Below are positions 1-48,561 of a stretch of 48,561 nt of DNA, piece by piece. Origin of the DNA: an uncultured Archangium sp. GTDB lineage: Bacteria; Myxococcota; Myxococcia; Myxococcales; Myxococcaceae. The stretch is taken from contig CAIVGN010000011.1 in assembly GCA_903905455.1 (NCBI GenBank), positions 1-48,561 on the forward strand. The letters run 5' to 3'. Under the pieces are notes generated by a model that saw only the letters and a list, made by a program, of their open reading frames with translations, did not search any database and was not told the origin of the DNA. Numbering within the stretch: the stretch's first letter is position 1; the number at the start of each line of letters is the position of its first letter. Position numbers and translations under genes: made by a program.

Positions 1-235
1 CCGAACCGCCGCCCGTCGCCGAACCACCGCCCGTCGCCGAACCGCCGCCCGTCGCCGAACCACCGCCCGTCGCCGAACCACCGCCCGTCGCCGAGCCACC
101 ACCATCACCGCCGCCGGTCGCCGAGCCACCACCCGTCGCCGAGCCGCCACCGGTCGCGCTGCCGCCACCATCGCCGCCGCCCGTCGCGCTGCCGCCGCCC
201 GTCGCCGAGCCGCCGCCGGTCGCGCCGTTCCCGCC
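1..235. repeat. 18-bp tandem repeat coding for (GGGSAT)n
   Basis: About a dozen near-identical 18-bp units code for G-G-G-S-A-T on the minus strand, inside the lipoprotein gene. Some units are replaced by a GGGDGGGSAT variant. The array runs off the left edge. As each unit is a whole number of codons, copy-number change would alter linker length without shifting the frame. Confidence 0.85.
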
Positions 236-418
236 ACCCGTGGTGCCGCTCCCGCCGCCGAAGATGGAAGGCGTGACGCACTTCTTCTCCGACGAGCACA
301 TCTGTCCGATGAACTTGCAGTCGGCGGCGGTGGTGCACTCGGGCTTGGTCGCAGCACCACAACCAGCCAGCACGAAGAGGGCCGCGGAGAACACGGCAAG
401 ACGCAGAGCGGTTCGCAT
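1..418 (-). CDS. Gly-Ser-Ala-Thr repeat lipoprotein (3' end outside window)
   Basis: Reading from an ATG at 418, the protein opens with a lipoprotein signal peptide (MRTALRLAVF, then a hydrophobic stretch) and a lipobox L-A-G-C around residue 20. A short module with four cysteines (C-TTAAD-C, then MC-SSEKK-C) follows, resembling the disulfide-rich modules of other exported proteins in this window. From about residue 62 the protein is almost only the hexapeptide G-G-G-S-A-T, broken by occasional G-G-G-D. No stop is reached before the window edge, so the C-terminal domain is unknown. A GGAG sequence lies about 7 nt before the ATG. The product is probably an outer-membrane or surface lipoprotein whose repeat is a flexible spacer. 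Function is not recognised. Confidence 0.75.
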   Translation of the reverse strand, partial: MRTALRLAVFSAALFVLAGCGAATKPECTTAADCKFIGQMCSSEKKCVTPSIFGGGSGTTGGGNGATGGGSATGGGSATGGGDGGGSATGGGSATGGGSATGGGDGGGSATGGGSATGGGSATGGGSATGGGSATGGGS

Positions 419-551
419 CCGGCGCTCCTACCATGAACGCCCCGCGCCTCCCCAGCCGGCGCGCGCGGTCACCGCCTTGAGGGCTGAAAGTCGAGGTGCC
501 CGGTCTGCCAGAGCATGAAGGCGTTAATGTTTGGACTCCCTCATCTCCTGC

Positions 552-1820
552 ATGGAGCTCGCCTTCGTCAACCGCACCCAGGAGTTGAAGGAACTCGACG
601 CTCACGCCAGGGAGGGCGGGCTGTTGGTGGTGTTCGGGCGCCGCCGGGTGGGAAAGACCCGGCTCCTCACGCACTGGCTGGGCAGGACCCGGGGGCTCTA
701 CAGCCAGGCCATCGAGGCGTCGAAGGAACAACAACTCCAGCAGGTCTTCGACGACGTGCGCCACGGGTTGACCACCACGTTGGTGCCGCGGACCTTCGGA
801 GACCTGCTCGAACTGCTCGACCACGGCCCCCGCGACTTCGTGCTCTGCCTCGACGAGTTGCCGTCTCTGGTGGCGAGCGACCCGTCGTTGCCCAGCGTGC
901 TGCAGCGGTGGGTCGATCACCGCAAGCGGAAGGGCTCGACCCTGGTGCTCAGCGGCTCGAGCACCCGCATGATGAACGACCTCTTTCTGAACCGGGCCGC
1001 CCCGCTCTTGGGCCGCGCACGGAAGATCATCGAAGTCGCTCCGATGTCGTACGCCGCCTTCTGCAAGGCGTGTGGCCAGAACCCGGGGTCCCGCGAGGCC
1101 TTCGTGCGTTTTGCGTTCGTGGGTGGCGTCCCCAAGTACTGGGAGTCGGTCAGTCGCGGGCAGAGTTCGATCGAACTGGCCGAGGAGTTGTTCTTCGGGT
1201 CCTCGCCCGCCCTCGAGTTCGAGCCGTCACGGCTCTTGAAGGATGAGGGGGTCGCAGGACTCTCTGCGCCAGCGGTGCTCGAAGCCGTGGGGCGAGGGGC
1301 GCACAAGCCGTCGGAGATCGCGGCCCGGCTGGCGACTCCGCAGACGGGCTTGTCTCGATTGCTGCAGGTGCTGCTCGATGCCCGGTTGCTGACCCGGCAG
1401 CTGCCGTTCGGCGAGAGCATGAGGACCACGAAGCGCACGCGGTATTGCCTGGGCGACCCGACGCTCCGGTTCTGGTTCCAGGTGTACTCGCCGCATCGCT
1501 CGCGATGGCGCACGTATGGGAAGGCTGAGAAGCAGAAGCTCCTCGAGGACCATGCGTCGACCGTGTTCGAGGACCAGCTGCGCGCTCGGTGGCCCGGGAG
1601 TTCCCGGTACTGGGAGGCAGACGTCGAGCTCGACCTGGTCCGTGAGGAGGGGGATGGGCTGGTCGTCAGCGAGGTGAAGTGGGGCGTGCTCTCGAAGGGC
1701 GAGCGCGCGTCGGTGGTCGCGAAGCTGGAGGAGCGATTTCGACGAACCGCGCTCGGGCGGAAGTTCGTGAAGGCTCGGTTCGAGGTGCTCGATGCGAGCG
1801 AGTTGAGGTCGCTGCGGTAG
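552..1820 (+). CDS. AAA+ ATPase with DUF234 (ATPase_2 family)
   Basis: A 422-aa P-loop ATPase of the ATPase_2/DUF234 type. Walker A is G-R-R-R-V-G-K-T at residues 29-36. Walker B is FVLCLDE with D101 and E102. A helix-turn-helix-like middle (residues 235-285) follows, and the C-terminal part carries D361 and E374-V-K376, the D...ExK pattern of the PD-(D/E)xK-like fold usual in DUF234. The start at ATG 552 is chosen because the family begins just before the F-V-N-R-x-x-E-L motif. An alternative TTG at 531 directly abuts a TAATGT box (525-530) and would leave no room for a leader. Family members are of unclear role; some are discussed as toxin-like or defence-like ATPases. It stands alone and converges on the DUF4105 gene with a 4-bp gap. 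Confidence 0.85.
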   Translation: MELAFVNRTQELKELDAHAREGGLLVVFGRRRVGKTRLLTHWLGRTRGLYSQAIEASKEQQLQQVFDDVRHGLTTTLVPRTFGDLLELLDHGPRDFVLCLDELPSLVASDPSLPSVLQRWVDHRKRKGSTLVLSGSSTRMMNDLFLNRAAPLLGRARKIIEVAPMSYAAFCKACGQNPGSREAFVRFAFVGGVPKYWESVSRGQSSIELAEELFFGSSPALEFEPSRLLKDEGVAGLSAPAVLEAVGRGAHKPSEIAARLATPQTGLSRLLQVLLDARLLTRQLPFGESMRTTKRTRYCLGDPTLRFWFQVYSPHRSRWRTYGKAEKQKLLEDHASTVFEDQLRARWPGSSRYWEADVELDLVREEGDGLVVSEVKWGVLSKGERASVVAKLEERFRRTALGRKFVKARFEVLDASELRSLR

Positions 1821-1824
1821 CAGG

Positions 1825-4332
1825 TCAGTCGAACTCGAGGCCCAGCGCCGCCAGCCCGCCGAAGCCCGTCGCCGGTCGCCACTCGCCCTGCACGTCGGCG
1901 CGGGCGGTGAGCGCCACGCCGCCCAGCACCCCGAGGCGCAGCGAGAGCTGGGCGGCGCCGGTGACGCCGTGCTCGAAGCGGAAGAGGCCGTTGCCCGCTT
2001 GTAGCCGCGGCAGGTACCCGCCTTCGAAGCGCACCGCGTTGCCGAACGAGCCGGGCAGTTGCAGTCGGAACGCGAGACCCGCCCGTGGGTACGCCACCGC
2101 GCTCGCCAGGAGATCCACCCGCAGGCCCGTGCGCAGCCCCACCGTCGCCATCACGAAGTTCGTGAGCCGGGCATCACCCGCCAGCACCCACAGCCGCTCG
2201 CCGCCCAGCGCCACCTCGTGGGCGCGATCGACGAACGCGTAGTCGAGGCCCGCGCCCCAGCCCCATCCGCTGCCGCTCACCGAGCGCGCGCTGAGCAACG
2301 TCAAGGCGGCGCGGTGCACCGGCTGGCTCGCAGGCACCAGCTCCACCGAGGCGTCGAGCAGCCGCCACGCGCTTCGGGAGCCGAAGCCGCGCAGGCGTTG
2401 ATCACCCAACTGCTCGGCCAACGCCGCCGCGCGCAGCCGGAGCACCGGCACGCCCGAGCTCAGCAGGCCCACGCCCACCGCCCCGTGCCCATGCCCGCCT
2501 TCCGGAACGGCGCGCGCCATGGTCTCGGCCCCCGACACCAGGAGGGCCTCGTGTTCCTCCGCGCGCGCCCGCTCCAGCTCGGCCTCGGGGAGCGTGGCCA
2601 CCGCCGAGGCCACCGCGTCGAAGGTGTCCCGCGCCTGCTGCTCTGCTTCGAGGACCGCGAACTCGGCGCCCTCGAGCGGGCGACGCGGGGCCGCGCGCAA
2701 CAGCGCATCGAGGGCGAGCAACTCGGCGAGCTCGGACTCGGCGCGAAGCCGCGGGCTCGAGGCCTGCTCGGATCTGTGCTGGCGAGCGGCCACCAGTTCG
2801 TCGGTGCTCGGGCCCGTCCAGCCGGGCAGCACCGTCGCCCGCTCGGCGTGGATCCGCTCCACGCTCGCGGCGTCGAGCGCGTACCGCTCGATGCGCAGTG
2901 ACGCGAGCAGCACCCGCGCGCGCCAGGGCTCGTCGCCGGGGGACAACTCCACTTCGAGCGCGCGGTAGGCAGCGCGGCGCTGCGGCGGTTCGCCCTCGAG
3001 AGCCTTCGCCGCTTCAAGCAGCGAGGTCGGCGCCCTGGAGAGCAGCGCACGCCGCGCGTCTTCAGCCCGCCGTGCCACCGCGCGGCTCGCGTCATCGACC
3101 TCTACCGCGCCCAGCACCGGGGCGAGCCCGTCGAGCACCTGGGTGGGCGTCTCCCACGGCGTCAGCGGTGGCCCGGGCGCGTGCACACCGAGGGCGGGCG
3201 CGAGGAGGAAGCGCAGCATGGTCGCGCAGTTCGCCTTGAAGAACCGGTAGTCGATGTAGCCGACGCGCTCCAACTCCCACACGCGCTCCAGCAGGCGCTG
3301 GCGCTGGGGCACCGTGAGTTCGAGGGCGAAGCGTCGCAGCGAGCGCTGCTCGAGACCCAGCGCCTCCTGTTGCACGTCGGCCAGCGTGGCGAGCGCGAAG
3401 ATGCCGCGGAAGCCGCCGCTCAGCCCGCGCGCGACATAGGCACTCGTCGGCTCCAGCGGCGAGACCAGCGCCGCGAGTTGCATCACCTGCACCTCGCCGG
3501 GCCCCGTGTCGCGCTCGCGCACGATGCCCAGCAGCAGGTGGCCGAAGAGCGCCTGGGCCGAGGAGGAAGAAGGCGTGGCGAAGATCACCTCGAACTTCGG
3601 CAGGTGCGACAGGTCCGCCCACGCCTCGAAGGCAGGGCATCGGTGCCCAGGCCGCCAGGACGGGTCGAGCGCGGCGAGGCGCTCGTCGACGAAGCGTGAC
3701 TTCGAGGGCTCGCGGCAGCGCAGCCGCTCATCGGGAGCCACTGCGCCAGGGGCCATCGACTCCGCGGGCACGAGGAGCTCTTCGGCGAAGGTCGCGAGAT
3801 CGAGCGCCGGGCTCTGCAGGCCCTCGCGGCGGCTGAAGGCCCACGGGTACACGAGGAGCGCCCGTTCGCCGTCCCAGCCCGCGAGCCCACGCCACGCGGC
3901 GCGGGCGCTCCACCGCAGGCGCTCGTCCCACCTTCGGAGCAACGCGTGCACCACCGCCCGCCGGCGCCACAGCCGCCTGCGCGCCTCACCCGAGAGCTTC
4001 CCCAACCGTGACGCTGCGCGCGCGTCGTCCCCTTCCCGGTACGCGTAGAGATGGAGCCGCGTGAGCCCCTCGGTGAACGCCGGGTGCGTGGCATCCCCGA
4101 GGCCGAAGGCCGTCGCCTCGGGGTGGAGCTCCACTTCGAGAGGGTGGCCCAGCCCCCGTGCGCCCGGAGGGAGCGCTTCGAGGCCCAGCGAGAGATCCTC
4201 GAGCAGCTCGGGCGTCCAGCCGGGAGAAGGCACCAGCACCACGCCACGCGCGGCCAGCGAGGCCCCGTCGACGTCGTCAGCGTGGGCGGCGATGGAGATG
4301 AACAGCAGCGCGGCACAGCCCAGGTGCTTCAT
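1825..4332 (-). CDS. DUF4105 (Lnb N-terminal domain) exported protein
   Basis: This 835-aa protein has a Sec signal peptide (MKHLGCAALLFISIAAHA). The DUF4105 region lies at about residues 230-390, recognisable from the FGHLLLGI stretch and the FFKANCATMLRFLL motif with its invariant N-C pair. DUF4105 is a papain-like-fold domain found in periplasmic or outer-membrane-associated proteins, and the Cys and an upstream His are proposed active-site residues. The remaining 400 residues are Ala/Leu/Arg-rich helices, then a Gly/Val/Leu-rich C-terminal section with alternating beta pattern ending in Phe-Asp, suggesting a small C-terminal barrel. It lies 10 bp downstream of the small Cys-containing gene, probably in one transcript. 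The family is clear; the substrate is unknown. Confidence 0.85.
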   Translation of the reverse strand: MKHLGCAALLFISIAAHADDVDGASLAARGVVLVPSPGWTPELLEDLSLGLEALPPGARGLGHPLEVELHPEATAFGLGDATHPAFTEGLTRLHLYAYREGDDARAASRLGKLSGEARRRLWRRRAVVHALLRRWDERLRWSARAAWRGLAGWDGERALLVYPWAFSRREGLQSPALDLATFAEELLVPAESMAPGAVAPDERLRCREPSKSRFVDERLAALDPSWRPGHRCPAFEAWADLSHLPKFEVIFATPSSSSAQALFGHLLLGIVRERDTGPGEVQVMQLAALVSPLEPTSAYVARGLSGGFRGIFALATLADVQQEALGLEQRSLRRFALELTVPQRQRLLERVWELERVGYIDYRFFKANCATMLRFLLAPALGVHAPGPPLTPWETPTQVLDGLAPVLGAVEVDDASRAVARRAEDARRALLSRAPTSLLEAAKALEGEPPQRRAAYRALEVELSPGDEPWRARVLLASLRIERYALDAASVERIHAERATVLPGWTGPSTDELVAARQHRSEQASSPRLRAESELAELLALDALLRAAPRRPLEGAEFAVLEAEQQARDTFDAVASAVATLPEAELERARAEEHEALLVSGAETMARAVPEGGHGHGAVGVGLLSSGVPVLRLRAAALAEQLGDQRLRGFGSRSAWRLLDASVELVPASQPVHRAALTLLSARSVSGSGWGWGAGLDYAFVDRAHEVALGGERLWVLAGDARLTNFVMATVGLRTGLRVDLLASAVAYPRAGLAFRLQLPGSFGNAVRFEGGYLPRLQAGNGLFRFEHGVTGAAQLSLRLGVLGGVALTARADVQGEWRPATGFGGLAALGLEFD

Positions 4333-4342
4333 CGCGGCACGT

Positions 4343-4990
4343 TCACCGCCGGCACCAGCCGTCGCCCCGACCCAACGCCTCGACCTTGTCGAGGAAGCGG
4401 GTCGCCCAGGCAGGGTCCGCGCCGTCGCCCATCAAGGCCACCAACTCCGCGCGGTGCGCCCGCAGCGTCCGGCCCAGCACGAGCGCCGGCACGTCCTGCA
4501 CCGCCGCGAGCGCAGCGATGACCGGCCCCTCGCCCAGCGCGAGGTCTTGGCGGAGCTGCACCGCGCGGCTGCGCAGGTAGAGCTCGGAGCCGCGGCGCCA
4601 CAGGGACGACGACGGAGGAGGCGGCGGCATCGTCGCGCACTGGCCCGTCACGCAGCGCTGGCCGGGCTGGCACTGCGCATCGCCCGTGCAGGCCTGGGCG
4701 GGCGGCACCACCGGCGGGCCCGACTCGACGGGCGCGGGTACCGGGGGGAGGTCGAGGTGATCGACGCAGCGCCCCTCGCGACACCAGCCCTTGCACTCGC
4801 TGTCGTTGGCGCACTCGGCGCCCTGGGCGGCATCGGTCTGCTGCTGCTGCGCCTCGTCGTGCTGGCCCGCGCTGCTCGTCTCGGTGCTGCCCCGAATCGA
4901 GGTCTCGGAGGCCACCTCGAAGGTGCTCTGAAAGGTGGCCTGCCACGCATACACGGGCGTCGCGAGCAGCACGAGGAACGCGCTGGCCAA
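4343..4990 (-). CDS. Small exported protein with Cys modules
   Basis: This 215-aa protein opens with a hydrophobic signal segment (ASAFLVLLATPVYA). Two short four-cysteine modules follow: C-ANDSE-C-KGW-C-REGR-C and C-TGDAQ-C-QPGQR-C-VTGQ-C. They have the Cx5CxnCx3-4C spacing of the myxobacterial disulfide-rich modules seen elsewhere in this window and are joined by a Pro-rich linker. A helical C-terminal half of about 90 residues follows. The TTG start at 4990 is uncertain: the frame stays open upstream through RRW, which would give a more usual positively charged n-region, but no ATG or GTG is available there. The stop lies 10 bp before the DUF4105 start, so the pair is likely co-transcribed. 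No function is recognised. Confidence 0.65.
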   Translation of the reverse strand: MASAFLVLLATPVYAWQATFQSTFEVASETSIRGSTETSSAGQHDEAQQQQTDAAQGAECANDSECKGWCREGRCVDHLDLPPVPAPVESGPPVVPPAQACTGDAQCQPGQRCVTGQCATMPPPPPSSSLWRRGSELYLRSRAVQLRQDLALGEGPVIAALAAVQDVPALVLGRTLRAHRAELVALMGDGADPAWATRFLDKVEALGRGDGWCRR

Positions 4991-5072
4991 CCATCGACGC
5001 TGGACGGTGGAGATCAGAGTGGACAGGGTGACACGGGCTGGTCGGCGAGGGCAACGACCGCGTCAGGCACCG

Positions 5073-5078
5073 TAGAGT
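5073..5078 (+). promoter_or_regulatory. -10 box TAGAGT, leaderless start for vanX-like gene
   Basis: TAGAGT lies 7 nt before the GTG at 5086, so transcription would begin at or very near that codon. No Shine-Dalgarno sequence is present. This favours GTG 5086 over the GTG at 5077, which overlaps the box. Confidence 0.5.
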
Positions 5079-5085
5079 GCGCCGC

Positions 5086-5781
5086 GTGAAGCCCCTTCCC
5101 ATCATCGACGACGGCGAGCCCCAGGTGGCCCTCGAGCACGGGGTGATCAGCCTCGCGTCTCCCCACCCCTACCAGGCCCTCGGGGCACCCTACGGCGAGG
5201 TGAGCCCGTGGGCGCTGCGGCGCTCGGTCGCGCAGAAGCTCCTGGCGGCGCAGGTCGCGCTGGGGGAGCAGCGGCCGGGCTGGCGGCTGCACGTGCTCGA
5301 CGCGCTGCGGCCAGTGCCGGTGCAGGCCTTCATGGTCGAGTGGACCGACCGACAGCTCGCGCGTGACGAGCCGCGCCTCGACGCGGCAGCCCGCGCCGCC
5401 CGCGTGAGGCAGTTCTGGGCGATGCCGAGCGAAGACCCGACGACCCCTCCGCCCCACAGCACCGGCGCGGCCGTCGACGTGACGCTCATCGACGCTGAGG
5501 ACCGTGAACTCGACATGGGCTCGCCCTTCGATGAGCCGACCCCGCGCTCGTACCCCGACCATTTCGCCGCGGCGACGGACGACGCCGGGCAGCGCGCCCA
5601 CGGCCATCGGCAGCTGTTGTTCGCGGTGCTGCGCGACGCCGGCTTTCGCCGCCACCCGCGCGAGTGGTGGCACTTCTCGTTCGGGGACCAGGCCTGGGCC
5701 GCCGACACCCACGCGCCGGCAGCGCGGTATGGGCGGGCGCCAACGGAGGTCTCGGCGATTTCGATGCGACTTCCGCGGTGA
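5086..5781 (+). CDS. D-alanyl-D-alanine dipeptidase, VanX/DdpX family (M15D)
   Basis: A 231-aa zinc dipeptidase of the VanX/DdpX family, which hydrolyses free D-Ala-D-Ala. The diagnostic residues are all present: R75 in the DALRP motif (substrate carboxylate and transition state), H124 and D131 in the H-x-x-G-x-A-V-D motif (zinc ligands), and E193 plus H196 in EWWHF (catalytic base and third zinc ligand). Spacing matches VanX. There is no signal peptide, so it is cytoplasmic. No vanH, vanA or vanRS neighbours occur, so a role in peptidoglycan-dipeptide recycling like E. coli DdpX is more likely than glycopeptide resistance. The stop overlaps the start of a small downstream ORF by GTGA. Confidence 0.88.
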   Translation: MKPLPIIDDGEPQVALEHGVISLASPHPYQALGAPYGEVSPWALRRSVAQKLLAAQVALGEQRPGWRLHVLDALRPVPVQAFMVEWTDRQLARDEPRLDAAARAARVRQFWAMPSEDPTTPPPHSTGAAVDVTLIDAEDRELDMGSPFDEPTPRSYPDHFAAATDDAGQRAHGHRQLLFAVLRDAGFRRHPREWWHFSFGDQAWAADTHAPAARYGRAPTEVSAISMRLPR

Positions 5782-5999
5782 GCCGGGTCTGGGGGGGCAT
5801 GAGCCCGACCCGAAGCCCCTTGCTGGCGCTGCAGGCGCACGTCGGAGGGACGCCGGTGAAGCTCGCCCACGTGGCGGCCGACTACGCACCCGCGCTCACC
5901 GCGGTGGCGCGGCTCCTCACGCGCGCAGCGGCGGCGGGCGCGTGGGAACGCTCGGACGCCCTGCGCCTGCAGATGTTGTCGGACGAATGCGACTCCTGA
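5778..5999 (+). CDS. Small unknown protein coupled to the dipeptidase
   Basis: A 73-aa ORF whose GTG start overlaps the dipeptidase stop (GTGA), a common sign of translational coupling. An internal ATG at 5799 is an alternative start. Third codon positions are strongly G or C, as in the neighbouring real genes. The protein is helical and Ala-rich (a VARLLTRAAAAG stretch) with no Cys pair, signal peptide or recognisable motif. A role next to D-Ala-D-Ala hydrolysis is only suggested by position. Confidence 0.5.
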   Translation: MSRVWGGMSPTRSPLLALQAHVGGTPVKLAHVAADYAPALTAVARLLTRAAAAGAWERSDALRLQMLSDECDS

Positions 6000-6050
6000 C
6001 GAAGGCGACGATCTTCCCGCGCGCGGCGGCCCGCATGCGAGCCTGCGCCC

Positions 6051-7226
6051 ATGAGTGACGAAGCAGATCTCCTCGCGGGTCACGGGCCGATCGAAACGGG
6101 CCGCGGCCTGGTGTCGAGCGCGGTGTCGTTCTCGCTCGCGTTGCTCTCGGTGCTCGGCGTGCTCGCGTTCCGGTTCCCCGCGTGGCTCTCGACGCCCGAA
6201 CTGCGCGCCCGCTACGACGTGACCACGCTGCGCTACGTGCTCTTCGCGGCGATGGTGATCGCCGGCGCGCTGGCCATTCGCAACCTGCTGCTGGGGCGGT
6301 ACCGCAAGCTGGCGACGGCCGCCTTCGGCTGGGTGGTGCTCGCGCAGGTGCTCGGAGGGCCCGCGGTGAAGGTCGGCGACCTCCCCGAGCACTCGCCGTA
6401 CATCGGGCTCGACTTCTTTGTGCTCGATCTCCTCGGCTCGTCGCTGATCTTCATCTTCATCGAGAAGCTGCGGCCGCTGCGCAAGGAGCAGCCCATCTTC
6501 CGCCCCGAGTGGCAGACCGACCTCGTTCACTTCCTGGTGAACCACCTCGTGGTGGGCCTGACGCTGCTGCTCACCAACCGCGTGGTGCATTCCCTGGGCT
6601 GGTTCGGGAACGAGTCGGTGCGCGCGCGCCTCGTCACCCTGCCCTTCCTGGTCTCGCTGTTCCTCGTCTTCCTCTGCGCGGACCTCGTGCAGTACTGGGC
6701 GCACCGCGCGTACCACGAGGTGTCCTGGCTCTGGCGCTTCCACGCGGTGCACCACAGCGCCAGGGACATGGACTGGCTGGCCGGCTCGCGGCAGTCGCTG
6801 TTCGAGCTGATCGGCACCCGCATCGCGGTGATGACGCCCATCTTCCTGCTCGGCTTTCCACGCGAGGTGATCGACGCGTACATCATCATGGTGGGCTTCC
6901 AGGCCGTGTTCGATCACGCCAACGTCAGCGCGGGCCTCGGACCGCTCAAGTACGTCTTCGTCACCCCGAACTTCCACCACTGGCACCACTCGCGCGACAC
7001 CGAGGCCATCGACAAGAACTACGCCGCGCACTTCGCGTTCCTCGACTACCTCTTCGGCACCGCGGCGAAGGCCGATCGCCCCTGGCCGGATCGCTACGGC
7101 GTGGTGGGCGACTACGTGCCCCGGGGCTTCGTGAAGCAACAGCTCTTCCCCTTCCTCGGGTCCACGGCGGATCAAGAGGCACAGCAGGGCGACCACCACA
7201 CCGCGGCCGGGAAGAAGAAGGAATGA
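6051..7226 (+). CDS. Sterol desaturase / fatty acid hydroxylase family protein
   Basis: A 391-aa integral-membrane di-iron enzyme of the fatty acid hydroxylase superfamily. The histidine boxes are HRAYH (218-222), HAVHH (231-235), a DHAN box near residue 285 and HHWHH (309-313). Four or more hydrophobic segments surround them: about 24-42, 63-80, 120-138, 162-182 and 200-218. Family members hydroxylate or desaturate lipid chains or sterols, using oxygen and an electron donor. The first 130 residues, with two or three extra membrane spans, exceed the core family domain. The tail is charged (TAAGKKKE). The stop overlaps the DUF309 start by ATGA. A GAGCCT box 6 nt before the ATG resembles the TAnnnT boxes of neighbouring genes. 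The exact lipid substrate cannot be told. Confidence 0.85.
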   Translation: MSDEADLLAGHGPIETGRGLVSSAVSFSLALLSVLGVLAFRFPAWLSTPELRARYDVTTLRYVLFAAMVIAGALAIRNLLLGRYRKLATAAFGWVVLAQVLGGPAVKVGDLPEHSPYIGLDFFVLDLLGSSLIFIFIEKLRPLRKEQPIFRPEWQTDLVHFLVNHLVVGLTLLLTNRVVHSLGWFGNESVRARLVTLPFLVSLFLVFLCADLVQYWAHRAYHEVSWLWRFHAVHHSARDMDWLAGSRQSLFELIGTRIAVMTPIFLLGFPREVIDAYIIMVGFQAVFDHANVSAGLGPLKYVFVTPNFHHWHHSRDTEAIDKNYAAHFAFLDYLFGTAAKADRPWPDRYGVVGDYVPRGFVKQQLFPFLGSTADQEAQQGDHHTAAGKKKE

Positions 7227-7573
7227 AGCCCGAGACCACCGACGCCCTGCGCGCGGGCCGGGCGCTCTTCAACGCACGGCAGTACTTCGAGGCCCACGAG
7301 GTGTGGGAGGTCGCCTGGCGACGCGAAGCGGGGGAGCCGCGCGTGCTCCTGCAGGCGTTGATCATGGTGGCCGCCGGCTGCCACAAGGCCACGGTGAACC
7401 AGCCCCGCGGCACGGTGAAGCTGCTCGTCGAGGCGGTGGACAAGCTGGCCCTCGTGCCCGGCCTCGAAGACTTCCGCGCGCAGGTGATGCAGGCGCTCGC
7501 CCACGCCGAGCGCTGGAACGCAGGTCAAGGCGAGGCGTTGGTCCCGACGCTGGTGCTCGCGCGCGACTTCTGA
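7223..7573 (+). CDS. DUF309 domain protein
   Basis: A 116-aa all-helical protein. Its N-terminal stretch FNARQYFEAHEVWEVAWR matches the DUF309 signature (F-N-x-x-x-F-x-E-A-H-E-x-W-E), followed by the second helix pair LLQALIMVAAGCHK. DUF309 proteins are small, cytoplasmic and widespread in cyanobacteria, Firmicutes and myxobacteria, with no established biochemical role. It is translationally coupled to the upstream hydroxylase through an ATGA overlap. The ORF converges on the LptC-like gene 19 bp away; no clear terminator hairpin is visible between them. Confidence 0.85.
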   Translation: MKPETTDALRAGRALFNARQYFEAHEVWEVAWRREAGEPRVLLQALIMVAAGCHKATVNQPRGTVKLLVEAVDKLALVPGLEDFRAQVMQALAHAERWNAGQGEALVPTLVLARDF

Positions 7574-7592
7574 GGTCCACCGCGCGAACGGG

Positions 7593-8231
7593 TCAGTCGA
7601 CCGAGCTGCTCTCGACCTGCTGACCTTCGGCCCCGCGCACGAAGCGCACCACGCCCCGCGCGCCTTCGCGGTCGCCCAGGGTGACGTGCCCCTGGGCCTC
7701 GGCCTCGGCTTGCGCTTCGCGGTACACGACCCGGTCCGCGACGAAGCGCATCGGCGCGCCCTTCGCCTCGACCACCGACGAGACCCGGGACAACTCGGCG
7801 ACCGCGCCGACCGGGTCCCACTGGAACGCCCGGCCCTCGTAGTGAACGAGCGGGCCTGCCTTCAGCGCGAAGGGCGCTGCGCTCGACACCCGGGCGTCGC
7901 GGCTGAACGTCACCTCGGAGCCCCAGAAGTGCCAGGGCCCGACGTCGGCCTCGACCACCCCCGTCGCGCGCGCCGACGTGGTGCGCTGATCGAACTCGAG
8001 TCGACCCGTGTGCAACGTGCCCTGTCTCGTCTGGAGCACGGCCCCGGTGGCCAACACCCGGTCGCCGGCGACGGTCATCTCGGTGGCGTCGAGCGTCAGC
8101 ACCACCTGGTCCTGCTGCCACACCCGCGTGTGAGCCCCGCGCAGGCGGAGCATCTCCCCGGGCCCCGCGGGCCGATCCTCCTGGACCACGCACGCCTGGA
8201 GCACCAGCGCGAGCCCCACGAGGCCACGCAT
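7593..8231 (-). CDS. LptC/OstA-like lipoprotein
   Basis: A 212-aa lipoprotein. The short signal peptide ends in L-V-L-Q-A-C-V, with the lipidated Cys at residue 14. The rest is a run of short beta strands with repeated patterns such as LTLDATEMTV, ATGAVLQTRQGTLHTGRLEF and FWGSEVTFSRD. This is the beta-jellyroll signature of the LptC/OstA family (LPS or lipid transport across the periplasm). Family assignment rests on pattern, not on a unique motif. The ATG at 8231 shares one base with the stop of the upstream Cys-rich lipoprotein (TGATG), so the two are coupled. It is not next to lptA or lptB, and the partner gene is unusual for LPS export. Confidence 0.6.
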   Translation of the reverse strand: MRGLVGLALVLQACVVQEDRPAGPGEMLRLRGAHTRVWQQDQVVLTLDATEMTVAGDRVLATGAVLQTRQGTLHTGRLEFDQRTTSARATGVVEADVGPWHFWGSEVTFSRDARVSSAAPFALKAGPLVHYEGRAFQWDPVGAVAELSRVSSVVEAKGAPMRFVADRVVYREAQAEAEAQGHVTLGDREGARGVVRFVRGAEGQQVESSSVD

Positions 8232-8821
8232 CAACGGGCGAACGCGGACTGACAGGCCGGGGTCAACGACCGCGCGAGCGTGCGGCAGACACTGGTGCGG
8301 CTGGTCCAGTCCTGGGACGTCGCCCGGGTGCACGGGGCCACGCGGCGGTAACAGTTCAAGATGATGTCCATCTGCGAACGATCGTCCGCCGCGCAGCTCG
8401 GAAGCCGCGCCCGGCACGCCCCTTCCGAGAGCAGCGCCGAAGGCACCGTGGCGTCGCTCACCTGGCAATCTCCGACGGCCGCCGCGTACTCGGCGAAGAG
8501 CTGGGGGAAGCCGGCACATGAATCACCGCTCGCGGCGCTCACCACCTGCCCGCCGTCGGGGCCCGTGGTGTAGGCCAGCGAGCCGCTGCCCACGCCCCCA
8601 CCCGTGCCGCCGTTCGCGTTGACGCAGGCGCCGACCACGCACTGCTGCGTCGAACCGCACGCGCTGCAGGCCAGCCCACTGTTGCCACAGGCGAGGGTGC
8701 TCGTGCCGCCCTCGCACTGCCCGGTCGCGCTCACGCAACCGGTGATGCAGGTGGGTGAACCCGCGCACGAGACGACGGCGGCCACGACGAGTACCAGGCT
8801 GGCGAGGAGGAGCTTTCGCAT
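8231..8821 (-). CDS. Cys-rich lipoprotein of unknown function
   Basis: A 196-aa protein with a lipoprotein signal peptide (MRKLLLASLVLVVAAVVSC; lipobox V-V-S-C). A compact cysteine-rich module spans residues 20-66 (C-ITG-C, C-EGGTSTLA-C, C-SA-C, C-VVGA-C), followed by a Gly-rich linker and a C-terminal domain with six more cysteines. The C-terminal domain has pairs spaced like C-AGFPQLFAEYAAAVGD-C, which suggests a disulfide-bonded helical bundle outside the cytoplasm. It is first in a two-gene unit with the LptC-like gene (TGATG overlap). A TACGAG sequence sits 6 nt before the ATG, a weaker version of the promoter box found elsewhere in the window. No function is recognised. Confidence 0.75.
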   Translation of the reverse strand: MRKLLLASLVLVVAAVVSCAGSPTCITGCVSATGQCEGGTSTLACGNSGLACSACGSTQQCVVGACVNANGGTGGGVGSGSLAYTTGPDGGQVVSAASGDSCAGFPQLFAEYAAAVGDCQVSDATVPSALLSEGACRARLPSCAADDRSQMDIILNCYRRVAPCTRATSQDWTSRTSVCRTLARSLTPACQSAFAR

Positions 8822-9012
8822 CGGCGCCTCGTACCTCAGTTTCGGCGCCGCGCAGGGTCACGTCTGCGGTCGACAGCGGCACTGAAGGGAGTCGGTCGGG
8901 CAGGACGCTCGGCCCTGGGTGCCCCTGCCCATCAGCATCGCGGCCCGGAGCGAGAGGTGACCGGGGCACTCGCCTTCGGAGCAGGAGACGCGGTGCCCGC
9001 GCGGTCCTGCGA

Positions 9013-9076
9013 GTGCGTCATCAAAATTGACAACCGCTCCGGCCATAACTTGTCGTTGTCAATTTTGATGACGCAC
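9013..9076. repeat. Perfect 22-bp inverted repeat with 20-nt spacer
   Basis: The left arm (9013-9034) begins GTGCGTCATC and the right arm (9055-9076) ends GATGACGCAC. The arms are exact reverse complements over 22 bp, separated by 20 nt. Their centres are AT-rich (TCAAAATTGACAA), which stands out strongly from the surrounding GC-rich DNA. No target-site duplication flanks it (GA on the left, CC on the right). It could be a dyad operator, a hairpin-forming RNA, or the relic of a small inverted-repeat mobile element. Confidence 0.85.
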
Positions 9077-9078
9077 CC

Positions 9079-9327
9079 ATGGAGCCTCAGGCCCCCCGCG
9101 CGCTGTCGCGACACCCCGGCGGGAAGGCCACGCCCCTGCGCCACGACGGCCTTGTCACCGAAGTGCCGCTCGCTGCGCGCACGACCCGGTGGAGCGTTCG
9201 CAACTGGTCCCCGGAACCCGTGACGGTGGTGGCGACTCAAATCGAGGCAACGGCGCTCGACGTACGCTCCACCAGGAGGCGCCGGACCGGCCGGACTCGC
9301 CGACCTTCGTCGCTGTGCCCCTGCTGA
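9079..9327 (+). CDS. Possible small ORF after the inverted repeat
   Basis: An 82-aa ORF starts with ATG 3 nt after the right arm of the inverted repeat. The first two thirds use G/C-ending codons and read like a plausible beta-rich segment (DGLVTEVPLAARTTRWSV). The last third is Arg-rich (STRRRRTGRTRR) and looks non-coding, so it may be the remnant of a longer frame-shifted gene. No Shine-Dalgarno sequence is present. It is equally likely that this is not a gene. Confidence 0.2.
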   Translation: MEPQAPRALSRHPGGKATPLRHDGLVTEVPLAARTTRWSVRNWSPEPVTVVATQIEATALDVRSTRRRRTGRTRRPSSLCPC

Positions 9328-9385
9328 AGCGCCCACAGCGAGGCCCGAGTGCCCCCCGGGTCATCTTGGCCACCGCGGCGAGAAG

Positions 9386-9413
9386 TTGAAGGAGCGCTAC
9401 GGACCTGTAGCCT
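9386..9413 (+). promoter_or_regulatory. Promoter of the J-domain gene
   Basis: TTGAAG (9386-9391) and TAGCCT (9408-9413) are separated by 16 nt, a good sigma-70-type arrangement. The TAGCCT box ends 10 nt before the ATG at 9424, leaving a leader of at most a few nucleotides. Confidence 0.55.
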
Positions 9414-9423
9414 GCGACGGCGT

Positions 9424-10329
9424 ATGAATGCGTGCGTGGCTCCTCACCATCTCGATCGCGCGCGGGCGGTACTGTTCGGCGCGCGACCGCCCAGCCTCGA
9501 CGAGCTCCGAAGCTCGTCGTGGAAGGACACGCTGCGCAAGGCGTTCCGCAAGCGCGCGTTCGAGACCCACCCGGATCGAGCGAACGCGTTGGGTCGCTCC
9601 GAGGCCACGCTCACCGTCGAGTTCCGCGAGCTGGAGCACGCCTACGAGCTGGTGACCGCGCACCTCTCGGCGCCGGTACCCGTGCCGGAGCCGCTCCAAC
9701 CTGCGCCGGCTCCCCGCGCGCGACCGTCGCGCTACGCGCCTCCTCCGGCATCACCACCCCGCGCGCGAGCGTCGCGTCGCGCGCCTCCACCTCCTCCTCC
9801 GGCATCACCGCCCCGTGCGCGGGCGTCGCGTCACGCGCCTCCTCCGGCGTCGCCTCCCCGCGCCCGGGCTGCCCGCCCCGCGGCCGACGCGGAGCTGTTC
9901 TTCAGGGGCCCGATGCCGCGCCGCGAGCTGCGCTTCGCCGAGTTCCTCTACTACTCGGGCGTCGTCTCCTGGCAGCAGCTCGTGGCCGCGATCACCTGGC
10001 AGCGGCAACACCGGCCGCGCGTCGGTGAGCTCGCCGTCGCGTGTGGATTGATGACGAAGCAGGAGGTCGCGCAGCTCCTCGGTCAGCGCCTCCGCAACCG
10101 GAGCCCGTCGGCCTTCGCCCAGTTTGCCGTCGACGAGGGGCGGATCTCGGCGGCGCAGCGCACGAGGCTCCTCTCGCAGCAGCGCTCGATGCAGCCGCGC
10201 ATCGGGCAGTACTTCGTGGTGCACGGCCTGATCAGCGCCGACCAGCTCGAGCACCTGCTCCACTGCGTCAAGCAGATGAACGCCGCGCTCGAGGTGAACG
10301 AAGCGAGCCGCGTGCGCGCCCGTCGCTGA
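9424..10329 (+). CDS. J-domain / Pro-rich linker / DUF chimeric protein
   Basis: This 301-aa protein has three parts. Residues 12-80 form a divergent DnaJ J-domain: helix II LRKAFRKRAFETHPD carries the HPD motif at 49-51, which in the family stimulates Hsp70 ATPase. Residues 85-155 are a low-complexity Pro/Arg/Ala linker made of three near-repeats of APPPASPPRARASR. Residues 165-295 form two related helical modules (LRFAEFLYYSGVVSWQQL; GVVS/GLMT/GRIS/GLIS turns every 35-40 residues) that resemble the N-terminal domain of GspE/MshE-type proteins. There is no signal peptide. It is likely a cytoplasmic co-chaperone-like adaptor that recruits DnaK to a target bound by the C-terminal domain (inference). 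Confidence 0.75.
   Translation: MNACVAPHHLDRARAVLFGARPPSLDELRSSSWKDTLRKAFRKRAFETHPDRANALGRSEATLTVEFRELEHAYELVTAHLSAPVPVPEPLQPAPAPRARPSRYAPPPASPPRARASRRAPPPPPPASPPRARASRHAPPPASPPRARAARPAADAELFFRGPMPRRELRFAEFLYYSGVVSWQQLVAAITWQRQHRPRVGELAVACGLMTKQEVAQLLGQRLRNRSPSAFAQFAVDEGRISAAQRTRLLSQQRSMQPRIGQYFVVHGLISADQLEHLLHCVKQMNAALEVNEASRVRARR
9715..9880 (+). repeat. Imperfect tandem repeats in the Pro-rich linker
   Basis: Three to four imperfect copies of a unit of about 45 bp code for A-P-P-P-A-S-P-P-R-A-R-A-S-R within the J-domain gene, with one copy expanded by additional prolines. Copies differ by a few bases, and all keep the frame. Confidence 0.7.
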
Positions 10330-10362
10330 CGCATCGGGGTGGCGGCCGCGCGGTGTTCTCGA

Positions 10363-10391
10363 TTCAGGTGGGGCACACCGGGCGGTAGCCT
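10363..10391 (+). promoter_or_regulatory. Leaderless promoter of the frameshifted gene
   Basis: TTCAGG (10363-10368), 17-nt spacer, TAGCCT (10386-10391), then only 6 nt to the GTG at 10398. The box and following GCG are identical to those before the J-domain gene. Confidence 0.5.
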
Positions 10392-10397
10392 GCGGCC

Positions 10398-11633
10398 GTG
10401 CGCCTGACCCTCGAGTCCGCGTTGCCGCGCTTCCCCGAAGCGTCTCCCTTCCGCGCGGCCTTCACCGCGCTCACCGCGCCCGACGGCCACGGCGGCACTC
10501 AAGCCCCTGCACCGGCCGTACTGGGAAGAGCCCCGGCCGCTGCCCGAAGCCCTCGCGGCCCTGGAGGCGGTGCTCGGCCTCGACTTCCCTCCTCCCGCGA
10601 ACCGCTTCGAGCTCGGCCCGGGCCTGGTCCTCTTCACGCTCCTCGGCTCGGCGCACCGGCCACTGCTCGACCTCGTGGAGACGCGCTACGCGAGCGCCCC
10701 CGAAACGTTGCGGGTCGACCTGCTCACGCTCGTCGCCTCGGCCGGAACGGCGCGCGGCGCGGCCCTGCTGCTCGCGCTCCTCGAGGCAAAGGGCTGGCCC
10801 GACCCACTCCACGGGCGCTTCTTCACGGAGCTGAGTCGCAACCTTCCCCACGCCGAGCTGTTGTTCCCCGCGTTGATGGACGTGCCCGACGGGCCGCTGC
10901 TCGACGTCGGCGACCTCGCCTTGAGGGCCCTGCGCTCGGGCACGCTGACCGCGACGCGCTTCGCCTCCGGCGCCTCCGGAGCAGGCGTCGCCGCGCGCAT
11001 CGGCCGCATGCTCGCGGCTCGGCCCGACGTGGCGGCCAACGACCCCGAGGAATTGCCCAACCTCGATGACCAGCTCCGCCTCGCGCTCGACTTCGCGGGC
11101 TTCGTGGGCTTCGTGGGCGGCCGTGACGCCGGGCCGCCGCTGCGCGCGACGCTGGCGCTGCCCGAGCTGCGCCTCGTGCTCTTCGCGGTGATGTCGCTCG
11201 TGCGGCGCGGCGAAGAGGTGCCCGCGGCGCTCTTCGCGCGCCTCGGCGCCGACGACTCGCTGCGCACCACGCTCTACGGGCTGCTCAAGCCGCTGGGGGC
11301 CTCGGCGCGCATCCCGCCCGAGTTCCGCACCCGCGACGCCTTCGCGGCCGCCGACATGGCGCAGTGGCTCGCGCACCCCCACGAGCTCGGCCTCCCCCCC
11401 GCGGAGCTCGAGGCGATGGCGGGCCGCGCGTGCTCTCCGTGTGGCGCTTCCGCGCCGAGCCCGGCGCCACGTGGATGGCCTCCGTCAGTGGGCCGTACCC
11501 GGCGAACCCGCCCGAGGGCCCCTTGAGCGGGGAGTCGACGTTCTCGAGGTTCGAGGCGTGGACCGCGCACGACGCCGAGGGACACGCGAAGGCGGTGCTG
11601 GAGACGCTCGGTTCGTGGGCGCGCACGGTCTGA
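10398..11633 (+). pseudogene. Helical-repeat-like protein gene with two compensating frameshifts
   Basis: Coding signal runs through the whole interval but changes frame twice. From GTG 10398 the first about 31 codons (MRLTLESALPRFPEASPFRA) are in one frame. Near 10491-10495 the signal jumps one base (apparent G insertion) to the frame that codes for ALKPLHRPYWEEPRPLPEAL and continues to about 11420. At the GGG of 11421-11423 an apparent missing G returns it to the first frame, which codes for VLSVWRFRAEPGATWMASVS and ends at 11633. Total length is a multiple of three, so the corrected product would be about 411 aa: Ala/Leu-rich helices resembling HEAT-type repeats, no signal peptide. Either it is a recent pseudogene or the assembly has two indels. 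As written, the longest intact piece is 10570-11526. Function unknown. Confidence 0.7.
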
Positions 11634-11688
11634 GAGTTGATCCGCGAAGGACCCTGCCGCGCGGGTGACGCCTTACACCTGCGCAGGC

Positions 11689-13074
11689 TCAGGCGGTGGT
11701 GAAGGGCACCAACTCACCGTCGCCGAACACCTCGAGGTAGTTCCCCAGCACCCCGCCGCAGGCCTCGCGCGCCTGGCAGGCTTCGCAGCGGGAGGGGTAG
11801 GTGGGCACGCGCTCCAGCGCCACCTGCGCGTCCTCACAGCCGTCGGGCAGGCCGAGATCGTAGAGGTTGAGCGGCCGGCCCTCGCCGCTCGCGGTCTTCA
11901 CCTCCACGCGCCTCGACGTCTTCGGGAGTTGGCAGGGAGGAAAGCCGTGCCGGAAGTGTTCGGGGTGGCTGGCGATGAGCGGCTGGAGCTCGGTGAACGA
12001 GGCCATGTCGCCCACGATGTTCCGTTCGCCCTGGCGGTTCGAGCGCAGCATGCCCACGCGCAGCACCAGGCCGAGGTCGTCGCGTGCAAACGCGATCAAC
12101 TCGCCCAGGTGCGGGAGCGTGCTCTTGAGCGCGATGGTGTGGAGCTGGACGTGCGGGCGACCCAGGTCGCGCAGGTTCGAGAGGGCCCGCATCAGGCCGT
12201 CGAACGAGCCGGGCTTGCGGGTGATGGCGTCATGCACCGCCGCGGTGGTCCCGTAGAGTGGCAGGTCGACCTGGGTGAGCGCGCTGCGGGCGGCGCCCTC
12301 GGCGAAGGCGCGGTCACCGATGAGCTGCCCGGGCGACTGGGCCACGATGCGCGTGTAGCCGGCCTCCCGGCACGCCTCGAAGAGCTCGAGGATGCGCGGG
12401 TAGCGGAGCACGTCGTTGCCGCCGAAGTCGATGGTGCTCGCCCCCAGCTCGCGGCCGCGGGAGATCTGGTGGCGCAGGTCGTCGAACTGCCACTCCTCGC
12501 CCGAGGGCCGGAGGTGGATGTTCACGCGATCCACCGTGGGACAGAACGTGCAGTTCATCTCGCAGGCCTGGCTGACGACGATGACCAGGTTGTGGGCCCG
12601 GGTGCCGCGGGCCAGCAGCATCGTCATCGACTCGTCGAACAGGTCGCGATGCCACGCGCGCTCGTTCACCTTCTGGAGCTTGAGCGCCGGGCCAGCGGGT
12701 CGCGGCGCCCGCGGGGGCACGTCGAACTCGAGCGAGCCCGGGTCGATGCTCGCCAGCCGCTGGAGGCTCCAGGTCAGCGTCGCGTTCTGGGCCGACTCGA
12801 GCTGTGGATCGCGCGGCCCGCGCAGGTAGACGACGTTGAAGCTCGGCAGCCGCACGAAGGCCGGCGCCGACGGGTCACGGTTGGAGAAGCGCAGGCGGAT
12901 GGCCCGGCCCTCGACCGCCAGCATGAGGTCCACGGAGGCCTCGTCGAGCACCGCCTCCAGGCCCTCGACCCGGAAGCGCGCCGGAGGAAGCCGCGTGAGG
13001 CCTCCGCGCGTGACCATCGCCTCGAGCAGGCCCCTGTTCCGCTCGAAGACCGACGGCTCCGCGTTTCCAGTCAT
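11689..13074 (-). CDS. Radical SAM protein with SPASM-like C-terminus
   Basis: A 461-aa radical SAM enzyme. The [4Fe-4S]-binding motif C-E-M-N-C-T-F-C has C171, C175 and C178 (CxxxCxxC), preceded by a strand (HNLVIVVSQA). A GGND motif later in the barrel fits SAM binding. The C-terminal 80 residues contain further cysteines (PPC, GCED, RCEACQAREACGG), the pattern of a SPASM/twitch auxiliary cluster. Residues 1-155 form an extra domain with no recognised motif. ATG 13074 is chosen over the upstream GTG (13128) because a TACTTT box lies 8 nt before it. Such proteins modify peptides or act as anaerobic maturases. No small precursor peptide or maturase target is evident next to it, so the substrate is unknown. 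It is divergent from the OmpA operon. Confidence 0.85.
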   Translation of the reverse strand: MTGNAEPSVFERNRGLLEAMVTRGGLTRLPPARFRVEGLEAVLDEASVDLMLAVEGRAIRLRFSNRDPSAPAFVRLPSFNVVYLRGPRDPQLESAQNATLTWSLQRLASIDPGSLEFDVPPRAPRPAGPALKLQKVNERAWHRDLFDESMTMLLARGTRAHNLVIVVSQACEMNCTFCPTVDRVNIHLRPSGEEWQFDDLRHQISRGRELGASTIDFGGNDVLRYPRILELFEACREAGYTRIVAQSPGQLIGDRAFAEGAARSALTQVDLPLYGTTAAVHDAITRKPGSFDGLMRALSNLRDLGRPHVQLHTIALKSTLPHLGELIAFARDDLGLVLRVGMLRSNRQGERNIVGDMASFTELQPLIASHPEHFRHGFPPCQLPKTSRRVEVKTASGEGRPLNLYDLGLPDGCEDAQVALERVPTYPSRCEACQAREACGGVLGNYLEVFGDGELVPFTTA

Positions 13075-13082
13075 GGGCGGGC

Positions 13083-13088
13083 AAAGTA
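13083..13088 (-). promoter_or_regulatory. -10 box TACTTT for the radical SAM gene
   Basis: TACTTT on the minus strand ends 8 nt before the ATG at 13074, leaving essentially no 5' leader. It shares a 104-bp divergent intergenic region with the OmpA operon promoter. Confidence 0.5.
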
Positions 13089-13163
13089 CACCGTCCCCGG
13101 CCTGCGCCGAGGTGGTTGTAAGGCACACGCACGAATCCTCACCGACGAACGCCCGGAGCCCTC

Positions 13164-13169
13164 TACGCT
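13164..13169 (+). promoter_or_regulatory. -10 box TACGCT for the OmpA-cyclase operon
   Basis: TACGCT ends 9 nt before the ATG at 13179; no purine-rich ribosome-binding site intervenes. It probably drives all five overlapping genes to 22465. Confidence 0.5.
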
Positions 13170-13178
13170 GAGCGGTTC

Positions 13179-15863
13179 ATGCAGTGGTTCGTTCGGTCAT
13201 TCGGCGTCTGTCTCATGGTGCTGTGGGCCCTGCGCGGGGGCCAGGCGTGGGCGCAAGAACGGGGCTTCCAGCTCGATCGCTACGACGGGCCCTCGGCCTC
13301 GAGCTCGCTGCTGCTGCTGGAGCGACCGACGTACTCGGGCACCAGCTTCGGCGCCGCGGGCATCACCCTGGGCTACGCGCACCGCCCGCTGGTCCCGCGG
13401 CTCCTGACCGGTCGCGGGAACCTCGAGCCCCTCGTGCTGCACTCGCTGGTGGGCACCGTGGTGCTCTCGGGCTCGCTGTTCGACCGCGTGTTGATCAGCG
13501 CCAGCCTCCCGGTGTCCCTGCTCGAGCTGGGCACGCCGGAGCTGGTGAGCCAGGTCGGCCCGCTGCAGACCGTGGGCATCGGAGACCCGCGCGTGGGTCT
13601 CATGGTGCGGCTCGCCGGCCAGGCGGATCGCGACGGCATCTCGCTGCACCTGGGCTCCGAGGTGTGGATCCCCATCGGCGCGCAGGCCACGCACCAGGGC
13701 GACGCCACCTTTCGCGTCATGCCGCGCGTGGTCCTCGCGGGCGCGTTCCTCGACGTGGGCCGGTGGACGCTCGACGGCGCCTTCCTCTTCCGCCCGTACG
13801 CCTCGTTTGGACCTCCAGCGCTGGGCATGACCGCGGCATCAGAAGCGCGCGTCGGTCTCGCGCTGGGCGTGGCCCTGGCCGACGAACGCTTCACCCTGGG
13901 CCCCGAGGCGCGCTTCGCCATGCAGGTCGTGGGCGACAACGCCTTCGCCGTCAACGGCATGAACCTCGAGGTGCTCGGTAGCGCGCAGTACCTCATCGCC
14001 GACACCTTCCGCGTGGGCATCGCCGGTGGCTCGGCCTTCTTCGGCGCCGCGGGCACGCCCGACGCGCGCGGCCTGGTGCGGCTGGTCTGGGCGCCGCGAC
14101 GCAACCCCACGCCGAAGCGCCCGAGCGTCGAAGAGCTCGCCCGCGAGGCCGACGCGAATGATCCCGACGGCGACGGCATCGCCACCGCCGACGATCGCTG
14201 CCCCTACGAGCCCGAGACCGTCAACGGCGTGCGCGACGCCGATGGGTGCCCCGAGTTCGAGCTGAAGCAGGGCTCGCCGCTGGCGCGGGTGCTGGCCAAC
14301 GTGGTGCGCGTGCCGAGCGGGGTCGCGGCCCCGGACGCAGGCGTGGTCGCTCCGGCCAACGTGGTGCGCGCGCCGAGCGGGGTCGCGGCCCCGGACGCGG
14401 GCGTGGTCACCCCGGTCGAGGTGGTGCGCGCGCCCGAGGTGGTCGCTTCGCCCGACGCGGGGACCGAGCGCATGCTCGCCCTCATCACCGTCGACTCCGA
14501 TGGAGACGGCGTGCCCGACGAGGCCGACCGCTGCCCCGTCGCGCGCGAAGATCTCGACGGCTTCGAAGACGACGACGGCTGCCCCGAGGCCGACAACGAC
14601 GAAGACGGCGTGGCCGACGCGACCGACACCTGCCCGATGGAAGGCGAGACCCGCAACGGCCTCGATGACAGCGACGGCTGCCCCGACATGGCGCCCGACG
14701 CCGACTTAGATGGCGTGGCCGACGGGGTCGATCGCTGCCCCTTCGAGCCCGAGAACCTCGACGGCGTGCGCGACGAAGATGGCTGTCCCGAGCACCCCGT
14801 CGCCCAGTCCGTGGCGCTGGCGAAGCTGCTCTCGACCCCGCCGGTGACGGCCCTGCTGACGCCGCTCGTGTCCACGTCGGCCCCCGAAGCGTCGCAGCCC
14901 CTCGACAGCGACAGCGACGGGGTCACCGACGACGCCGATCGCTGCCCCGTCACCGCCGAGGATCGCGACGGCTTCGAAGACGAAGACGGCTGCCCTGAGC
15001 TCGATGACGACGAGGACGGCATCGCCGACGCCCAGGACAAGTGCCCGCTCGCCGCGGAGACCGTCAACGGGTGGAAGGACGACGACGGCTGCCCCGACGA
15101 GCACCAGGACGTCGATGGCGACGGCGTCGAATACGAGGTCGACCGGTGCCCCCTCGAGCCCGGCAACGCGTCCGACGGGTGTCCCCACGCGGCCCTGCCC
15201 GCGCTGGCCCTCGAGGGCTTCCCCGGCGCGGCGCCGGTGCCGGCTTCGAGCAGCCCCACGCCGGAAGCCGCGGCGCCCTCCACCGCAGACTTCGATCGCG
15301 ACGGCACGCCTGACGAGGCCGACGCCTGCCCGATGAGCGCCGAGGATCGCGACGACTTCGAGGACGAAGACGGCTGCCCCGAGCCCGACGACGACCACGA
15401 CGGCATCGAAGACGCGAAGGACAAGTGCCCGCTGGTCGCCGAGACCATCAACGGCATCAAGGACACCGATGGCTGCCCCGACGTCGGAGAGGGCGCGGTC
15501 ACGATTGAGCAGCACGCCGTGGTGATCAAGGGCGTGGTGCGCTTCCAGACCGGCTCGGCGAACCTGCAGCCCGCGTCGCTCCCGTTGCTGTTGCAGGTGG
15601 CGAGCACGCTGCGCGCGGCCTCGACGCTGTCCATCGAGATCCAGGGCCACACCGACGACGTGGGCAACGCGGCCCAGAACATCCGCCTCTCGAAGCGCCG
15701 CGCCGAGACGATTCGCGGCGTGCTCATCAAGGCCGGTGTCGCGCCCACCCGCCTCATCGCCACGGGCTTCGGCCCCACGCGTCCCCTGGCGAGCAACAAG
15801 ACGCCCAAGGGGCGCGACCAGAACCGCAGAGTGGAATTCTTGATCCTCGGAGAGTCGAAATGA
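13179..15863 (+). CDS. OmpA-family outer-membrane protein with TSP type-3 repeats
   Basis: This 894-aa protein has a signal peptide (MQWFVRSFGV...GGQAWA). Residues about 27-315 look like an outer-membrane beta-barrel: alternating hydrophobic strands such as LGYAHRPLVPRLL and FTLGPEARFAMQVVG. Residues 325-770 hold about ten acidic thrombospondin type-3 repeats of the form D-x-D-G-D-G-x-x-D-x-x-D-x-C-P and D-G-C-P, interrupted by Pro/Val/Ala spacers. Such repeats bind calcium through Asp and pair cysteines. The C-terminal OmpA domain starts near residue 784 (VVRFQTGSANL) and contains GHTDD and NIRLSKRRAETIRGVL, the peptidoglycan-binding signature. It therefore spans from the outer membrane to the cell wall. 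The stop overlaps the FecR-domain gene by ATGA. Confidence 0.9.
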   Translation: MQWFVRSFGVCLMVLWALRGGQAWAQERGFQLDRYDGPSASSSLLLLERPTYSGTSFGAAGITLGYAHRPLVPRLLTGRGNLEPLVLHSLVGTVVLSGSLFDRVLISASLPVSLLELGTPELVSQVGPLQTVGIGDPRVGLMVRLAGQADRDGISLHLGSEVWIPIGAQATHQGDATFRVMPRVVLAGAFLDVGRWTLDGAFLFRPYASFGPPALGMTAASEARVGLALGVALADERFTLGPEARFAMQVVGDNAFAVNGMNLEVLGSAQYLIADTFRVGIAGGSAFFGAAGTPDARGLVRLVWAPRRNPTPKRPSVEELAREADANDPDGDGIATADDRCPYEPETVNGVRDADGCPEFELKQGSPLARVLANVVRVPSGVAAPDAGVVAPANVVRAPSGVAAPDAGVVTPVEVVRAPEVVASPDAGTERMLALITVDSDGDGVPDEADRCPVAREDLDGFEDDDGCPEADNDEDGVADATDTCPMEGETRNGLDDSDGCPDMAPDADLDGVADGVDRCPFEPENLDGVRDEDGCPEHPVAQSVALAKLLSTPPVTALLTPLVSTSAPEASQPLDSDSDGVTDDADRCPVTAEDRDGFEDEDGCPELDDDEDGIADAQDKCPLAAETVNGWKDDDGCPDEHQDVDGDGVEYEVDRCPLEPGNASDGCPHAALPALALEGFPGAAPVPASSSPTPEAAAPSTADFDRDGTPDEADACPMSAEDRDDFEDEDGCPEPDDDHDGIEDAKDKCPLVAETINGIKDTDGCPDVGEGAVTIEQHAVVIKGVVRFQTGSANLQPASLPLLLQVASTLRAASTLSIEIQGHTDDVGNAAQNIRLSKRRAETIRGVLIKAGVAPTRLIATGFGPTRPLASNKTPKGRDQNRRVEFLILGESK
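14295..14462 (+). repeat. 60-bp direct repeat, three copies, in the OmpA gene
   Basis: Copies 14295-14354 and 14355-14414 are nearly identical and a third, degenerate copy runs to 14462. They code for a 20-residue spacer of the type ANVVRxPSGVAAPDAGVVxP placed between two calcium-binding repeats. The unit is in frame. Confidence 0.85.
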
Positions 15864-17047
15864 ACGCGACGGGTAAGGCGCTGGTGCTCCTGGGTGGGCT
15901 GGTCGCTGGCAGTGCGCAGGCAGCCGATCGCTGCGGCGGGGTGAAGCTCGAGGCGGGCCACGTGCAACTCGGCAAGCCGCTCACCGAGGCGTGGGTCAAG
16001 ACGCCCGATGGGCAGGGGTGCCTGTCGGACGTCGTCAAGGAGATCGAGCGCCACCGCCTGGTGCGCGCGCTCACCGTCGCCGCCCTGGTGTCCGACGCGG
16101 ATCGCGCCAGCGGAAAGGGCCTGACCGCCGCCAAGGCCATCGCCGCCGCGCTCGTGGAGGCGGGCATGCCGAAGAACCGGGTGTTCGGGCTCGCCCCCGC
16201 GCCGCAGCGCACCGACGAACTGGGCATCTCGCTGCGCTACGTCGAGCGCGCGCCGGAAGACGTGGTGGCCCGGGTGGCGGCCTCGGGGGGCGCGGTGTTC
16301 CTCGGGTCCGACGAGGCCTCGCTCAAGCCCGCCGAGCCGGGCATGCCGGTGCTGGTCAACGAACTGGTGAAGACCGGCCCCAACGCGAAGGTCACCATCC
16401 ACCTCAAGGACGGCAGCGGCATCGAAGTGAAGCCCGAGTCGTTGATCAAGATGGCGGTGCTGCAGATCACCGCCAGCGATCGCCAGGTGAAGATCGAAGT
16501 GCTCAGCGGCGGCCTCACCGCCGACGTGCGCAAGGCCACCCAGCAGTCGCACTTCGAGGCCTCGAGCCGCGTGGCCGTCGCCTCGGTGCGCGGCACGATG
16601 TTCCGCTTCGGCGTGGACGAAGAGGGCGGCGCCCGGCTCGAGACGCTCGAGGGCGTGGTGGCCATGGGCTCGGCGACGGACCCCAACGCCAAGCCCGTCG
16701 ACGTGCCCGCAGGACGTGGCGCCACCGTCAACGCCGCGGGCGTGACCTCCGCCCCTTCGGTGCTGCCCGAAGCGCCGCGCGTGACCGCCCCGCTCAAGGG
16801 CGCGCTGGGCGCCGACGCGCGCCTCGAGTGGCAGGCCGTGGACAACGCCGCGACCTACAAGGTCGAGGTGGCCCGCGACGCCGACTTCCTCGTGGAGGCG
16901 AAGTCCGTGAGCGCCGCCGAAGCCACGCTCTCGTGGCCCGAGGCGCTGGCGAAGGGCAAGTGGTTCTGGCGCGTCTCCGGCATCGACGCGCAGGGCTTCA
17001 CCGGCCCCACGTCGAAGGTCTACGCCTTCACGGCGGCTGGGAAGTGA
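15860..17047 (+). CDS. FecR-domain periplasmic protein
   Basis: A 395-aa exported protein with a signal peptide (MNATGKALVLLGGLVAGSAQA). Residues 25-150 form an alpha/beta domain with one Cys pair (C25, C54), with helices such as DADRASGKGLTAAKAIAAAL, reminiscent of OmpA-like or peptidoglycan-associated modules. Residues 165-300 match the FecR domain: KVTIHLKDGSGIEVKP, a beta core, and VASVRGTMFRFGV, the conserved V-R-G-T motif. Residues 310-395 look like an FN3-type module (ATYKVEVARDADF, KWFWRVSGID). FecR domains usually relay envelope signals. Here the partner is not a sigma factor but a CHASE2 cyclase, whose GTG overlaps this stop (GTGA). I infer that this protein tells the cyclase about the state of the outer membrane. 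Confidence 0.85.
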   Translation: MNATGKALVLLGGLVAGSAQAADRCGGVKLEAGHVQLGKPLTEAWVKTPDGQGCLSDVVKEIERHRLVRALTVAALVSDADRASGKGLTAAKAIAAALVEAGMPKNRVFGLAPAPQRTDELGISLRYVERAPEDVVARVAASGGAVFLGSDEASLKPAEPGMPVLVNELVKTGPNAKVTIHLKDGSGIEVKPESLIKMAVLQITASDRQVKIEVLSGGLTADVRKATQQSHFEASSRVAVASVRGTMFRFGVDEEGGARLETLEGVVAMGSATDPNAKPVDVPAGRGATVNAAGVTSAPSVLPEAPRVTAPLKGALGADARLEWQAVDNAATYKVEVARDADFLVEAKSVSAAEATLSWPEALAKGKWFWRVSGIDAQGFTGPTSKVYAFTAAGK

Positions 17048-19980
17048 AGCCGGCGCCGCGCCCCCGCATCGACGTCGCCACCCTCGCGCTCCTCGGCGCC
17101 GCGGTGGTGGCGTGGTTCGCGCACGGCACGGCCGCGGTGGCCTCGCTCGCGCAGGGCCTCGGCGTGGGGCTGCCGCTGCTCTCGCTGCTGGGGCGCATGG
17201 TGGCGGGGCTGCTCGCCGCGGCGGGCCTCTTCCGGCTCCGCGCGCTGCTGGGGCAGTTGGTGGGCGGCGTGCTCCGGTGGGTCGACGCCGTCGAGGCGCG
17301 GCTGGCGAAGCGGCCCCCGGTGCAGGCGCGGCTGCTGCTCGCGTCGCTCACCGCGCTGGTCGTCGGCGGCCTCACGGTGGCGACGTTCGAGCGCACCAAG
17401 CTCGGGGGCTACCTCGAGACCCGCGCGCTGGACCTCCTGTTCCACCTCCGCTTCCCCGAGCGCTCGCAGGTCGAGCTGGCCACCAACAGCGCGCTCGTCT
17501 CGGCGCGCAAGCAGGACGACGTGGTGGTGCTCGCGCTCGACGACGAGACCATCGCGCACCTCGGCTGGCCCCTGCCCCGCATCGCCTACGCGCAGCTGAT
17601 CGACGCCGTCGCCGCGGCCCACACCGCGAGCCTCACCTTCGACGTCTCGCTCGTCGACCCGAGCCGCGAACACCCGGAGTGGGACGAAGCCATCGGCGCC
17701 GCGACGCGCCGCGCGGGAAACGTCGCCTATACCTTCGCGGTCGCGCGCACCGCCGGCGACTCGCGGCCCGAGCTCTCACCTGCGGCCCTGCGCGCGCTCG
17801 ACGCGAACTCCATTCCCTGGCACGAGTCGGCCGAGGGGCTGCCCGAGTACAGCGAGCTGGTGGGGGGTGACGCCGCGCCGCTGCCCACCATCGACGCCGT
17901 GGCCGAGAACGCGCAGGCCGTGGCCATGGCCAACGTGATGCTCGACGGCAGCGACGACGTCCTGCGGCACTCGTTGCTGGTGGTCCGCCTGGGCAAGCGG
18001 CTGTTGCCCTCGTTGTCCCTGCGGCTCGCGGCCCAGGCCCTCGGCGTGCCGCTCGCGGCGGTGCGCGTGTTCCCCGGATCGCACGTCGACCTCGGGGGCA
18101 AGCGCCAGGTGCCCATGGACGCCATGGGCCGCACGCTGGTGCGCTACCAGGGGCGTCACGACGCGCGCGGTGACGGCCCGTTCCGCTACGTGTCCATCTG
18201 GTCGCTGCTGCGCGCCGACGCCATGGTCACCCTCACCGGCAACCCCATGGGAGACGACCAGCGCTTCGTGCTCGACGAGGAGACGAAGGTGACGCGCGAC
18301 GGGGTGACGGTCTCCATGGCCGAGCTCGACGCGGCGCTGCTGCAACCCGGCGCGGTCATCTCCGGCAAGGCGCGGTATTCGACCGACCCGGGCCGCCTGC
18401 TGGAGCTCGAGCTGAACACCAGCGCCACGGGCGCCACCGAGCCCGACTTCGAGCTGATCGACGAGCACACCCTGCGCTTCACCACGGCGCGCCTGGGCTC
18501 GATGACGAGGCACCGGGGCGACCTGTCGGCGCTCGCCGGCAAGCACGTCTTCGTGGGCTCGACGGCGATCGCCGCGGCCGACCTGCGCAACAGCCCCCTG
18601 GGGGAGATCCCCGGCGTCGAGCACCACGCGACGATGTTCGCGAACCTGCTGCACGACGACTTCTTCCTCCCTTCGCCCCGCTGGGCCGACGTGTTGCTGG
18701 TGCTGCTCGCGGCCTTCGTGGCGGGGCTCATCGGCGTCACCGCGTCGGCGGAGGTGGGGCTGCTGCTCACCGGCGTGCTGGCGCTGGGCACCCTGACCGG
18801 CTCGTTCCTCCTCTTCTCGTCGGGCCGCGCGGTGCCGGTGGTGGGCCCAATGGTCGCGCTGGGCGCCACGTGGCTGGTGTGCCTCTTCATGGGCGCCCGC
18901 TCGGCCCGCAACGCGCGCGCCCGCGCCGAGCAGGACCGCGAGTTCGTGCGCCAGACCTTCGGCCGCTACTTGACCGAGCAGGTGGTGCAGCAGTTGCTGG
19001 ACTCACCCGACGGCCTGCGGCTGGGCGGCAAGCGCGAGTTCGTCACCATCATGATGACCGATCTCCGCGGCTTCACCAGCATGTGCGGATCGATGGAGCC
19101 GGAGAACGTGGTGAAGCTGCTCAACCACTACCTCGAGGCGATGACGCGGATCATCGCGCGCTACGGCGGCACCATCGACGAGTTCATCGGCGACGCGATC
19201 CTCGTGGTGTTCGGCGCGCCGGTGTCGCTCGACCACGCCGAGGCCCGCGCGGTGGCCTGCGCCATCGAGATGCTCAACGCCATGCCCGAGACCAACCGCT
19301 GGAACGTCGCCCAGGGCCTGCCTGCCGTGGAGATGGGCATCGGCGTGCACAGCGGCGAGGTGGTGCTGGGGAACATCGGCTCGGAGCTGCGCGCGAAGTA
19401 CGGCATCGTCGGCTCGACCATCAACCTCACCTCCCGCGTCGAGTCGTTCACCGTCGGCGGCCAGGTGCTCATCTCGCAGGCCACGCAAGAGCGCTGCGGT
19501 GACCTGGTTCGGCTGGGGGCCTCGCAGGTCGTCTCGCCCAAGGGCGTGAAGGGCACGCTCACCATCTACGAAGCGCTCGGGGTCACCGCGCCCTTCGAGG
19601 TCACGCTGCAGTCGGTGGCCGAGGCCTTGAGCCCGCCGCGCAGGCCCGTGGTGCTGCGCTACGGACTGGTGAAGGGCAAGCAGGTCGCCGAGCTCTCTCA
19701 CGTGGCGCACGTCGAGGCGCTCTCGGAACTGGGCCTCGAGCTGCGCGTGGACGAGCCGCTGGCGACGCTCAACGATCTCCAGATGCGGGTGGTCGACGGT
19801 GACGCGCTGCGGACCGGAGACCTGTACGGCAAGGTGCTCAAGACCGAGGTGCGGCCTGGCGTGGTGTACCTGCGCCTGACCTCGGTGCCGCCGGAGCTGA
19901 AGGCCTTCCTCGAAGCGGCGCGGGGTGCCGCCGAACACCCTGCCCCCGTGATGACCGAATCTCCGCTGGTGTCGACATGA
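17044..19980 (+). CDS. CHASE2-domain class III nucleotide cyclase
   Basis: A 978-aa membrane-bound cyclase. Two or three hydrophobic segments at about 8-65 and one at 98-116 precede a CHASE2 sensor (from ETRALDLLFHLR to about residue 530), followed by three membrane spans (about 545-620), typical CHASE2 topology. The catalytic domain spans 662-845: metal-binding D673 (MMTDLRGFTS) and D717 (EFIGDAILVVFG), transition-state N794 and R798 (NLTSR). The specificity positions hold E713 and G787 instead of the adenylyl-cyclase Lys/Asp pair, so cGMP output is possible. The last 110 residues resemble a degenerate PilZ barrel (SELGLELRVDEPL). The frame is open far upstream, but GTG 17044 fits the FecR stop (GTGA) and the membrane start. 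The stop overlaps the next gene by ATGA. Confidence 0.9.
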   Translation: MKPAPRPRIDVATLALLGAAVVAWFAHGTAAVASLAQGLGVGLPLLSLLGRMVAGLLAAAGLFRLRALLGQLVGGVLRWVDAVEARLAKRPPVQARLLLASLTALVVGGLTVATFERTKLGGYLETRALDLLFHLRFPERSQVELATNSALVSARKQDDVVVLALDDETIAHLGWPLPRIAYAQLIDAVAAAHTASLTFDVSLVDPSREHPEWDEAIGAATRRAGNVAYTFAVARTAGDSRPELSPAALRALDANSIPWHESAEGLPEYSELVGGDAAPLPTIDAVAENAQAVAMANVMLDGSDDVLRHSLLVVRLGKRLLPSLSLRLAAQALGVPLAAVRVFPGSHVDLGGKRQVPMDAMGRTLVRYQGRHDARGDGPFRYVSIWSLLRADAMVTLTGNPMGDDQRFVLDEETKVTRDGVTVSMAELDAALLQPGAVISGKARYSTDPGRLLELELNTSATGATEPDFELIDEHTLRFTTARLGSMTRHRGDLSALAGKHVFVGSTAIAAADLRNSPLGEIPGVEHHATMFANLLHDDFFLPSPRWADVLLVLLAAFVAGLIGVTASAEVGLLLTGVLALGTLTGSFLLFSSGRAVPVVGPMVALGATWLVCLFMGARSARNARARAEQDREFVRQTFGRYLTEQVVQQLLDSPDGLRLGGKREFVTIMMTDLRGFTSMCGSMEPENVVKLLNHYLEAMTRIIARYGGTIDEFIGDAILVVFGAPVSLDHAEARAVACAIEMLNAMPETNRWNVAQGLPAVEMGIGVHSGEVVLGNIGSELRAKYGIVGSTINLTSRVESFTVGGQVLISQATQERCGDLVRLGASQVVSPKGVKGTLTIYEALGVTAPFEVTLQSVAEALSPPRRPVVLRYGLVKGKQVAELSHVAHVEALSELGLELRVDEPLATLNDLQMRVVDGDALRTGDLYGKVLKTEVRPGVVYLRLTSVPPELKAFLEAARGAAEHPAPVMTESPLVST

Positions 19981-21287
19981 ACAGACTACTGCTTCTCCTC
20001 TCGGCGCTCGCGTTGTCGGGCTGCCCGCTGCTCTTCCCGGCCCCCCCCGATTGCGCCGACGGAAAGGTCGACGGCCGCGAGACCGACGTCGACTGCGGAG
20101 GCGCGGACTGCGCGTCCTGCGCCGACGACCGGGTGTGCCTGGCAGACGGCGACTGCGGCAGCGGCGTGTGCACGCTCAACCACTGCACCGGGGCCACCTG
20201 CGCCGACGCGGTCCGCAACGGCGGCGAAGTCGACGTCGACTGCGGCGGGCCCTGCGCTCCCTGCGCCGCGTCCTCGTGCACCAACGGCGCGCGCGACGGC
20301 GCCGAGACCGACGTCGACTGCGGCGGCCCCGCGTGCGGCCCGTGCGGAGCCAACGCCACCTGCGTGCGCGACGTCGATTGCCGGGGCAGCGTGTGCAGCG
20401 ACGGCCACTGCCAGGCCGGCTGCGGCGCGTCGTTGCTCGCGTGCAACCAGGCCTGCGTCGATCCCCAGGTCGACCCCTCGCACTGCGGCACCTGCGGGAA
20501 CACCTGCACCGGCGGGCGCGCCTGCGTCGCCGGCCAATGCACCCTCAGTTGCTCCGGCGGCACCCGCGAATGTGGCGCGGCCTGCGTCGACCCGGGCTCG
20601 AACCCGGCGCACTGCGGCGGCTGCAACCAGCCGTGCGGAGGCGGGGAGATCTGCGTCGGCGGCATGTGCGTCTTCCCGTGCCTGCCGGGCGAGGTGCCCT
20701 GCAACGGCGCCTGCGTGTCCCTCGAGCGCGACGGCCTGAACTGCGGCGGCTGCAACCAACCGTGCGGCGCAGGCACCTCGTGCGTGGGAGGCCAGTGCCT
20801 CGCGGTCTGCGCGGGGCCTTTCTCCCTGTGCCTCAACCCCGATGCCGGCGCCCCGGTGTGCGTCGACGACCGCAACGACCCGGGCAACTGCGGCGGGTGC
20901 GGCGTGTCGTGCAATGGCCTGCCCCACGCGGCCGGCGCGTGCGTGAACGCCGGCTGCGCGCTGGGCGGGTGTCAACCCGGCTTCGACAACTGCAACGGCA
21001 CGGTGCTCGACGGGTGCGAGGCCGAACTCTCCGTCGACCCCCTCCACTGCGGCCTCTGCAGCCAGGCGTGCGGCCCCACCGAGTCGTGCACCTTCGGGCG
21101 CTGCTGCGGACCGGTCCCCGTCGGGACGTACCAGGCGACCTGCACCAACTGCGAAGCGTGCAACGGCGTGCTCACCTGCATGTGTGAAGACTCGATGCAG
21201 ATCCCCCGGCCGGCGAGCTTCCCGCTCGGGGCGTGCGGCACCAACATCACCAACTGCAACGGGATCCTCCTATGCAACGGCTGCTGA
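19977..21287 (+). CDS. Cys-rich repeat lipoprotein A
   Basis: A 436-aa lipoprotein (signal peptide MNRLLLLLSALALSGC, lipobox L-S-G-C). The mature part is nearly all disulfide-rich modules. First come three copies of a motif like C-x-D-G-x-x-N/D-G-x-E-T-D-V-D-C-G-G-x-x-C-x-x-C. Later come repeats like HCGGCNQPCGGG followed by C-VGG-C. The last 60 residues (TYQATCTNCEACNGVLTC) differ from its downstream paralogue. The ATG overlaps the cyclase stop (ATGA). Such Cys-rich modules are common in myxobacterial surface proteins. Location in the outer membrane or periplasm is inferred. It may be a sensor or ligand-binding partner of the OmpA/FecR/cyclase genes, but no biochemical role is known. Confidence 0.85.
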   Translation: MNRLLLLLSALALSGCPLLFPAPPDCADGKVDGRETDVDCGGADCASCADDRVCLADGDCGSGVCTLNHCTGATCADAVRNGGEVDVDCGGPCAPCAASSCTNGARDGAETDVDCGGPACGPCGANATCVRDVDCRGSVCSDGHCQAGCGASLLACNQACVDPQVDPSHCGTCGNTCTGGRACVAGQCTLSCSGGTRECGAACVDPGSNPAHCGGCNQPCGGGEICVGGMCVFPCLPGEVPCNGACVSLERDGLNCGGCNQPCGAGTSCVGGQCLAVCAGPFSLCLNPDAGAPVCVDDRNDPGNCGGCGVSCNGLPHAAGACVNAGCALGGCQPGFDNCNGTVLDGCEAELSVDPLHCGLCSQACGPTESCTFGRCCGPVPVGTYQATCTNCEACNGVLTCMCEDSMQIPRPASFPLGACGTNITNCNGILLCNGC

Positions 21288-22465
21288 GCCTCGGGGCGGT
21301 GGTGGTGCTCTTCGCGGGCTGCGCGACGCAGTCACCGACGTGCAGCGATGGCGTGCGCAACGGGGAAGAGAGCGACGTCGACTGTGGCGGCTCGAGCTGC
21401 GCGCCTTGCGAGTTGATGCACGCGTGCCTCACCCACGAGGACTGCCAGAGCGCGCGCTGCGCGTTGCACCTGTGCGCCGGAGGTACCTGCCAGGACGGGC
21501 GCCGCAACGGTGACGAGTCGGCCGTGGACTGCGGCGGGAGCTGTGGCCCGTGCGGCGAAGGGGCCCCCTGCGCGCAGGCCACCGACTGCGTGAGCGGCGT
21601 GTGCACCGCGAGCGTCTGCGCGGCCCCCAGCTGCGGGGATCAACGCGTGAACGGCACCGAGACCGGCGTCGATTGTGGCGGCGGCGCCTGTGCCCCCTGC
21701 GCGCTCGGTGACGGGTGCCTCAGGAACACCGACTGTGTCTCCGGGGCCTGCCGCGATGGTGCGTGTGGCAACGGCGGAGGGGGAGGCTGCGCAGCACCGC
21801 TGCTCACCTGCGGCGCCCAGTGCATCGACCCGCGCTTCGACCCGTTGCACTGCGGCGACTGCGCCACCAGCTGTGCCCCCGACGCGCGCTGCGTGGGCGG
21901 GTCCTGCACCGTCGCCTGCCCCATGGGCACGGCCCGCTGCGGCCCGGCCTGCGTCGACACCTCGCTCGACGTGCTGAACTGCGGAACCTGTGGCCACGGG
22001 TGCAACCTCGGCGAGCGCTGCGTCGCGGGCGGGTGCACGTTGGTGTGTGGCCCGGGGCTCACCGCGTGCGGCGGGGAGTGCGTGCGGCTCACCACCGACT
22101 CCGGGCACTGCGGCGGCTGCGGCCAACCGTGCGCGCTCGGGGAGGTGTGCTCCGCGGGCCAGTGCGCGCTCTCGTGCGCGGCTCCGCTGCTGACCTGCAA
22201 CGCGGGCACGGTGTGCGCGGATCAACGCTTCGACCCGGACCACTGCGGCGGCTGCAACCAGCCCTGCCCGCCCGTGGCGCACGCGAGCCCCGTGTGCCTC
22301 GAGGGGTTCTGCGGGCGCAGCCAGTGCGACCCCGGCTTCGCCGACTGCAACGGCAACCCCGCCGACGGGTGCGAGGTCACCTTGGCGACCGACCTCCACC
22401 ACTGCGGCGCCTGCTTCCACGACTGCGGCCTCGGCGGGAGCTGCGGCCTGGGCCTGTGTCAGTAG
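21272..22465 (+). CDS. Cys-rich repeat lipoprotein B
   Basis: A 397-aa paralogue of the preceding gene (signal peptide MQRLLSLGAVVVLFAGC, lipobox F-A-G-C). It carries the same modules: three copies of C-x-D-G-x-R-N-G-x-E-S-x-V-D-C-G-G, then C-GAQ-C-ID/HCGDC repeats, with a Gly-rich hinge (CGNGGGGGC) in between. It ends ADGCEVTLATDLHHCGAC, a motif also present near the end of lipoprotein A. The start ATG lies 16 bp inside lipoprotein A, so the two are translationally coupled. Tandem duplication followed by divergence is likely. It is the last gene of the operon; no clear hairpin terminator follows. Confidence 0.85.
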   Translation: MQRLLSLGAVVVLFAGCATQSPTCSDGVRNGEESDVDCGGSSCAPCELMHACLTHEDCQSARCALHLCAGGTCQDGRRNGDESAVDCGGSCGPCGEGAPCAQATDCVSGVCTASVCAAPSCGDQRVNGTETGVDCGGGACAPCALGDGCLRNTDCVSGACRDGACGNGGGGGCAAPLLTCGAQCIDPRFDPLHCGDCATSCAPDARCVGGSCTVACPMGTARCGPACVDTSLDVLNCGTCGHGCNLGERCVAGGCTLVCGPGLTACGGECVRLTTDSGHCGGCGQPCALGEVCSAGQCALSCAAPLLTCNAGTVCADQRFDPDHCGGCNQPCPPVAHASPVCLEGFCGRSQCDPGFADCNGNPADGCEVTLATDLHHCGACFHDCGLGGSCGLGLCQ

Positions 22466-22564
22466 GCGCGACGGCCTGCCTGCGCAGGTGAGGTCATGCT
22501 CGCCCTCCCTCGCGGTGGTTCGACTTTCCGTCGACACGCTCGCGCAGGGGAGGCGGGCGGCGCC

Positions 22565-22570
22565 TACGCT
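22565..22570 (+). promoter_or_regulatory. -10 box TACGCT before the MYXO-CTERM pseudogene
   Basis: TACGCT is followed 7 nt later by GTC CTG CGA, exactly where other genes with this box have GTG or ATG. The start codon therefore appears mutated (GTG to GTC) or replaced by CTG. Confidence 0.4.
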
Positions 22571-22577
22571 GGGAGCT

Positions 22578-23180
22578 GTCCTGCGATCCCACCTCCTCCT
22601 GCTGCTCGCGCTGCTGCCACACCTCGGGGCGGCCCAGCAGCTCTCGGCTGCGTTCGCGCTGGAGTCGCCGGTGGTGGGCCCGGCGGGTGGCGAGCAGGAG
22701 GCCCCGGCCGTGGCGTGGACGGGCACCGAATTTTTCGTGGCCTGGTAGCGCGAGGGCGACGTGGTGGCTGCGCGCGTGAGCGAGAGCGGGGCGTTGCTCG
22801 ATGCTTCGCCGATGATCCTCGCCGCGACCGCGGAGCTCGACCGCGCGCCGAGGGTGGTCGGTGGTCCCCCTGGTGAAGCGCTGGTCACGTGGGAAGCCTT
22901 CAGCGAGCCGTGGGGGAACTTCCGGGCGCTCGGGCGCTTCGTGGGCGACGGTGACGCGGGTGACGCAGGTGACGCGGGCAATCCAGATGCAGGCGACGCC
23001 AGCAGCTCCGACGGCGGCGGTGCCCAGGGTCCGGTTCGCACCTACGGCGTCGGGTGCACGGGCGCCGAGGCTGATGGACTCTGCGCGCTGGGCCTCCTCG
23101 TCCTCGCGAGGCGTCGCACGTCGCGGGTGGCCCTGGGTGGGCGCGGCGCGCCTGCTGGACTTCGCCGGCGACCCGACTGA
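22578..23180 (+). pseudogene. Decayed MYXO-CTERM-type surface protein
   Basis: The frame codes for a signal peptide (LRSHLLLLLALLPHLGAAQQ), then AVAWTGTEFFVAW, an in-frame TAG (22746-22748), and then REGDVVAARVSESGALLDAS. Together these form one beta-propeller-like repeat of the WxGxxFxVAW...DVxAARV type common in large secreted myxobacterial proteins. An Asp/Ala/Gly linker (GDAGDAGDAGNPDAGDA) and a tail like the MYXO-CTERM sorting signal follow (YGVGCTGAEADGLC, hydrophobic ALGLLVLA, then RRRTSR). The true protein should end near the arginines, but the frame runs 18 residues further. Missing start codon, internal stop and run-on end, with most propeller repeats absent, point to a pseudogene. 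Confidence 0.7.
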
Positions 23181-23244
23181 GGCGTTGCCCGGGGTGCACG
23201 CCCGCGGTCACCCCTGCGGCCCGGCCCGCGTCATCGAGCCCGCT

Positions 23245-24231
23245 TCAGGCCGACCAGCCGACGCGGTTCCGGCCCGCGCGCTTGGCGGCGTAGAGCGCCT
23301 CGTCGGCGCGGTGCATGAAAGCCTCGATGGTCTCGGGCGCGCGGTAGAGCGTGCCGCCCATGGTGGTGGTGATGCGGATGCCCTGCTCGTTGCCCGGGTG
23401 GGCGAAGGCGCCGATGGCCGCGCGCAACGCCTCGGCCGGGAACCGCGCCGTCTCCTCGGTCACGTCCGCGAGCAGCACCATGAACTCATCGCCCCCGATG
23501 CGGCACGCGAGGTCGGTCTTGCGGGTCTTCTCGCGGAGGATCTTCCCCACCTCGCGCAGCACGAAGTCGCCGGCCGCGTGACCGAGCGTGTCGTTGACCG
23601 GCTTGAAATGGTCGAGGTCGATGGCCAGCAGCGCGAGCCCACTGCCCAGGGCCCGCGCCCGGTCGATGAACACCGGGAGTTCGGCGTCGAAGGCGCGCCG
23701 GTTCGAGAGCCCGGTGAGGCCGTCGGTGCGCGCGGTCTCTTCTTCCTGGCTCAGGCGGCGGGCGGTGAAGTCGAGGCGCTTGATGGTGTCTTGCAGCTCG
23801 GTGTTGCGGCGGCGGAGGCTGGCGACGAGGTTGCGCTCGGTGTCCACGAGGAACACGCAGGCGCGGCGCAGCAGCGTGCAGATGGCGCCCGGGTGGCTGA
23901 TCATCAGCGCCGCCATGCCGGCCTGGTCGAGCGCGCGCAACTGCACGGGCGTGGTGGCCACGAGGGTCGCGCTGCGGCGATGGCCGGGGTTGATGAAGGA
24001 CAGCTCGCCGAAGTAGCTGCCGGGGCCGTAGGTGCGCACCGTGGCACCGCCGTGAATGCGCGCTTCCGCCTCGCCCTCGAGCAGGAAGTACACCGTCTCA
24101 CCCGCGTCCCCCTCGGCGAAGATGATCTCGTTCGCGGCGCAGGTGCGCGTGGTGCCGGCGCCCAGCAGCGCCTCCACGTCGTCGGCGACGAAGGCGTACA
24201 GCGCGGAATCAGGGGGGAAGTTCGAAGGCAT
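23245..24231 (-). CDS. Cyclic-nucleotide-binding diguanylate cyclase (cNMP-GGDEF)
   Basis: A 328-aa cytoplasmic protein. Residues 15-125 are a cNMP-binding (CRP-like) beta-roll; its phosphate-binding region reads FGELSFINPGHRRSATL, with G75-E76-L77 and R86 at the expected places. A helical connector (130-165) leads to a complete GGDEF domain (168-325). The active-site GGDEF is at 246-250, the inhibitory I-site RKTD at 237-240 precedes it by exactly five residues, and LLAIDLDHFKPVND holds the metal-binding Asp. It should make c-di-GMP from two GTP under cyclic-nucleotide control and with product inhibition. A cyclase operon lies just upstream, so a cAMP or cGMP to c-di-GMP relay is a reasonable hypothesis. 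TACAGT lies 9 nt before the ATG. Confidence 0.9.
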   Translation of the reverse strand: MPSNFPPDSALYAFVADDVEALLGAGTTRTCAANEIIFAEGDAGETVYFLLEGEAEARIHGGATVRTYGPGSYFGELSFINPGHRRSATLVATTPVQLRALDQAGMAALMISHPGAICTLLRRACVFLVDTERNLVASLRRRNTELQDTIKRLDFTARRLSQEEETARTDGLTGLSNRRAFDAELPVFIDRARALGSGLALLAIDLDHFKPVNDTLGHAAGDFVLREVGKILREKTRKTDLACRIGGDEFMVLLADVTEETARFPAEALRAAIGAFAHPGNEQGIRITTTMGGTLYRAPETIEAFMHRADEALYAAKRAGRNRVGWSA

Positions 24232-24240
24232 GGAGGGCGC

Positions 24241-24246
24241 ACTGTA
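24241..24246 (-). promoter_or_regulatory. -10 box TACAGT for the GGDEF gene
   Basis: TACAGT on the minus strand ends 9 nt before the ATG at 24231 and is followed by GCG as in several other genes here. No ribosome-binding site is visible. Confidence 0.5.
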
Positions 24247-24434
24247 CCTGCGGGAGGTCGCCGAGGCGCCTGATCAGGAGGGTCAAACGCCGTCGCTCGG
24301 TCACGGCCGACTCGCGGTAGCGGCCGACTCGTTTTGCACCGGGCACGCTGTTGCTATCTACGGCTTGCATCCGGACGATCCCCACGCCCGGTTTCCCCTG
24401 CACGCAGTCACCATGGGCCGAAAGACCTGACTCC

Positions 24435-24773
24435 ATGAAGATGAACTCGAGCGTCATTTCGCAGAACACCAAGCCCAGCATGCCCAAGGGCTCACCGACG
24501 CAGACGCTGGCCACCGAGAACCTGCCCAGCGGCCCCGGCACCGGCGCCGCGCAAGGAGGCCCCGCGGGGATGGCCACCGACAAGATCACCCTGCGCTCGA
24601 GCTCCGCGGTCACGCCCCAGGAGGGCCCGGCCGGGCTCTCGGGCCAGTTTGACGGAGGCATGGCGGCCCAGGCCTCGGCGAAGGTCAAAGAGCAGATCCT
24701 CTCCATGGCCCAGCAGGCGGTGAGCACCCAGGCCAACCAGGAACCGCACAAGGCTCTCTCGCTGCTGCAGTGA
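24435..24773 (+). CDS. Small unknown protein
   Basis: A 112-aa protein beginning MKMNSSVISQNTKPSMPKGS. It is low in hydrophobics, rich in Ser/Thr/Gly/Gln for the first 75 residues and so probably disordered, then a single amphipathic helix (MAAQASAKVKEQILSMAQQA). There is no signal peptide or Cys. The in-frame upstream extension is rejected because its composition is not coding-like. A TTGCAC...TATCTA pair (24334-24360) may be its promoter, giving a leader of about 70 nt. It converges on the nuclease gene 14 bp away. Disorder plus a terminal helix is compatible with a regulator or secreted effector, but nothing identifies it. Confidence 0.6.
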   Translation: MKMNSSVISQNTKPSMPKGSPTQTLATENLPSGPGTGAAQGGPAGMATDKITLRSSSAVTPQEGPAGLSGQFDGGMAAQASAKVKEQILSMAQQAVSTQANQEPHKALSLLQ

Positions 24774-24787
24774 CGGGCGGTCGGTCG

Positions 24788-26107
24788 TCAGCCCCTGGGT
24801 TGACACTCGTTTTCGAGGAGCGCGAGCGTCTTCCGGAAGTCCTCGGCCTCAGCGATTCGCGTGAGTTCGAACTCGCCGTGGTGCGTGCGCACGGCGTTCT
24901 CGATCTCCTCGAGCGAGACGCGAAAGAACTCCTTCCGCTCGTTCATGCGGTTCATGCGCCTGGCCTGGAAGCTCCTGTGGAGCGCGTTTTCGAGCGCCGG
25001 CGCGTCCTGGGTGCTGATGATGGCGTGCACGTCGAACTCGAAGGGCACGGAGGCGTCTCCGAGTTCGTCGATGCGATCTTGAGGGACCAGGCGGCGCGTC
25101 ATCCCGACCTTGAAGACGTTCTCTCCGAATGAGCCCACGTTGGAGATGACATAGACGTGTCCGGCCTTGGTGAGTTGGGCCTGCGAGATGGCACGCTCAC
25201 GCGCCTGAACGTCGGCCAACTTCAGCTCGAGTTCGGCGATCTTCGCGGCCAACTTGTCGTGCTGGGCACCCTTGGCGAGCAGTACTTCCTGCCGCGCCTT
25301 CTGGAGCGCCTCTTCGCAGCGTCGCTCTTCGCGTTCCGCCTCGACCTTGGCCCGCTCGAGTTCCCGCCGCGCGACTTCCTCCTCGCGCATCTGCTCGCGA
25401 ATTCGCTTCTGCTCCTCCTTCTCCTGCTGGAGCTTTTCCTCGTACTCGTAGGCGAGGTGAAGCTCCTCGAGCTTGAGCGCCACGTAGCCACGCGCGAGGC
25501 GACAGCGCTGGATCTCCACCATGCCGTCGATGGCCTCGGCGGCCTTCTCGATGCGGGCCTCCATGGCCTTCACGTTCTTGTACGAGACCTTTGCCACCGA
25601 CGCATCGCACTCTCCGTTGAAGGCGCGGAGCATCAGTTTCAGGGTCTGGTTGATCTGCTTGCGGCCCTCGACCTTGCTGCCATTCACCAGCCATTCCTGC
25701 GCGCAGGTGGCGGCGAGCTTGTCCTTCAGCATCGCCTTCTGCTGATCGCGAATGTGCCCGAGCCGTGCCTCGTACTGCTCGATGGATGAGAAATCGTAGA
25801 TCGACTTGTAGAACCCGGAGGAACGAAGGACAGCCTCCTCTTCGAGCGCCTGGTGCTCGGAGGTCAGCCTCTCGATTTCTGCCTGGAGCCGGCGCGATTC
25901 CGCCTCTGCATCGCCGCGAACGCGGGCTGCTTCGCTGCGCGCGACGCGGACCTCCGCCTCGAGGCGTTGCTTCTCGGCCTCGAGATCCAGCACGGGCCGG
26001 AAGCGCTCCTCGAGCTTCTGGTTCGCCTTGCGTGCCCGATGCCAGAGCACCGCGAACACCACGCCCAGTGCAGCGCCCATCACCACCACGATGTCCAATG
26101 CGACCAC
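24788..26107 (-). CDS. Membrane-anchored DUF4041 / GIY-YIG nuclease (SNIPE-like)
   Basis: A 439-aa protein in four parts. An N-terminal membrane anchor (residues 4-21, VVMGAALGVVFAVLW) is followed by a coiled coil rich in Glu/Arg (30-95). A DUF4041-type domain (about 95-245; YDFSSIEQYEARLGHIRDQQ) leads through a second coiled coil to a T5orf172-type GIY-YIG nuclease (316-400). In the nuclease, HVYVIS (317-322) and FKVGMTRR (332-339) are the GIY and YIG strands, E373 in ALENALH is the likely metal ligand, and NERKEFF closes the domain. This architecture is that of SNIPE, an inner-membrane nuclease reported to cut phage DNA during injection in E. coli. The GTG start has a GGGGG stretch nearby. 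The gene is divergent from an unknown lipoprotein operon. Confidence 0.88.
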   Translation of the reverse strand: MVALDIVVVMGAALGVVFAVLWHRARKANQKLEERFRPVLDLEAEKQRLEAEVRVARSEAARVRGDAEAESRRLQAEIERLTSEHQALEEEAVLRSSGFYKSIYDFSSIEQYEARLGHIRDQQKAMLKDKLAATCAQEWLVNGSKVEGRKQINQTLKLMLRAFNGECDASVAKVSYKNVKAMEARIEKAAEAIDGMVEIQRCRLARGYVALKLEELHLAYEYEEKLQQEKEEQKRIREQMREEEVARRELERAKVEAEREERRCEEALQKARQEVLLAKGAQHDKLAAKIAELELKLADVQARERAISQAQLTKAGHVYVISNVGSFGENVFKVGMTRRLVPQDRIDELGDASVPFEFDVHAIISTQDAPALENALHRSFQARRMNRMNERKEFFRVSLEEIENAVRTHHGEFELTRIAEAEDFRKTLALLENECQPRG

Positions 26108-26306
26108 GAAGCCCCCTCGCGCGTGCGTAGGCAGGTTGCGATGCCACCCTGCCTCGGCACACCGTCCCCCTGAGGTGTGTCAGCCAAGGTCAGACTCCGA
26201 GAGCCACATCGCGCGCGGGCGAGGGTCGAGCGAGGACCTCCGGTGTCACACCCGCACGTCATGGTGCCCCCGCACGCAAGGCAACTCGGTTGGAGGGGGC
26301 GACGGC

Positions 26307-28043
26307 ATGGGGCGACGAGGTCTGGGAGTGGTGGGACTGACGTTGGTGCTGAGCGGTTGCGCGACGGTCAATGAGCAGCGCATCACGCACCTCGGGGAGG
26401 CGCGACAGACGGAGACCTTCGGAGGCTTCGACGCGAAGGAGAACACCGTGTCCCTCGAGGCGAGGAAGGGCCGCGTGGTGCTCAGCTACTCGACGGGCTC
26501 GACGTGCTTCACCGACGTCACCACCACCACGCCGCGCACCATCGAGGTGGTCCGCACCGGCACCGGGGGCGCCGTCGCACGGGCCGTGACCGGCGCCCTC
26601 CTGGGTGGCGGCACCCTGGTGGGGCTGGGGCTGTACGGCGCGGAGAATGGGAGACCGGCCAACACCGATCTCACGGCGACTGAGTGGCGGACCGGCAGCT
26701 TCGTCACCGTGGGCATCGGCGTGGGCACCGCCACGGTGCTCGGCGTGGTGGCCCTCGTCGAGGCCGCGCACGGCGCTGACTCCGTGGAGCCCGCCCCACC
26801 TCTCGTCGAGACTCGCCACGCCACCCGTCGTTGCGAGCCCCAGGGCATCGCCGAGCGCAAACTCGAACTGGTGTCCTTTGACGGCACCCGAACGCCGGTC
26901 ACCACCTTGACGACCGGTCGGGCCTTCGTTCCCACCGACGTCGCGGCTTCGTGGCTCGCCGCCGACCTGCCGCGGGTCATCGACGTCGACCTCGCCCAGA
27001 CCTACCGCCCGAAGTGGACGGAGCCAGTGCTCGAGCTGCTCGCGCAGCACCTCGACACCGCGGGGGCCTGGCAACTGTACTTGCGCGAGTTCCCCCAGGG
27101 CCCACGCGCGGCCGGCGCCCGCCGTCGGGTGGGCGAACTCGAGGGCTCCGCGAGGTTCGCCGCGGCCGGCCGCGCCCTCGACGAGAAGGAGCTCGAGCGC
27201 GCACGCTCCCTCTTCGACGAAGGGGTGAATTCCGGAGCGAGCGACGAGCCGCTGCGCGTGCGCCTGGTCGCCGCCGAGGAAGCAGTGAAGGCTGCGGAAC
27301 AGGAGCGCCAACGACAGCGGGACGCACAGTGGGGGCCGTTCTCGGAGTTTCGGGCGCGCGCGAAGAACCGCGATCTCGTCGGGCTGCTGCGCCAACTCGG
27401 TGCCTCGTTGCAGCGCCGCGCGAAGATGCAGGAACTCGCCGACCGGGAGCGACACAAGAACGACGACGCCGCACGCGAGGAGGACGTTCAGGTGCTCGCG
27501 TACTTCCCGGAAGTGAGCGGGCAGTTCACGTACTTGAAGGCGCTCGACCACGACCATGGGGAGGCGCTGTTCATGGCCAACGATGGCGCCTTCGTGATGC
27601 GCCTGAGCCCCGGCGACTCGTTCTCGGCGTACCCCGGGCAGTTGGTAAGGCTCACCATGCACAACCGCGGAGAGCGGATGCTCATGACCACGGGCAAGCG
27701 ACTGCCGGTCTTCATTTCCGGCGCCTCGCCCACGCACGTGCGCCGCATTCCCGGCTTCGTCCCCAACCGCACCAGGGAACGGGCGCTCGAGAAGCGCATC
27801 GAGGCCGAGCTCACGGCGAGCCTCGCGCTGATGCGCCGCCAGGCCGGCGCCAAGGAGGGGGAAAGCGAAGGGATGCTGCTCCGTTTTCCGGCGGTGCAAC
27901 TGAGCTGGAGCGACAACGGCGACGCCACCGCCGAGCTGCGCGACGAGGAGGGCCACATCCCCTACTGCATCGAACTGGGTCACCCGTGTAGCGGGGCGAT
28001 GGCCGAGTCCGTGAGCCTCGAGCAACTCCTGGAGGGCAAGTGA
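26307..28043 (+). CDS. Large unknown lipoprotein
   Basis: A 578-aa protein with a lipoprotein signal (MGRRGLGVVGLTLVLSGC; lipobox L-S-G-C) and a GGAGGGGG ribosome-binding site before the ATG. Two Gly-rich hydrophobic segments follow (about residues 92-112, GALLGGGTLVGLGLYG, and 132-155), so it may insert into a membrane. Residues 170-330 are mixed and contain a TPR-like helical stretch (ARFAAAGRALDEKELERARSLF). Residues 390-470 look beta-rich (VLAYFPEVSGQFTYLKALDH). No known domain is recognised. It overlaps the downstream gene by GTGA and is divergent from the SNIPE-like nuclease (199-bp gap). Confidence 0.8.
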   Translation: MGRRGLGVVGLTLVLSGCATVNEQRITHLGEARQTETFGGFDAKENTVSLEARKGRVVLSYSTGSTCFTDVTTTTPRTIEVVRTGTGGAVARAVTGALLGGGTLVGLGLYGAENGRPANTDLTATEWRTGSFVTVGIGVGTATVLGVVALVEAAHGADSVEPAPPLVETRHATRRCEPQGIAERKLELVSFDGTRTPVTTLTTGRAFVPTDVAASWLAADLPRVIDVDLAQTYRPKWTEPVLELLAQHLDTAGAWQLYLREFPQGPRAAGARRRVGELEGSARFAAAGRALDEKELERARSLFDEGVNSGASDEPLRVRLVAAEEAVKAAEQERQRQRDAQWGPFSEFRARAKNRDLVGLLRQLGASLQRRAKMQELADRERHKNDDAAREEDVQVLAYFPEVSGQFTYLKALDHDHGEALFMANDGAFVMRLSPGDSFSAYPGQLVRLTMHNRGERMLMTTGKRLPVFISGASPTHVRRIPGFVPNRTRERALEKRIEAELTASLALMRRQAGAKEGESEGMLLRFPAVQLSWSDNGDATAELRDEEGHIPYCIELGHPCSGAMAESVSLEQLLEGK

Positions 28044-29239
28044 AGGGGCCCCTGGTGGTCATCGGGATGCTCAGCGTGGCGCTCGGGGTGACGCTCACGC
28101 TGCTGGTCCAGCGCGCGCCCGCCGCTGCGCTCGCCGTCGGCGGCGTCGACGTGGCCTCCACTTCGCGCGAGGCGGCCTGCACCTGTGACGGGGGCGAATG
28201 CGTGCAGGGCCGCTGCGTGATGTCGGGCGCGTGCTCCCGAGACTCCGACTGCGACGATGGCCTGCCTTGCACGGCCGAGTGGTGCGTCGCCGGGGCGTGC
28301 ACCGGTGGCCACCGGTCCGGGGCGTGCGAACTCAAGGACGCCGACGCCGGGGTCTGCGAGTTCGGGTTCTGCGAACGCCCCACGGGGTCGGGGTGTGTCA
28401 CCGATCTCGACTGTGCACCGAGCGCCAACGCCTGCCTCGAGCGCGCCTGCCTCTCGGGCGCATGCACGCAGGGCTCGCGGGCCCCGGGCAGCGACTGCGC
28501 GACCGCCCTGGGCCGCCCCGGAACGTGCGACCAGGGCGCGTGTCTCGCCAGCCCCGACAGCGAGCGCCGACTGCGCTTCACCCTGCCGACGGCCGAGGTG
28601 ACCAAGCTCGAACGAGACCTCGAAACGCGGCTCGCGAACAACCTGCGCTACGACATGAAGGCGGTGCTCGTGGCGCTCCATGGGGGTGGCTACAACCTCG
28701 TGCTCCACAACCGCCGCTCGCGGGCCGAGGTGCGCGGCCTGTGCGACCCGTCGTTCGTGGCCTTCGACCTCGCGGACTACACCGCGGCGACGAACTGGAA
28801 GTCAGCCCACTTGCAGGTGTGGCTCGAGCCCGACCGCGCCGGCTGGTCCGTCCCCACGCGCGGCAGCCGCTTCGCCGTCGACCAGGGCCGGGCCGACAGC
28901 GCGCTGGGCGCGTTCGGCGTCGTCAACGTGCGCACCTTTCGCCTCTGGCTCGAGCGCGCCTTCATACCGCTCGATGACGCGCCGTCCTCACGCACTCCGA
29001 GGTCGGACCTCGAGGCCCCACACGTGGTGCCACCGCTCCCGCCGAAGCCCGACGCTGGGCCGACCACGGTGGGATTCGTCGACGCTGGCCCGCCTCCCGC
29101 GCTCTCGGGGCGCCAGGCGCTCTCCCGGGCGTGGGATGCGTTCGGTGACGGTCGCATGGAAGAGGCCCGGAGGCTGGTGCGCGTGGCGCGGGCTCAAGGC
29201 GCCAGAGACTCCGAACTCGAAGACCTGCTCACCCCGTGA
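28040..29239 (+). CDS. Cys-rich membrane-anchored protein
   Basis: A 399-aa protein with an N-terminal membrane segment (VVIGMLSVALGVTLTLLV) that may be an anchor rather than a cleaved signal. Residues 45-175 contain about 22 cysteines in DUF4215-like spacings (CTCDGGECVQGRC, CSRDSDCDDGLPC). Residues 180-310 form an unknown alpha/beta domain (AVLVALHGGGYNLVLHNRR). A Pro/Asp/Ala-rich linker precedes a terminal helical pair. The GTG overlaps the stop of the large lipoprotein (GTGA), so both are made together. They may form a two-component envelope structure. Function is unknown. Confidence 0.75.
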   Translation: MKGPLVVIGMLSVALGVTLTLLVQRAPAAALAVGGVDVASTSREAACTCDGGECVQGRCVMSGACSRDSDCDDGLPCTAEWCVAGACTGGHRSGACELKDADAGVCEFGFCERPTGSGCVTDLDCAPSANACLERACLSGACTQGSRAPGSDCATALGRPGTCDQGACLASPDSERRLRFTLPTAEVTKLERDLETRLANNLRYDMKAVLVALHGGGYNLVLHNRRSRAEVRGLCDPSFVAFDLADYTAATNWKSAHLQVWLEPDRAGWSVPTRGSRFAVDQGRADSALGAFGVVNVRTFRLWLERAFIPLDDAPSSRTPRSDLEAPHVVPPLPPKPDAGPTTVGFVDAGPPPALSGRQALSRAWDAFGDGRMEEARRLVRVARAQGARDSELEDLLTP

Positions 29240-29243
29240 GCCT

Positions 29244-30344
29244 TCAGCGCCGTGCGTACGCCTGGAACAACCCGCCCCACGGCGTCTCGCGCAGCCACTT
29301 CTCGTACACCGGCTTGTCCACGAACGGCCACCGGTAGAGGTCGTGGTAGCTCTCGGAGCCCGCGACGAAGAGGTGCAGCAGCGGCGTGTGGAAGAAGAGC
29401 TTCTGCAGCCGCTTGAGCGGGCCGAACCACAACACGTCGCCCACGCGTGACGCGCCGTTGTCCCCCACCGAGAAGTGCCAGTTCTCGGTGCGCGCGACCT
29501 CCACGTCATCGCCCACCAGCTCGATCTCGCGCACGTCGGCCACGCCCAGCCCGTCTTCGTGCGCCACGCGCAGGTACTCGAGCGACATGGGGTCGAAGCC
29601 CATCAGCTTCGCCGCCACCGCGTCGATGGCCACCTGGTCGCTCGAGGCGAGCATCACGTTCTTGATGACGGGGATCATCGTGCGCGGCCCCGGCCCGTTG
29701 CCCGCGGTGGTGCCGTCCATCACCGCGAAGAGCCCGGAGTGGATCTCCTTCTGGATCGCCAGCAGGTCCACCAGCGTCTGGTGGATCCACGAGTGGGTGT
29801 AGTGCCGGCGCGTGTTGAGCAGCCCGCCGAAGGCGTTCTTCATGGCCCCGGTGGTCGTGGTGTAGATGTGACACTTCACCGTCGGCAGGTGGACGATGTT
29901 CTTCCCGAAGAAGAAGTCCGGCACCTGGATGCCCTCGGGGAAGATTTGATCGAGCACGTGCATGCGTGCCTTCGGCCGGTGCGTCACCCACGTCATGTCC
30001 TCGTCCTTGAAGTTGTAGCGGACGGGGATCTCGTACTTCTTGAAGAGGGGAAGGTAGTGGTTGAGGTCTTCGCCCTTGAAGGCGTCGGTCACCACCGTCT
30101 TGTTCTGCACGCAGACCTGGTCGGTGAAGCCGCTCTTCTGGAGCGCGAGGATGGTGCCCTCGAGCTGCCACGGCGTGGTGTTCGCCCCGGGGAAGGGGAA
30201 GTGCCAGCTGATGTTGTCCTTGAGGATGGTGGTGGCGCGCGGGTCCAGCGCCTCCTTCAGGCCCGCCAGCGCACACAGCCGCGCCGTGTCCTCGAGCACC
30301 GTCTGCGGCGTCGTCCTCACCAGGGCTACCCGTGCCTTCGTCAT
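29244..30344 (-). CDS. DUF362 domain protein
   Basis: A 366-aa protein of the DUF362 family, recognised from the N-terminal ARVALVRTTPQTVLEDTARL, the KDNISWHFPFPGANT strand-loop, FFFGKNIVHLPTVKCHIYTT, GAMKNAFGGLL and the VMDGTTAGNGPGPR loop with an Asp-Gly pair. The terminal helix ends SYHDLYRWPF. No ferredoxin-type Cys cluster, which some DUF362 proteins carry, is present. There is no signal peptide, so it is cytoplasmic. The chosen ATG (30344) fits the family N-terminus; the long open frame upstream codes for nothing family-like. The biochemical role of DUF362 is unsettled. It is divergent from the C39-like gene. Confidence 0.88.
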   Translation of the reverse strand: MTKARVALVRTTPQTVLEDTARLCALAGLKEALDPRATTILKDNISWHFPFPGANTTPWQLEGTILALQKSGFTDQVCVQNKTVVTDAFKGEDLNHYLPLFKKYEIPVRYNFKDEDMTWVTHRPKARMHVLDQIFPEGIQVPDFFFGKNIVHLPTVKCHIYTTTTGAMKNAFGGLLNTRRHYTHSWIHQTLVDLLAIQKEIHSGLFAVMDGTTAGNGPGPRTMIPVIKNVMLASSDQVAIDAVAAKLMGFDPMSLEYLRVAHEDGLGVADVREIELVGDDVEVARTENWHFSVGDNGASRVGDVLWFGPLKRLQKLFFHTPLLHLFVAGSESYHDLYRWPFVDKPVYEKWLRETPWGGLFQAYARR

Positions 30345-30431
30345 GCGCGCGAGGGTGCCACTGCGCCCCCGGCCCGTCAGCAACCACGGATGAGGCCGCA
30401 GAACCTGCGCGACGCGAGTACAAGGCGTCGC

Positions 30432-31580
30432 GTGACTCAACGACGTTTCCCCTGGGTGTGGGTGCTCGGCCTGAGCGGCGTGGTGGGGCTCGCGGTGCTC
30501 ATCGGCGGCTACCTGTACGCGATGCGCAGCGTGGTGCAGGCCTACTACCTGGGCGAGTACCAGCCGACGGCGCTGACCGCGGCCGACCTGGGCGAGCCTC
30601 CCGCGGCGCACCGGCTGACGGACGTACCGTGGTTCAGCGAGGCCACGCCCGTGGACCAGTCGGTGAGCCTGCGCATGCTCGCCGCGCAGCAGGGCCACCT
30701 CGTGCCGCGCAGCACCGTCGACTTCCTCATGGGCTTCACCTGGGGCGCGATGCCGGTGCCGGGGCACATCGCGTTCTTCCCCGGGCAAGACCCGGAGTCG
30801 GGCTTCCTGCGCGCCGCGCCTCAGCTGGGCCTCACGCGCCGCTACCTCACCACCGACGCGGGCGACGACTTCGTGCGCGCGCTGCGCACCTTCCTCTCGA
30901 AGGGCCGCGCGGTGCGGGTGATGGTCGACCAGGCGATGCTCCTCGAGCAGACCGGCCTCGAGCCGCGCAGCCTGGTGCTCGTGGGCTACGACGCCACCGG
31001 CTTCGAGTACTACGAGCCGACCTGCGACGACCCGAAGCGCTGCGAGCCGGGAGAACGCGCACCGGGCACCGCGGGGCTCCCGGTGAAGACCGAGCGGCTG
31101 CGCCTCGCCGTGGAGACCCTCGCCCTCGCCAACCAGTACCCGTGGAAGTACCAGCTGCTGGTGCTCGAGCCCGCGACGCAGCTGCCTGCGCTCGAAGCCA
31201 CGTTGGCTCGCAACGCCCGCGCGCTCATCGGGGCGAAGACCGCCGGCCCGCCCTCGGGGGCCTTCGCGGTGCGCGCCGTCGCTGACGCGTTGGAGAAGCA
31301 TGGTGACGGCGTGCTCTCGCCCCAGCTGGTGCGCGGGGCGAAGGTGGCCGCGCAGGTGCGCCTCGACGACGCGGCCGCGCTGCTGGACCTCTTCCCCGGG
31401 CACGGCGAGCTGGCGAAGGGCGCCGAGTCGCTCGAGCAGGCGGCAGCGCACTACGAGGCGGCGGCGAAGGCCCTCGAGGTGAAGGACCTCACGCGGGCGC
31501 AGCAGGCCCTGCGTGAGGCCGCGAGCGCCGACACCGAGGCCGGGCAAGCGCTCGTGTTGAGCGCCGCCGACGGCGGGTGA
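30432..31580 (+). CDS. Membrane-anchored protein with a C39/BtrH-like domain
   Basis: A 382-aa protein with a single N-terminal membrane anchor (VWVLGLSGVVGLAVLIGGYL). Residues 55-245 follow the layout of a C39-like or BtrH-N papain-type fold: VPWFSEATPVDQSVSLRMLA corresponds to the segment that normally carries the catalytic Cys, and LVLVGYDATGFEYYEPTC to the His strand. No Cys or His is seen at these places, so if the family is right it is a pseudo-peptidase (inference). The C-terminal 80 residues are Ala-rich helices (AAAHYEAAAKALEVKDL). The GTG start lies 7 nt after a TACAAG box. It converges on the caspase-like gene with 3 bp between stops. Confidence 0.55.
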   Translation: MTQRRFPWVWVLGLSGVVGLAVLIGGYLYAMRSVVQAYYLGEYQPTALTAADLGEPPAAHRLTDVPWFSEATPVDQSVSLRMLAAQQGHLVPRSTVDFLMGFTWGAMPVPGHIAFFPGQDPESGFLRAAPQLGLTRRYLTTDAGDDFVRALRTFLSKGRAVRVMVDQAMLLEQTGLEPRSLVLVGYDATGFEYYEPTCDDPKRCEPGERAPGTAGLPVKTERLRLAVETLALANQYPWKYQLLVLEPATQLPALEATLARNARALIGAKTAGPPSGAFAVRAVADALEKHGDGVLSPQLVRGAKVAAQVRLDDAAALLDLFPGHGELAKGAESLEQAAAHYEAAAKALEVKDLTRAQQALREAASADTEAGQALVLSAADGG

Positions 31581-31583
31581 AGC

Positions 31584-32900
31584 TCAGACCCAGGTATCGG
31601 GGATGACGCTGCGGTCGAGCGCCTTGAACGCGGCGAGCGTGGGAGCCAGCTGCGCCGCGGCGTCAGGCACCGGCGTGGTGGCCGCGAGCCTGGTCTCGAA
31701 CTGGGTGATGGCCGCGAGGGCCTGCGCGCGGGTCAGCGACTTGAAGTCGGGCTTGGGCATGCCCAGCGCCTGGAACCCCTTGTCGAGCTTGAGCGCGTAG
31801 GCCTCGGCGAAGCGCTTGCTCACCACGGGGAAGAAGAGGAGCCGGATGGTCTGGTCGCGCACACCCTCGAGCTGCGCGCGCTCGGCCGGCGGCGTGGCCG
31901 GGTTCTGGATGAGGCGCTGCGTGGCGCTGTAGAAGTCGCGCACCGCGCCGGTCTGCGGGTTCTCGATGGTCGCCTGGCCCGAGAGCGCCGCCTGGAAGTC
32001 GCCCTGTCCGCGCTGCTGCTGGGCCCGGAGGTCGTCGAGGCTCGCCGGGGGACGGCCGTCCTGGAAACCGTGCGCCTTCGTCCACACGGTGACGTTCTCG
32101 CCCTTGCGCATGCCCTCGAAAATCTTCCGGTCGATGTCTTCGCGGGTGCCGCGGGTCGCCTGCTCCCAGCCCTTCTGGTGCGCGGTGGCGCCGGACGACG
32201 CGCCGGGGGACGAGCCGTCGTAGGCCATGAGCGTCTTCGCGTTGGGGAAGATGGCCTGGTACTTGTCCATGAAGGACTGCCCACCCGAGTAGCAACCGGC
32301 GATGAGCAGGTCTTCGACGGTGCGCGCGCCCCGGGGCATGGCCTCGGCGAGCTTGCCCACCGTGGGCCAATCGAGGTGGCCGTTGTTCTCGCCGTACACG
32401 CCGTAGCCGACGTGGTGGCCCGAGAGCACGAGGCGGGAAGGCGCCTGCCCACCGCGCTCGGCCTGGGCCCAGACCTGGGCGACCTGCGCCAGCTCGTCAC
32501 GCGCGTCGGAGCCCGCGTTCAAGAGCACGTCGGCGATCTTCTGCGTCTGCTCGCCGGGCAGCCCCAGCGTGAGGGCGAACGACTTCGCGCCTTCAGGGGT
32601 GGTGAGGTCGTGCGTGGTGGCCACGCCGCGCGCGTCCTTCGTGGTGATGGTGTCGTCCTTCGCGGCGTCCTTGATGACCGCGACGTTCACCCCGCGGGCC
32701 TTCATGGTGTCCGACTCGAAGGTCGAGCGGTGCGCCTCCGAGTTGTTCATCGCGACGAAGAGCACCTGGTCATTCGACTTCGGCTTCCAACCGGCATCGG
32801 GCGCGGCGGCCGGGGTGCTCGCCGCCGGCGGCGTGGGGGTCGACGTGGTGGGCGTGGTGACCGGGCGCGGGCCGTTGGGGGCGTCGGAGCGGATGGGCAT
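31584..32900 (-). CDS. Caspase/gingipain-fold (clan CD) cysteine peptidase
   Basis: A 438-aa protein. Residues 1-40 are a Thr/Pro/Ala-rich disordered leader. From VLFVAMNNSEAHR (47-59) an alpha/beta fold begins. The key dyad motifs are LVLSGHHVGYG with H162, and LLIAGCYSGG with C203, about 40 residues apart as in clan CD peptidases (caspases, gingipains, clostripain, CHAT). The Tyr-Ser-Gly after the Cys agrees with the metacaspase-like G-C-x-S-G pattern. Residues 240-430 are helical and unassigned. There is no signal peptide. The ATG at 32900 fits a TACGGT box 8 nt upstream. Similar bacterial peptidases are self-processing or act in cell death, defence and secretion. The target here is unknown. 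Confidence 0.75.
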   Translation of the reverse strand: MPIRSDAPNGPRPVTTPTTSTPTPPAASTPAAAPDAGWKPKSNDQVLFVAMNNSEAHRSTFESDTMKARGVNVAVIKDAAKDDTITTKDARGVATTHDLTTPEGAKSFALTLGLPGEQTQKIADVLLNAGSDARDELAQVAQVWAQAERGGQAPSRLVLSGHHVGYGVYGENNGHLDWPTVGKLAEAMPRGARTVEDLLIAGCYSGGQSFMDKYQAIFPNAKTLMAYDGSSPGASSGATAHQKGWEQATRGTREDIDRKIFEGMRKGENVTVWTKAHGFQDGRPPASLDDLRAQQQRGQGDFQAALSGQATIENPQTGAVRDFYSATQRLIQNPATPPAERAQLEGVRDQTIRLLFFPVVSKRFAEAYALKLDKGFQALGMPKPDFKSLTRAQALAAITQFETRLAATTPVPDAAAQLAPTLAAFKALDRSVIPDTWV

Positions 32901-32908
32901 GGGGCGGC

Positions 32909-32914
32909 ACCGTA
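32909..32914 (-). promoter_or_regulatory. -10 box TACGGT for the caspase-like gene
   Basis: TACGGT on the minus strand ends 8 nt before the ATG at 32900. The position excludes the longer reading frame that starts at 32990. Confidence 0.5.
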
Positions 32915-33084
32915 GCGGAGCCGCGTGCGGAGATCGACTGCACGACACGCAACCCTTGCTGCCGGGGCCGCAGAATGCGTCCGCCAGCACGCGGGGACTG
33001 CCCCCTCATCTTGATGGAATACCGCGCGGCCCCGGGCATCCAGCCACTTCAAGGGCCCGCATTCCGTCTGTCCCGGGCCGGTCC

Positions 33085-33111
33085 ATGAACTGCAGTGGCA
33101 GGGCCCCATGA
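33085..33111 (+). other. Possible 8-codon leader ORF before the cupin gene
   Basis: ATG at 33085 opens an ORF for M-N-C-S-G-R-A-P whose TGA (33109-33111) overlaps the cupin ATG (33108) as ATGA. Re-initiation could couple cupin translation to this leader. No Shine-Dalgarno sequence precedes it, so it may be coincidental. Confidence 0.25.
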
Positions 33112-33509
33112 ACGGCTACATCCAGGACCTCGAAGCGGTGACGCTCGACAACGACGCCTTTCGCCACGTCATCTACACCGCGAAGCACTCGCAGCTGGTG
33201 GTGATGGCGCTGCGGCCCGGCGAGGAGCTGGGCATGGAGATCCACGAGGTCGACCAGTTCTTCCGCATCGAAAACGGCACTGGCGAGGTGGTGCTCGACG
33301 GGGTGCACACGCCCATCAAGTTCGGCTTCGGGGTGCTGGTCCCCGCGGGCACCCGGCACAACATCCTCAACACCGGCAAGGTGCCGCTCAAGCTCTACAC
33401 CGTGTACGCGCCGCCCCATCACCGCGACGGCGTGGTGCACCTCACGCGGGTGCAGGCCGGGCGAGACCTCGAGGACTTCGACGGCAAGACCTCCGAGATG
33501 CCGCCCTGA
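33108..33509 (+). CDS. Cupin-domain protein
   Basis: A 133-aa single-domain cupin. Motif 1 is GMEIHEVDQFFRIENGTGEV with E44, H46 and Q50 as likely metal ligands, ending in the family G-x-G-E. Motif 2 is PAGTRHNILNTG with H84. The next strand, LKLYTVYAPPHHRDGVVH, is the usual continuation in mannose-6-phosphate-isomerase-like small cupins. It is cytoplasmic. The length is normal for the family. A single short gene between the caspase-like and DUF4175 genes gives no substrate clue. The start is preceded by GGCAGGG. Confidence 0.88.
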   Translation: MNGYIQDLEAVTLDNDAFRHVIYTAKHSQLVVMALRPGEELGMEIHEVDQFFRIENGTGEVVLDGVHTPIKFGFGVLVPAGTRHNILNTGKVPLKLYTVYAPPHHRDGVVHLTRVQAGRDLEDFDGKTSEMPP

Positions 33510-33521
33510 GAGGCCGAGCGG

Positions 33522-36500
33522 CTACTTCACCAGCTCCTCGTAGTACTTCTTGTTCTGGTCCTTGTAGCGGTCGGGCGCGCCCTGCTTCATCGCGTCCATC
33601 ACGTCCTTGCGGAACTCGCGGGGCGCGGCGTTGGGGTCCTCATCGGGGATGGTGACCTTCTCGTCCTTGTTGCTGTGGCCGCTGCCCCGGCTCTTCATGG
33701 GGAGCGGGATGCCACCCTTGCCCTGCCCGTTGCCGGCCTGCTCGAGCGCCTGCTGGATGCCCTGGAGGGCCTGCATCGCGCCCTGCTGCTCGCCGTAACC
33801 GCGGCTGGCGTCCTTGCCCTGCAACTTCTCGCCGGCGCCCTGCATGCGCTGCCCGGCCTGCTCCATCTGCTGCTGCGCCTCTTCGTTGAAGATGGGCGCG
33901 CGCTGGTCGATGGACTCCATCTGCTGCTGGAGCTGCTCGGCCTGCTGCTGGAGCTGCTTCTGCTGCCGCGCCAGCTCGTTCATCTGGCCCCGGTCCTGCT
34001 CGGACATCTGCTGGCCGGGCTGGGGGAAGAGGTCGCGGAGCTTCTGCGCCACCTCCTCGGCCTTCTTCGCGTCGCGGGCGAGCTTGTCGGCGGCCTGGCG
34101 TGACTCGCGGCGGGCCTCGGGCGGGTTCTGGAACTGCTCCTCGAGGCGGCGCTGCTCGCTGGCCAGCTGCGACATCTGCCGGGCCTTCTCTTCCATGCGG
34201 TCGGCGGCCTCGGAGGCGAGATCGAAGTCGTTGGCCTCGAGCGACTGGGCCACGTTCTCGCGCGACTGCATGGCGTCCTTCTGCACGTCTTCGAAGCGGA
34301 AGCCGAAGCGGTTGCCGTCGAGCTGCTTCCAGCTCTTGTCGAGGTCCTCGAGCTTGTCCTTGAGCTCGCGCTTGAGGGCCTCGCCCTGCTTGGCGATGCG
34401 CTCCTTCTGCTGCGCGCGGTACTTGTCGCGCAGGGCCCGGGTCTTGTCCGAGACCTGCGACTGCTTCTGCACGGCCTCGTCGAGGTTCTGCTGGAACTGC
34501 TGGAACTGGCGCGCGAGCTCGGGGTCCATCTGCTGGTCGGCCTTGTCGCCGGCCTCGTCGAGCTTCTCGAGGAAGTCGTCCATCTCCATGGCGAGCTCCT
34601 GCATCTTCTTGAGCGCCTCCTCGGCCTTGCCGTCCTTGACCAGCTGCTCGACCTCGTCGAGCGACGACTCGAGGCTGAACTCCTCCTGCATCTGCTGGAG
34701 CGCGTCGGCGTTCATGAAGTCATCGTGAAGCCCGCGGGTCATCTCGGCCATGCGCTGCTGCAGCTCGAGCATGCGCTGCTTGAGGGCCTGCATCTGCTCC
34801 AGCAGGGCCTGCTGCGTGGTGGAGTCCCTGGTGCGGCTGAACTCGTCGAGCAGGCGCGTGAGGTCCTTGCGGTCTTCGCGCAGCTGCTGGGCGAGCTCGC
34901 GAATGGCGTCGAGCTTGGCGCGGTCGAGCAGCGCCTCGAGGTACAGCACGTTCTTCTCCGCGTGCTGGATGTCGGTGCCGATGGCCCCCGCGAGGCGCTT
35001 CTGCAGCTCGAGGGTGTAGCTGCCGTTGCGCGCGTCGACGAGCTGGGCCTTGCCGGTGGCGCTGGCGAGCCGCCCGGTGAGGCGCAGGAGGAACTGGCGG
35101 CTGGCGGTGACCTGGGCCACGTCGCGGCCCAGCTCGGCGCTCACGTTGACCAGCGCGGACACCAGCTCGCCGGGAGGGTCGCGGTCTTCATCGAGGGCCT
35201 GCACCAGCGCGGTGAAGTCGGCGGAGAGCACCAGGCCTCGCTCGTCGATGGCCTTGCCCGAGACGGCGGCGTCGATGGGCGTGGGGCTGGGGCGGTCGGG
35301 GGCTTCCATGCGGTCCGCGAGGTGGTCGACGAGGCGGCCCCACAGGGCCTCGGCCTTGGCGAGCGCTTCGCGCCGGTGCTCGGCGGCGCTGTAGAGCTTG
35401 AGCCGCAGCACCGCGGAGATGCCCTTCTTCGGGCCCTTGACCGCGTCGTTGTCGGTGGCCTCGAGGTAGTAGCTGACGCCCTGCCCCGGCTTGAGCGCCA
35501 GGGCCCCGAGGTCCCACGCGTAGCTGCCGCGGGTGGTGCGCCCGTCGTCGGGCTTGAGCGAGAGGCGCTTCGCCGCGCCGCCTTCGGGGGTGAAGACGAG
35601 CTCGAGGGCCGAGAGGCCGTAGTCGTCGGTGGCGTCGAACTTGAGCGTCACCCCCTGCTTCTTGGGGTCGAGCTCGAGGCCGTCGAGGGGCGCGGTGATG
35701 CGGGCCTGGGGCGGTTGATCCGCCTCGACGGTGATGGATTGATCCGGTCCCTCGGCCACCACCTTCGAGCCGTCGAGGAAGGCCACGTGGTACTGGCCGC
35801 TCTCCTTGACCACGAAGGAGCCGGAGAGCTCGCGGCGCTCGACGCGCAGCGGCACGCGGGTGCCCTCGGGGCCGAAGATCAACGTGGCGCCCTCGAGGTC
35901 GCGGTCGGCCCGGGTCTTGAGCGTGACCTCGGTGCCCGCGGGCGCGCTGACGTCGCCGGTGCTCGAGGGGATGGTGCGCACCTCGAGGCCGGTGTGCACG
36001 GGGTAGCGGTAGGTGAGCTCCACGTCGCCGGTGATGGGCTGGCGGCGCATCGGCTCCCCGGCCTCCGCGGGCAACAGGGCGAGCGCGAGGCCGGCGCGCA
36101 GGGTGGCGCCCTTCCACACCAGCAACGCCAGCACCACGAAGACCGTGGCCACCAGGGTCATCGCCGCGCGCTGCGTGGGGCGCTGGTCGATGAGCTTGCC
36201 CACCGAGAGCCGCGCGGCCTTCGCGTCGACGTCGCGGAGGAACGCCCGGGCCAGGTCGAGCGAGAAGTCCTCGCGGGTGCCCAGGGCCTTCGAGAGCTCC
36301 ACGGCGGCCAGCAGGTCGAGGTTCAGCTCGGGCAACTGCGCGGCGAGCATCTTCGCGGTGCGCGCGTCGTCTCCGACTCTTCGTCGCGGGAGCACCACGG
36401 CGAAGAGCACCAGGGTCCCGGCGGACAGCACGGCGCCGCTGATCAACACCGCGAGGCCGGGACGCACCGCGAAAGCCGCCAGCCACGAGCCTCCAATAAG

Positions 36501-36677
36501 GAACACCAGGAGGAGCGCCACCGACAACAGCACACCCTGGGCCTGGAGCGCCCGGGCCTGGGCCACGCGCACCTCGGACAGCAGGCGCAACGCCCTGCCA
36601 TCAGAGGGCGAAGGGCGTGCCGGCGCGGGAGGCGGCGGGGAGACGGGCGAGGCGGAGGGGGCGGACGGCTCGAACAC
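33522..36677 (-). CDS. DUF4175 family large membrane protein
   Basis: A 1051-aa protein. After a Pro/Ser-rich start, three membrane segments (about 47-68, 75-100 and 165-190) enclose a short cytosolic loop. A large beta-rich extracytoplasmic domain (200-440) follows, with strands such as DVELTYRYPVHTGLEV and a Gly/Asp-rich loop. The C-terminal 600 residues are almost entirely coiled coil, rich in Gln/Glu/Met/Lys (MQALKQRMLELQQRMAEMTR and similar). The domain order matches DUF4175, found in proteobacteria and often near MoxR and von Willebrand-type genes, which are absent here. The GTG start has TAGAAC 6 nt before it. Low-complexity Gln-rich helices suggest a scaffold or filament-forming role (inference). 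Confidence 0.85.
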   Translation of the reverse strand: MFEPSAPSASPVSPPPPAPARPSPSDGRALRLLSEVRVAQARALQAQGVLLSVALLLVFLIGGSWLAAFAVRPGLAVLISGAVLSAGTLVLFAVVLPRRRVGDDARTAKMLAAQLPELNLDLLAAVELSKALGTREDFSLDLARAFLRDVDAKAARLSVGKLIDQRPTQRAAMTLVATVFVVLALLVWKGATLRAGLALALLPAEAGEPMRRQPITGDVELTYRYPVHTGLEVRTIPSSTGDVSAPAGTEVTLKTRADRDLEGATLIFGPEGTRVPLRVERRELSGSFVVKESGQYHVAFLDGSKVVAEGPDQSITVEADQPPQARITAPLDGLELDPKKQGVTLKFDATDDYGLSALELVFTPEGGAAKRLSLKPDDGRTTRGSYAWDLGALALKPGQGVSYYLEATDNDAVKGPKKGISAVLRLKLYSAAEHRREALAKAEALWGRLVDHLADRMEAPDRPSPTPIDAAVSGKAIDERGLVLSADFTALVQALDEDRDPPGELVSALVNVSAELGRDVAQVTASRQFLLRLTGRLASATGKAQLVDARNGSYTLELQKRLAGAIGTDIQHAEKNVLYLEALLDRAKLDAIRELAQQLREDRKDLTRLLDEFSRTRDSTTQQALLEQMQALKQRMLELQQRMAEMTRGLHDDFMNADALQQMQEEFSLESSLDEVEQLVKDGKAEEALKKMQELAMEMDDFLEKLDEAGDKADQQMDPELARQFQQFQQNLDEAVQKQSQVSDKTRALRDKYRAQQKERIAKQGEALKRELKDKLEDLDKSWKQLDGNRFGFRFEDVQKDAMQSRENVAQSLEANDFDLASEAADRMEEKARQMSQLASEQRRLEEQFQNPPEARRESRQAADKLARDAKKAEEVAQKLRDLFPQPGQQMSEQDRGQMNELARQQKQLQQQAEQLQQQMESIDQRAPIFNEEAQQQMEQAGQRMQGAGEKLQGKDASRGYGEQQGAMQALQGIQQALEQAGNGQGKGGIPLPMKSRGSGHSNKDEKVTIPDEDPNAAPREFRKDVMDAMKQGAPDRYKDQNKKYYEELVK

Positions 36678-36817
36678 GCGGTGGTTCTAACCGGAACACC
36701 GGGCGACTTCTCACTGTTCCGGGGGCGGGCGCGACTCGTGGGGCTCGGCGGTGACCTCGGCCGGCCCAGTGATTCAGCGGGTGATCCGTTGGCATGGGAC
36801 GTGATCAATGACGACCC

Positions 36818-37438
36818 ATGCGAACCACACGATTCGTCGTCCTGGGGAGCCTCACCACGGCCACCGCGCTTTGCTTCATGGCGTCGTGGGAGGCAGCACA
36901 AGACTTCGAGACGCGGTCGTGTGAGCAGGGGCCGCTGGGCATCAGCGCGTTGGTGACGCCGCCGCGCGCGCGCATCGAGCCGACCCTCACCATCGAGCCG
37001 CCGTCGCAGAGCCTGGAGAGCGAGTCCATGGAGTTCGAAGGGTTGGAGTTCCCGCCCGCACAGCCCCCGGCGCCGGTCGCGCACCGGCGGCCGCGCGTGA
37101 TGGCCTCCGTCGCCCCGGCCCTCGACCCGACCCTCACGGAGCCGGGAGACGCGGTGCGCGCGGCGCTGCGCCTGAAGCGCCCGGCACTCGAGCATTGCTA
37201 CGAAGAAGAGCTCAAGAAGCAGGCGGCCTTCGACGGCTTCGTGGTGGTGGCCATCAGCGTCGCGGCCAACGGTACGGTGCTCGGGGCCTCGGTCGAAGAG
37301 GCAGGCCGGCGCGACGCGCGCGTGGGGGCGTGCATCGTGGCCCAGCTCAAGCGGCTCAAGCTCCCCCCGCTGACCGAGGAGGCGGACCTGCAGATCCCCA
37401 TCCGGCTCCAGTCGAAACAATTGGCGACGCGCGAGTAG
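36818..37438 (+). CDS. AgmX/PglI C-terminal domain protein
   Basis: A 206-aa protein. An N-terminal hydrophobic segment (VVLGSLTTATALCFMA) acts as signal or anchor, and residues 25-105 are a Pro/Glu-rich linker. Residues 108-200 form the AgmX/PglI C-terminal domain: VRAALRLKRPALEHCYEEEL with its conserved C-Y, then FVVVAISVAANGTVLGASV and the second conserved Cys in GACIVAQLKRLKLPPL. This TonB-like domain is abundant in myxobacteria, including the gliding-motility protein AgmX, and is thought to act at the cell envelope. The gene is divergent from DUF4175 and its TAG stop overlaps a TAGACT box (37436-37441) for the next gene. Confidence 0.8.
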   Translation: MRTTRFVVLGSLTTATALCFMASWEAAQDFETRSCEQGPLGISALVTPPRARIEPTLTIEPPSQSLESESMEFEGLEFPPAQPPAPVAHRRPRVMASVAPALDPTLTEPGDAVRAALRLKRPALEHCYEEELKKQAAFDGFVVVAISVAANGTVLGASVEEAGRRDARVGACIVAQLKRLKLPPLTEEADLQIPIRLQSKQLATRE

Positions 37439-37483
37439 ACTGTGAGCCGTCCCGCGGTGCCCGCGGCCCGGAGCACAGGAGGT
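37436..37483 (+). promoter_or_regulatory. Promoter box and strong RBS of the epimerase gene
   Basis: TAGACT (37436-37441) could start a leader of about 40 nt. An AGGAGGT Shine-Dalgarno sequence (37477-37483) sits just before the ATG at 37487. This is the clearest leadered gene in the window and contrasts with the leaderless ones. Confidence 0.5.
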
Positions 37484-37486
37484 CAC

Positions 37487-38542
37487 ATGGGCTGCGACGT
37501 CGTCACCGGCGCCACCGGTCATCTGGGGAACGTCTTGATCCACGAGCTGCGTCGCCAGGGCCGCGAGGTCCGCGCCGTGATCCAGCCCGGGGATGACGGT
37601 GACGGTCTCGAAGGGCTGGACCTGCAGCGCGTCGAGGCCGACGTGCGCGACGTGGACGCCATGACCCGGGCCGTCACCGGCGCCGAGCGGGTGTTCCACC
37701 TCGCGGGCATCGTGAGCATCACCCGGGCCCAGCGCCAGCGCATGCACGACGTCAACGTGGGCGGCACGCGGGCGGTGCTCGCCGCCTGCCGCGCGCAGGG
37801 GGTGCAGCGCCTGGTGCACATGGGCTCGGTGCACGCGCTGACCGAGCCCGCGCACGGTGTGCTCGACGAGACGTCCGGCTTCGACCCGCGCCTCGCCGCG
37901 GGCCTGTACGGCAAGACGAAGGCCGAGGCCTGCGCCGAGGTGCAGCGGGCCGCCCGCGCGGGCGAGGTCGACGCGGTGCTGGTGCTGCCCACCGGCGTGG
38001 TGGGGCCCTTCGACGTGAGGCTCTCGGAAGTGGGGCAACTGTTGCTCGACCTCGAGGCCGGCAAGGTGCCCTTTCTCCTCGCCGGCGGCCACGACTGGGT
38101 CGACGTGCGCGACGTCGCCCGGGGCACGCTGCTCGCCGCCCAGCTGGGCCGCACCGGCGAGGCCTACCTCCTGGGCTCCGAGCGCCTGACCCTGCGCGAG
38201 CTGGCGACGGTGGTGCACGAGGAGACGGGCGCGCGGGTGCCCGCGGTGTTGCCCATGTGGCTGGCGACCACGCTCGCCGTGCCCGTTTCCTGGAGCGAGA
38301 CCTTCACCCGGCGGCGCGCGCTGTTGACGCCCTACGCGGTGCACGCGCTGAGCGTGCCCTTCACCGTCAGCCACGAGAAGGCCACCCGCGAGCTGGGCTT
38401 CTCGCCGGGGCCGGTGCGCCCGGCGCTGCGGGACGCCCTGCGCTGGCTCCACGAGAACGCCGCCGGGCGACGCGTGCCGGGCCCCGGGAGAACCCTGCGC
38501 CCCGCCGTCACTCCTCGACGCGCTGGAGCGTCGGCACCTTGA
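37487..38542 (+). CDS. NAD-dependent epimerase/dehydratase (SDR extended)
   Basis: A 351-aa extended short-chain dehydrogenase. The Rossmann motif is V-T-G-A-T-G-H-L-G (6-14). The catalytic YxxxK is Y-G-K-T-K at 141-145, with a preceding Ser in HMGSVHAL, and VLPTGVVGPFD matches the P-x-x-V-x-G-P substrate loop. The family uses NAD(P) on nucleotide sugars, flavonoid-like or other hydroxylated substrates. This subgroup with a VLPTGVVGP loop is often annotated as dihydroflavonol-4-reductase-like or sugar epimerase. The chosen ATG has an AGGAGGT RBS; an upstream GTG (37442) lacks one. The 3' end overlaps the converging M16 peptidase gene by 35 bp. Confidence 0.88.
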   Translation: MGCDVVTGATGHLGNVLIHELRRQGREVRAVIQPGDDGDGLEGLDLQRVEADVRDVDAMTRAVTGAERVFHLAGIVSITRAQRQRMHDVNVGGTRAVLAACRAQGVQRLVHMGSVHALTEPAHGVLDETSGFDPRLAAGLYGKTKAEACAEVQRAARAGEVDAVLVLPTGVVGPFDVRLSEVGQLLLDLEAGKVPFLLAGGHDWVDVRDVARGTLLAAQLGRTGEAYLLGSERLTLRELATVVHEETGARVPAVLPMWLATTLAVPVSWSETFTRRRALLTPYAVHALSVPFTVSHEKATRELGFSPGPVRPALRDALRWLHENAAGRRVPGPGRTLRPAVTPRRAGASAP

Positions 38543-39980
38543 GCGCGCCCAGGCCGTTGGCCTGCGCCGTGCCCTCGGCCGTCGCCTTCTCGCCCGAGAG
38601 AATCACCTGCACCGCGTCGCGGCTGGCCAGCAGCTTCGCCGCCGCCGCCACCTGAGAGAGAGTCACTGCGCGCAGCTCGGCGACCTCGGTGGTCGACGGC
38701 GCTCCTTGCGCGCGCACCACCGCCTGGCGCCACGCCTCGACGATGCCCTCGAGGTCGTCCTGCGCGGTCTCCCGCTCGGAGACCAACATCGCGCGCGCGT
38801 GCTCCAGCTCGTCGCTCGTCGGCGGGTTCGCCCCGAAGCTGGCGAAGGCCTCGAGCATCAGCCGGGTCGCGGTGGCCGTCTCCGTCGAGCGCACGCGGGT
38901 GCAGATGGACAGGGCCCGCGCCGCGCGCAGCTCGAAGACCTGGGTGTTCACCGAGTAGGTGAGGCCGAACTCCTCGCGCAGGGTGTTGCTGATGCGCAGC
39001 TCGCCGAGCACGTCGACCGCCAGCTGGGCTACCGCGGGCGTGCCCGGCACATCGGTCAGCGGGCGCGTGAGGCACACCAGCGTGTTGCGCGACGGCTTGC
39101 GCGGCAGGAACACCACGCCCCTGCGGCGGGTGACCTGTGGCGGCTTCACGAAGGCCTTCGCCGCGGGGGTGGCCTTCCAGTCCCCGAAGGATCGCTCGGC
39201 CCAGCGGAACACCTCGTCGCGCTGCACGTCGCCGGCCACCAGCAGCGTGGTGCCCACCGGGGTGAGGAGCTCGGCCTGCCGCTCGACGATCTCCTCCAGG
39301 CCGAGGCGCGAGAGGCTCGCCGCCGTGCCGTAGATGGACCGGGCGTAGGGGTGGTCCGCGCCGAAGGCGAGCTGCGCGAGGTACTGGCCGAGCACGGTGC
39401 CGTCGGTGAGTTCCATCTCGTTGAGGGCGTCCACGGCCGCCTGGCTGCGGTCCTGGAACGACTCGTCGCCGTGGCGCCGCTTCGTGCCCAGCGCGTCGAG
39501 CTCGCGCAGCACCGCGTCGGTGTCCCGCGCGTGAGCGTCGATGCCCAGCCAGGCCACGTCGGGCGCGACGTCGAAGCGCAGCCGCCAGCCCCGGGCCATC
39601 GACAGGTAGCGGGCCGACTTCTCCTGCATCACCACCGGGCGCCCGTCGGCGTCGTGGGCGTCGAAGCGGTCTCCCAGCAGCGCCAGCGCGAAGTACGTCG
39701 CCCCGGCGCGCTCGTCGGTCTCCGTCGCGCTGCCGTTGGAGAAGAAGAGCCGGGTGCGCACCAGCCGCGCGCGGTGGTCTTCCACCACCACCACCTTGAG
39801 CCCGTTGCGCAGCGTGCGCGTGGCCGCCTCGGGGCGGGTGCGGGGCAGCGGCTCGAGAGGCCCGGGCACCGGGGCCGGCACCCAGGTCACGGGCGGCGCC
39901 GCGACGACCTTCGCCGCGTCGGGCCAGGGCCCGGGGGTGGCACAGCCGGCGACGAGCCACAGCAGGGCGAGGCGCTTCAC
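38508..39980 (-). CDS. M16 peptidase-family lipoprotein without zinc motif (inactive partner)
   Basis: A 490-aa lipoprotein (MKRLALLWLVAGC, Cys at residue 13) with the two-lobe M16 fold: first lobe TLRNGLKVVVVEDHRARLVR, second lobe LRISNTLREEFGLTYSVN with the F-G-L-T-Y-S-V element of the substrate-closing lobe. The zinc motif HxxEH expected after the first strands is absent; the segment reads SATETDERAGATYFALAL. It should not be catalytic by itself. Its GTG overlaps the stop of the active M16 gene (GTGA). In other bacteria M16B pairs work as an active and an inactive subunit, and this gene fits the inactive one. Confidence 0.85.
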   Translation of the reverse strand: MKRLALLWLVAGCATPGPWPDAAKVVAAPPVTWVPAPVPGPLEPLPRTRPEAATRTLRNGLKVVVVEDHRARLVRTRLFFSNGSATETDERAGATYFALALLGDRFDAHDADGRPVVMQEKSARYLSMARGWRLRFDVAPDVAWLGIDAHARDTDAVLRELDALGTKRRHGDESFQDRSQAAVDALNEMELTDGTVLGQYLAQLAFGADHPYARSIYGTAASLSRLGLEEIVERQAELLTPVGTTLLVAGDVQRDEVFRWAERSFGDWKATPAAKAFVKPPQVTRRRGVVFLPRKPSRNTLVCLTRPLTDVPGTPAVAQLAVDVLGELRISNTLREEFGLTYSVNTQVFELRAARALSICTRVRSTETATATRLMLEAFASFGANPPTSDELEHARAMLVSERETAQDDLEGIVEAWRQAVVRAQGAPSTTEVAELRAVTLSQVAAAAKLLASRDAVQVILSGEKATAEGTAQANGLGALKVPTLQRVEE

Positions 39981-41323
39981 GGCGACACCTTGCGGGGCAG
40001 GGGCCGCGTGGGCCGCGAGAGCACCGTGACCCGCGTGCCGCGCAGCGCCGACCCGGTGATGGCCTGGATCCGGTCTGGCGTCAGCGCCCAGTGCCGCTCG
40101 GCCGCAGTGAGGTCGTGCAGCGGCTCGTGGGGCAGGCACTCCTGGAGCACCAGCATCGAGGCGAGGCCCTCGTTGGTGTGCAGCCGCGCCATCAACTCCC
40201 GGTCCCACGCCAGCAGCGTCGCGGCCACGATGTCCTTGGGCATCACCGCCCGCGAGAGGTAACGGAAGACGACCTCCGCGTTGCCCGAGGCCTCGAGCTT
40301 GTCGAGCGCGTGGGGCATGGTCACCTCGAGGGTGAACACCCCGCCCCCGGTGAACTCCAGGTACGAGGCGCTGACGTCCATGCCCACGAAGCCGTCGGTG
40401 TAGATGGTCAACAGCAGCGAGCCGAAGGCCAGCGCCTCCGAGACCTCCGTCATCGGGCCCGAGAGGGTCCAGGCCAGGGTCACCTTCGGGCGGCGGCCCA
40501 GCTCCTCGGTGACCGACACGCGCACGTCGGGGGCCTGGCCGGGCACCGCGAAGGGCTTGGTGTCCGCCTGGCCGGGGGGCAGCGCGCCGAAGGCCTTCTC
40601 CACCCACGCGCGGGCCACCACCTTGTCGAAGTTCCCGACCACCACCAGCACGCCGTTGGCCGGCACGAAGTGGGTGCGCGCGAAGCCGAGCACGTCGGCG
40701 ACGGTCAGCGCGTTGATCTCGTCACGCCCGCCGATGACCCCGCTGCGCAGCGGGTGCCCCTCGGGGAACAGCGAGCGCATCACCGCCACCGCGTTGCCGC
40801 CGTAGGGGCTGTCGTCGATGCGGTGCACCCGCTCCTGGGCCACGATGCGCTGGTGCCGGCGCAGGCCCGCCTCGGTCACCGTGGCGTACACCGAGCCAAG
40901 GCGATCGGCGTTGGCCCACAGCGCCAGCGGCAGCTCCTCCGGCGGCACGGTGACGCGGAAGCTGAGCCGGTCGAGGGTGGTGAAGGCGTTGAAGCCCGTG
41001 GCCCCACGGCGCTCGAGCAGCCCGCGGTAGTCCGTCTCGGGCGTGGGCCCGCTGCTGAAGACGTGCTCGGTGAGGTGCGCGAGGCCCGCCTTGCCCGCCG
41101 GCTGGTGCAGCGCGCCGGCGGCGAAGCTCAGGTCCACCAGCACCGCGTTGGTGCGCGGGTCGGGGCTGAGCAGCACCACCAGCCCGTTGGAGGTGACGAA
41201 GCGCTCGAACTGCGGCGTGAGGTCCGCCGCGCTCGACGCCCGGGGCACGACCTGGACCTCCTGCGCGCCCGCCGCCACCGCCACCACGCCGCACGTCACC
41301 ACCAACCACCGCGCCACCCGCAT
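39977..41323 (-). CDS. M16 zinc metallopeptidase (active subunit)
   Basis: A 448-aa exported M16 peptidase. The signal peptide is MRVARWLVVTCGVVAVAAGA. The inverted zinc motif H-L-T-E-H lies at 83-87 (H83, H87 ligands, E86 base), and the third ligand E164 (VAQER) follows 77 residues later, as the family requires. The second half contains VFTLEVTMPHALDKL and FRYLSRAVMPKD, the usual C-terminal lobe. It acts in the periplasm or is lipoprotein-partnered, and typically degrades short unfolded peptides. An AAGGGGG sequence precedes the ATG. It lies 89 bp downstream of the decahaem cytochrome gene on the same strand and may be part of that transcript. Confidence 0.9.
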   Translation of the reverse strand: MRVARWLVVTCGVVAVAAGAQEVQVVPRASSAADLTPQFERFVTSNGLVVLLSPDPRTNAVLVDLSFAAGALHQPAGKAGLAHLTEHVFSSGPTPETDYRGLLERRGATGFNAFTTLDRLSFRVTVPPEELPLALWANADRLGSVYATVTEAGLRRHQRIVAQERVHRIDDSPYGGNAVAVMRSLFPEGHPLRSGVIGGRDEINALTVADVLGFARTHFVPANGVLVVVGNFDKVVARAWVEKAFGALPPGQADTKPFAVPGQAPDVRVSVTEELGRRPKVTLAWTLSGPMTEVSEALAFGSLLLTIYTDGFVGMDVSASYLEFTGGGVFTLEVTMPHALDKLEASGNAEVVFRYLSRAVMPKDIVAATLLAWDRELMARLHTNEGLASMLVLQECLPHEPLHDLTAAERHWALTPDRIQAITGSALRGTRVTVLSRPTRPLPRKVSP

Positions 41324-41412
41324 CAAGGCCCCCTTCGATGGAAATCGACGGGTACCATGGCAAAGCCCCCCCACGCTTCCCAGCGCAGCGTGCGAAGGCC
41401 AGGCCGGGAGGC

Positions 41413-42942
41413 TCAGTACGTCTCGGGAGCGTGGTTCATGCCGTGGCAGCTCAACCGGCAGCTGCCCGTGCCCACCGTGCCTCCGGGGGCCCACGTGGGC
41501 TGCCCGGTGCCGCCGGCGCCCACGATGTTGGGCGAGAAGTTCACCCCGCGCGTGTAGGTGGCGTTGCCCGACCACGGCGCGCCGCGGGTGCCGTGGGTGT
41601 TGTAGTGGCACTCGCGGCAGATGGCGTTCCCCTGGCCCGCGCCGGCCACGCTGATGTCCTGGCCGCCGCTGCCCTTGCCGCTGATCGAGCGCAGGTGGAA
41701 GCCGTGGAAGCGGAACGCGGTGTCGGTGCGCGCCGTGGTGCCCGTCGTCCCGAAGGGGCCCGACGCGTGACACACGAGGCACAGGGTGAAGTCGTTGACC
41801 GTGTAGGCCTCGGCCTTGGGCTTCAGGTCCTTGCGGTAGGGCGCGCGCAGCATGGCGTTGGAGAAGGCCGCGTTGCCCCCCGAGGCGCTCGAGCCGTGCG
41901 GGCCCCTGGGCACCGCCCCGGTGTAGCCCGCGACCAGCGACACGGTGCGCGGGAGGTCGTCGTTGCTGTGACAGTCGGCGCAGGTCAGCACCGTGGTGGG
42001 CGAGAGGTGCGGCAGGCCCGTGCCGCCATCGAGGCTCCCGGCCATCTGCGCGCTGGTGTTCTTGCCCACGCCTTCCACCGGGTGCATCGACTCGTTGGCC
42101 GGGTTGAGCACGCGCGCGAGGTCGGTCTGGCCTGCGGGCGCCGTGGTCCAGGACGAGTGGCACTTGAAGCACAGCTCGTATTCCTTCACCGCCGTGGTGT
42201 CGGTGGCCGGCACCAGGGTGAACGAGGGCGCCGCGCCCGCCACGCCGTTGGTCACCCGCACCCGGCTGGTGCCCGTCAGCGGCCCCGCGGCCGTGCCGGC
42301 ATGGGGGTTGTGGCAGTCGACGCACTCGGCGTGGCGCTTGCCGGTGCCGAAGGCCGTCGCCGCGCTCTCGCCCACGAGGTGCACGCCGGTCACCGTGGCC
42401 ACCGGGTGCGCGGCGCGCTTGGCGAGCTCGGCGCTGATGTTCGTCGAAGCCGGGCCGGTGGCGTCGTGGCAGCCCAGGCACGCGGCTTCCTCGCGGAAGC
42501 GCTCGAGGTTGGAGATCAACCCCTGCGCGTCGCGGGCCCCGTGCGGGGTGTGGCAGTTGAGGCACTTGCCGGCGTCGGTCGCCGGGCGCGCCACCGGTGT
42601 GGGGCCCGGCCAGTACATGTTCGCCGAGGTGGCGTGGCTGCTCGACGCGTAGGCCGTCTGCCCCGCGTAGAACTGCCCCGCGCCCGTCGCCGCGTGGCAG
42701 GTGAAGCACAGGGTGTTGTTGTTCACCGTGAAGAGCACCGGTGAGCTGAGCACCGGCGTCTGCCGCTCGGGGTGGCACTGCAGGCAGTGGCCCCGGGGCA
42801 CGCCCGAGAGCCGGTTGACGCCGGCCGTGACGTTGCCGTGGGCGGTGAGGTGGAACACGAGGTCGCCTGCCCGGGCCGTCGTGGCCAGGGCGAGCACGGC
42901 CCCCAGGGCGCAGGTCTTCAGTACTGGTGGCAGGCGTTGCAT
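41413..42942 (-). CDS. Exported decahaem c-type cytochrome
   Basis: A 509-aa protein with a signal peptide (ALGAVLALATTARA). It contains nine CxxCH motifs (CLQCH, CFTCH, CLNCH, CLGCH, CVDCH, CFKCH, CADCH, CLVCH, CRECH) and one C-RLS-CH of CxxxCH type, so ten potential haem c sites. Many His residues lie between motifs (PHG, PHA, HPVA), fitting bis-His ligation. It is probably periplasmic or outer-membrane exposed and moves electrons. Its start overlaps the 3' end of the giant cytochrome gene by 25 bp, so the two are co-expressed. It may be the electron partner of that lipoprotein. Confidence 0.9.
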   Translation of the reverse strand: MQRLPPVLKTCALGAVLALATTARAGDLVFHLTAHGNVTAGVNRLSGVPRGHCLQCHPERQTPVLSSPVLFTVNNNTLCFTCHAATGAGQFYAGQTAYASSSHATSANMYWPGPTPVARPATDAGKCLNCHTPHGARDAQGLISNLERFREEAACLGCHDATGPASTNISAELAKRAAHPVATVTGVHLVGESAATAFGTGKRHAECVDCHNPHAGTAAGPLTGTSRVRVTNGVAGAAPSFTLVPATDTTAVKEYELCFKCHSSWTTAPAGQTDLARVLNPANESMHPVEGVGKNTSAQMAGSLDGGTGLPHLSPTTVLTCADCHSNDDLPRTVSLVAGYTGAVPRGPHGSSASGGNAAFSNAMLRAPYRKDLKPKAEAYTVNDFTLCLVCHASGPFGTTGTTARTDTAFRFHGFHLRSISGKGSGGQDISVAGAGQGNAICRECHYNTHGTRGAPWSGNATYTRGVNFSPNIVGAGGTGQPTWAPGGTVGTGSCRLSCHGMNHAPETY

Positions 42943-45900
42943 TCGAGGCTCACGTGATCAGGGCGGAAGGGGTGACCGTTCACCACCGCGGTTTGAGACT
43001 TGTGACAGGACACGCTGGTGCAGGTCTTCGTCGCCTGGTTGTAGCTGGCGGTGCCCAGGGACTGCGGCTTGCCCGCGGAGCTCACCGCGTCCACGGCGTC
43101 GAACACCACGTCGGGGCGGCCGTTGACGTGCTGCGCCCAGCCCACGATGGGTACCGGCCCGTAGGTCGACAACCCGCCGGTGCGCCCGGTGGCGTTGGCC
43201 GCGGTCACCGTCTGGTAGTGGCAGGTGCGGCACGGGAGCGGCGAGTCGTTGTGGTTGAAGGCGTGGCCGCTCTCGAGGCCCGAGGCGCCGAGCGACGAGT
43301 GGCTCTGGCCCACGCCGGCCTTCACCGCGGGGTCGGCGGTGCGCAGCGGCAGGCCGTGGCAGGCCCCGCAGCCCGTGCCCACCCCGCCCCAGGTCACCGG
43401 CTGGTAGGCCCGGCCCACGTCGAGCGCGAAGGTCGGGTAGGTGATGGGGTAGCCCGCGAAGCTGAAGTCGACGCCCGGCTGGGGCACCGCGCCCGGCGTG
43501 GAATACGAGGGGCCCGAGTGGCAGTACACGCTCGAGCAGGTGCCCTTGGTGTACTGGATGCCGCCGTCGTCGGTGAAGAGCGTCGCGCCCGGCGTGTACA
43601 CGGCCAGCGGCGAGCGCAGCTTGAGCGAGCCCGGGGGCGCGGTGGGGTTGTAGAGCTCGATCTCCGCGCGCCCGCCGTTCATGTGCTTGGCCGGGTCCAT
43701 GGGGTGGCAGTTGCCGCAGCCAAACGCGTAGCCCGTGGTGGAGTTGACCGAGGCCGCCGTCGAGAGGCTCCCGTAGGTCGGCGTGCCGTTGGCGCCCACG
43801 TGCAGCGCGTGGGTGCCAGTGGCCGGGGGCACGGCGTGGCAGGAGCCGCAGGTCACCTGCGCCTCGACCGTGCCGTTGATGTGCAGGTTCGGGTCGACGA
43901 AGGCGCGGGCCGCGTTCACCACCGCGCCGTGGCAGCTGGAGCACTGCGCGTTCTGCGGGTGCGGCGCCGGGGGCGGCAGGCCGTGGCAGGTGCCGCACTG
44001 CGCCTGGGTGCCGTTGACCGTGGTCCAGCTGGGCACGCGGTTGGTGCCGCCGTCCATCGTCTGGCCATGGCAGTAGTTGGCGCAGCTGGTGCCGTTCCAC
44101 GTCGGCAGGGCGCCGCGCGATTGGGCAGTGGAGCCGTAGTGCACCTCGGCCGGCGAGGGGTCGATGTGGCCCGGGTCGTCGCGCAGCGTGGGCACCACGT
44201 GGCAATCGTCGCAGGTGACCTCCGCGTGCCACCCCGAGACCCCGAGGTGCGAGCGGTGCGCGCCGACGGTGCGGGCCGACGTGGCGGTGTTGCCTTGCGT
44301 GTCCTTCGGGGGGGCCGAAGAGGTCGCGTCGCCGTGGCACGAGTTGCAGCCCACCGCGAGGTCGAGCACGCCGTCGATGTGCTTCTGGGGCTGGACGTGG
44401 ATGTCCAGGTGGCAGTTCGTGCACACCGGGTTCTGCGGGTGCGGCGCGGGGGGCGGGTTGCCGTGGCAGGTGCCGCAGGCCGCTTCACCGCCGTCGACCA
44501 CCGTCCACCGCGGGAGCACGTTGCTGCCGCCGTCGAGGGTCTGGCCGTGGCAGTAGTTCGAGCAGGTGGCGCCGCTCCACGAGGGCGCCGCGCCGTGGGC
44601 CGAGGCGATGGGCCCGAAGTTCAGCTCGGCCGGCGAGGTGTCGAGGTGGCCGGGATCGGACACGGCGCCGGGCACGGTGTGGCAGTCGGTGCACAACACC
44701 GGCGCGCGCCAGTTCGAGGCCTGGAGATGCGAGCGGTGCGCGCCGACGGTGCGGACCGTGGTCGCGGTGTTGCCCGCGGTGTCCGAAGGAGGCGCCGCGG
44801 AGGTGGCGTCGCCGTGGCACGAGGTGCAGGTGAGGCTGACCTGCAGCTGGCCGTCGACGTGCCGCTGCGGCTGCGCGGTGACGTCGTAGTGGCAGGTGGC
44901 GCAGTTGGCCTTCTGCGGGTGCGGCAGCGGCGGCGGCAGGCCGTGGCACGAGCCGCAGCTCGCCTGGCCACCGTCGACGGCCGTCCACGTGGGCGTGGCG
45001 TTGGTGCCGCCGCCCAGCGTCTGCCCGTGGCAGTAGGTGGCGCAGCTCACGCCGTCGAAGGTGGAGTTGACGTTGGCCGCGTTGGCCACCGCGTCGAAGG
45101 TGAGCTCCGCGGGGGTGGTGTCGACGTGCGCGAGGTCGCCGGTCACCGGCACCACGTGACACGAGGCGCACTGCATCGGCGCGCGCCAGGTCGAGGTCGC
45201 GAGGTGCTGCCGGTGCGCGCCCACGCCCACCGCGGTGGTCACGGTGTTGCCGCTGGTGTCCCGGGGCGGGGCCGACGAGGTCACGTCACCGTGGCATGAG
45301 CTGCAGCCCGTCTTCACGTCGAGCACGCCGTCGATGTGGCGCTGCGGCGTGAGGGTGATGTCGAGGTGGCAGGTGGCGCACTGCGCGTTCTGCGGGTGCG
45401 GCGCGGGCGGCGGGTTGCCGTGGCAGGTGCCGCACGCGGCCTGGGTGCCGTTGACCATGGTCCAGCTGGGCGTCTTGTTGCTGCCGCTGGGGAGCGTCTG
45501 GCCGTGGCAGTACGTGCCGCAGGTGGTGCCGTTGAAGCTCGAGGTGACGGCGCCCGCGTTGGCCACGCCGGTGAAGGTCAGCTCCGCCGGCGCAGGGTCG
45601 ATGTGGCCCGCCTGGCCGGTGGTGGTGGGCACCACGTGGCAGGTGACGCACTGGATTTCCGAGTGCCAGGCCGACGGCCCGAGGTGCGCGCGGTGGGCGC
45701 CGACGGTGCGCGCAGTGGTGGCGCTGTTGCCGGCCGTGTCCTTCGGGGGCGCGGACGAGAGCGCGTCGCCGTGGCACGAGCTGCAGGTGGTCGAGACGTC
45801 GAGCACGCCGTCGATGTGCTTCTGCGGCTGGGCGGTGATGTCGATGTGACAGGTGGCGCACTGCGCGTTCTGCGGGTGCGGGAGCGCCGGCGGGTTGCCG

Positions 45901-47066
45901 TGGCAGGTCCCGCAGGCCGCCTGGGTGCCGTCGACGGTGGTCCAGCTGGGGGTCTTGTTGGTGCCGCTGGCGAGCGTCTGCCCGTGACAATAGGTGCCGC
46001 AGCTCGTCCCGTTGAAGCTCGAGGTGACGGCGCCCGCGTTGGCCACGCCGGTGAAGAGGACCTCGGCAGGCGCGAGGTCGATGTGGCCCACGTCACCCAC
46101 GGTGGTGGGCACGGTGTGACAGGTCGCGCACGGCACCTCGGCGTGCCAGGTCGACGGCCCGAGGTGGCTGCGGTGCGCCCCGACGGTGCGGGCCGTGGTG
46201 GCGGTGTTGCCGGCCGTGTCCTGCGGGGGCGCGGCCGAGGTCGCGTCGCCGTGACACGACTTGCAGTCGGTGCGCACGTCGAGGGTGCCGTTGATGTGCC
46301 GCTCCGGCTCGGTGAAGACGTCGAGGTGGCAGGTCTCGCATTGGCCGTTCTGCGGGTGCGGCAGCGGCGGCGGCAGGCCGTGGCACTGGTAGCAGGTCAC
46401 CGAGCGCCCGGTGGTCCAGTCGGGCTGCCTGGTCGTGCCGCCCCCGAGCGTCTGCCCATGGCAGTAGGTGGTGCAGGTCGCGCCGTTGAAGTCCGAAGCG
46501 ACGTTGCCGGCGTTGGCCACCGCGCCGAAGGTCAGCTCCGCGGGCGACGGGTCGATGTGCCCGGGGTCCCCGACGGCCGTGGGCACGCGGTGACAGTCTT
46601 CGCACAGCAGCGTGCGGCGCCAGGTCGAGGCGCCCAGGTGCTTCTGGTGCGCGCCCACGGTGCGGGTGCTGCGCGCGGTGTTGCCCATGGTGTCTTGCGG
46701 AGGCGCGGCGTTGGCCATGCTCCCGTGACAGCTCGAGCAGGTGAAGAACCCGGCGTCGGGCTCGAACAACCCGGCGTCGGCCACGCCGGCGTCGACCTCG
46801 GGGAGCCCCGCGTCGAAGACCCCGGCGTCCAAGCCTGCGTCAGCGAGGCCCGCGTCGAAGCCCGCGTCGAACGGCCCGGCGTCCGGCAGCCCGGCGTCCA
46901 CCACCACCTCGGCGCCACCGTCACCCTGGCCCATGGCCGTGCCGCCGTCGTCGCCGACCTCGAGGCCCCCGTCTTCGGCGCCCACCGGGCCACCACAATT
47001 GCAACCCGACCATGCAGCCAGGATCAATGCGCCCAGCAAGCTCCGGGAGGTATTCGCGTGGCTCAT
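42918..47066 (-). CDS. Giant 37-haem lipoprotein cytochrome
   Basis: A 1382-aa lipoprotein (signal LLGALILAAWSGC). Residues 56-107 are a D-A-G-rich spacer. Residues 110-1066 are six repeats of about 160 residues. Each has five haem motifs in fixed order (CxxCH, CxxCH, CxxxCH with Y-C-H, CxxCH, CxxCH) plus conserved PPPLPHPQN and VGAHRSHLG elements. The last 315 residues carry seven more: five CxxCH and two CxxxxCH (CSSVYCH, CTSVSCH). Total 37 by my count: 29 CxxCH, 6 CxxxCH, 2 CxxxxCH. The GSu-type C-x4-CH repeat family occurs in Geobacter and Anaeromyxobacter and is linked to outer-surface electron transfer. A TTGACA element lies upstream. It overlaps the decahaem gene by 25 bp. Confidence 0.92.
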   Translation of the reverse strand: MSHANTSRSLLGALILAAWSGCNCGGPVGAEDGGLEVGDDGGTAMGQGDGGAEVVVDAGLPDAGPFDAGFDAGLADAGLDAGVFDAGLPEVDAGVADAGLFEPDAGFFTCSSCHGSMANAAPPQDTMGNTARSTRTVGAHQKHLGASTWRRTLLCEDCHRVPTAVGDPGHIDPSPAELTFGAVANAGNVASDFNGATCTTYCHGQTLGGGTTRQPDWTTGRSVTCYQCHGLPPPLPHPQNGQCETCHLDVFTEPERHINGTLDVRTDCKSCHGDATSAAPPQDTAGNTATTARTVGAHRSHLGPSTWHAEVPCATCHTVPTTVGDVGHIDLAPAEVLFTGVANAGAVTSSFNGTSCGTYCHGQTLASGTNKTPSWTTVDGTQAACGTCHGNPPALPHPQNAQCATCHIDITAQPQKHIDGVLDVSTTCSSCHGDALSSAPPKDTAGNSATTARTVGAHRAHLGPSAWHSEIQCVTCHVVPTTTGQAGHIDPAPAELTFTGVANAGAVTSSFNGTTCGTYCHGQTLPSGSNKTPSWTMVNGTQAACGTCHGNPPPAPHPQNAQCATCHLDITLTPQRHIDGVLDVKTGCSSCHGDVTSSAPPRDTSGNTVTTAVGVGAHRQHLATSTWRAPMQCASCHVVPVTGDLAHVDTTPAELTFDAVANAANVNSTFDGVSCATYCHGQTLGGGTNATPTWTAVDGGQASCGSCHGLPPPLPHPQKANCATCHYDVTAQPQRHVDGQLQVSLTCTSCHGDATSAAPPSDTAGNTATTVRTVGAHRSHLQASNWRAPVLCTDCHTVPGAVSDPGHLDTSPAELNFGPIASAHGAAPSWSGATCSNYCHGQTLDGGSNVLPRWTVVDGGEAACGTCHGNPPPAPHPQNPVCTNCHLDIHVQPQKHIDGVLDLAVGCNSCHGDATSSAPPKDTQGNTATSARTVGAHRSHLGVSGWHAEVTCDDCHVVPTLRDDPGHIDPSPAEVHYGSTAQSRGALPTWNGTSCANYCHGQTMDGGTNRVPSWTTVNGTQAQCGTCHGLPPPAPHPQNAQCSSCHGAVVNAARAFVDPNLHINGTVEAQVTCGSCHAVPPATGTHALHVGANGTPTYGSLSTAASVNSTTGYAFGCGNCHPMDPAKHMNGGRAEIELYNPTAPPGSLKLRSPLAVYTPGATLFTDDGGIQYTKGTCSSVYCHSGPSYSTPGAVPQPGVDFSFAGYPITYPTFALDVGRAYQPVTWGGVGTGCGACHGLPLRTADPAVKAGVGQSHSSLGASGLESGHAFNHNDSPLPCRTCHYQTVTAANATGRTGGLSTYGPVPIVGWAQHVNGRPDVVFDAVDAVSSAGKPQSLGTASYNQATKTCTSVSCHKSQTAVVNGHPFRPDHVSLECNACHQY
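43865..46739 (-). repeat. Six tandem repeats of about 480 bp, five haem motifs each
   Basis: The repeats begin at the CSSCH codons (46739 reading leftwards) and continue to about 43865. Each unit of 158-160 codons has the same motif order and conserved PxxxP-H-P-Q-N and VGAH segments. Copies diverge at many positions, which argues for old duplications under selection rather than a recent expansion. Confidence 0.85.
46745..46925 (-). repeat. D-A-G-rich spacer of the giant cytochrome
   Basis: Nine or more copies of a Asp-Ala-Gly motif with variable flanking residues (LPDAGPFDAGFDAGLADAG) form a flexible tether between the lipid anchor and the first haem module. Confidence 0.75.
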
Positions 47067-47091
47067 GCTGAAGTCGAACGCTATTAGAGGA

Positions 47092-47097
47092 TGTCAA
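47092..47097 (-). promoter_or_regulatory. TTGACA element upstream of the cytochrome operon
   Basis: A perfect TTGACA on the minus strand (47092-47097) lies 25 nt before the ATG at 47066, followed by TCTAATAG. An AT-rich patch stands out here. It may be a -35 element with a weak -10 (ACTTCA after 17 nt). A second reading, in which TCTAAT is the -10 of another promoter, is possible. Confidence 0.35.
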
Positions 47098-47192
47098 CGA
47101 CGGCAAGCCACAACACTCGAGTGTGGTGCGCCTCGGCGTCGGCCGTTGACCCCCCTCGCGCCCCATCGACCAGGCGCCTTCGCGGCTTTTTT

Positions 47193-47933
47193 TCAACGCA
47201 CAAAATGCGCGCGCACGGCCTCGGGCGTCACCGGCCCGAAGTGACCGACGAACACCAACTGCGCCGCCGGGGCGAGCTCCGTGAGGAGCTTCATCACCCC
47301 GCGCTGGTTGTCCTCGAGGTCGCACATGAAGAAGTGCGTCTCGGCGCTCGAGCCGACGATGCCGCCGCGCAGCAGGTCGCCCACCAGCACCACGTCACCC
47401 ACGGTCACCACCAGCGAGCCGCTGGTGTGCCCCGGCAGCAGCGTGGCCTTCGCGTCGATGCCGGTCAGCTCCTTCAAGTCGAGCGCGCCGTTGACCAGCA
47501 CGTCGGACGTCGAGCCGGTGTAGGTCGCGTCCTGGTCCTTGCGGGCGCGCAGGTTGGCGATGAGGCCGGTAGGGCACAGCTTCTCGTTGCGGCCCGCGGT
47601 GAACATGCCCTCGTCGCCCATGCCCACCACCACCGGCACCCCGAAGCGGGTGTGGAAGTAGCGCGCCCCGCCCGCGTGGTCCGCGTGGCCGTGGCTGACG
47701 ATGACCGCCTTCAACTTCGCCGGGTCGACGCCGGCCGCGCGCACGTCGGCTTCGAGCTGCGGCGCGTTCTTCTCGTAGCCGCTGTCGAAGAGGAACGCGT
47801 TCCCGTCCTGCATGACGAGGTGCACGTTGGTCGAGTCGTGGGCGAAGGTGCGGATCTCCAGGCCCCCGCGCACGAAGCGGGCCGGCGCCGAACACGCACA
47901 CAACGAGAGCACAGCGAACGCGAGCCACTTCAT
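47193..47933 (-). CDS. MBL-fold metallo-hydrolase lipoprotein
   Basis: A 246-aa protein with lipoprotein signal (MKWLAFAVLSLCAC, lipobox L-C-A-C). The metallo-beta-lactamase fold is clear: HGHADH (H-x-H-x-D-H) in VIVSHGHADHAGG, then PGHTSGS with the next zinc His, GDLLRGG with the bridging Asp, and GHFGPVTPEA with the last His. It is anchored outside the cytoplasm and hydrolyses an ester, phosphodiester, lactone or similar bond that cannot be deduced. The ATG overlaps the stop of the upstream Cys-rich gene (ATGA), so it is second in a transcript that begins outside the window. Confidence 0.9.
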   Translation of the reverse strand: MKWLAFAVLSLCACSAPARFVRGGLEIRTFAHDSTNVHLVMQDGNAFLFDSGYEKNAPQLEADVRAAGVDPAKLKAVIVSHGHADHAGGARYFHTRFGVPVVVGMGDEGMFTAGRNEKLCPTGLIANLRARKDQDATYTGSTSDVLVNGALDLKELTGIDAKATLLPGHTSGSLVVTVGDVVLVGDLLRGGIVGSSAETHFFMCDLEDNQRGVMKLLTELAPAAQLVFVGHFGPVTPEAVRAHFVR

Positions 47934-48561
47934 GGGAACTCCCCTGGTTCGAACGTCGCCACGGGGGTCGACGCGCTGCACGACAACTCCGAGAGCACCT
48001 GCTTCACGCGGCCCAGGGTGACGTCGGTGGCCACCGCCACGCAGGCGTCGGCGCAACCACCCGGGGGCCGCGGCTTCAGGCTGGGCCCGTCGAAGAACTC
48101 GACCGCGTCCGTTCGCACGCGCACCACCACCGCCGCCCGGCCGCACCCCCAGCGCTGCCGGGAATACGCCTGCGCCGCGAGGTGCGGGGCGTAGGGCGCG
48201 AGGTACGGCTGCGGGGCCCCGAACGCGCGCAGGTCGAACTGCTTCGCGGCGATGGCCAGGTCGGTGGCGGCCATGGCGGCGTCGAGCGGGTTGGAGATGG
48301 GCCGCGCGCACAGGGTCGGCTTCGGCGCCGGGAGCGCCGGGCAGTACGCGGCGAGGCACGCCTTCATCGCCTCCGGCGCGGGCTCCTTCGACGCGAGCGC
48401 CTTGCAGGCCGGGTCGACCAGGGTGCCGAGGCACGCCGACACCATGCCCGTGAACTCCGCGGCCGCGATGGACGGGCTGTGGGCCTGGGCCCCGTCGAGC
48501 ACGTCGATGGCCTTCCCGCACGCCACCGACTCTTCGAGGCGCACGCCCGCAGGCGCCTTCG
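47930..48561 (-). CDS. Cys-rich protein, N-terminus outside the window
   Basis: The reading frame is open from the right edge, and an in-frame GTG at 48544 reads into VRLEESVACGKAIDVLDGAQ, so this is probably an internal part of a longer protein. About 210 residues are visible, with ten cysteines (CLGTLVDPAC, CLAAYC, CADAC, SC) in pairs suggesting disulfides, and a C-terminal segment ACVAVATDVTLGRVKQVL. There is no known motif. It is translationally coupled to the MBL-fold lipoprotein (ATGA), which suggests that they share an envelope role. Confidence 0.7.
   Translation of the reverse strand, partial: KAPAGVRLEESVACGKAIDVLDGAQAHSPSIAAAEFTGMVSACLGTLVDPACKALASKEPAPEAMKACLAAYCPALPAPKPTLCARPISNPLDAAMAATDLAIAAKQFDLRAFGAPQPYLAPYAPHLAAQAYSRQRWGCGRAAVVVRVRTDAVEFFDGPSLKPRPPGGCADACVAVATDVTLGRVKQVLSELSCSASTPVATFEPGEFP

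What the first reader, a model, noticed from the sequence alone, without database searches (positions are those of the whole stretch)
24788..26107. SNIPE-like phage-entry nuclease in a myxobacterial-type genome
The protein has every element of the DUF4041/GIY-YIG membrane nuclease: an N-terminal membrane anchor, coiled coil, DUF4041-like region and T5orf172-type GIY-YIG domain with E373 and two Arg after the YIG strand. SNIPE in E. coli is reported to sit in the inner membrane and cut phage DNA as it enters. No other recognisable defence gene, integrase or island boundary lies nearby, so it may be a solitary chromosomal defence gene. The small unknown gene 24435-24773 converges on it and an unknown lipoprotein operon diverges from it.
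Basis: partly seen in the sequence, partly recalled or inferred. Interest (0 to 1): 0.75.

Follow-up and report, generated by a model that had tools for sequence, protein, structure and literature searches.

The report
Myxobacterial SNIPE phage-entry nuclease gene
The gene encodes a myxobacterial version of SNIPE, a recently described membrane-anchored enzyme that cuts viral DNA as it enters a bacterium; it is a genuine but ordinary member of that known family, and comparing it with relatives shows that the rod holding the cutter away from the membrane varies in length between species.

Summary
It matches the PADLOC PD-Lambda-1 (SNIPE) model from residue 27 to 434 at E = 1.2e-152, and E373 aligns with the catalytic E414 of E. 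coli SNIPE. So it is SNIPE (Saxton et al., Nature 2026): a new member of a known family, with phage-DNA cleavage at injection as the inferred function. It is no surprise in this lineage: 37 of 96 family genomes have a match, 33 of them substantial. In a tree the window copy is sister to the main myxobacterial SNIPE clade. It is the only copy in six congeneric genomes and lies just past the end of a block shared with congeners, so it is probably accessory. New, modest points from relatives: SNIPE sits at fixed genus-specific sites, with clean empty sites and decayed relics. In Corallococcus-like genomes and one other genus it follows a Hhe-type defence gene by 13 bp. The stalk length varies in helix-register steps while every other spacing is constant; the window copy has the shortest stalk of the clade. 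None of this was tested experimentally.

The parts
24788..26107 (-). SNIPE / PD-Lambda-1 gene, 439 aa, GTG start
   Evidence: PADLOC PD-Lambda-1 E 1.2e-152; PHROG 1847 E 9e-140
26112..26118 (-). Shine-Dalgarno-like GAGGGGG, 4 nt before the start codon
   Evidence: read directly from sequence
26048..26107 (-). single transmembrane helix, residues 1-20, followed by basic HRARK (suggests N-out, C-in)
   Evidence: Kyte-Doolittle 2.58; helix 2-96 in AlphaFold2 model; topology by positive-inside rule (inference)
25970..26008 (-). juxtamembrane motif ERFRPVLDLEAEK, residues 34-46, shared with membrane-anchored SNIPEs of several phyla
25826..25969 (-). coiled-coil stalk, residues 47-94, the shortest of the myxobacterial clade
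25472..25825 (-). DUF4041 region, residues 95-212 (Pfam core 157-212 = 25472-25639)
   Evidence: PF13250 E 1e-20; pLDDT about 90-97 over most of it
25166..25471 (-). long charged helix linking DUF4041 to the nuclease, residues 213-314
   Evidence: AFNGE-to-GHVY distance 154 in 31 of 31 rows
24887..25162 (-). T5orf172 / GIY-YIG nuclease domain, residues 316-407
   Evidence: PF10544 E 2.3e-18, PF13455 E 9.7e-17; Slx1/HIGLE-like fold
24989..24991 (-). codon of E373, equivalent of the catalytic E414 of E. coli SNIPE
24435..24773 (+). convergent 112-aa orphan gene (neighbour, not part of the system)
   Evidence: no match in 59 related genomes
26328..29239 (+). divergent lipoprotein gene and a following Cys-rich protein gene (neighbours)
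   Evidence: first gene absent from five congeners; no Pfam hits for either

Best explanation
The gene encodes a SNIPE (PD-Lambda-1) anti-phage nuclease. One N-terminal helix anchors it in the inner membrane; a short coiled-coil stalk projects the DUF4041 domain and a GIY-YIG nuclease into the cytoplasm. By analogy with E. coli SNIPE, DUF4041 binds DNA and the phage tape measure protein during injection and places the nuclease on the entering phage genome, which is cut before it can replicate; membrane tethering keeps the nuclease off the host chromosome. Shown here: gene, domain order, catalytic residues, fold class, family membership. Inferred: membrane insertion, nuclease activity, tape-measure recognition and phage defence in this host.
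For: Full-length PADLOC PD-Lambda-1 match E 1.2e-152; DUF4041 and T5orf172 above Pfam cut-offs; E373 = E414 and about 30 further invariant nuclease residues shared with the characterised E. coli protein; transmembrane helix at residues 1-20; GIY-YIG-like predicted fold. The tree places it with the myxobacterial SNIPE clade at 100/99 support. E414A, loss of DUF4041 or loss of the membrane anchor disables or misdirects E. coli SNIPE (PMC13190303). Relatives show presence, clean absence and decay at fixed sites, as expected of a defence gene.
Against: No experiment in any myxobacterium. The DUF4041 face that contacts tape measure proteins differs (W257 of SNIPE is H217 here). The phage range cannot be predicted. 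Sequence cannot show that the gene is expressed. The nuclease-domain model has only middling confidence (pLDDT 75.5) and fold matches are below Z 8.
Confidence: 0.9

Rival explanations
1. It is a DUF4041/GIY-YIG membrane nuclease with a non-defence role, such as DNA uptake, plasmid exclusion or chromosome processing at the membrane.
For: The gene is long resident at fixed genus-specific sites in Myxococcus-like and Corallococcus-like genomes, which looks less mobile than typical defence genes; older annotations call relatives 'chromosome segregation ATPase'.
Against: Patchy occurrence, clean empty sites and decaying relics; adjacency to a Hhe-type defence gene in relatives; carriage by prophages and plasmids; E. 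coli SNIPE does not block plasmid transformation (PMC13190303).
Confidence: 0.06
2. It is a SNIPE carried by a recent mobile element (prophage or island) rather than a resident gene.
For: Lowest GC3 of the window, 0.85 against about 0.86-0.98; only copy among six congeners; it lies at the end of a syntenic block.
Against: No tRNA, no flanking repeats of note, no integrase, transposase or phage gene recognised among the window genes scanned; the protein is sister to the resident myxobacterial clade, not to phage copies.
Confidence: 0.2
3. The gene is intact but silent or non-functional.
For: Relics of SNIPE occur in relatives, so decay is common.
Against: Full-length frame, all catalytic residues retained, a plausible ribosome-binding site.
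Confidence: 0.05

Closest known systems
SNIPE / PD-Lambda-1 of E. coli (PMC13190303; PMC9519451)
   Same: Domain order, single N-terminal membrane helix, DUF4041, GIY-YIG domain, catalytic Glu, single-gene system.
   Different: About 50% identity over the 57% of the query covered by BLAST pieces; 439 versus 500 aa, with a shorter N-terminal part and C-terminal tail; W257 replaced by H; ManYZ contact untested, although EIIC/EIID-type genes exist in this genome.
SNIPE homologues of other Myxococcaceae (Archangium, Corallococcus, Myxococcus)
   Same: 63-74% identity, same juxtamembrane motif in nearly all, identical DUF4041-to-nuclease spacing.
   Different: Stalk 51-109 residues longer than in the window copy; other chromosomal sites; a Hhe-type gene just upstream in Corallococcus-like genomes and G014.
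Phage ES18 gp19 and other phage-borne DUF4041 proteins
   Same: Same architecture and the juxtamembrane motif.
   Different: Carried by temperate phages, in ES18 close to the tape measure gene; 45% identity.
Slx1, HIGLE and UvrC GIY-YIG nucleases (solved structures)
   Same: Predicted fold of residues 304-439.
   Different: 10-22% identity; DNA-repair or related enzymes without DUF4041 or a membrane anchor.

Membership tests
SNIPE / PD-Lambda-1 | DUF4041 domain | tested here: met
   PF13250 E 1e-20, 73.8 bits against cut-off 27
SNIPE / PD-Lambda-1 | C-terminal GIY-YIG nuclease domain | tested here: met
   PF10544 67 bits against cut-off 20; Slx1/HIGLE-type predicted fold
SNIPE / PD-Lambda-1 | catalytic Glu equivalent to E414 | tested here: met
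   E373, invariant in 27 aligned sequences
SNIPE / PD-Lambda-1 | membrane-targeting N-terminal region (one TM helix in 59% of homologues) | tested here: met
   hydropathy 2.58 over the first 20 residues, continuous helix 2-96; localisation itself not testable
SNIPE / PD-Lambda-1 | full-length match to the family model | tested here: met
   PDLC03977 residues 27-434, E 1.2e-152
SNIPE / PD-Lambda-1 | single-gene system | tested here: met
   neighbours are convergent and divergent; no co-directional partner
SNIPE / PD-Lambda-1 | cuts phage DNA during injection; binds tape measure protein | not testable with these tools
   needs phage and cell experiments
SNIPE / PD-Lambda-1 | association with ManYZ (seen in E. 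coli; not needed for all phages) | not testable with these tools
   EIIC- and EIID-type families are present side by side in the genome at C211; interaction unknown
GIY-YIG nuclease superfamily | GIY Tyr, Arg after the YIG strand, catalytic Glu | tested here: met
   Y319, R338/R339, E373 invariant; the Tyr of the YIG element is Phe here (F332), as in many relatives

The most novel reading that the evidence does not exclude
The coiled-coil stalk between membrane and DUF4041 is a length-tuned ruler: it gains and loses turns only in helix-register steps (7, 11, 18, 51 residues) while all other spacings stay fixed, so that species set how far the nuclease stands from the membrane to suit the phages they meet. 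The window copy is the shortest setting found in this clade.
Probability: 0.25. Interest if true: 0.5.

Novelty: new member of a known kind. Interest (0 to 1): 0.28.

Why it matters
It places SNIPE, characterised so far in E. coli, in social predatory bacteria where about a third of sampled genomes of the family carry it, at fixed chromosomal sites with visible gain and decay. The clade gives a natural series of stalk lengths with constant flanking domains, which would let the reach or ruler idea be tested directly.

Tried and rejected
The 70%-identical hit in 'Comamonas sp. KCTC 72670' looked like transfer to Betaproteobacteria. Its 1,049,120-base contig has the same length as contig 1 of G066 and the match lies at the same place; GTDB puts G066 in the window's own family, so this is a mislabelled record, not transfer. 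I expected the genome to lack ManYZ-type permeases; it has EIIC and EIID families side by side. A Hhe partner for the window copy: no DUF4011 anywhere in the genome. An empty site for the window itself could not be made, because the right-hand anchor lies on other contigs in congeners. PADLOC hits to Pycsar, Zorya MotB, PDC-S27 and TIR effectors among window genes are partial hits to generic cyclase, OmpA/MotB-like, ATPase and cNMP-binding domains. Sequence search against solved structures found no relative.

Full report
Observation. The frame at 24788-26107 on the minus strand is open for 439 codons from GTG 26107, the first start after the upstream stop, with a GAGGGGG element just before it. 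Its GC content is 63.8% against about 72% for the window. Most of this is amino-acid composition (GC2 0.36), but GC3 of 0.85 is also the lowest in the window.

Family. Pfam finds DUF4041 (residues 157-212, E 1e-20) and T5orf172 (316-407, E 2.3e-18), both far above cut-off. PADLOC's PD-Lambda-1 models cover residues 27-434 at E 1e-152. PD-Lambda-1 is the system renamed SNIPE and shown in E. coli to be an inner-membrane GIY-YIG nuclease that cuts phage DNA during injection (PMC13190303). Using the PD-lambda-1 protein annotated in phage PhiR26_1 as the reference, E373 of the window protein aligns with the catalytic E414; Y319, R338, R339 and E373 are invariant in 27 sequences from several phyla.

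Structure. An AlphaFold2 model of the full protein (mean pLDDT 82) gives one helix over residues 2-96, a compact helical DUF4041 region, a long helix and a small alpha/beta domain. The nuclease domain alone (pLDDT 75.5) finds GIY-YIG nucleases first in Foldseek (HIGLE, Slx1; best E 0.07) and by structural alignment (Slx1 Z up to 7.8, HIGLE 6.5, UvrC 3.6); the best unrelated rows are at about 4.4. These numbers are modest but all point the same way as the sequence.

Distribution. In the window's family 37 of 96 genomes have a match; after setting aside two weak partial matches and two short remnants (G017, G084, G065, G079), 33 carry a substantial copy. In its own genus it is the only one of six. 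In a maximum-likelihood tree it is sister to the other 27 rows of the main myxobacterial clade (100/99). A second, more distant DUF4041 lineage (about 40% identity) coexists in some of these genomes.

Surroundings. Window genes from 13 kb to the GGDEF gene ending at 24231 are collinear with a congener, G004 (part of this block in G003 and G002). The 112-aa gene, SNIPE and the lipoprotein gene have no match in congeners, nor does the DUF362 gene at the threshold used; the next shared gene tested (33.5-36.6 kb) sits on another contig in all three. SNIPE therefore stands at the edge of a variable stretch. There is no tRNA, integrase or notable repeat, and apart from SNIPE none of the window proteins scanned with PADLOC gives a specific defence hit.

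Relatives' neighbourhoods. In Myxococcus-like genomes SNIPE lies at one site near the L-serine dehydratase gene; in Corallococcus-like genomes at another site, 13 bp behind a 1,750-aa DUF4011-helicase-nuclease protein that PADLOC names Hhe / PDC-S37. The same pair occurs at a different site in another genus (G014). Three genomes show an empty site: DNA flanking a roughly 3.16-kb stretch with SNIPE and one other gene in L098 is nearly contiguous in G062 and G075, with a similar break in G076. Two others keep only about 90-114 N-terminal residues. Gain, loss and decay at fixed sites fit a defence gene under changing phage pressure; this is inference.

Stalk. In 31 myxobacterial rows (some from the same genome under two handles) the distance from DUF4041 (AFNGE) to the nuclease (GHVY) is always 154 residues, and the membrane-proximal motif begins at residue 31-36. 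Only the stretch between them varies: 126 in the window, then 177, 195, 206, 217, 224 and 235, with steps of 51, 18, 11, 11, 7 and 11. The lengths share a phase at the alpha-helix period of 3.6 (resultant 0.86; 0.1% of random sets reach it), as expected if only register-preserving changes survive in a coiled coil. The 31 rows are related, so this counts distinct lengths, not independent events. The paper reported variable N-terminal length but, as far as I found, not this pattern. A short motif like [RK][FY]xxI[LV]D[LV]EAE is shared by membrane-anchored SNIPEs from Myxococcota, Bacteroidota, Spirochaetota and Pseudomonadota, and was not found in TM-less ones.

Conclusion. A genuine, intact SNIPE family member, most likely a phage-entry nuclease; new member of a known kind. 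Literature searches found only three held papers naming DUF4041 and none linking PD-Lambda-1 with myxobacteria or Hhe.

Noticed in passing
L087:3656-10496; L086:3551-10388; L091:9350-16172: A Hhe-type DUF4011-helicase-nuclease gene ends 13 bp before SNIPE, same strand, in Corallococcus-like genomes and at a different site in G014: a possible two-gene defence operon.
   Followed up: partly
L098:7426-10585 versus L113, L114, L115; L111, L112: Empty sites for a 3.16-kb SNIPE-bearing insert next to the L-serine dehydratase gene, and N-terminal SNIPE relics at the same site in two genomes.
   Followed up: partly
L037:4225-6230; L038:3717-5374: A small 'NINE protein' gene sits about 20 bp upstream of SNIPE on both Hymenobacter and Leptospira plasmids, a possible membrane partner gene.
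   Followed up: no
L016 / G066 (BNCN01000001.1): The record 'Comamonas sp. KCTC 72670' is a Myxococcaceae genome by GTDB placement; the label looks wrong.
   Followed up: partly
L036:1641-5107: In phage ES18 the SNIPE homologue (gp19) lies close to the tape measure gene, suggestive of superinfection exclusion tuned to tape measure proteins.
   Followed up: no
window:17044-19980: CHASE2-class III nucleotide cyclase behind a FecR-domain gene, near a cNMP-binding GGDEF protein (23245-24231): a possible cyclic-nucleotide to c-di-GMP signalling set conserved in the genus.
   Followed up: no

Follow-up and report, generated by a model that had tools for sequence, protein, structure and literature searches.

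A longer form of a gene in a conserved cytochrome pair

The 37-haem lipoprotein cytochrome gene in the window (the whole 48,561-nt stretch of DNA that was analysed, from an uncultured Archangium sp.) belongs, as judged by comparison of orthologous loci, to a conserved module of two genes, in which it is a lengthened version of the first: six loci have the same design, five of them have two repeats only, and all six have the overlap with a decahaem cytochrome gene (Table 1). These loci were found by searching 147 genomes of the class with the last 310 residues of the 37-haem protein; 12 genomes matched with an E value no higher than 1e-15. Strong matches over the full length were obtained at six loci in five genomes: the source genome (G000) twice, and G003, G030, G141 and G144, the G141 locus being treated as the same locus as JAEUJQ010000050 (L060). 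Each of the five shorter genes encodes 17 haems, and six repeats are found only in the 42918–47066 gene. One of the shorter forms lies in the source genome itself, on contig C45. The 17-haem pairs (C45, G003, G030, G141 and G144) have the signal, tether, first repeat, last repeat, tail and partner of the 37-haem gene, from which they differ in having two repeats where it has six. A more distant full-length match (44%) was seen in G076.

The second gene of the module is conserved as well. At 6/6 loci, the first 25 nt of the decahaem gene lie within the lipoprotein gene, and the decahaem proteins, which have the motif spacer order 2222222223, are 66–81% identical across the six loci. Three genomes in a panel of 60 (G000, G003 and G030) contain decahaem matches at E below 1e-200, and it is these three panel genomes that have the 17- or 37-haem lipoprotein; at 1e-20 the number rises to five, the other two matches being weak. 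Against the PDB, the best sequence match of the decahaem protein has an E value of 0.09. The flanks that were scanned around the 37-haem gene encode M16 peptidase domains and a metallo-beta-lactamase-fold protein; those at the four other 17-haem loci and C45 are unlike one another (kinase, response regulator, steroid reductase-like protein, acetyltransferase, hydrolase, or no family); since the scanned flanks differ between loci, we take the module to be the two cytochromes.

Table 1 Positions of the two cytochrome genes and their parts in the window
Feature	Position	Strand	Basis or remark
37-haem lipoprotein cytochrome gene	42918..47066	-	1382 aa, ATG start, stop included
Predicted signal peptide to lipobox Cys22, AAWSGC	47001..47066	-	Sequence; Trp at -3 atypical
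D-A-G-rich low-complexity tether, about 85 aa	46740..46994	-	Similar in five 17-haem orthologues
Unit R1, five haems (2-2-3-2-2)	46284..46757	-	Groups with orthologue R1
Unit R2, extra unit	45804..46283	-	81% aa identity to R3
Unit R3, extra unit	45324..45803	-	Alignment, unit tree
Unit R4, extra unit	44847..45323	-	Alignment, unit tree
Unit R5, extra unit	44367..44846	-	Alignment, unit tree
Unit R6, counterpart of orthologue R2	43869..44366	-	66-75% identity, loop insertion in common
Diverged seventh five-haem unit (2-2-4-2-2), 276 aa, long loops	43041..43868	-	66-73% identity to five orthologue tails
C-terminal two-haem end (CxxxxCH, CxxCH)	42921..43040	-	Motif recount, tail comparison
Decahaem cytochrome gene, 509 aa, nine CxxCH and one CxxxCH, no lipobox	41413..42942	-	PF09699 and PF22113 above cut-off
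25-nt overlap of both reading frames	42918..42942	-	Same length at all six loci

Anatomy of the 37-haem protein

The original prediction, made from the window's letters, had put the number of haem motifs at 37, and a computed recount arrives at exactly that figure: 29 CxxCH, 6 CxxxCH and 2 CxxxxCH motifs in 1382 residues, with no motif of any other spacing. Of the 76 cysteines, 74 lie inside haem motifs and the remaining two, C22 and C24, are at the lipobox; 2000 shuffles of the protein gave a mean of 0.76 motifs and a maximum of 6. The calculated mass of the mature protein, leaving the lipid aside, is about 138.5 kDa without haem and about 161.3 kDa if all 37 haems are bound. The predicted six five-haem repeats of about 160 residues, with one CxxxCH apiece, are likewise borne out (R1 to R6 measure 158, 160, 160, 159, 160 and 166 residues, all with the spacer order 2-2-3-2-2). 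A seven-haem tail with two CxxxxCH motifs had been proposed as well. Its count is correct (2-2-4-2-2, then 4-2), but it does not stand as a separate block: its first five haems can be aligned with those of the repeats and make up a seventh unit carrying long loop insertions, to which two extra haems are added, and so 37 resolves into 7 x 5 + 2. The D-A-G tether and the predicted lipoprotein nature also find support, the former lying between C24 and the first motif at residue 110, with similar tethers in 5/5 17-haem orthologues, and the latter having Cys22 in a putative lipobox of atypical sequence.

Another feature to emerge from the comparison is the constancy of histidine. In 16/16 repeat units from the six loci, the five motif His and five further His are invariant; five extra residues per unit are what bis-His ligation of five haems would call for. 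In the tail unit, twelve His (those of the motifs included) are invariant at 6/6 loci. An Rfam scan of positions 40000–48561 returned no match.

Origin of the extra units

A tree of the 16 units places R1 with the orthologue R1 units (support 100/99) and R6 with the orthologue R2 units (99/98). The four units in between branch outside the orthologue R2 group: R2, R3 and R4 form one group (91/88), and R5 branches beside the orthologue R2 group (98/93). By this tree, the extra units share ancestry with an R2-type unit, and addition of units between fixed ends fits its topology. Recent simple duplication is supported by the unit comparison for the R2/R3 pair only. As to whether the six-unit state is new or old, the tree is compatible with either; the branching of R2 to R5 could reflect an old expansion, with units lost afterwards from the 17-haem lineages, or a higher rate of change among the inner units.

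That the additional repeats are an assembly error strikes us as extremely improbable. The source genome (8.6 Mb) is split over 251 contigs, which speaks for such an error; against it, an independently assembled contig, CAISKJ010000598.1 (L059), agrees with the gene over 3111 bases, with 15 substitutions but without any indel, and has the same run of 31 consecutive motifs, so that the repeat number is not an artefact of one assembly. Furthermore, protein identity between units does not exceed 81%, too low for simple collapse or inflation.

Family assignment and related cytochromes

Profile searches identify the 37-haem protein as a TIGR01904/Cytochrome_C7 multihaem c-type cytochrome: it scores 215.7 bits against TIGR01904 (cut-off 27) over seven stretches, and 162.8 bits against Pfam PF14522 (Cytochrome_C7) over six. 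The TIGR01904/PF09698 cytochromes, which are named for Geobacter, have in common with it the order in which the third motif of a unit is followed by CxxCH. Their name contains CxxxxCH, whereas in six of the seven units here this motif is one residue shorter, CxxxCH, a form that is also found in relatives; the literal succession of CxxxxCH and CxxCH occurs in the 37-haem protein at residues 1177 and 1349.

A further comparison within the same order is with the giant pentahaem/heptahaem-repeat cytochromes of family f5. They too consist of tandem 2-2-4/3-2-2 units, and TIGR01904 was matched in both of the frames scanned, as it is in the 37-haem protein. They differ in that their frames contain 27–94 motifs, mostly CxxxxCH, and in matching the tail less strongly than the f1 orthologues do. 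With the 37-haem gene, electron-transfer modules of this type are placed in a second myxobacterial family, distinct from the one that has the f5 giants.

No PDB sequence match for the 37-haem protein was obtained up to E 1, an alignment of two units gave non-significant matches only against PDB profiles, and neither approach revealed a sequence relation to the solved nanowire chains of the OmcS/OmcE/OmcZ type. AlphaFold2 models had a pLDDT of 29.7 for two units (6 alignment rows) and 32.9 for one unit (8 rows), values too low for a usable structure.

The number of haems in context

Thirty-seven haems had been thought to lie at the high end for a single polypeptide, a view that does not survive comparison with relatives. 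Single frames in the same order carry 94, 62, 61, 58, 51, 48 and 48 motifs (one of the two with 48 ends at a contig end, and the locus of the 94-motif frame is without unknown bases). Published counts, as given in the portions of the literature cited here, extend from 40 in an Anaeromyxobacter dehalogenans protein (PMC2330069), through 45, the maximum of a 2010 survey, and 85 in Agromonas oligotrophica (both PMC5566968), to 86 for an ANME archaeon (PMC9012536) and, at the top of this range, the 112 of an acidobacterial genome (PMC11495043). The 37-haem protein is a sizeable yet unexceptional member of a known electron-carrier family, and its haem count alone is unremarkable. What its gene illustrates is that large multihaem lipoproteins can be longer or shorter by entire five-haem units while their ends stay conserved.

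Motif spacing and haem maturation

Every noncanonical motif was counted in frames of ten or more haems at 48 loci, decahaem partners included; L001–L025, L059 and the loci retrieved for other reasons are not among these 48, and the families were labelled manually. The ratio of CxxxCH to CxxxxCH is 42 to 32 in the family of the 37-haem protein, 31 to 121 in family f5 and 2 to 15 elsewhere. At one orthologous position in the tail, the motif is CxxxxCH at three loci and CxxxCH at three. The two motif lengths therefore interchange at a homologous position across the family.

Both forms can bear haem. In MmcA of Methanosarcina acetivorans, mass spectrometry found CxxxCH and CxxxxCH peptides alike with a 615-Da haem adduct (PMC11024163). 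MmcA mixes CxxCH, CxxxCH and CxxxxCH as the 37-haem protein does, and in its case all are reported to be haem-bearing in the part of that study used here; it has seven haems, relies on an archaeal Ccm and is not described there as a lipoprotein, and the likeness drawn here is one of motif mix. The source genome has one ordinary System I Ccm locus, in which CcmB, a CcmC-like protein, CcmE, CcmF, a CcmG-like thioredoxin and CcmH are encoded together on contig C115. Taken together, the swap in spacing, the haem found on both forms in MmcA (as far as that account goes) and the ordinary Ccm locus imply no special maturation, contrary to the earlier proposal that three motif lengths would require a flexible machinery. 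Maturation by System II (ResB) was rejected as a candidate: the sole ResB match falls within the CcmF frame.

Lipid anchor and cell location

The lipobox of the 37-haem protein, WSGC, has Trp at -3, as against the consensus L-[AST]-[GA]-C; the orthologues have LAGC, AAGC, LHGC, LGSC or AGAC at this point. Among lipoproteins of M. xanthus, according to the relevant portion of PMC3222651, Lys at +2 tends to mark the inner membrane and Ala at +7 the extracellular matrix. Read by eye, position +2 of the 37-haem lipoprotein is Asn and position +7 is Val; the five orthologues likewise have neither Lys +2 nor Ala +7. With both marks missing, the outer membrane is by default the likeliest site, and an outer-membrane anchor is plausible for the predicted lipoprotein.

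A porin-like cluster elsewhere in the genome

Porin-cytochrome (Pcc/Mtr) conduits have a co-encoded porin, whereas none was found in the 37-haem module: no porin family turned up among the scanned neighbours of the 37-haem gene or of the orthologues that were scanned. PF11854 (MtrB) was not found in the source genome, although the positive control of this search was weak, the profile matching only 1 of 14 control genomes. The likeness to such conduits lies instead on contig C72 of the source genome, where the gene for a related 15-haem protein, built from units of the same type, comes after those for a 12-haem cytochrome and a putative porin-like protein; the other strand encodes a NapC/NirT-type cytochrome and a 23-haem cytochrome. 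The porin-like protein (452 residues from the likely Met) has no family match, and we read it as porin-like from its signal peptide, its long strand-like stretches and the lack of a helix-rich domain. Its gene occurs in 10 of 60 genomes, in all 10 of them near a match to the 37-haem protein on the same contig. Units of the 37-haem type thus occur in apparent porin-cytochrome clusters. In G054, the neighbour of the porin-like gene is the match at C1:4243217-4244059. In G003 the two-gene module is present and the porin-like gene was not matched, which argues that the module does not depend on that gene, and also that a link to the cell exterior is not evident in that genome.

Proposed role

The reading that we favour, and consider fairly probable, is that the 37-haem protein is an outer-membrane-anchored TIGR01904/Cytochrome_C7 cytochrome that relays or holds electrons over 37 mostly bis-His haems, together with its decahaem partner. 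The protein would be exported by Sec, lipidated at Cys22 and supplied with haem by the System I Ccm, to give a tethered rod or string of beads made of seven five-haem units and two haems. The four extra units, placed after unit 1 and before the last ordinary repeat, would make this chain about twice as long as the 17-haem form, and the protein would work with the decahaem cytochrome whose gene follows immediately downstream. In favour of this reading are the 37 motifs, the profile matches, the invariant His, the constant pairing and overlap with the decahaem gene, the Ccm locus, the missing Lys +2 and Ala +7, and the porin-like cluster on C72; against it count the lack of PDB sequence relatives, the lack of a porin family among the scanned neighbours, the differing flanks, the lipobox Trp and the situation in G003. 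The motif count, unit order, extra conserved His, family membership, partner gene with its overlap, and Ccm genes are observations, whereas haem loading, placement in the outer membrane, electron exchange between the two cytochromes and an acceptor outside the cell, if any, are inferred.

One alternative, to which we give appreciable though limited credence, differs from the favoured reading only in the side of the membrane, and our confidence in the two overlaps: the lipoprotein may hang off the periplasmic face of the outer membrane, as a wire that passes electrons to the soluble decahaem protein or to a separate conduit. The missing matrix-type Ala at +7 is consistent with this orientation, as are the partner's ordinary signal peptide without a lipobox and the presence of the porin-like cluster elsewhere in the genome. 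The long D-A-G tether, on the other hand, resembles a spacer, and sequence cannot tell sidedness. It is also conceivable, if in our opinion rather unlikely, that there is no directed long-distance wire and that the protein acts as a capacitor, its many low-potential haems at the periplasmic or outer face buffering electrons when acceptor is scarce. Adding like units would raise the capacity of such a store and needs no defined end, the module occurs without a porin among the scanned neighbours, and the idea has been raised for large cytochromes in passages of PMC2330069 and PMC11495043. Yet the first and last units are distinct and conserved, and these, along with the overlapping decahaem gene, suggest defined contacts at the ends.

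A bolder reading can be offered tentatively, and with some doubt: a modular single-polypeptide haem wire, its length evolving by five-haem steps between fixed ends, that is translationally coupled to a dedicated decahaem partner. If this were true, the 17-haem and 37-haem forms of one genome would constitute a natural length series for the scaling of conductance or capacity. The same pair offers a natural comparison between wire and capacitor.

A candidate porin-cytochrome conduit

Elsewhere in the genome that carries the window, a gene that reads as porin-like from its protein sequence is clustered with lipoprotein-like cytochromes (locus L027; table). This porin-like gene is present in 10 genomes of the 60-genome panel, in every one of which (10/10) a cytochrome of the window-protein type lies near it, and we suggest that the cluster may be a porin-cytochrome conduit of the window protein's family. 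NapC/NirT-type and 23-haem cytochromes also occur in the cluster, in divergent orientation.

Neighbours of the 37-haem cytochrome

In the decahaem partner and its five relatives, CxxxCH is the tenth motif (6/6 proteins); 15 non-motif His are invariant across the six, versus 10 haems each. The M16 peptidase-like frames downstream of the window pair were not found in the flanks of the other orthologue cytochrome pairs scanned.

Features discussed in this section
Feature	Locus	Position	Strand
Gene cluster for a porin-like protein and lipoprotein-like cytochromes of 12 and 15 haems	L027 (G000:C72:66000-84000)	3332-10096	
Decahaem partner	window	41413-42942	minus
Two M16 peptidase-like frames that follow the 37-haem/decahaem pair immediately downstream	window	38508-41350	minus
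94-haem-motif frame, 3902 codons, uninterrupted	L061 (G050:C28)	5369-17074	minus

Giant cytochromes

The 94-motif frame of another genome, G050, has a lipobox-like start (LVQGC) and is adjoined by frames with 33 and 48 haem motifs. In some giants of family f5 (loci L063, L064, L067 and others), seven-haem units (2-2-4-2-2-2-2) replace five-haem units or take over from them inside a single protein.
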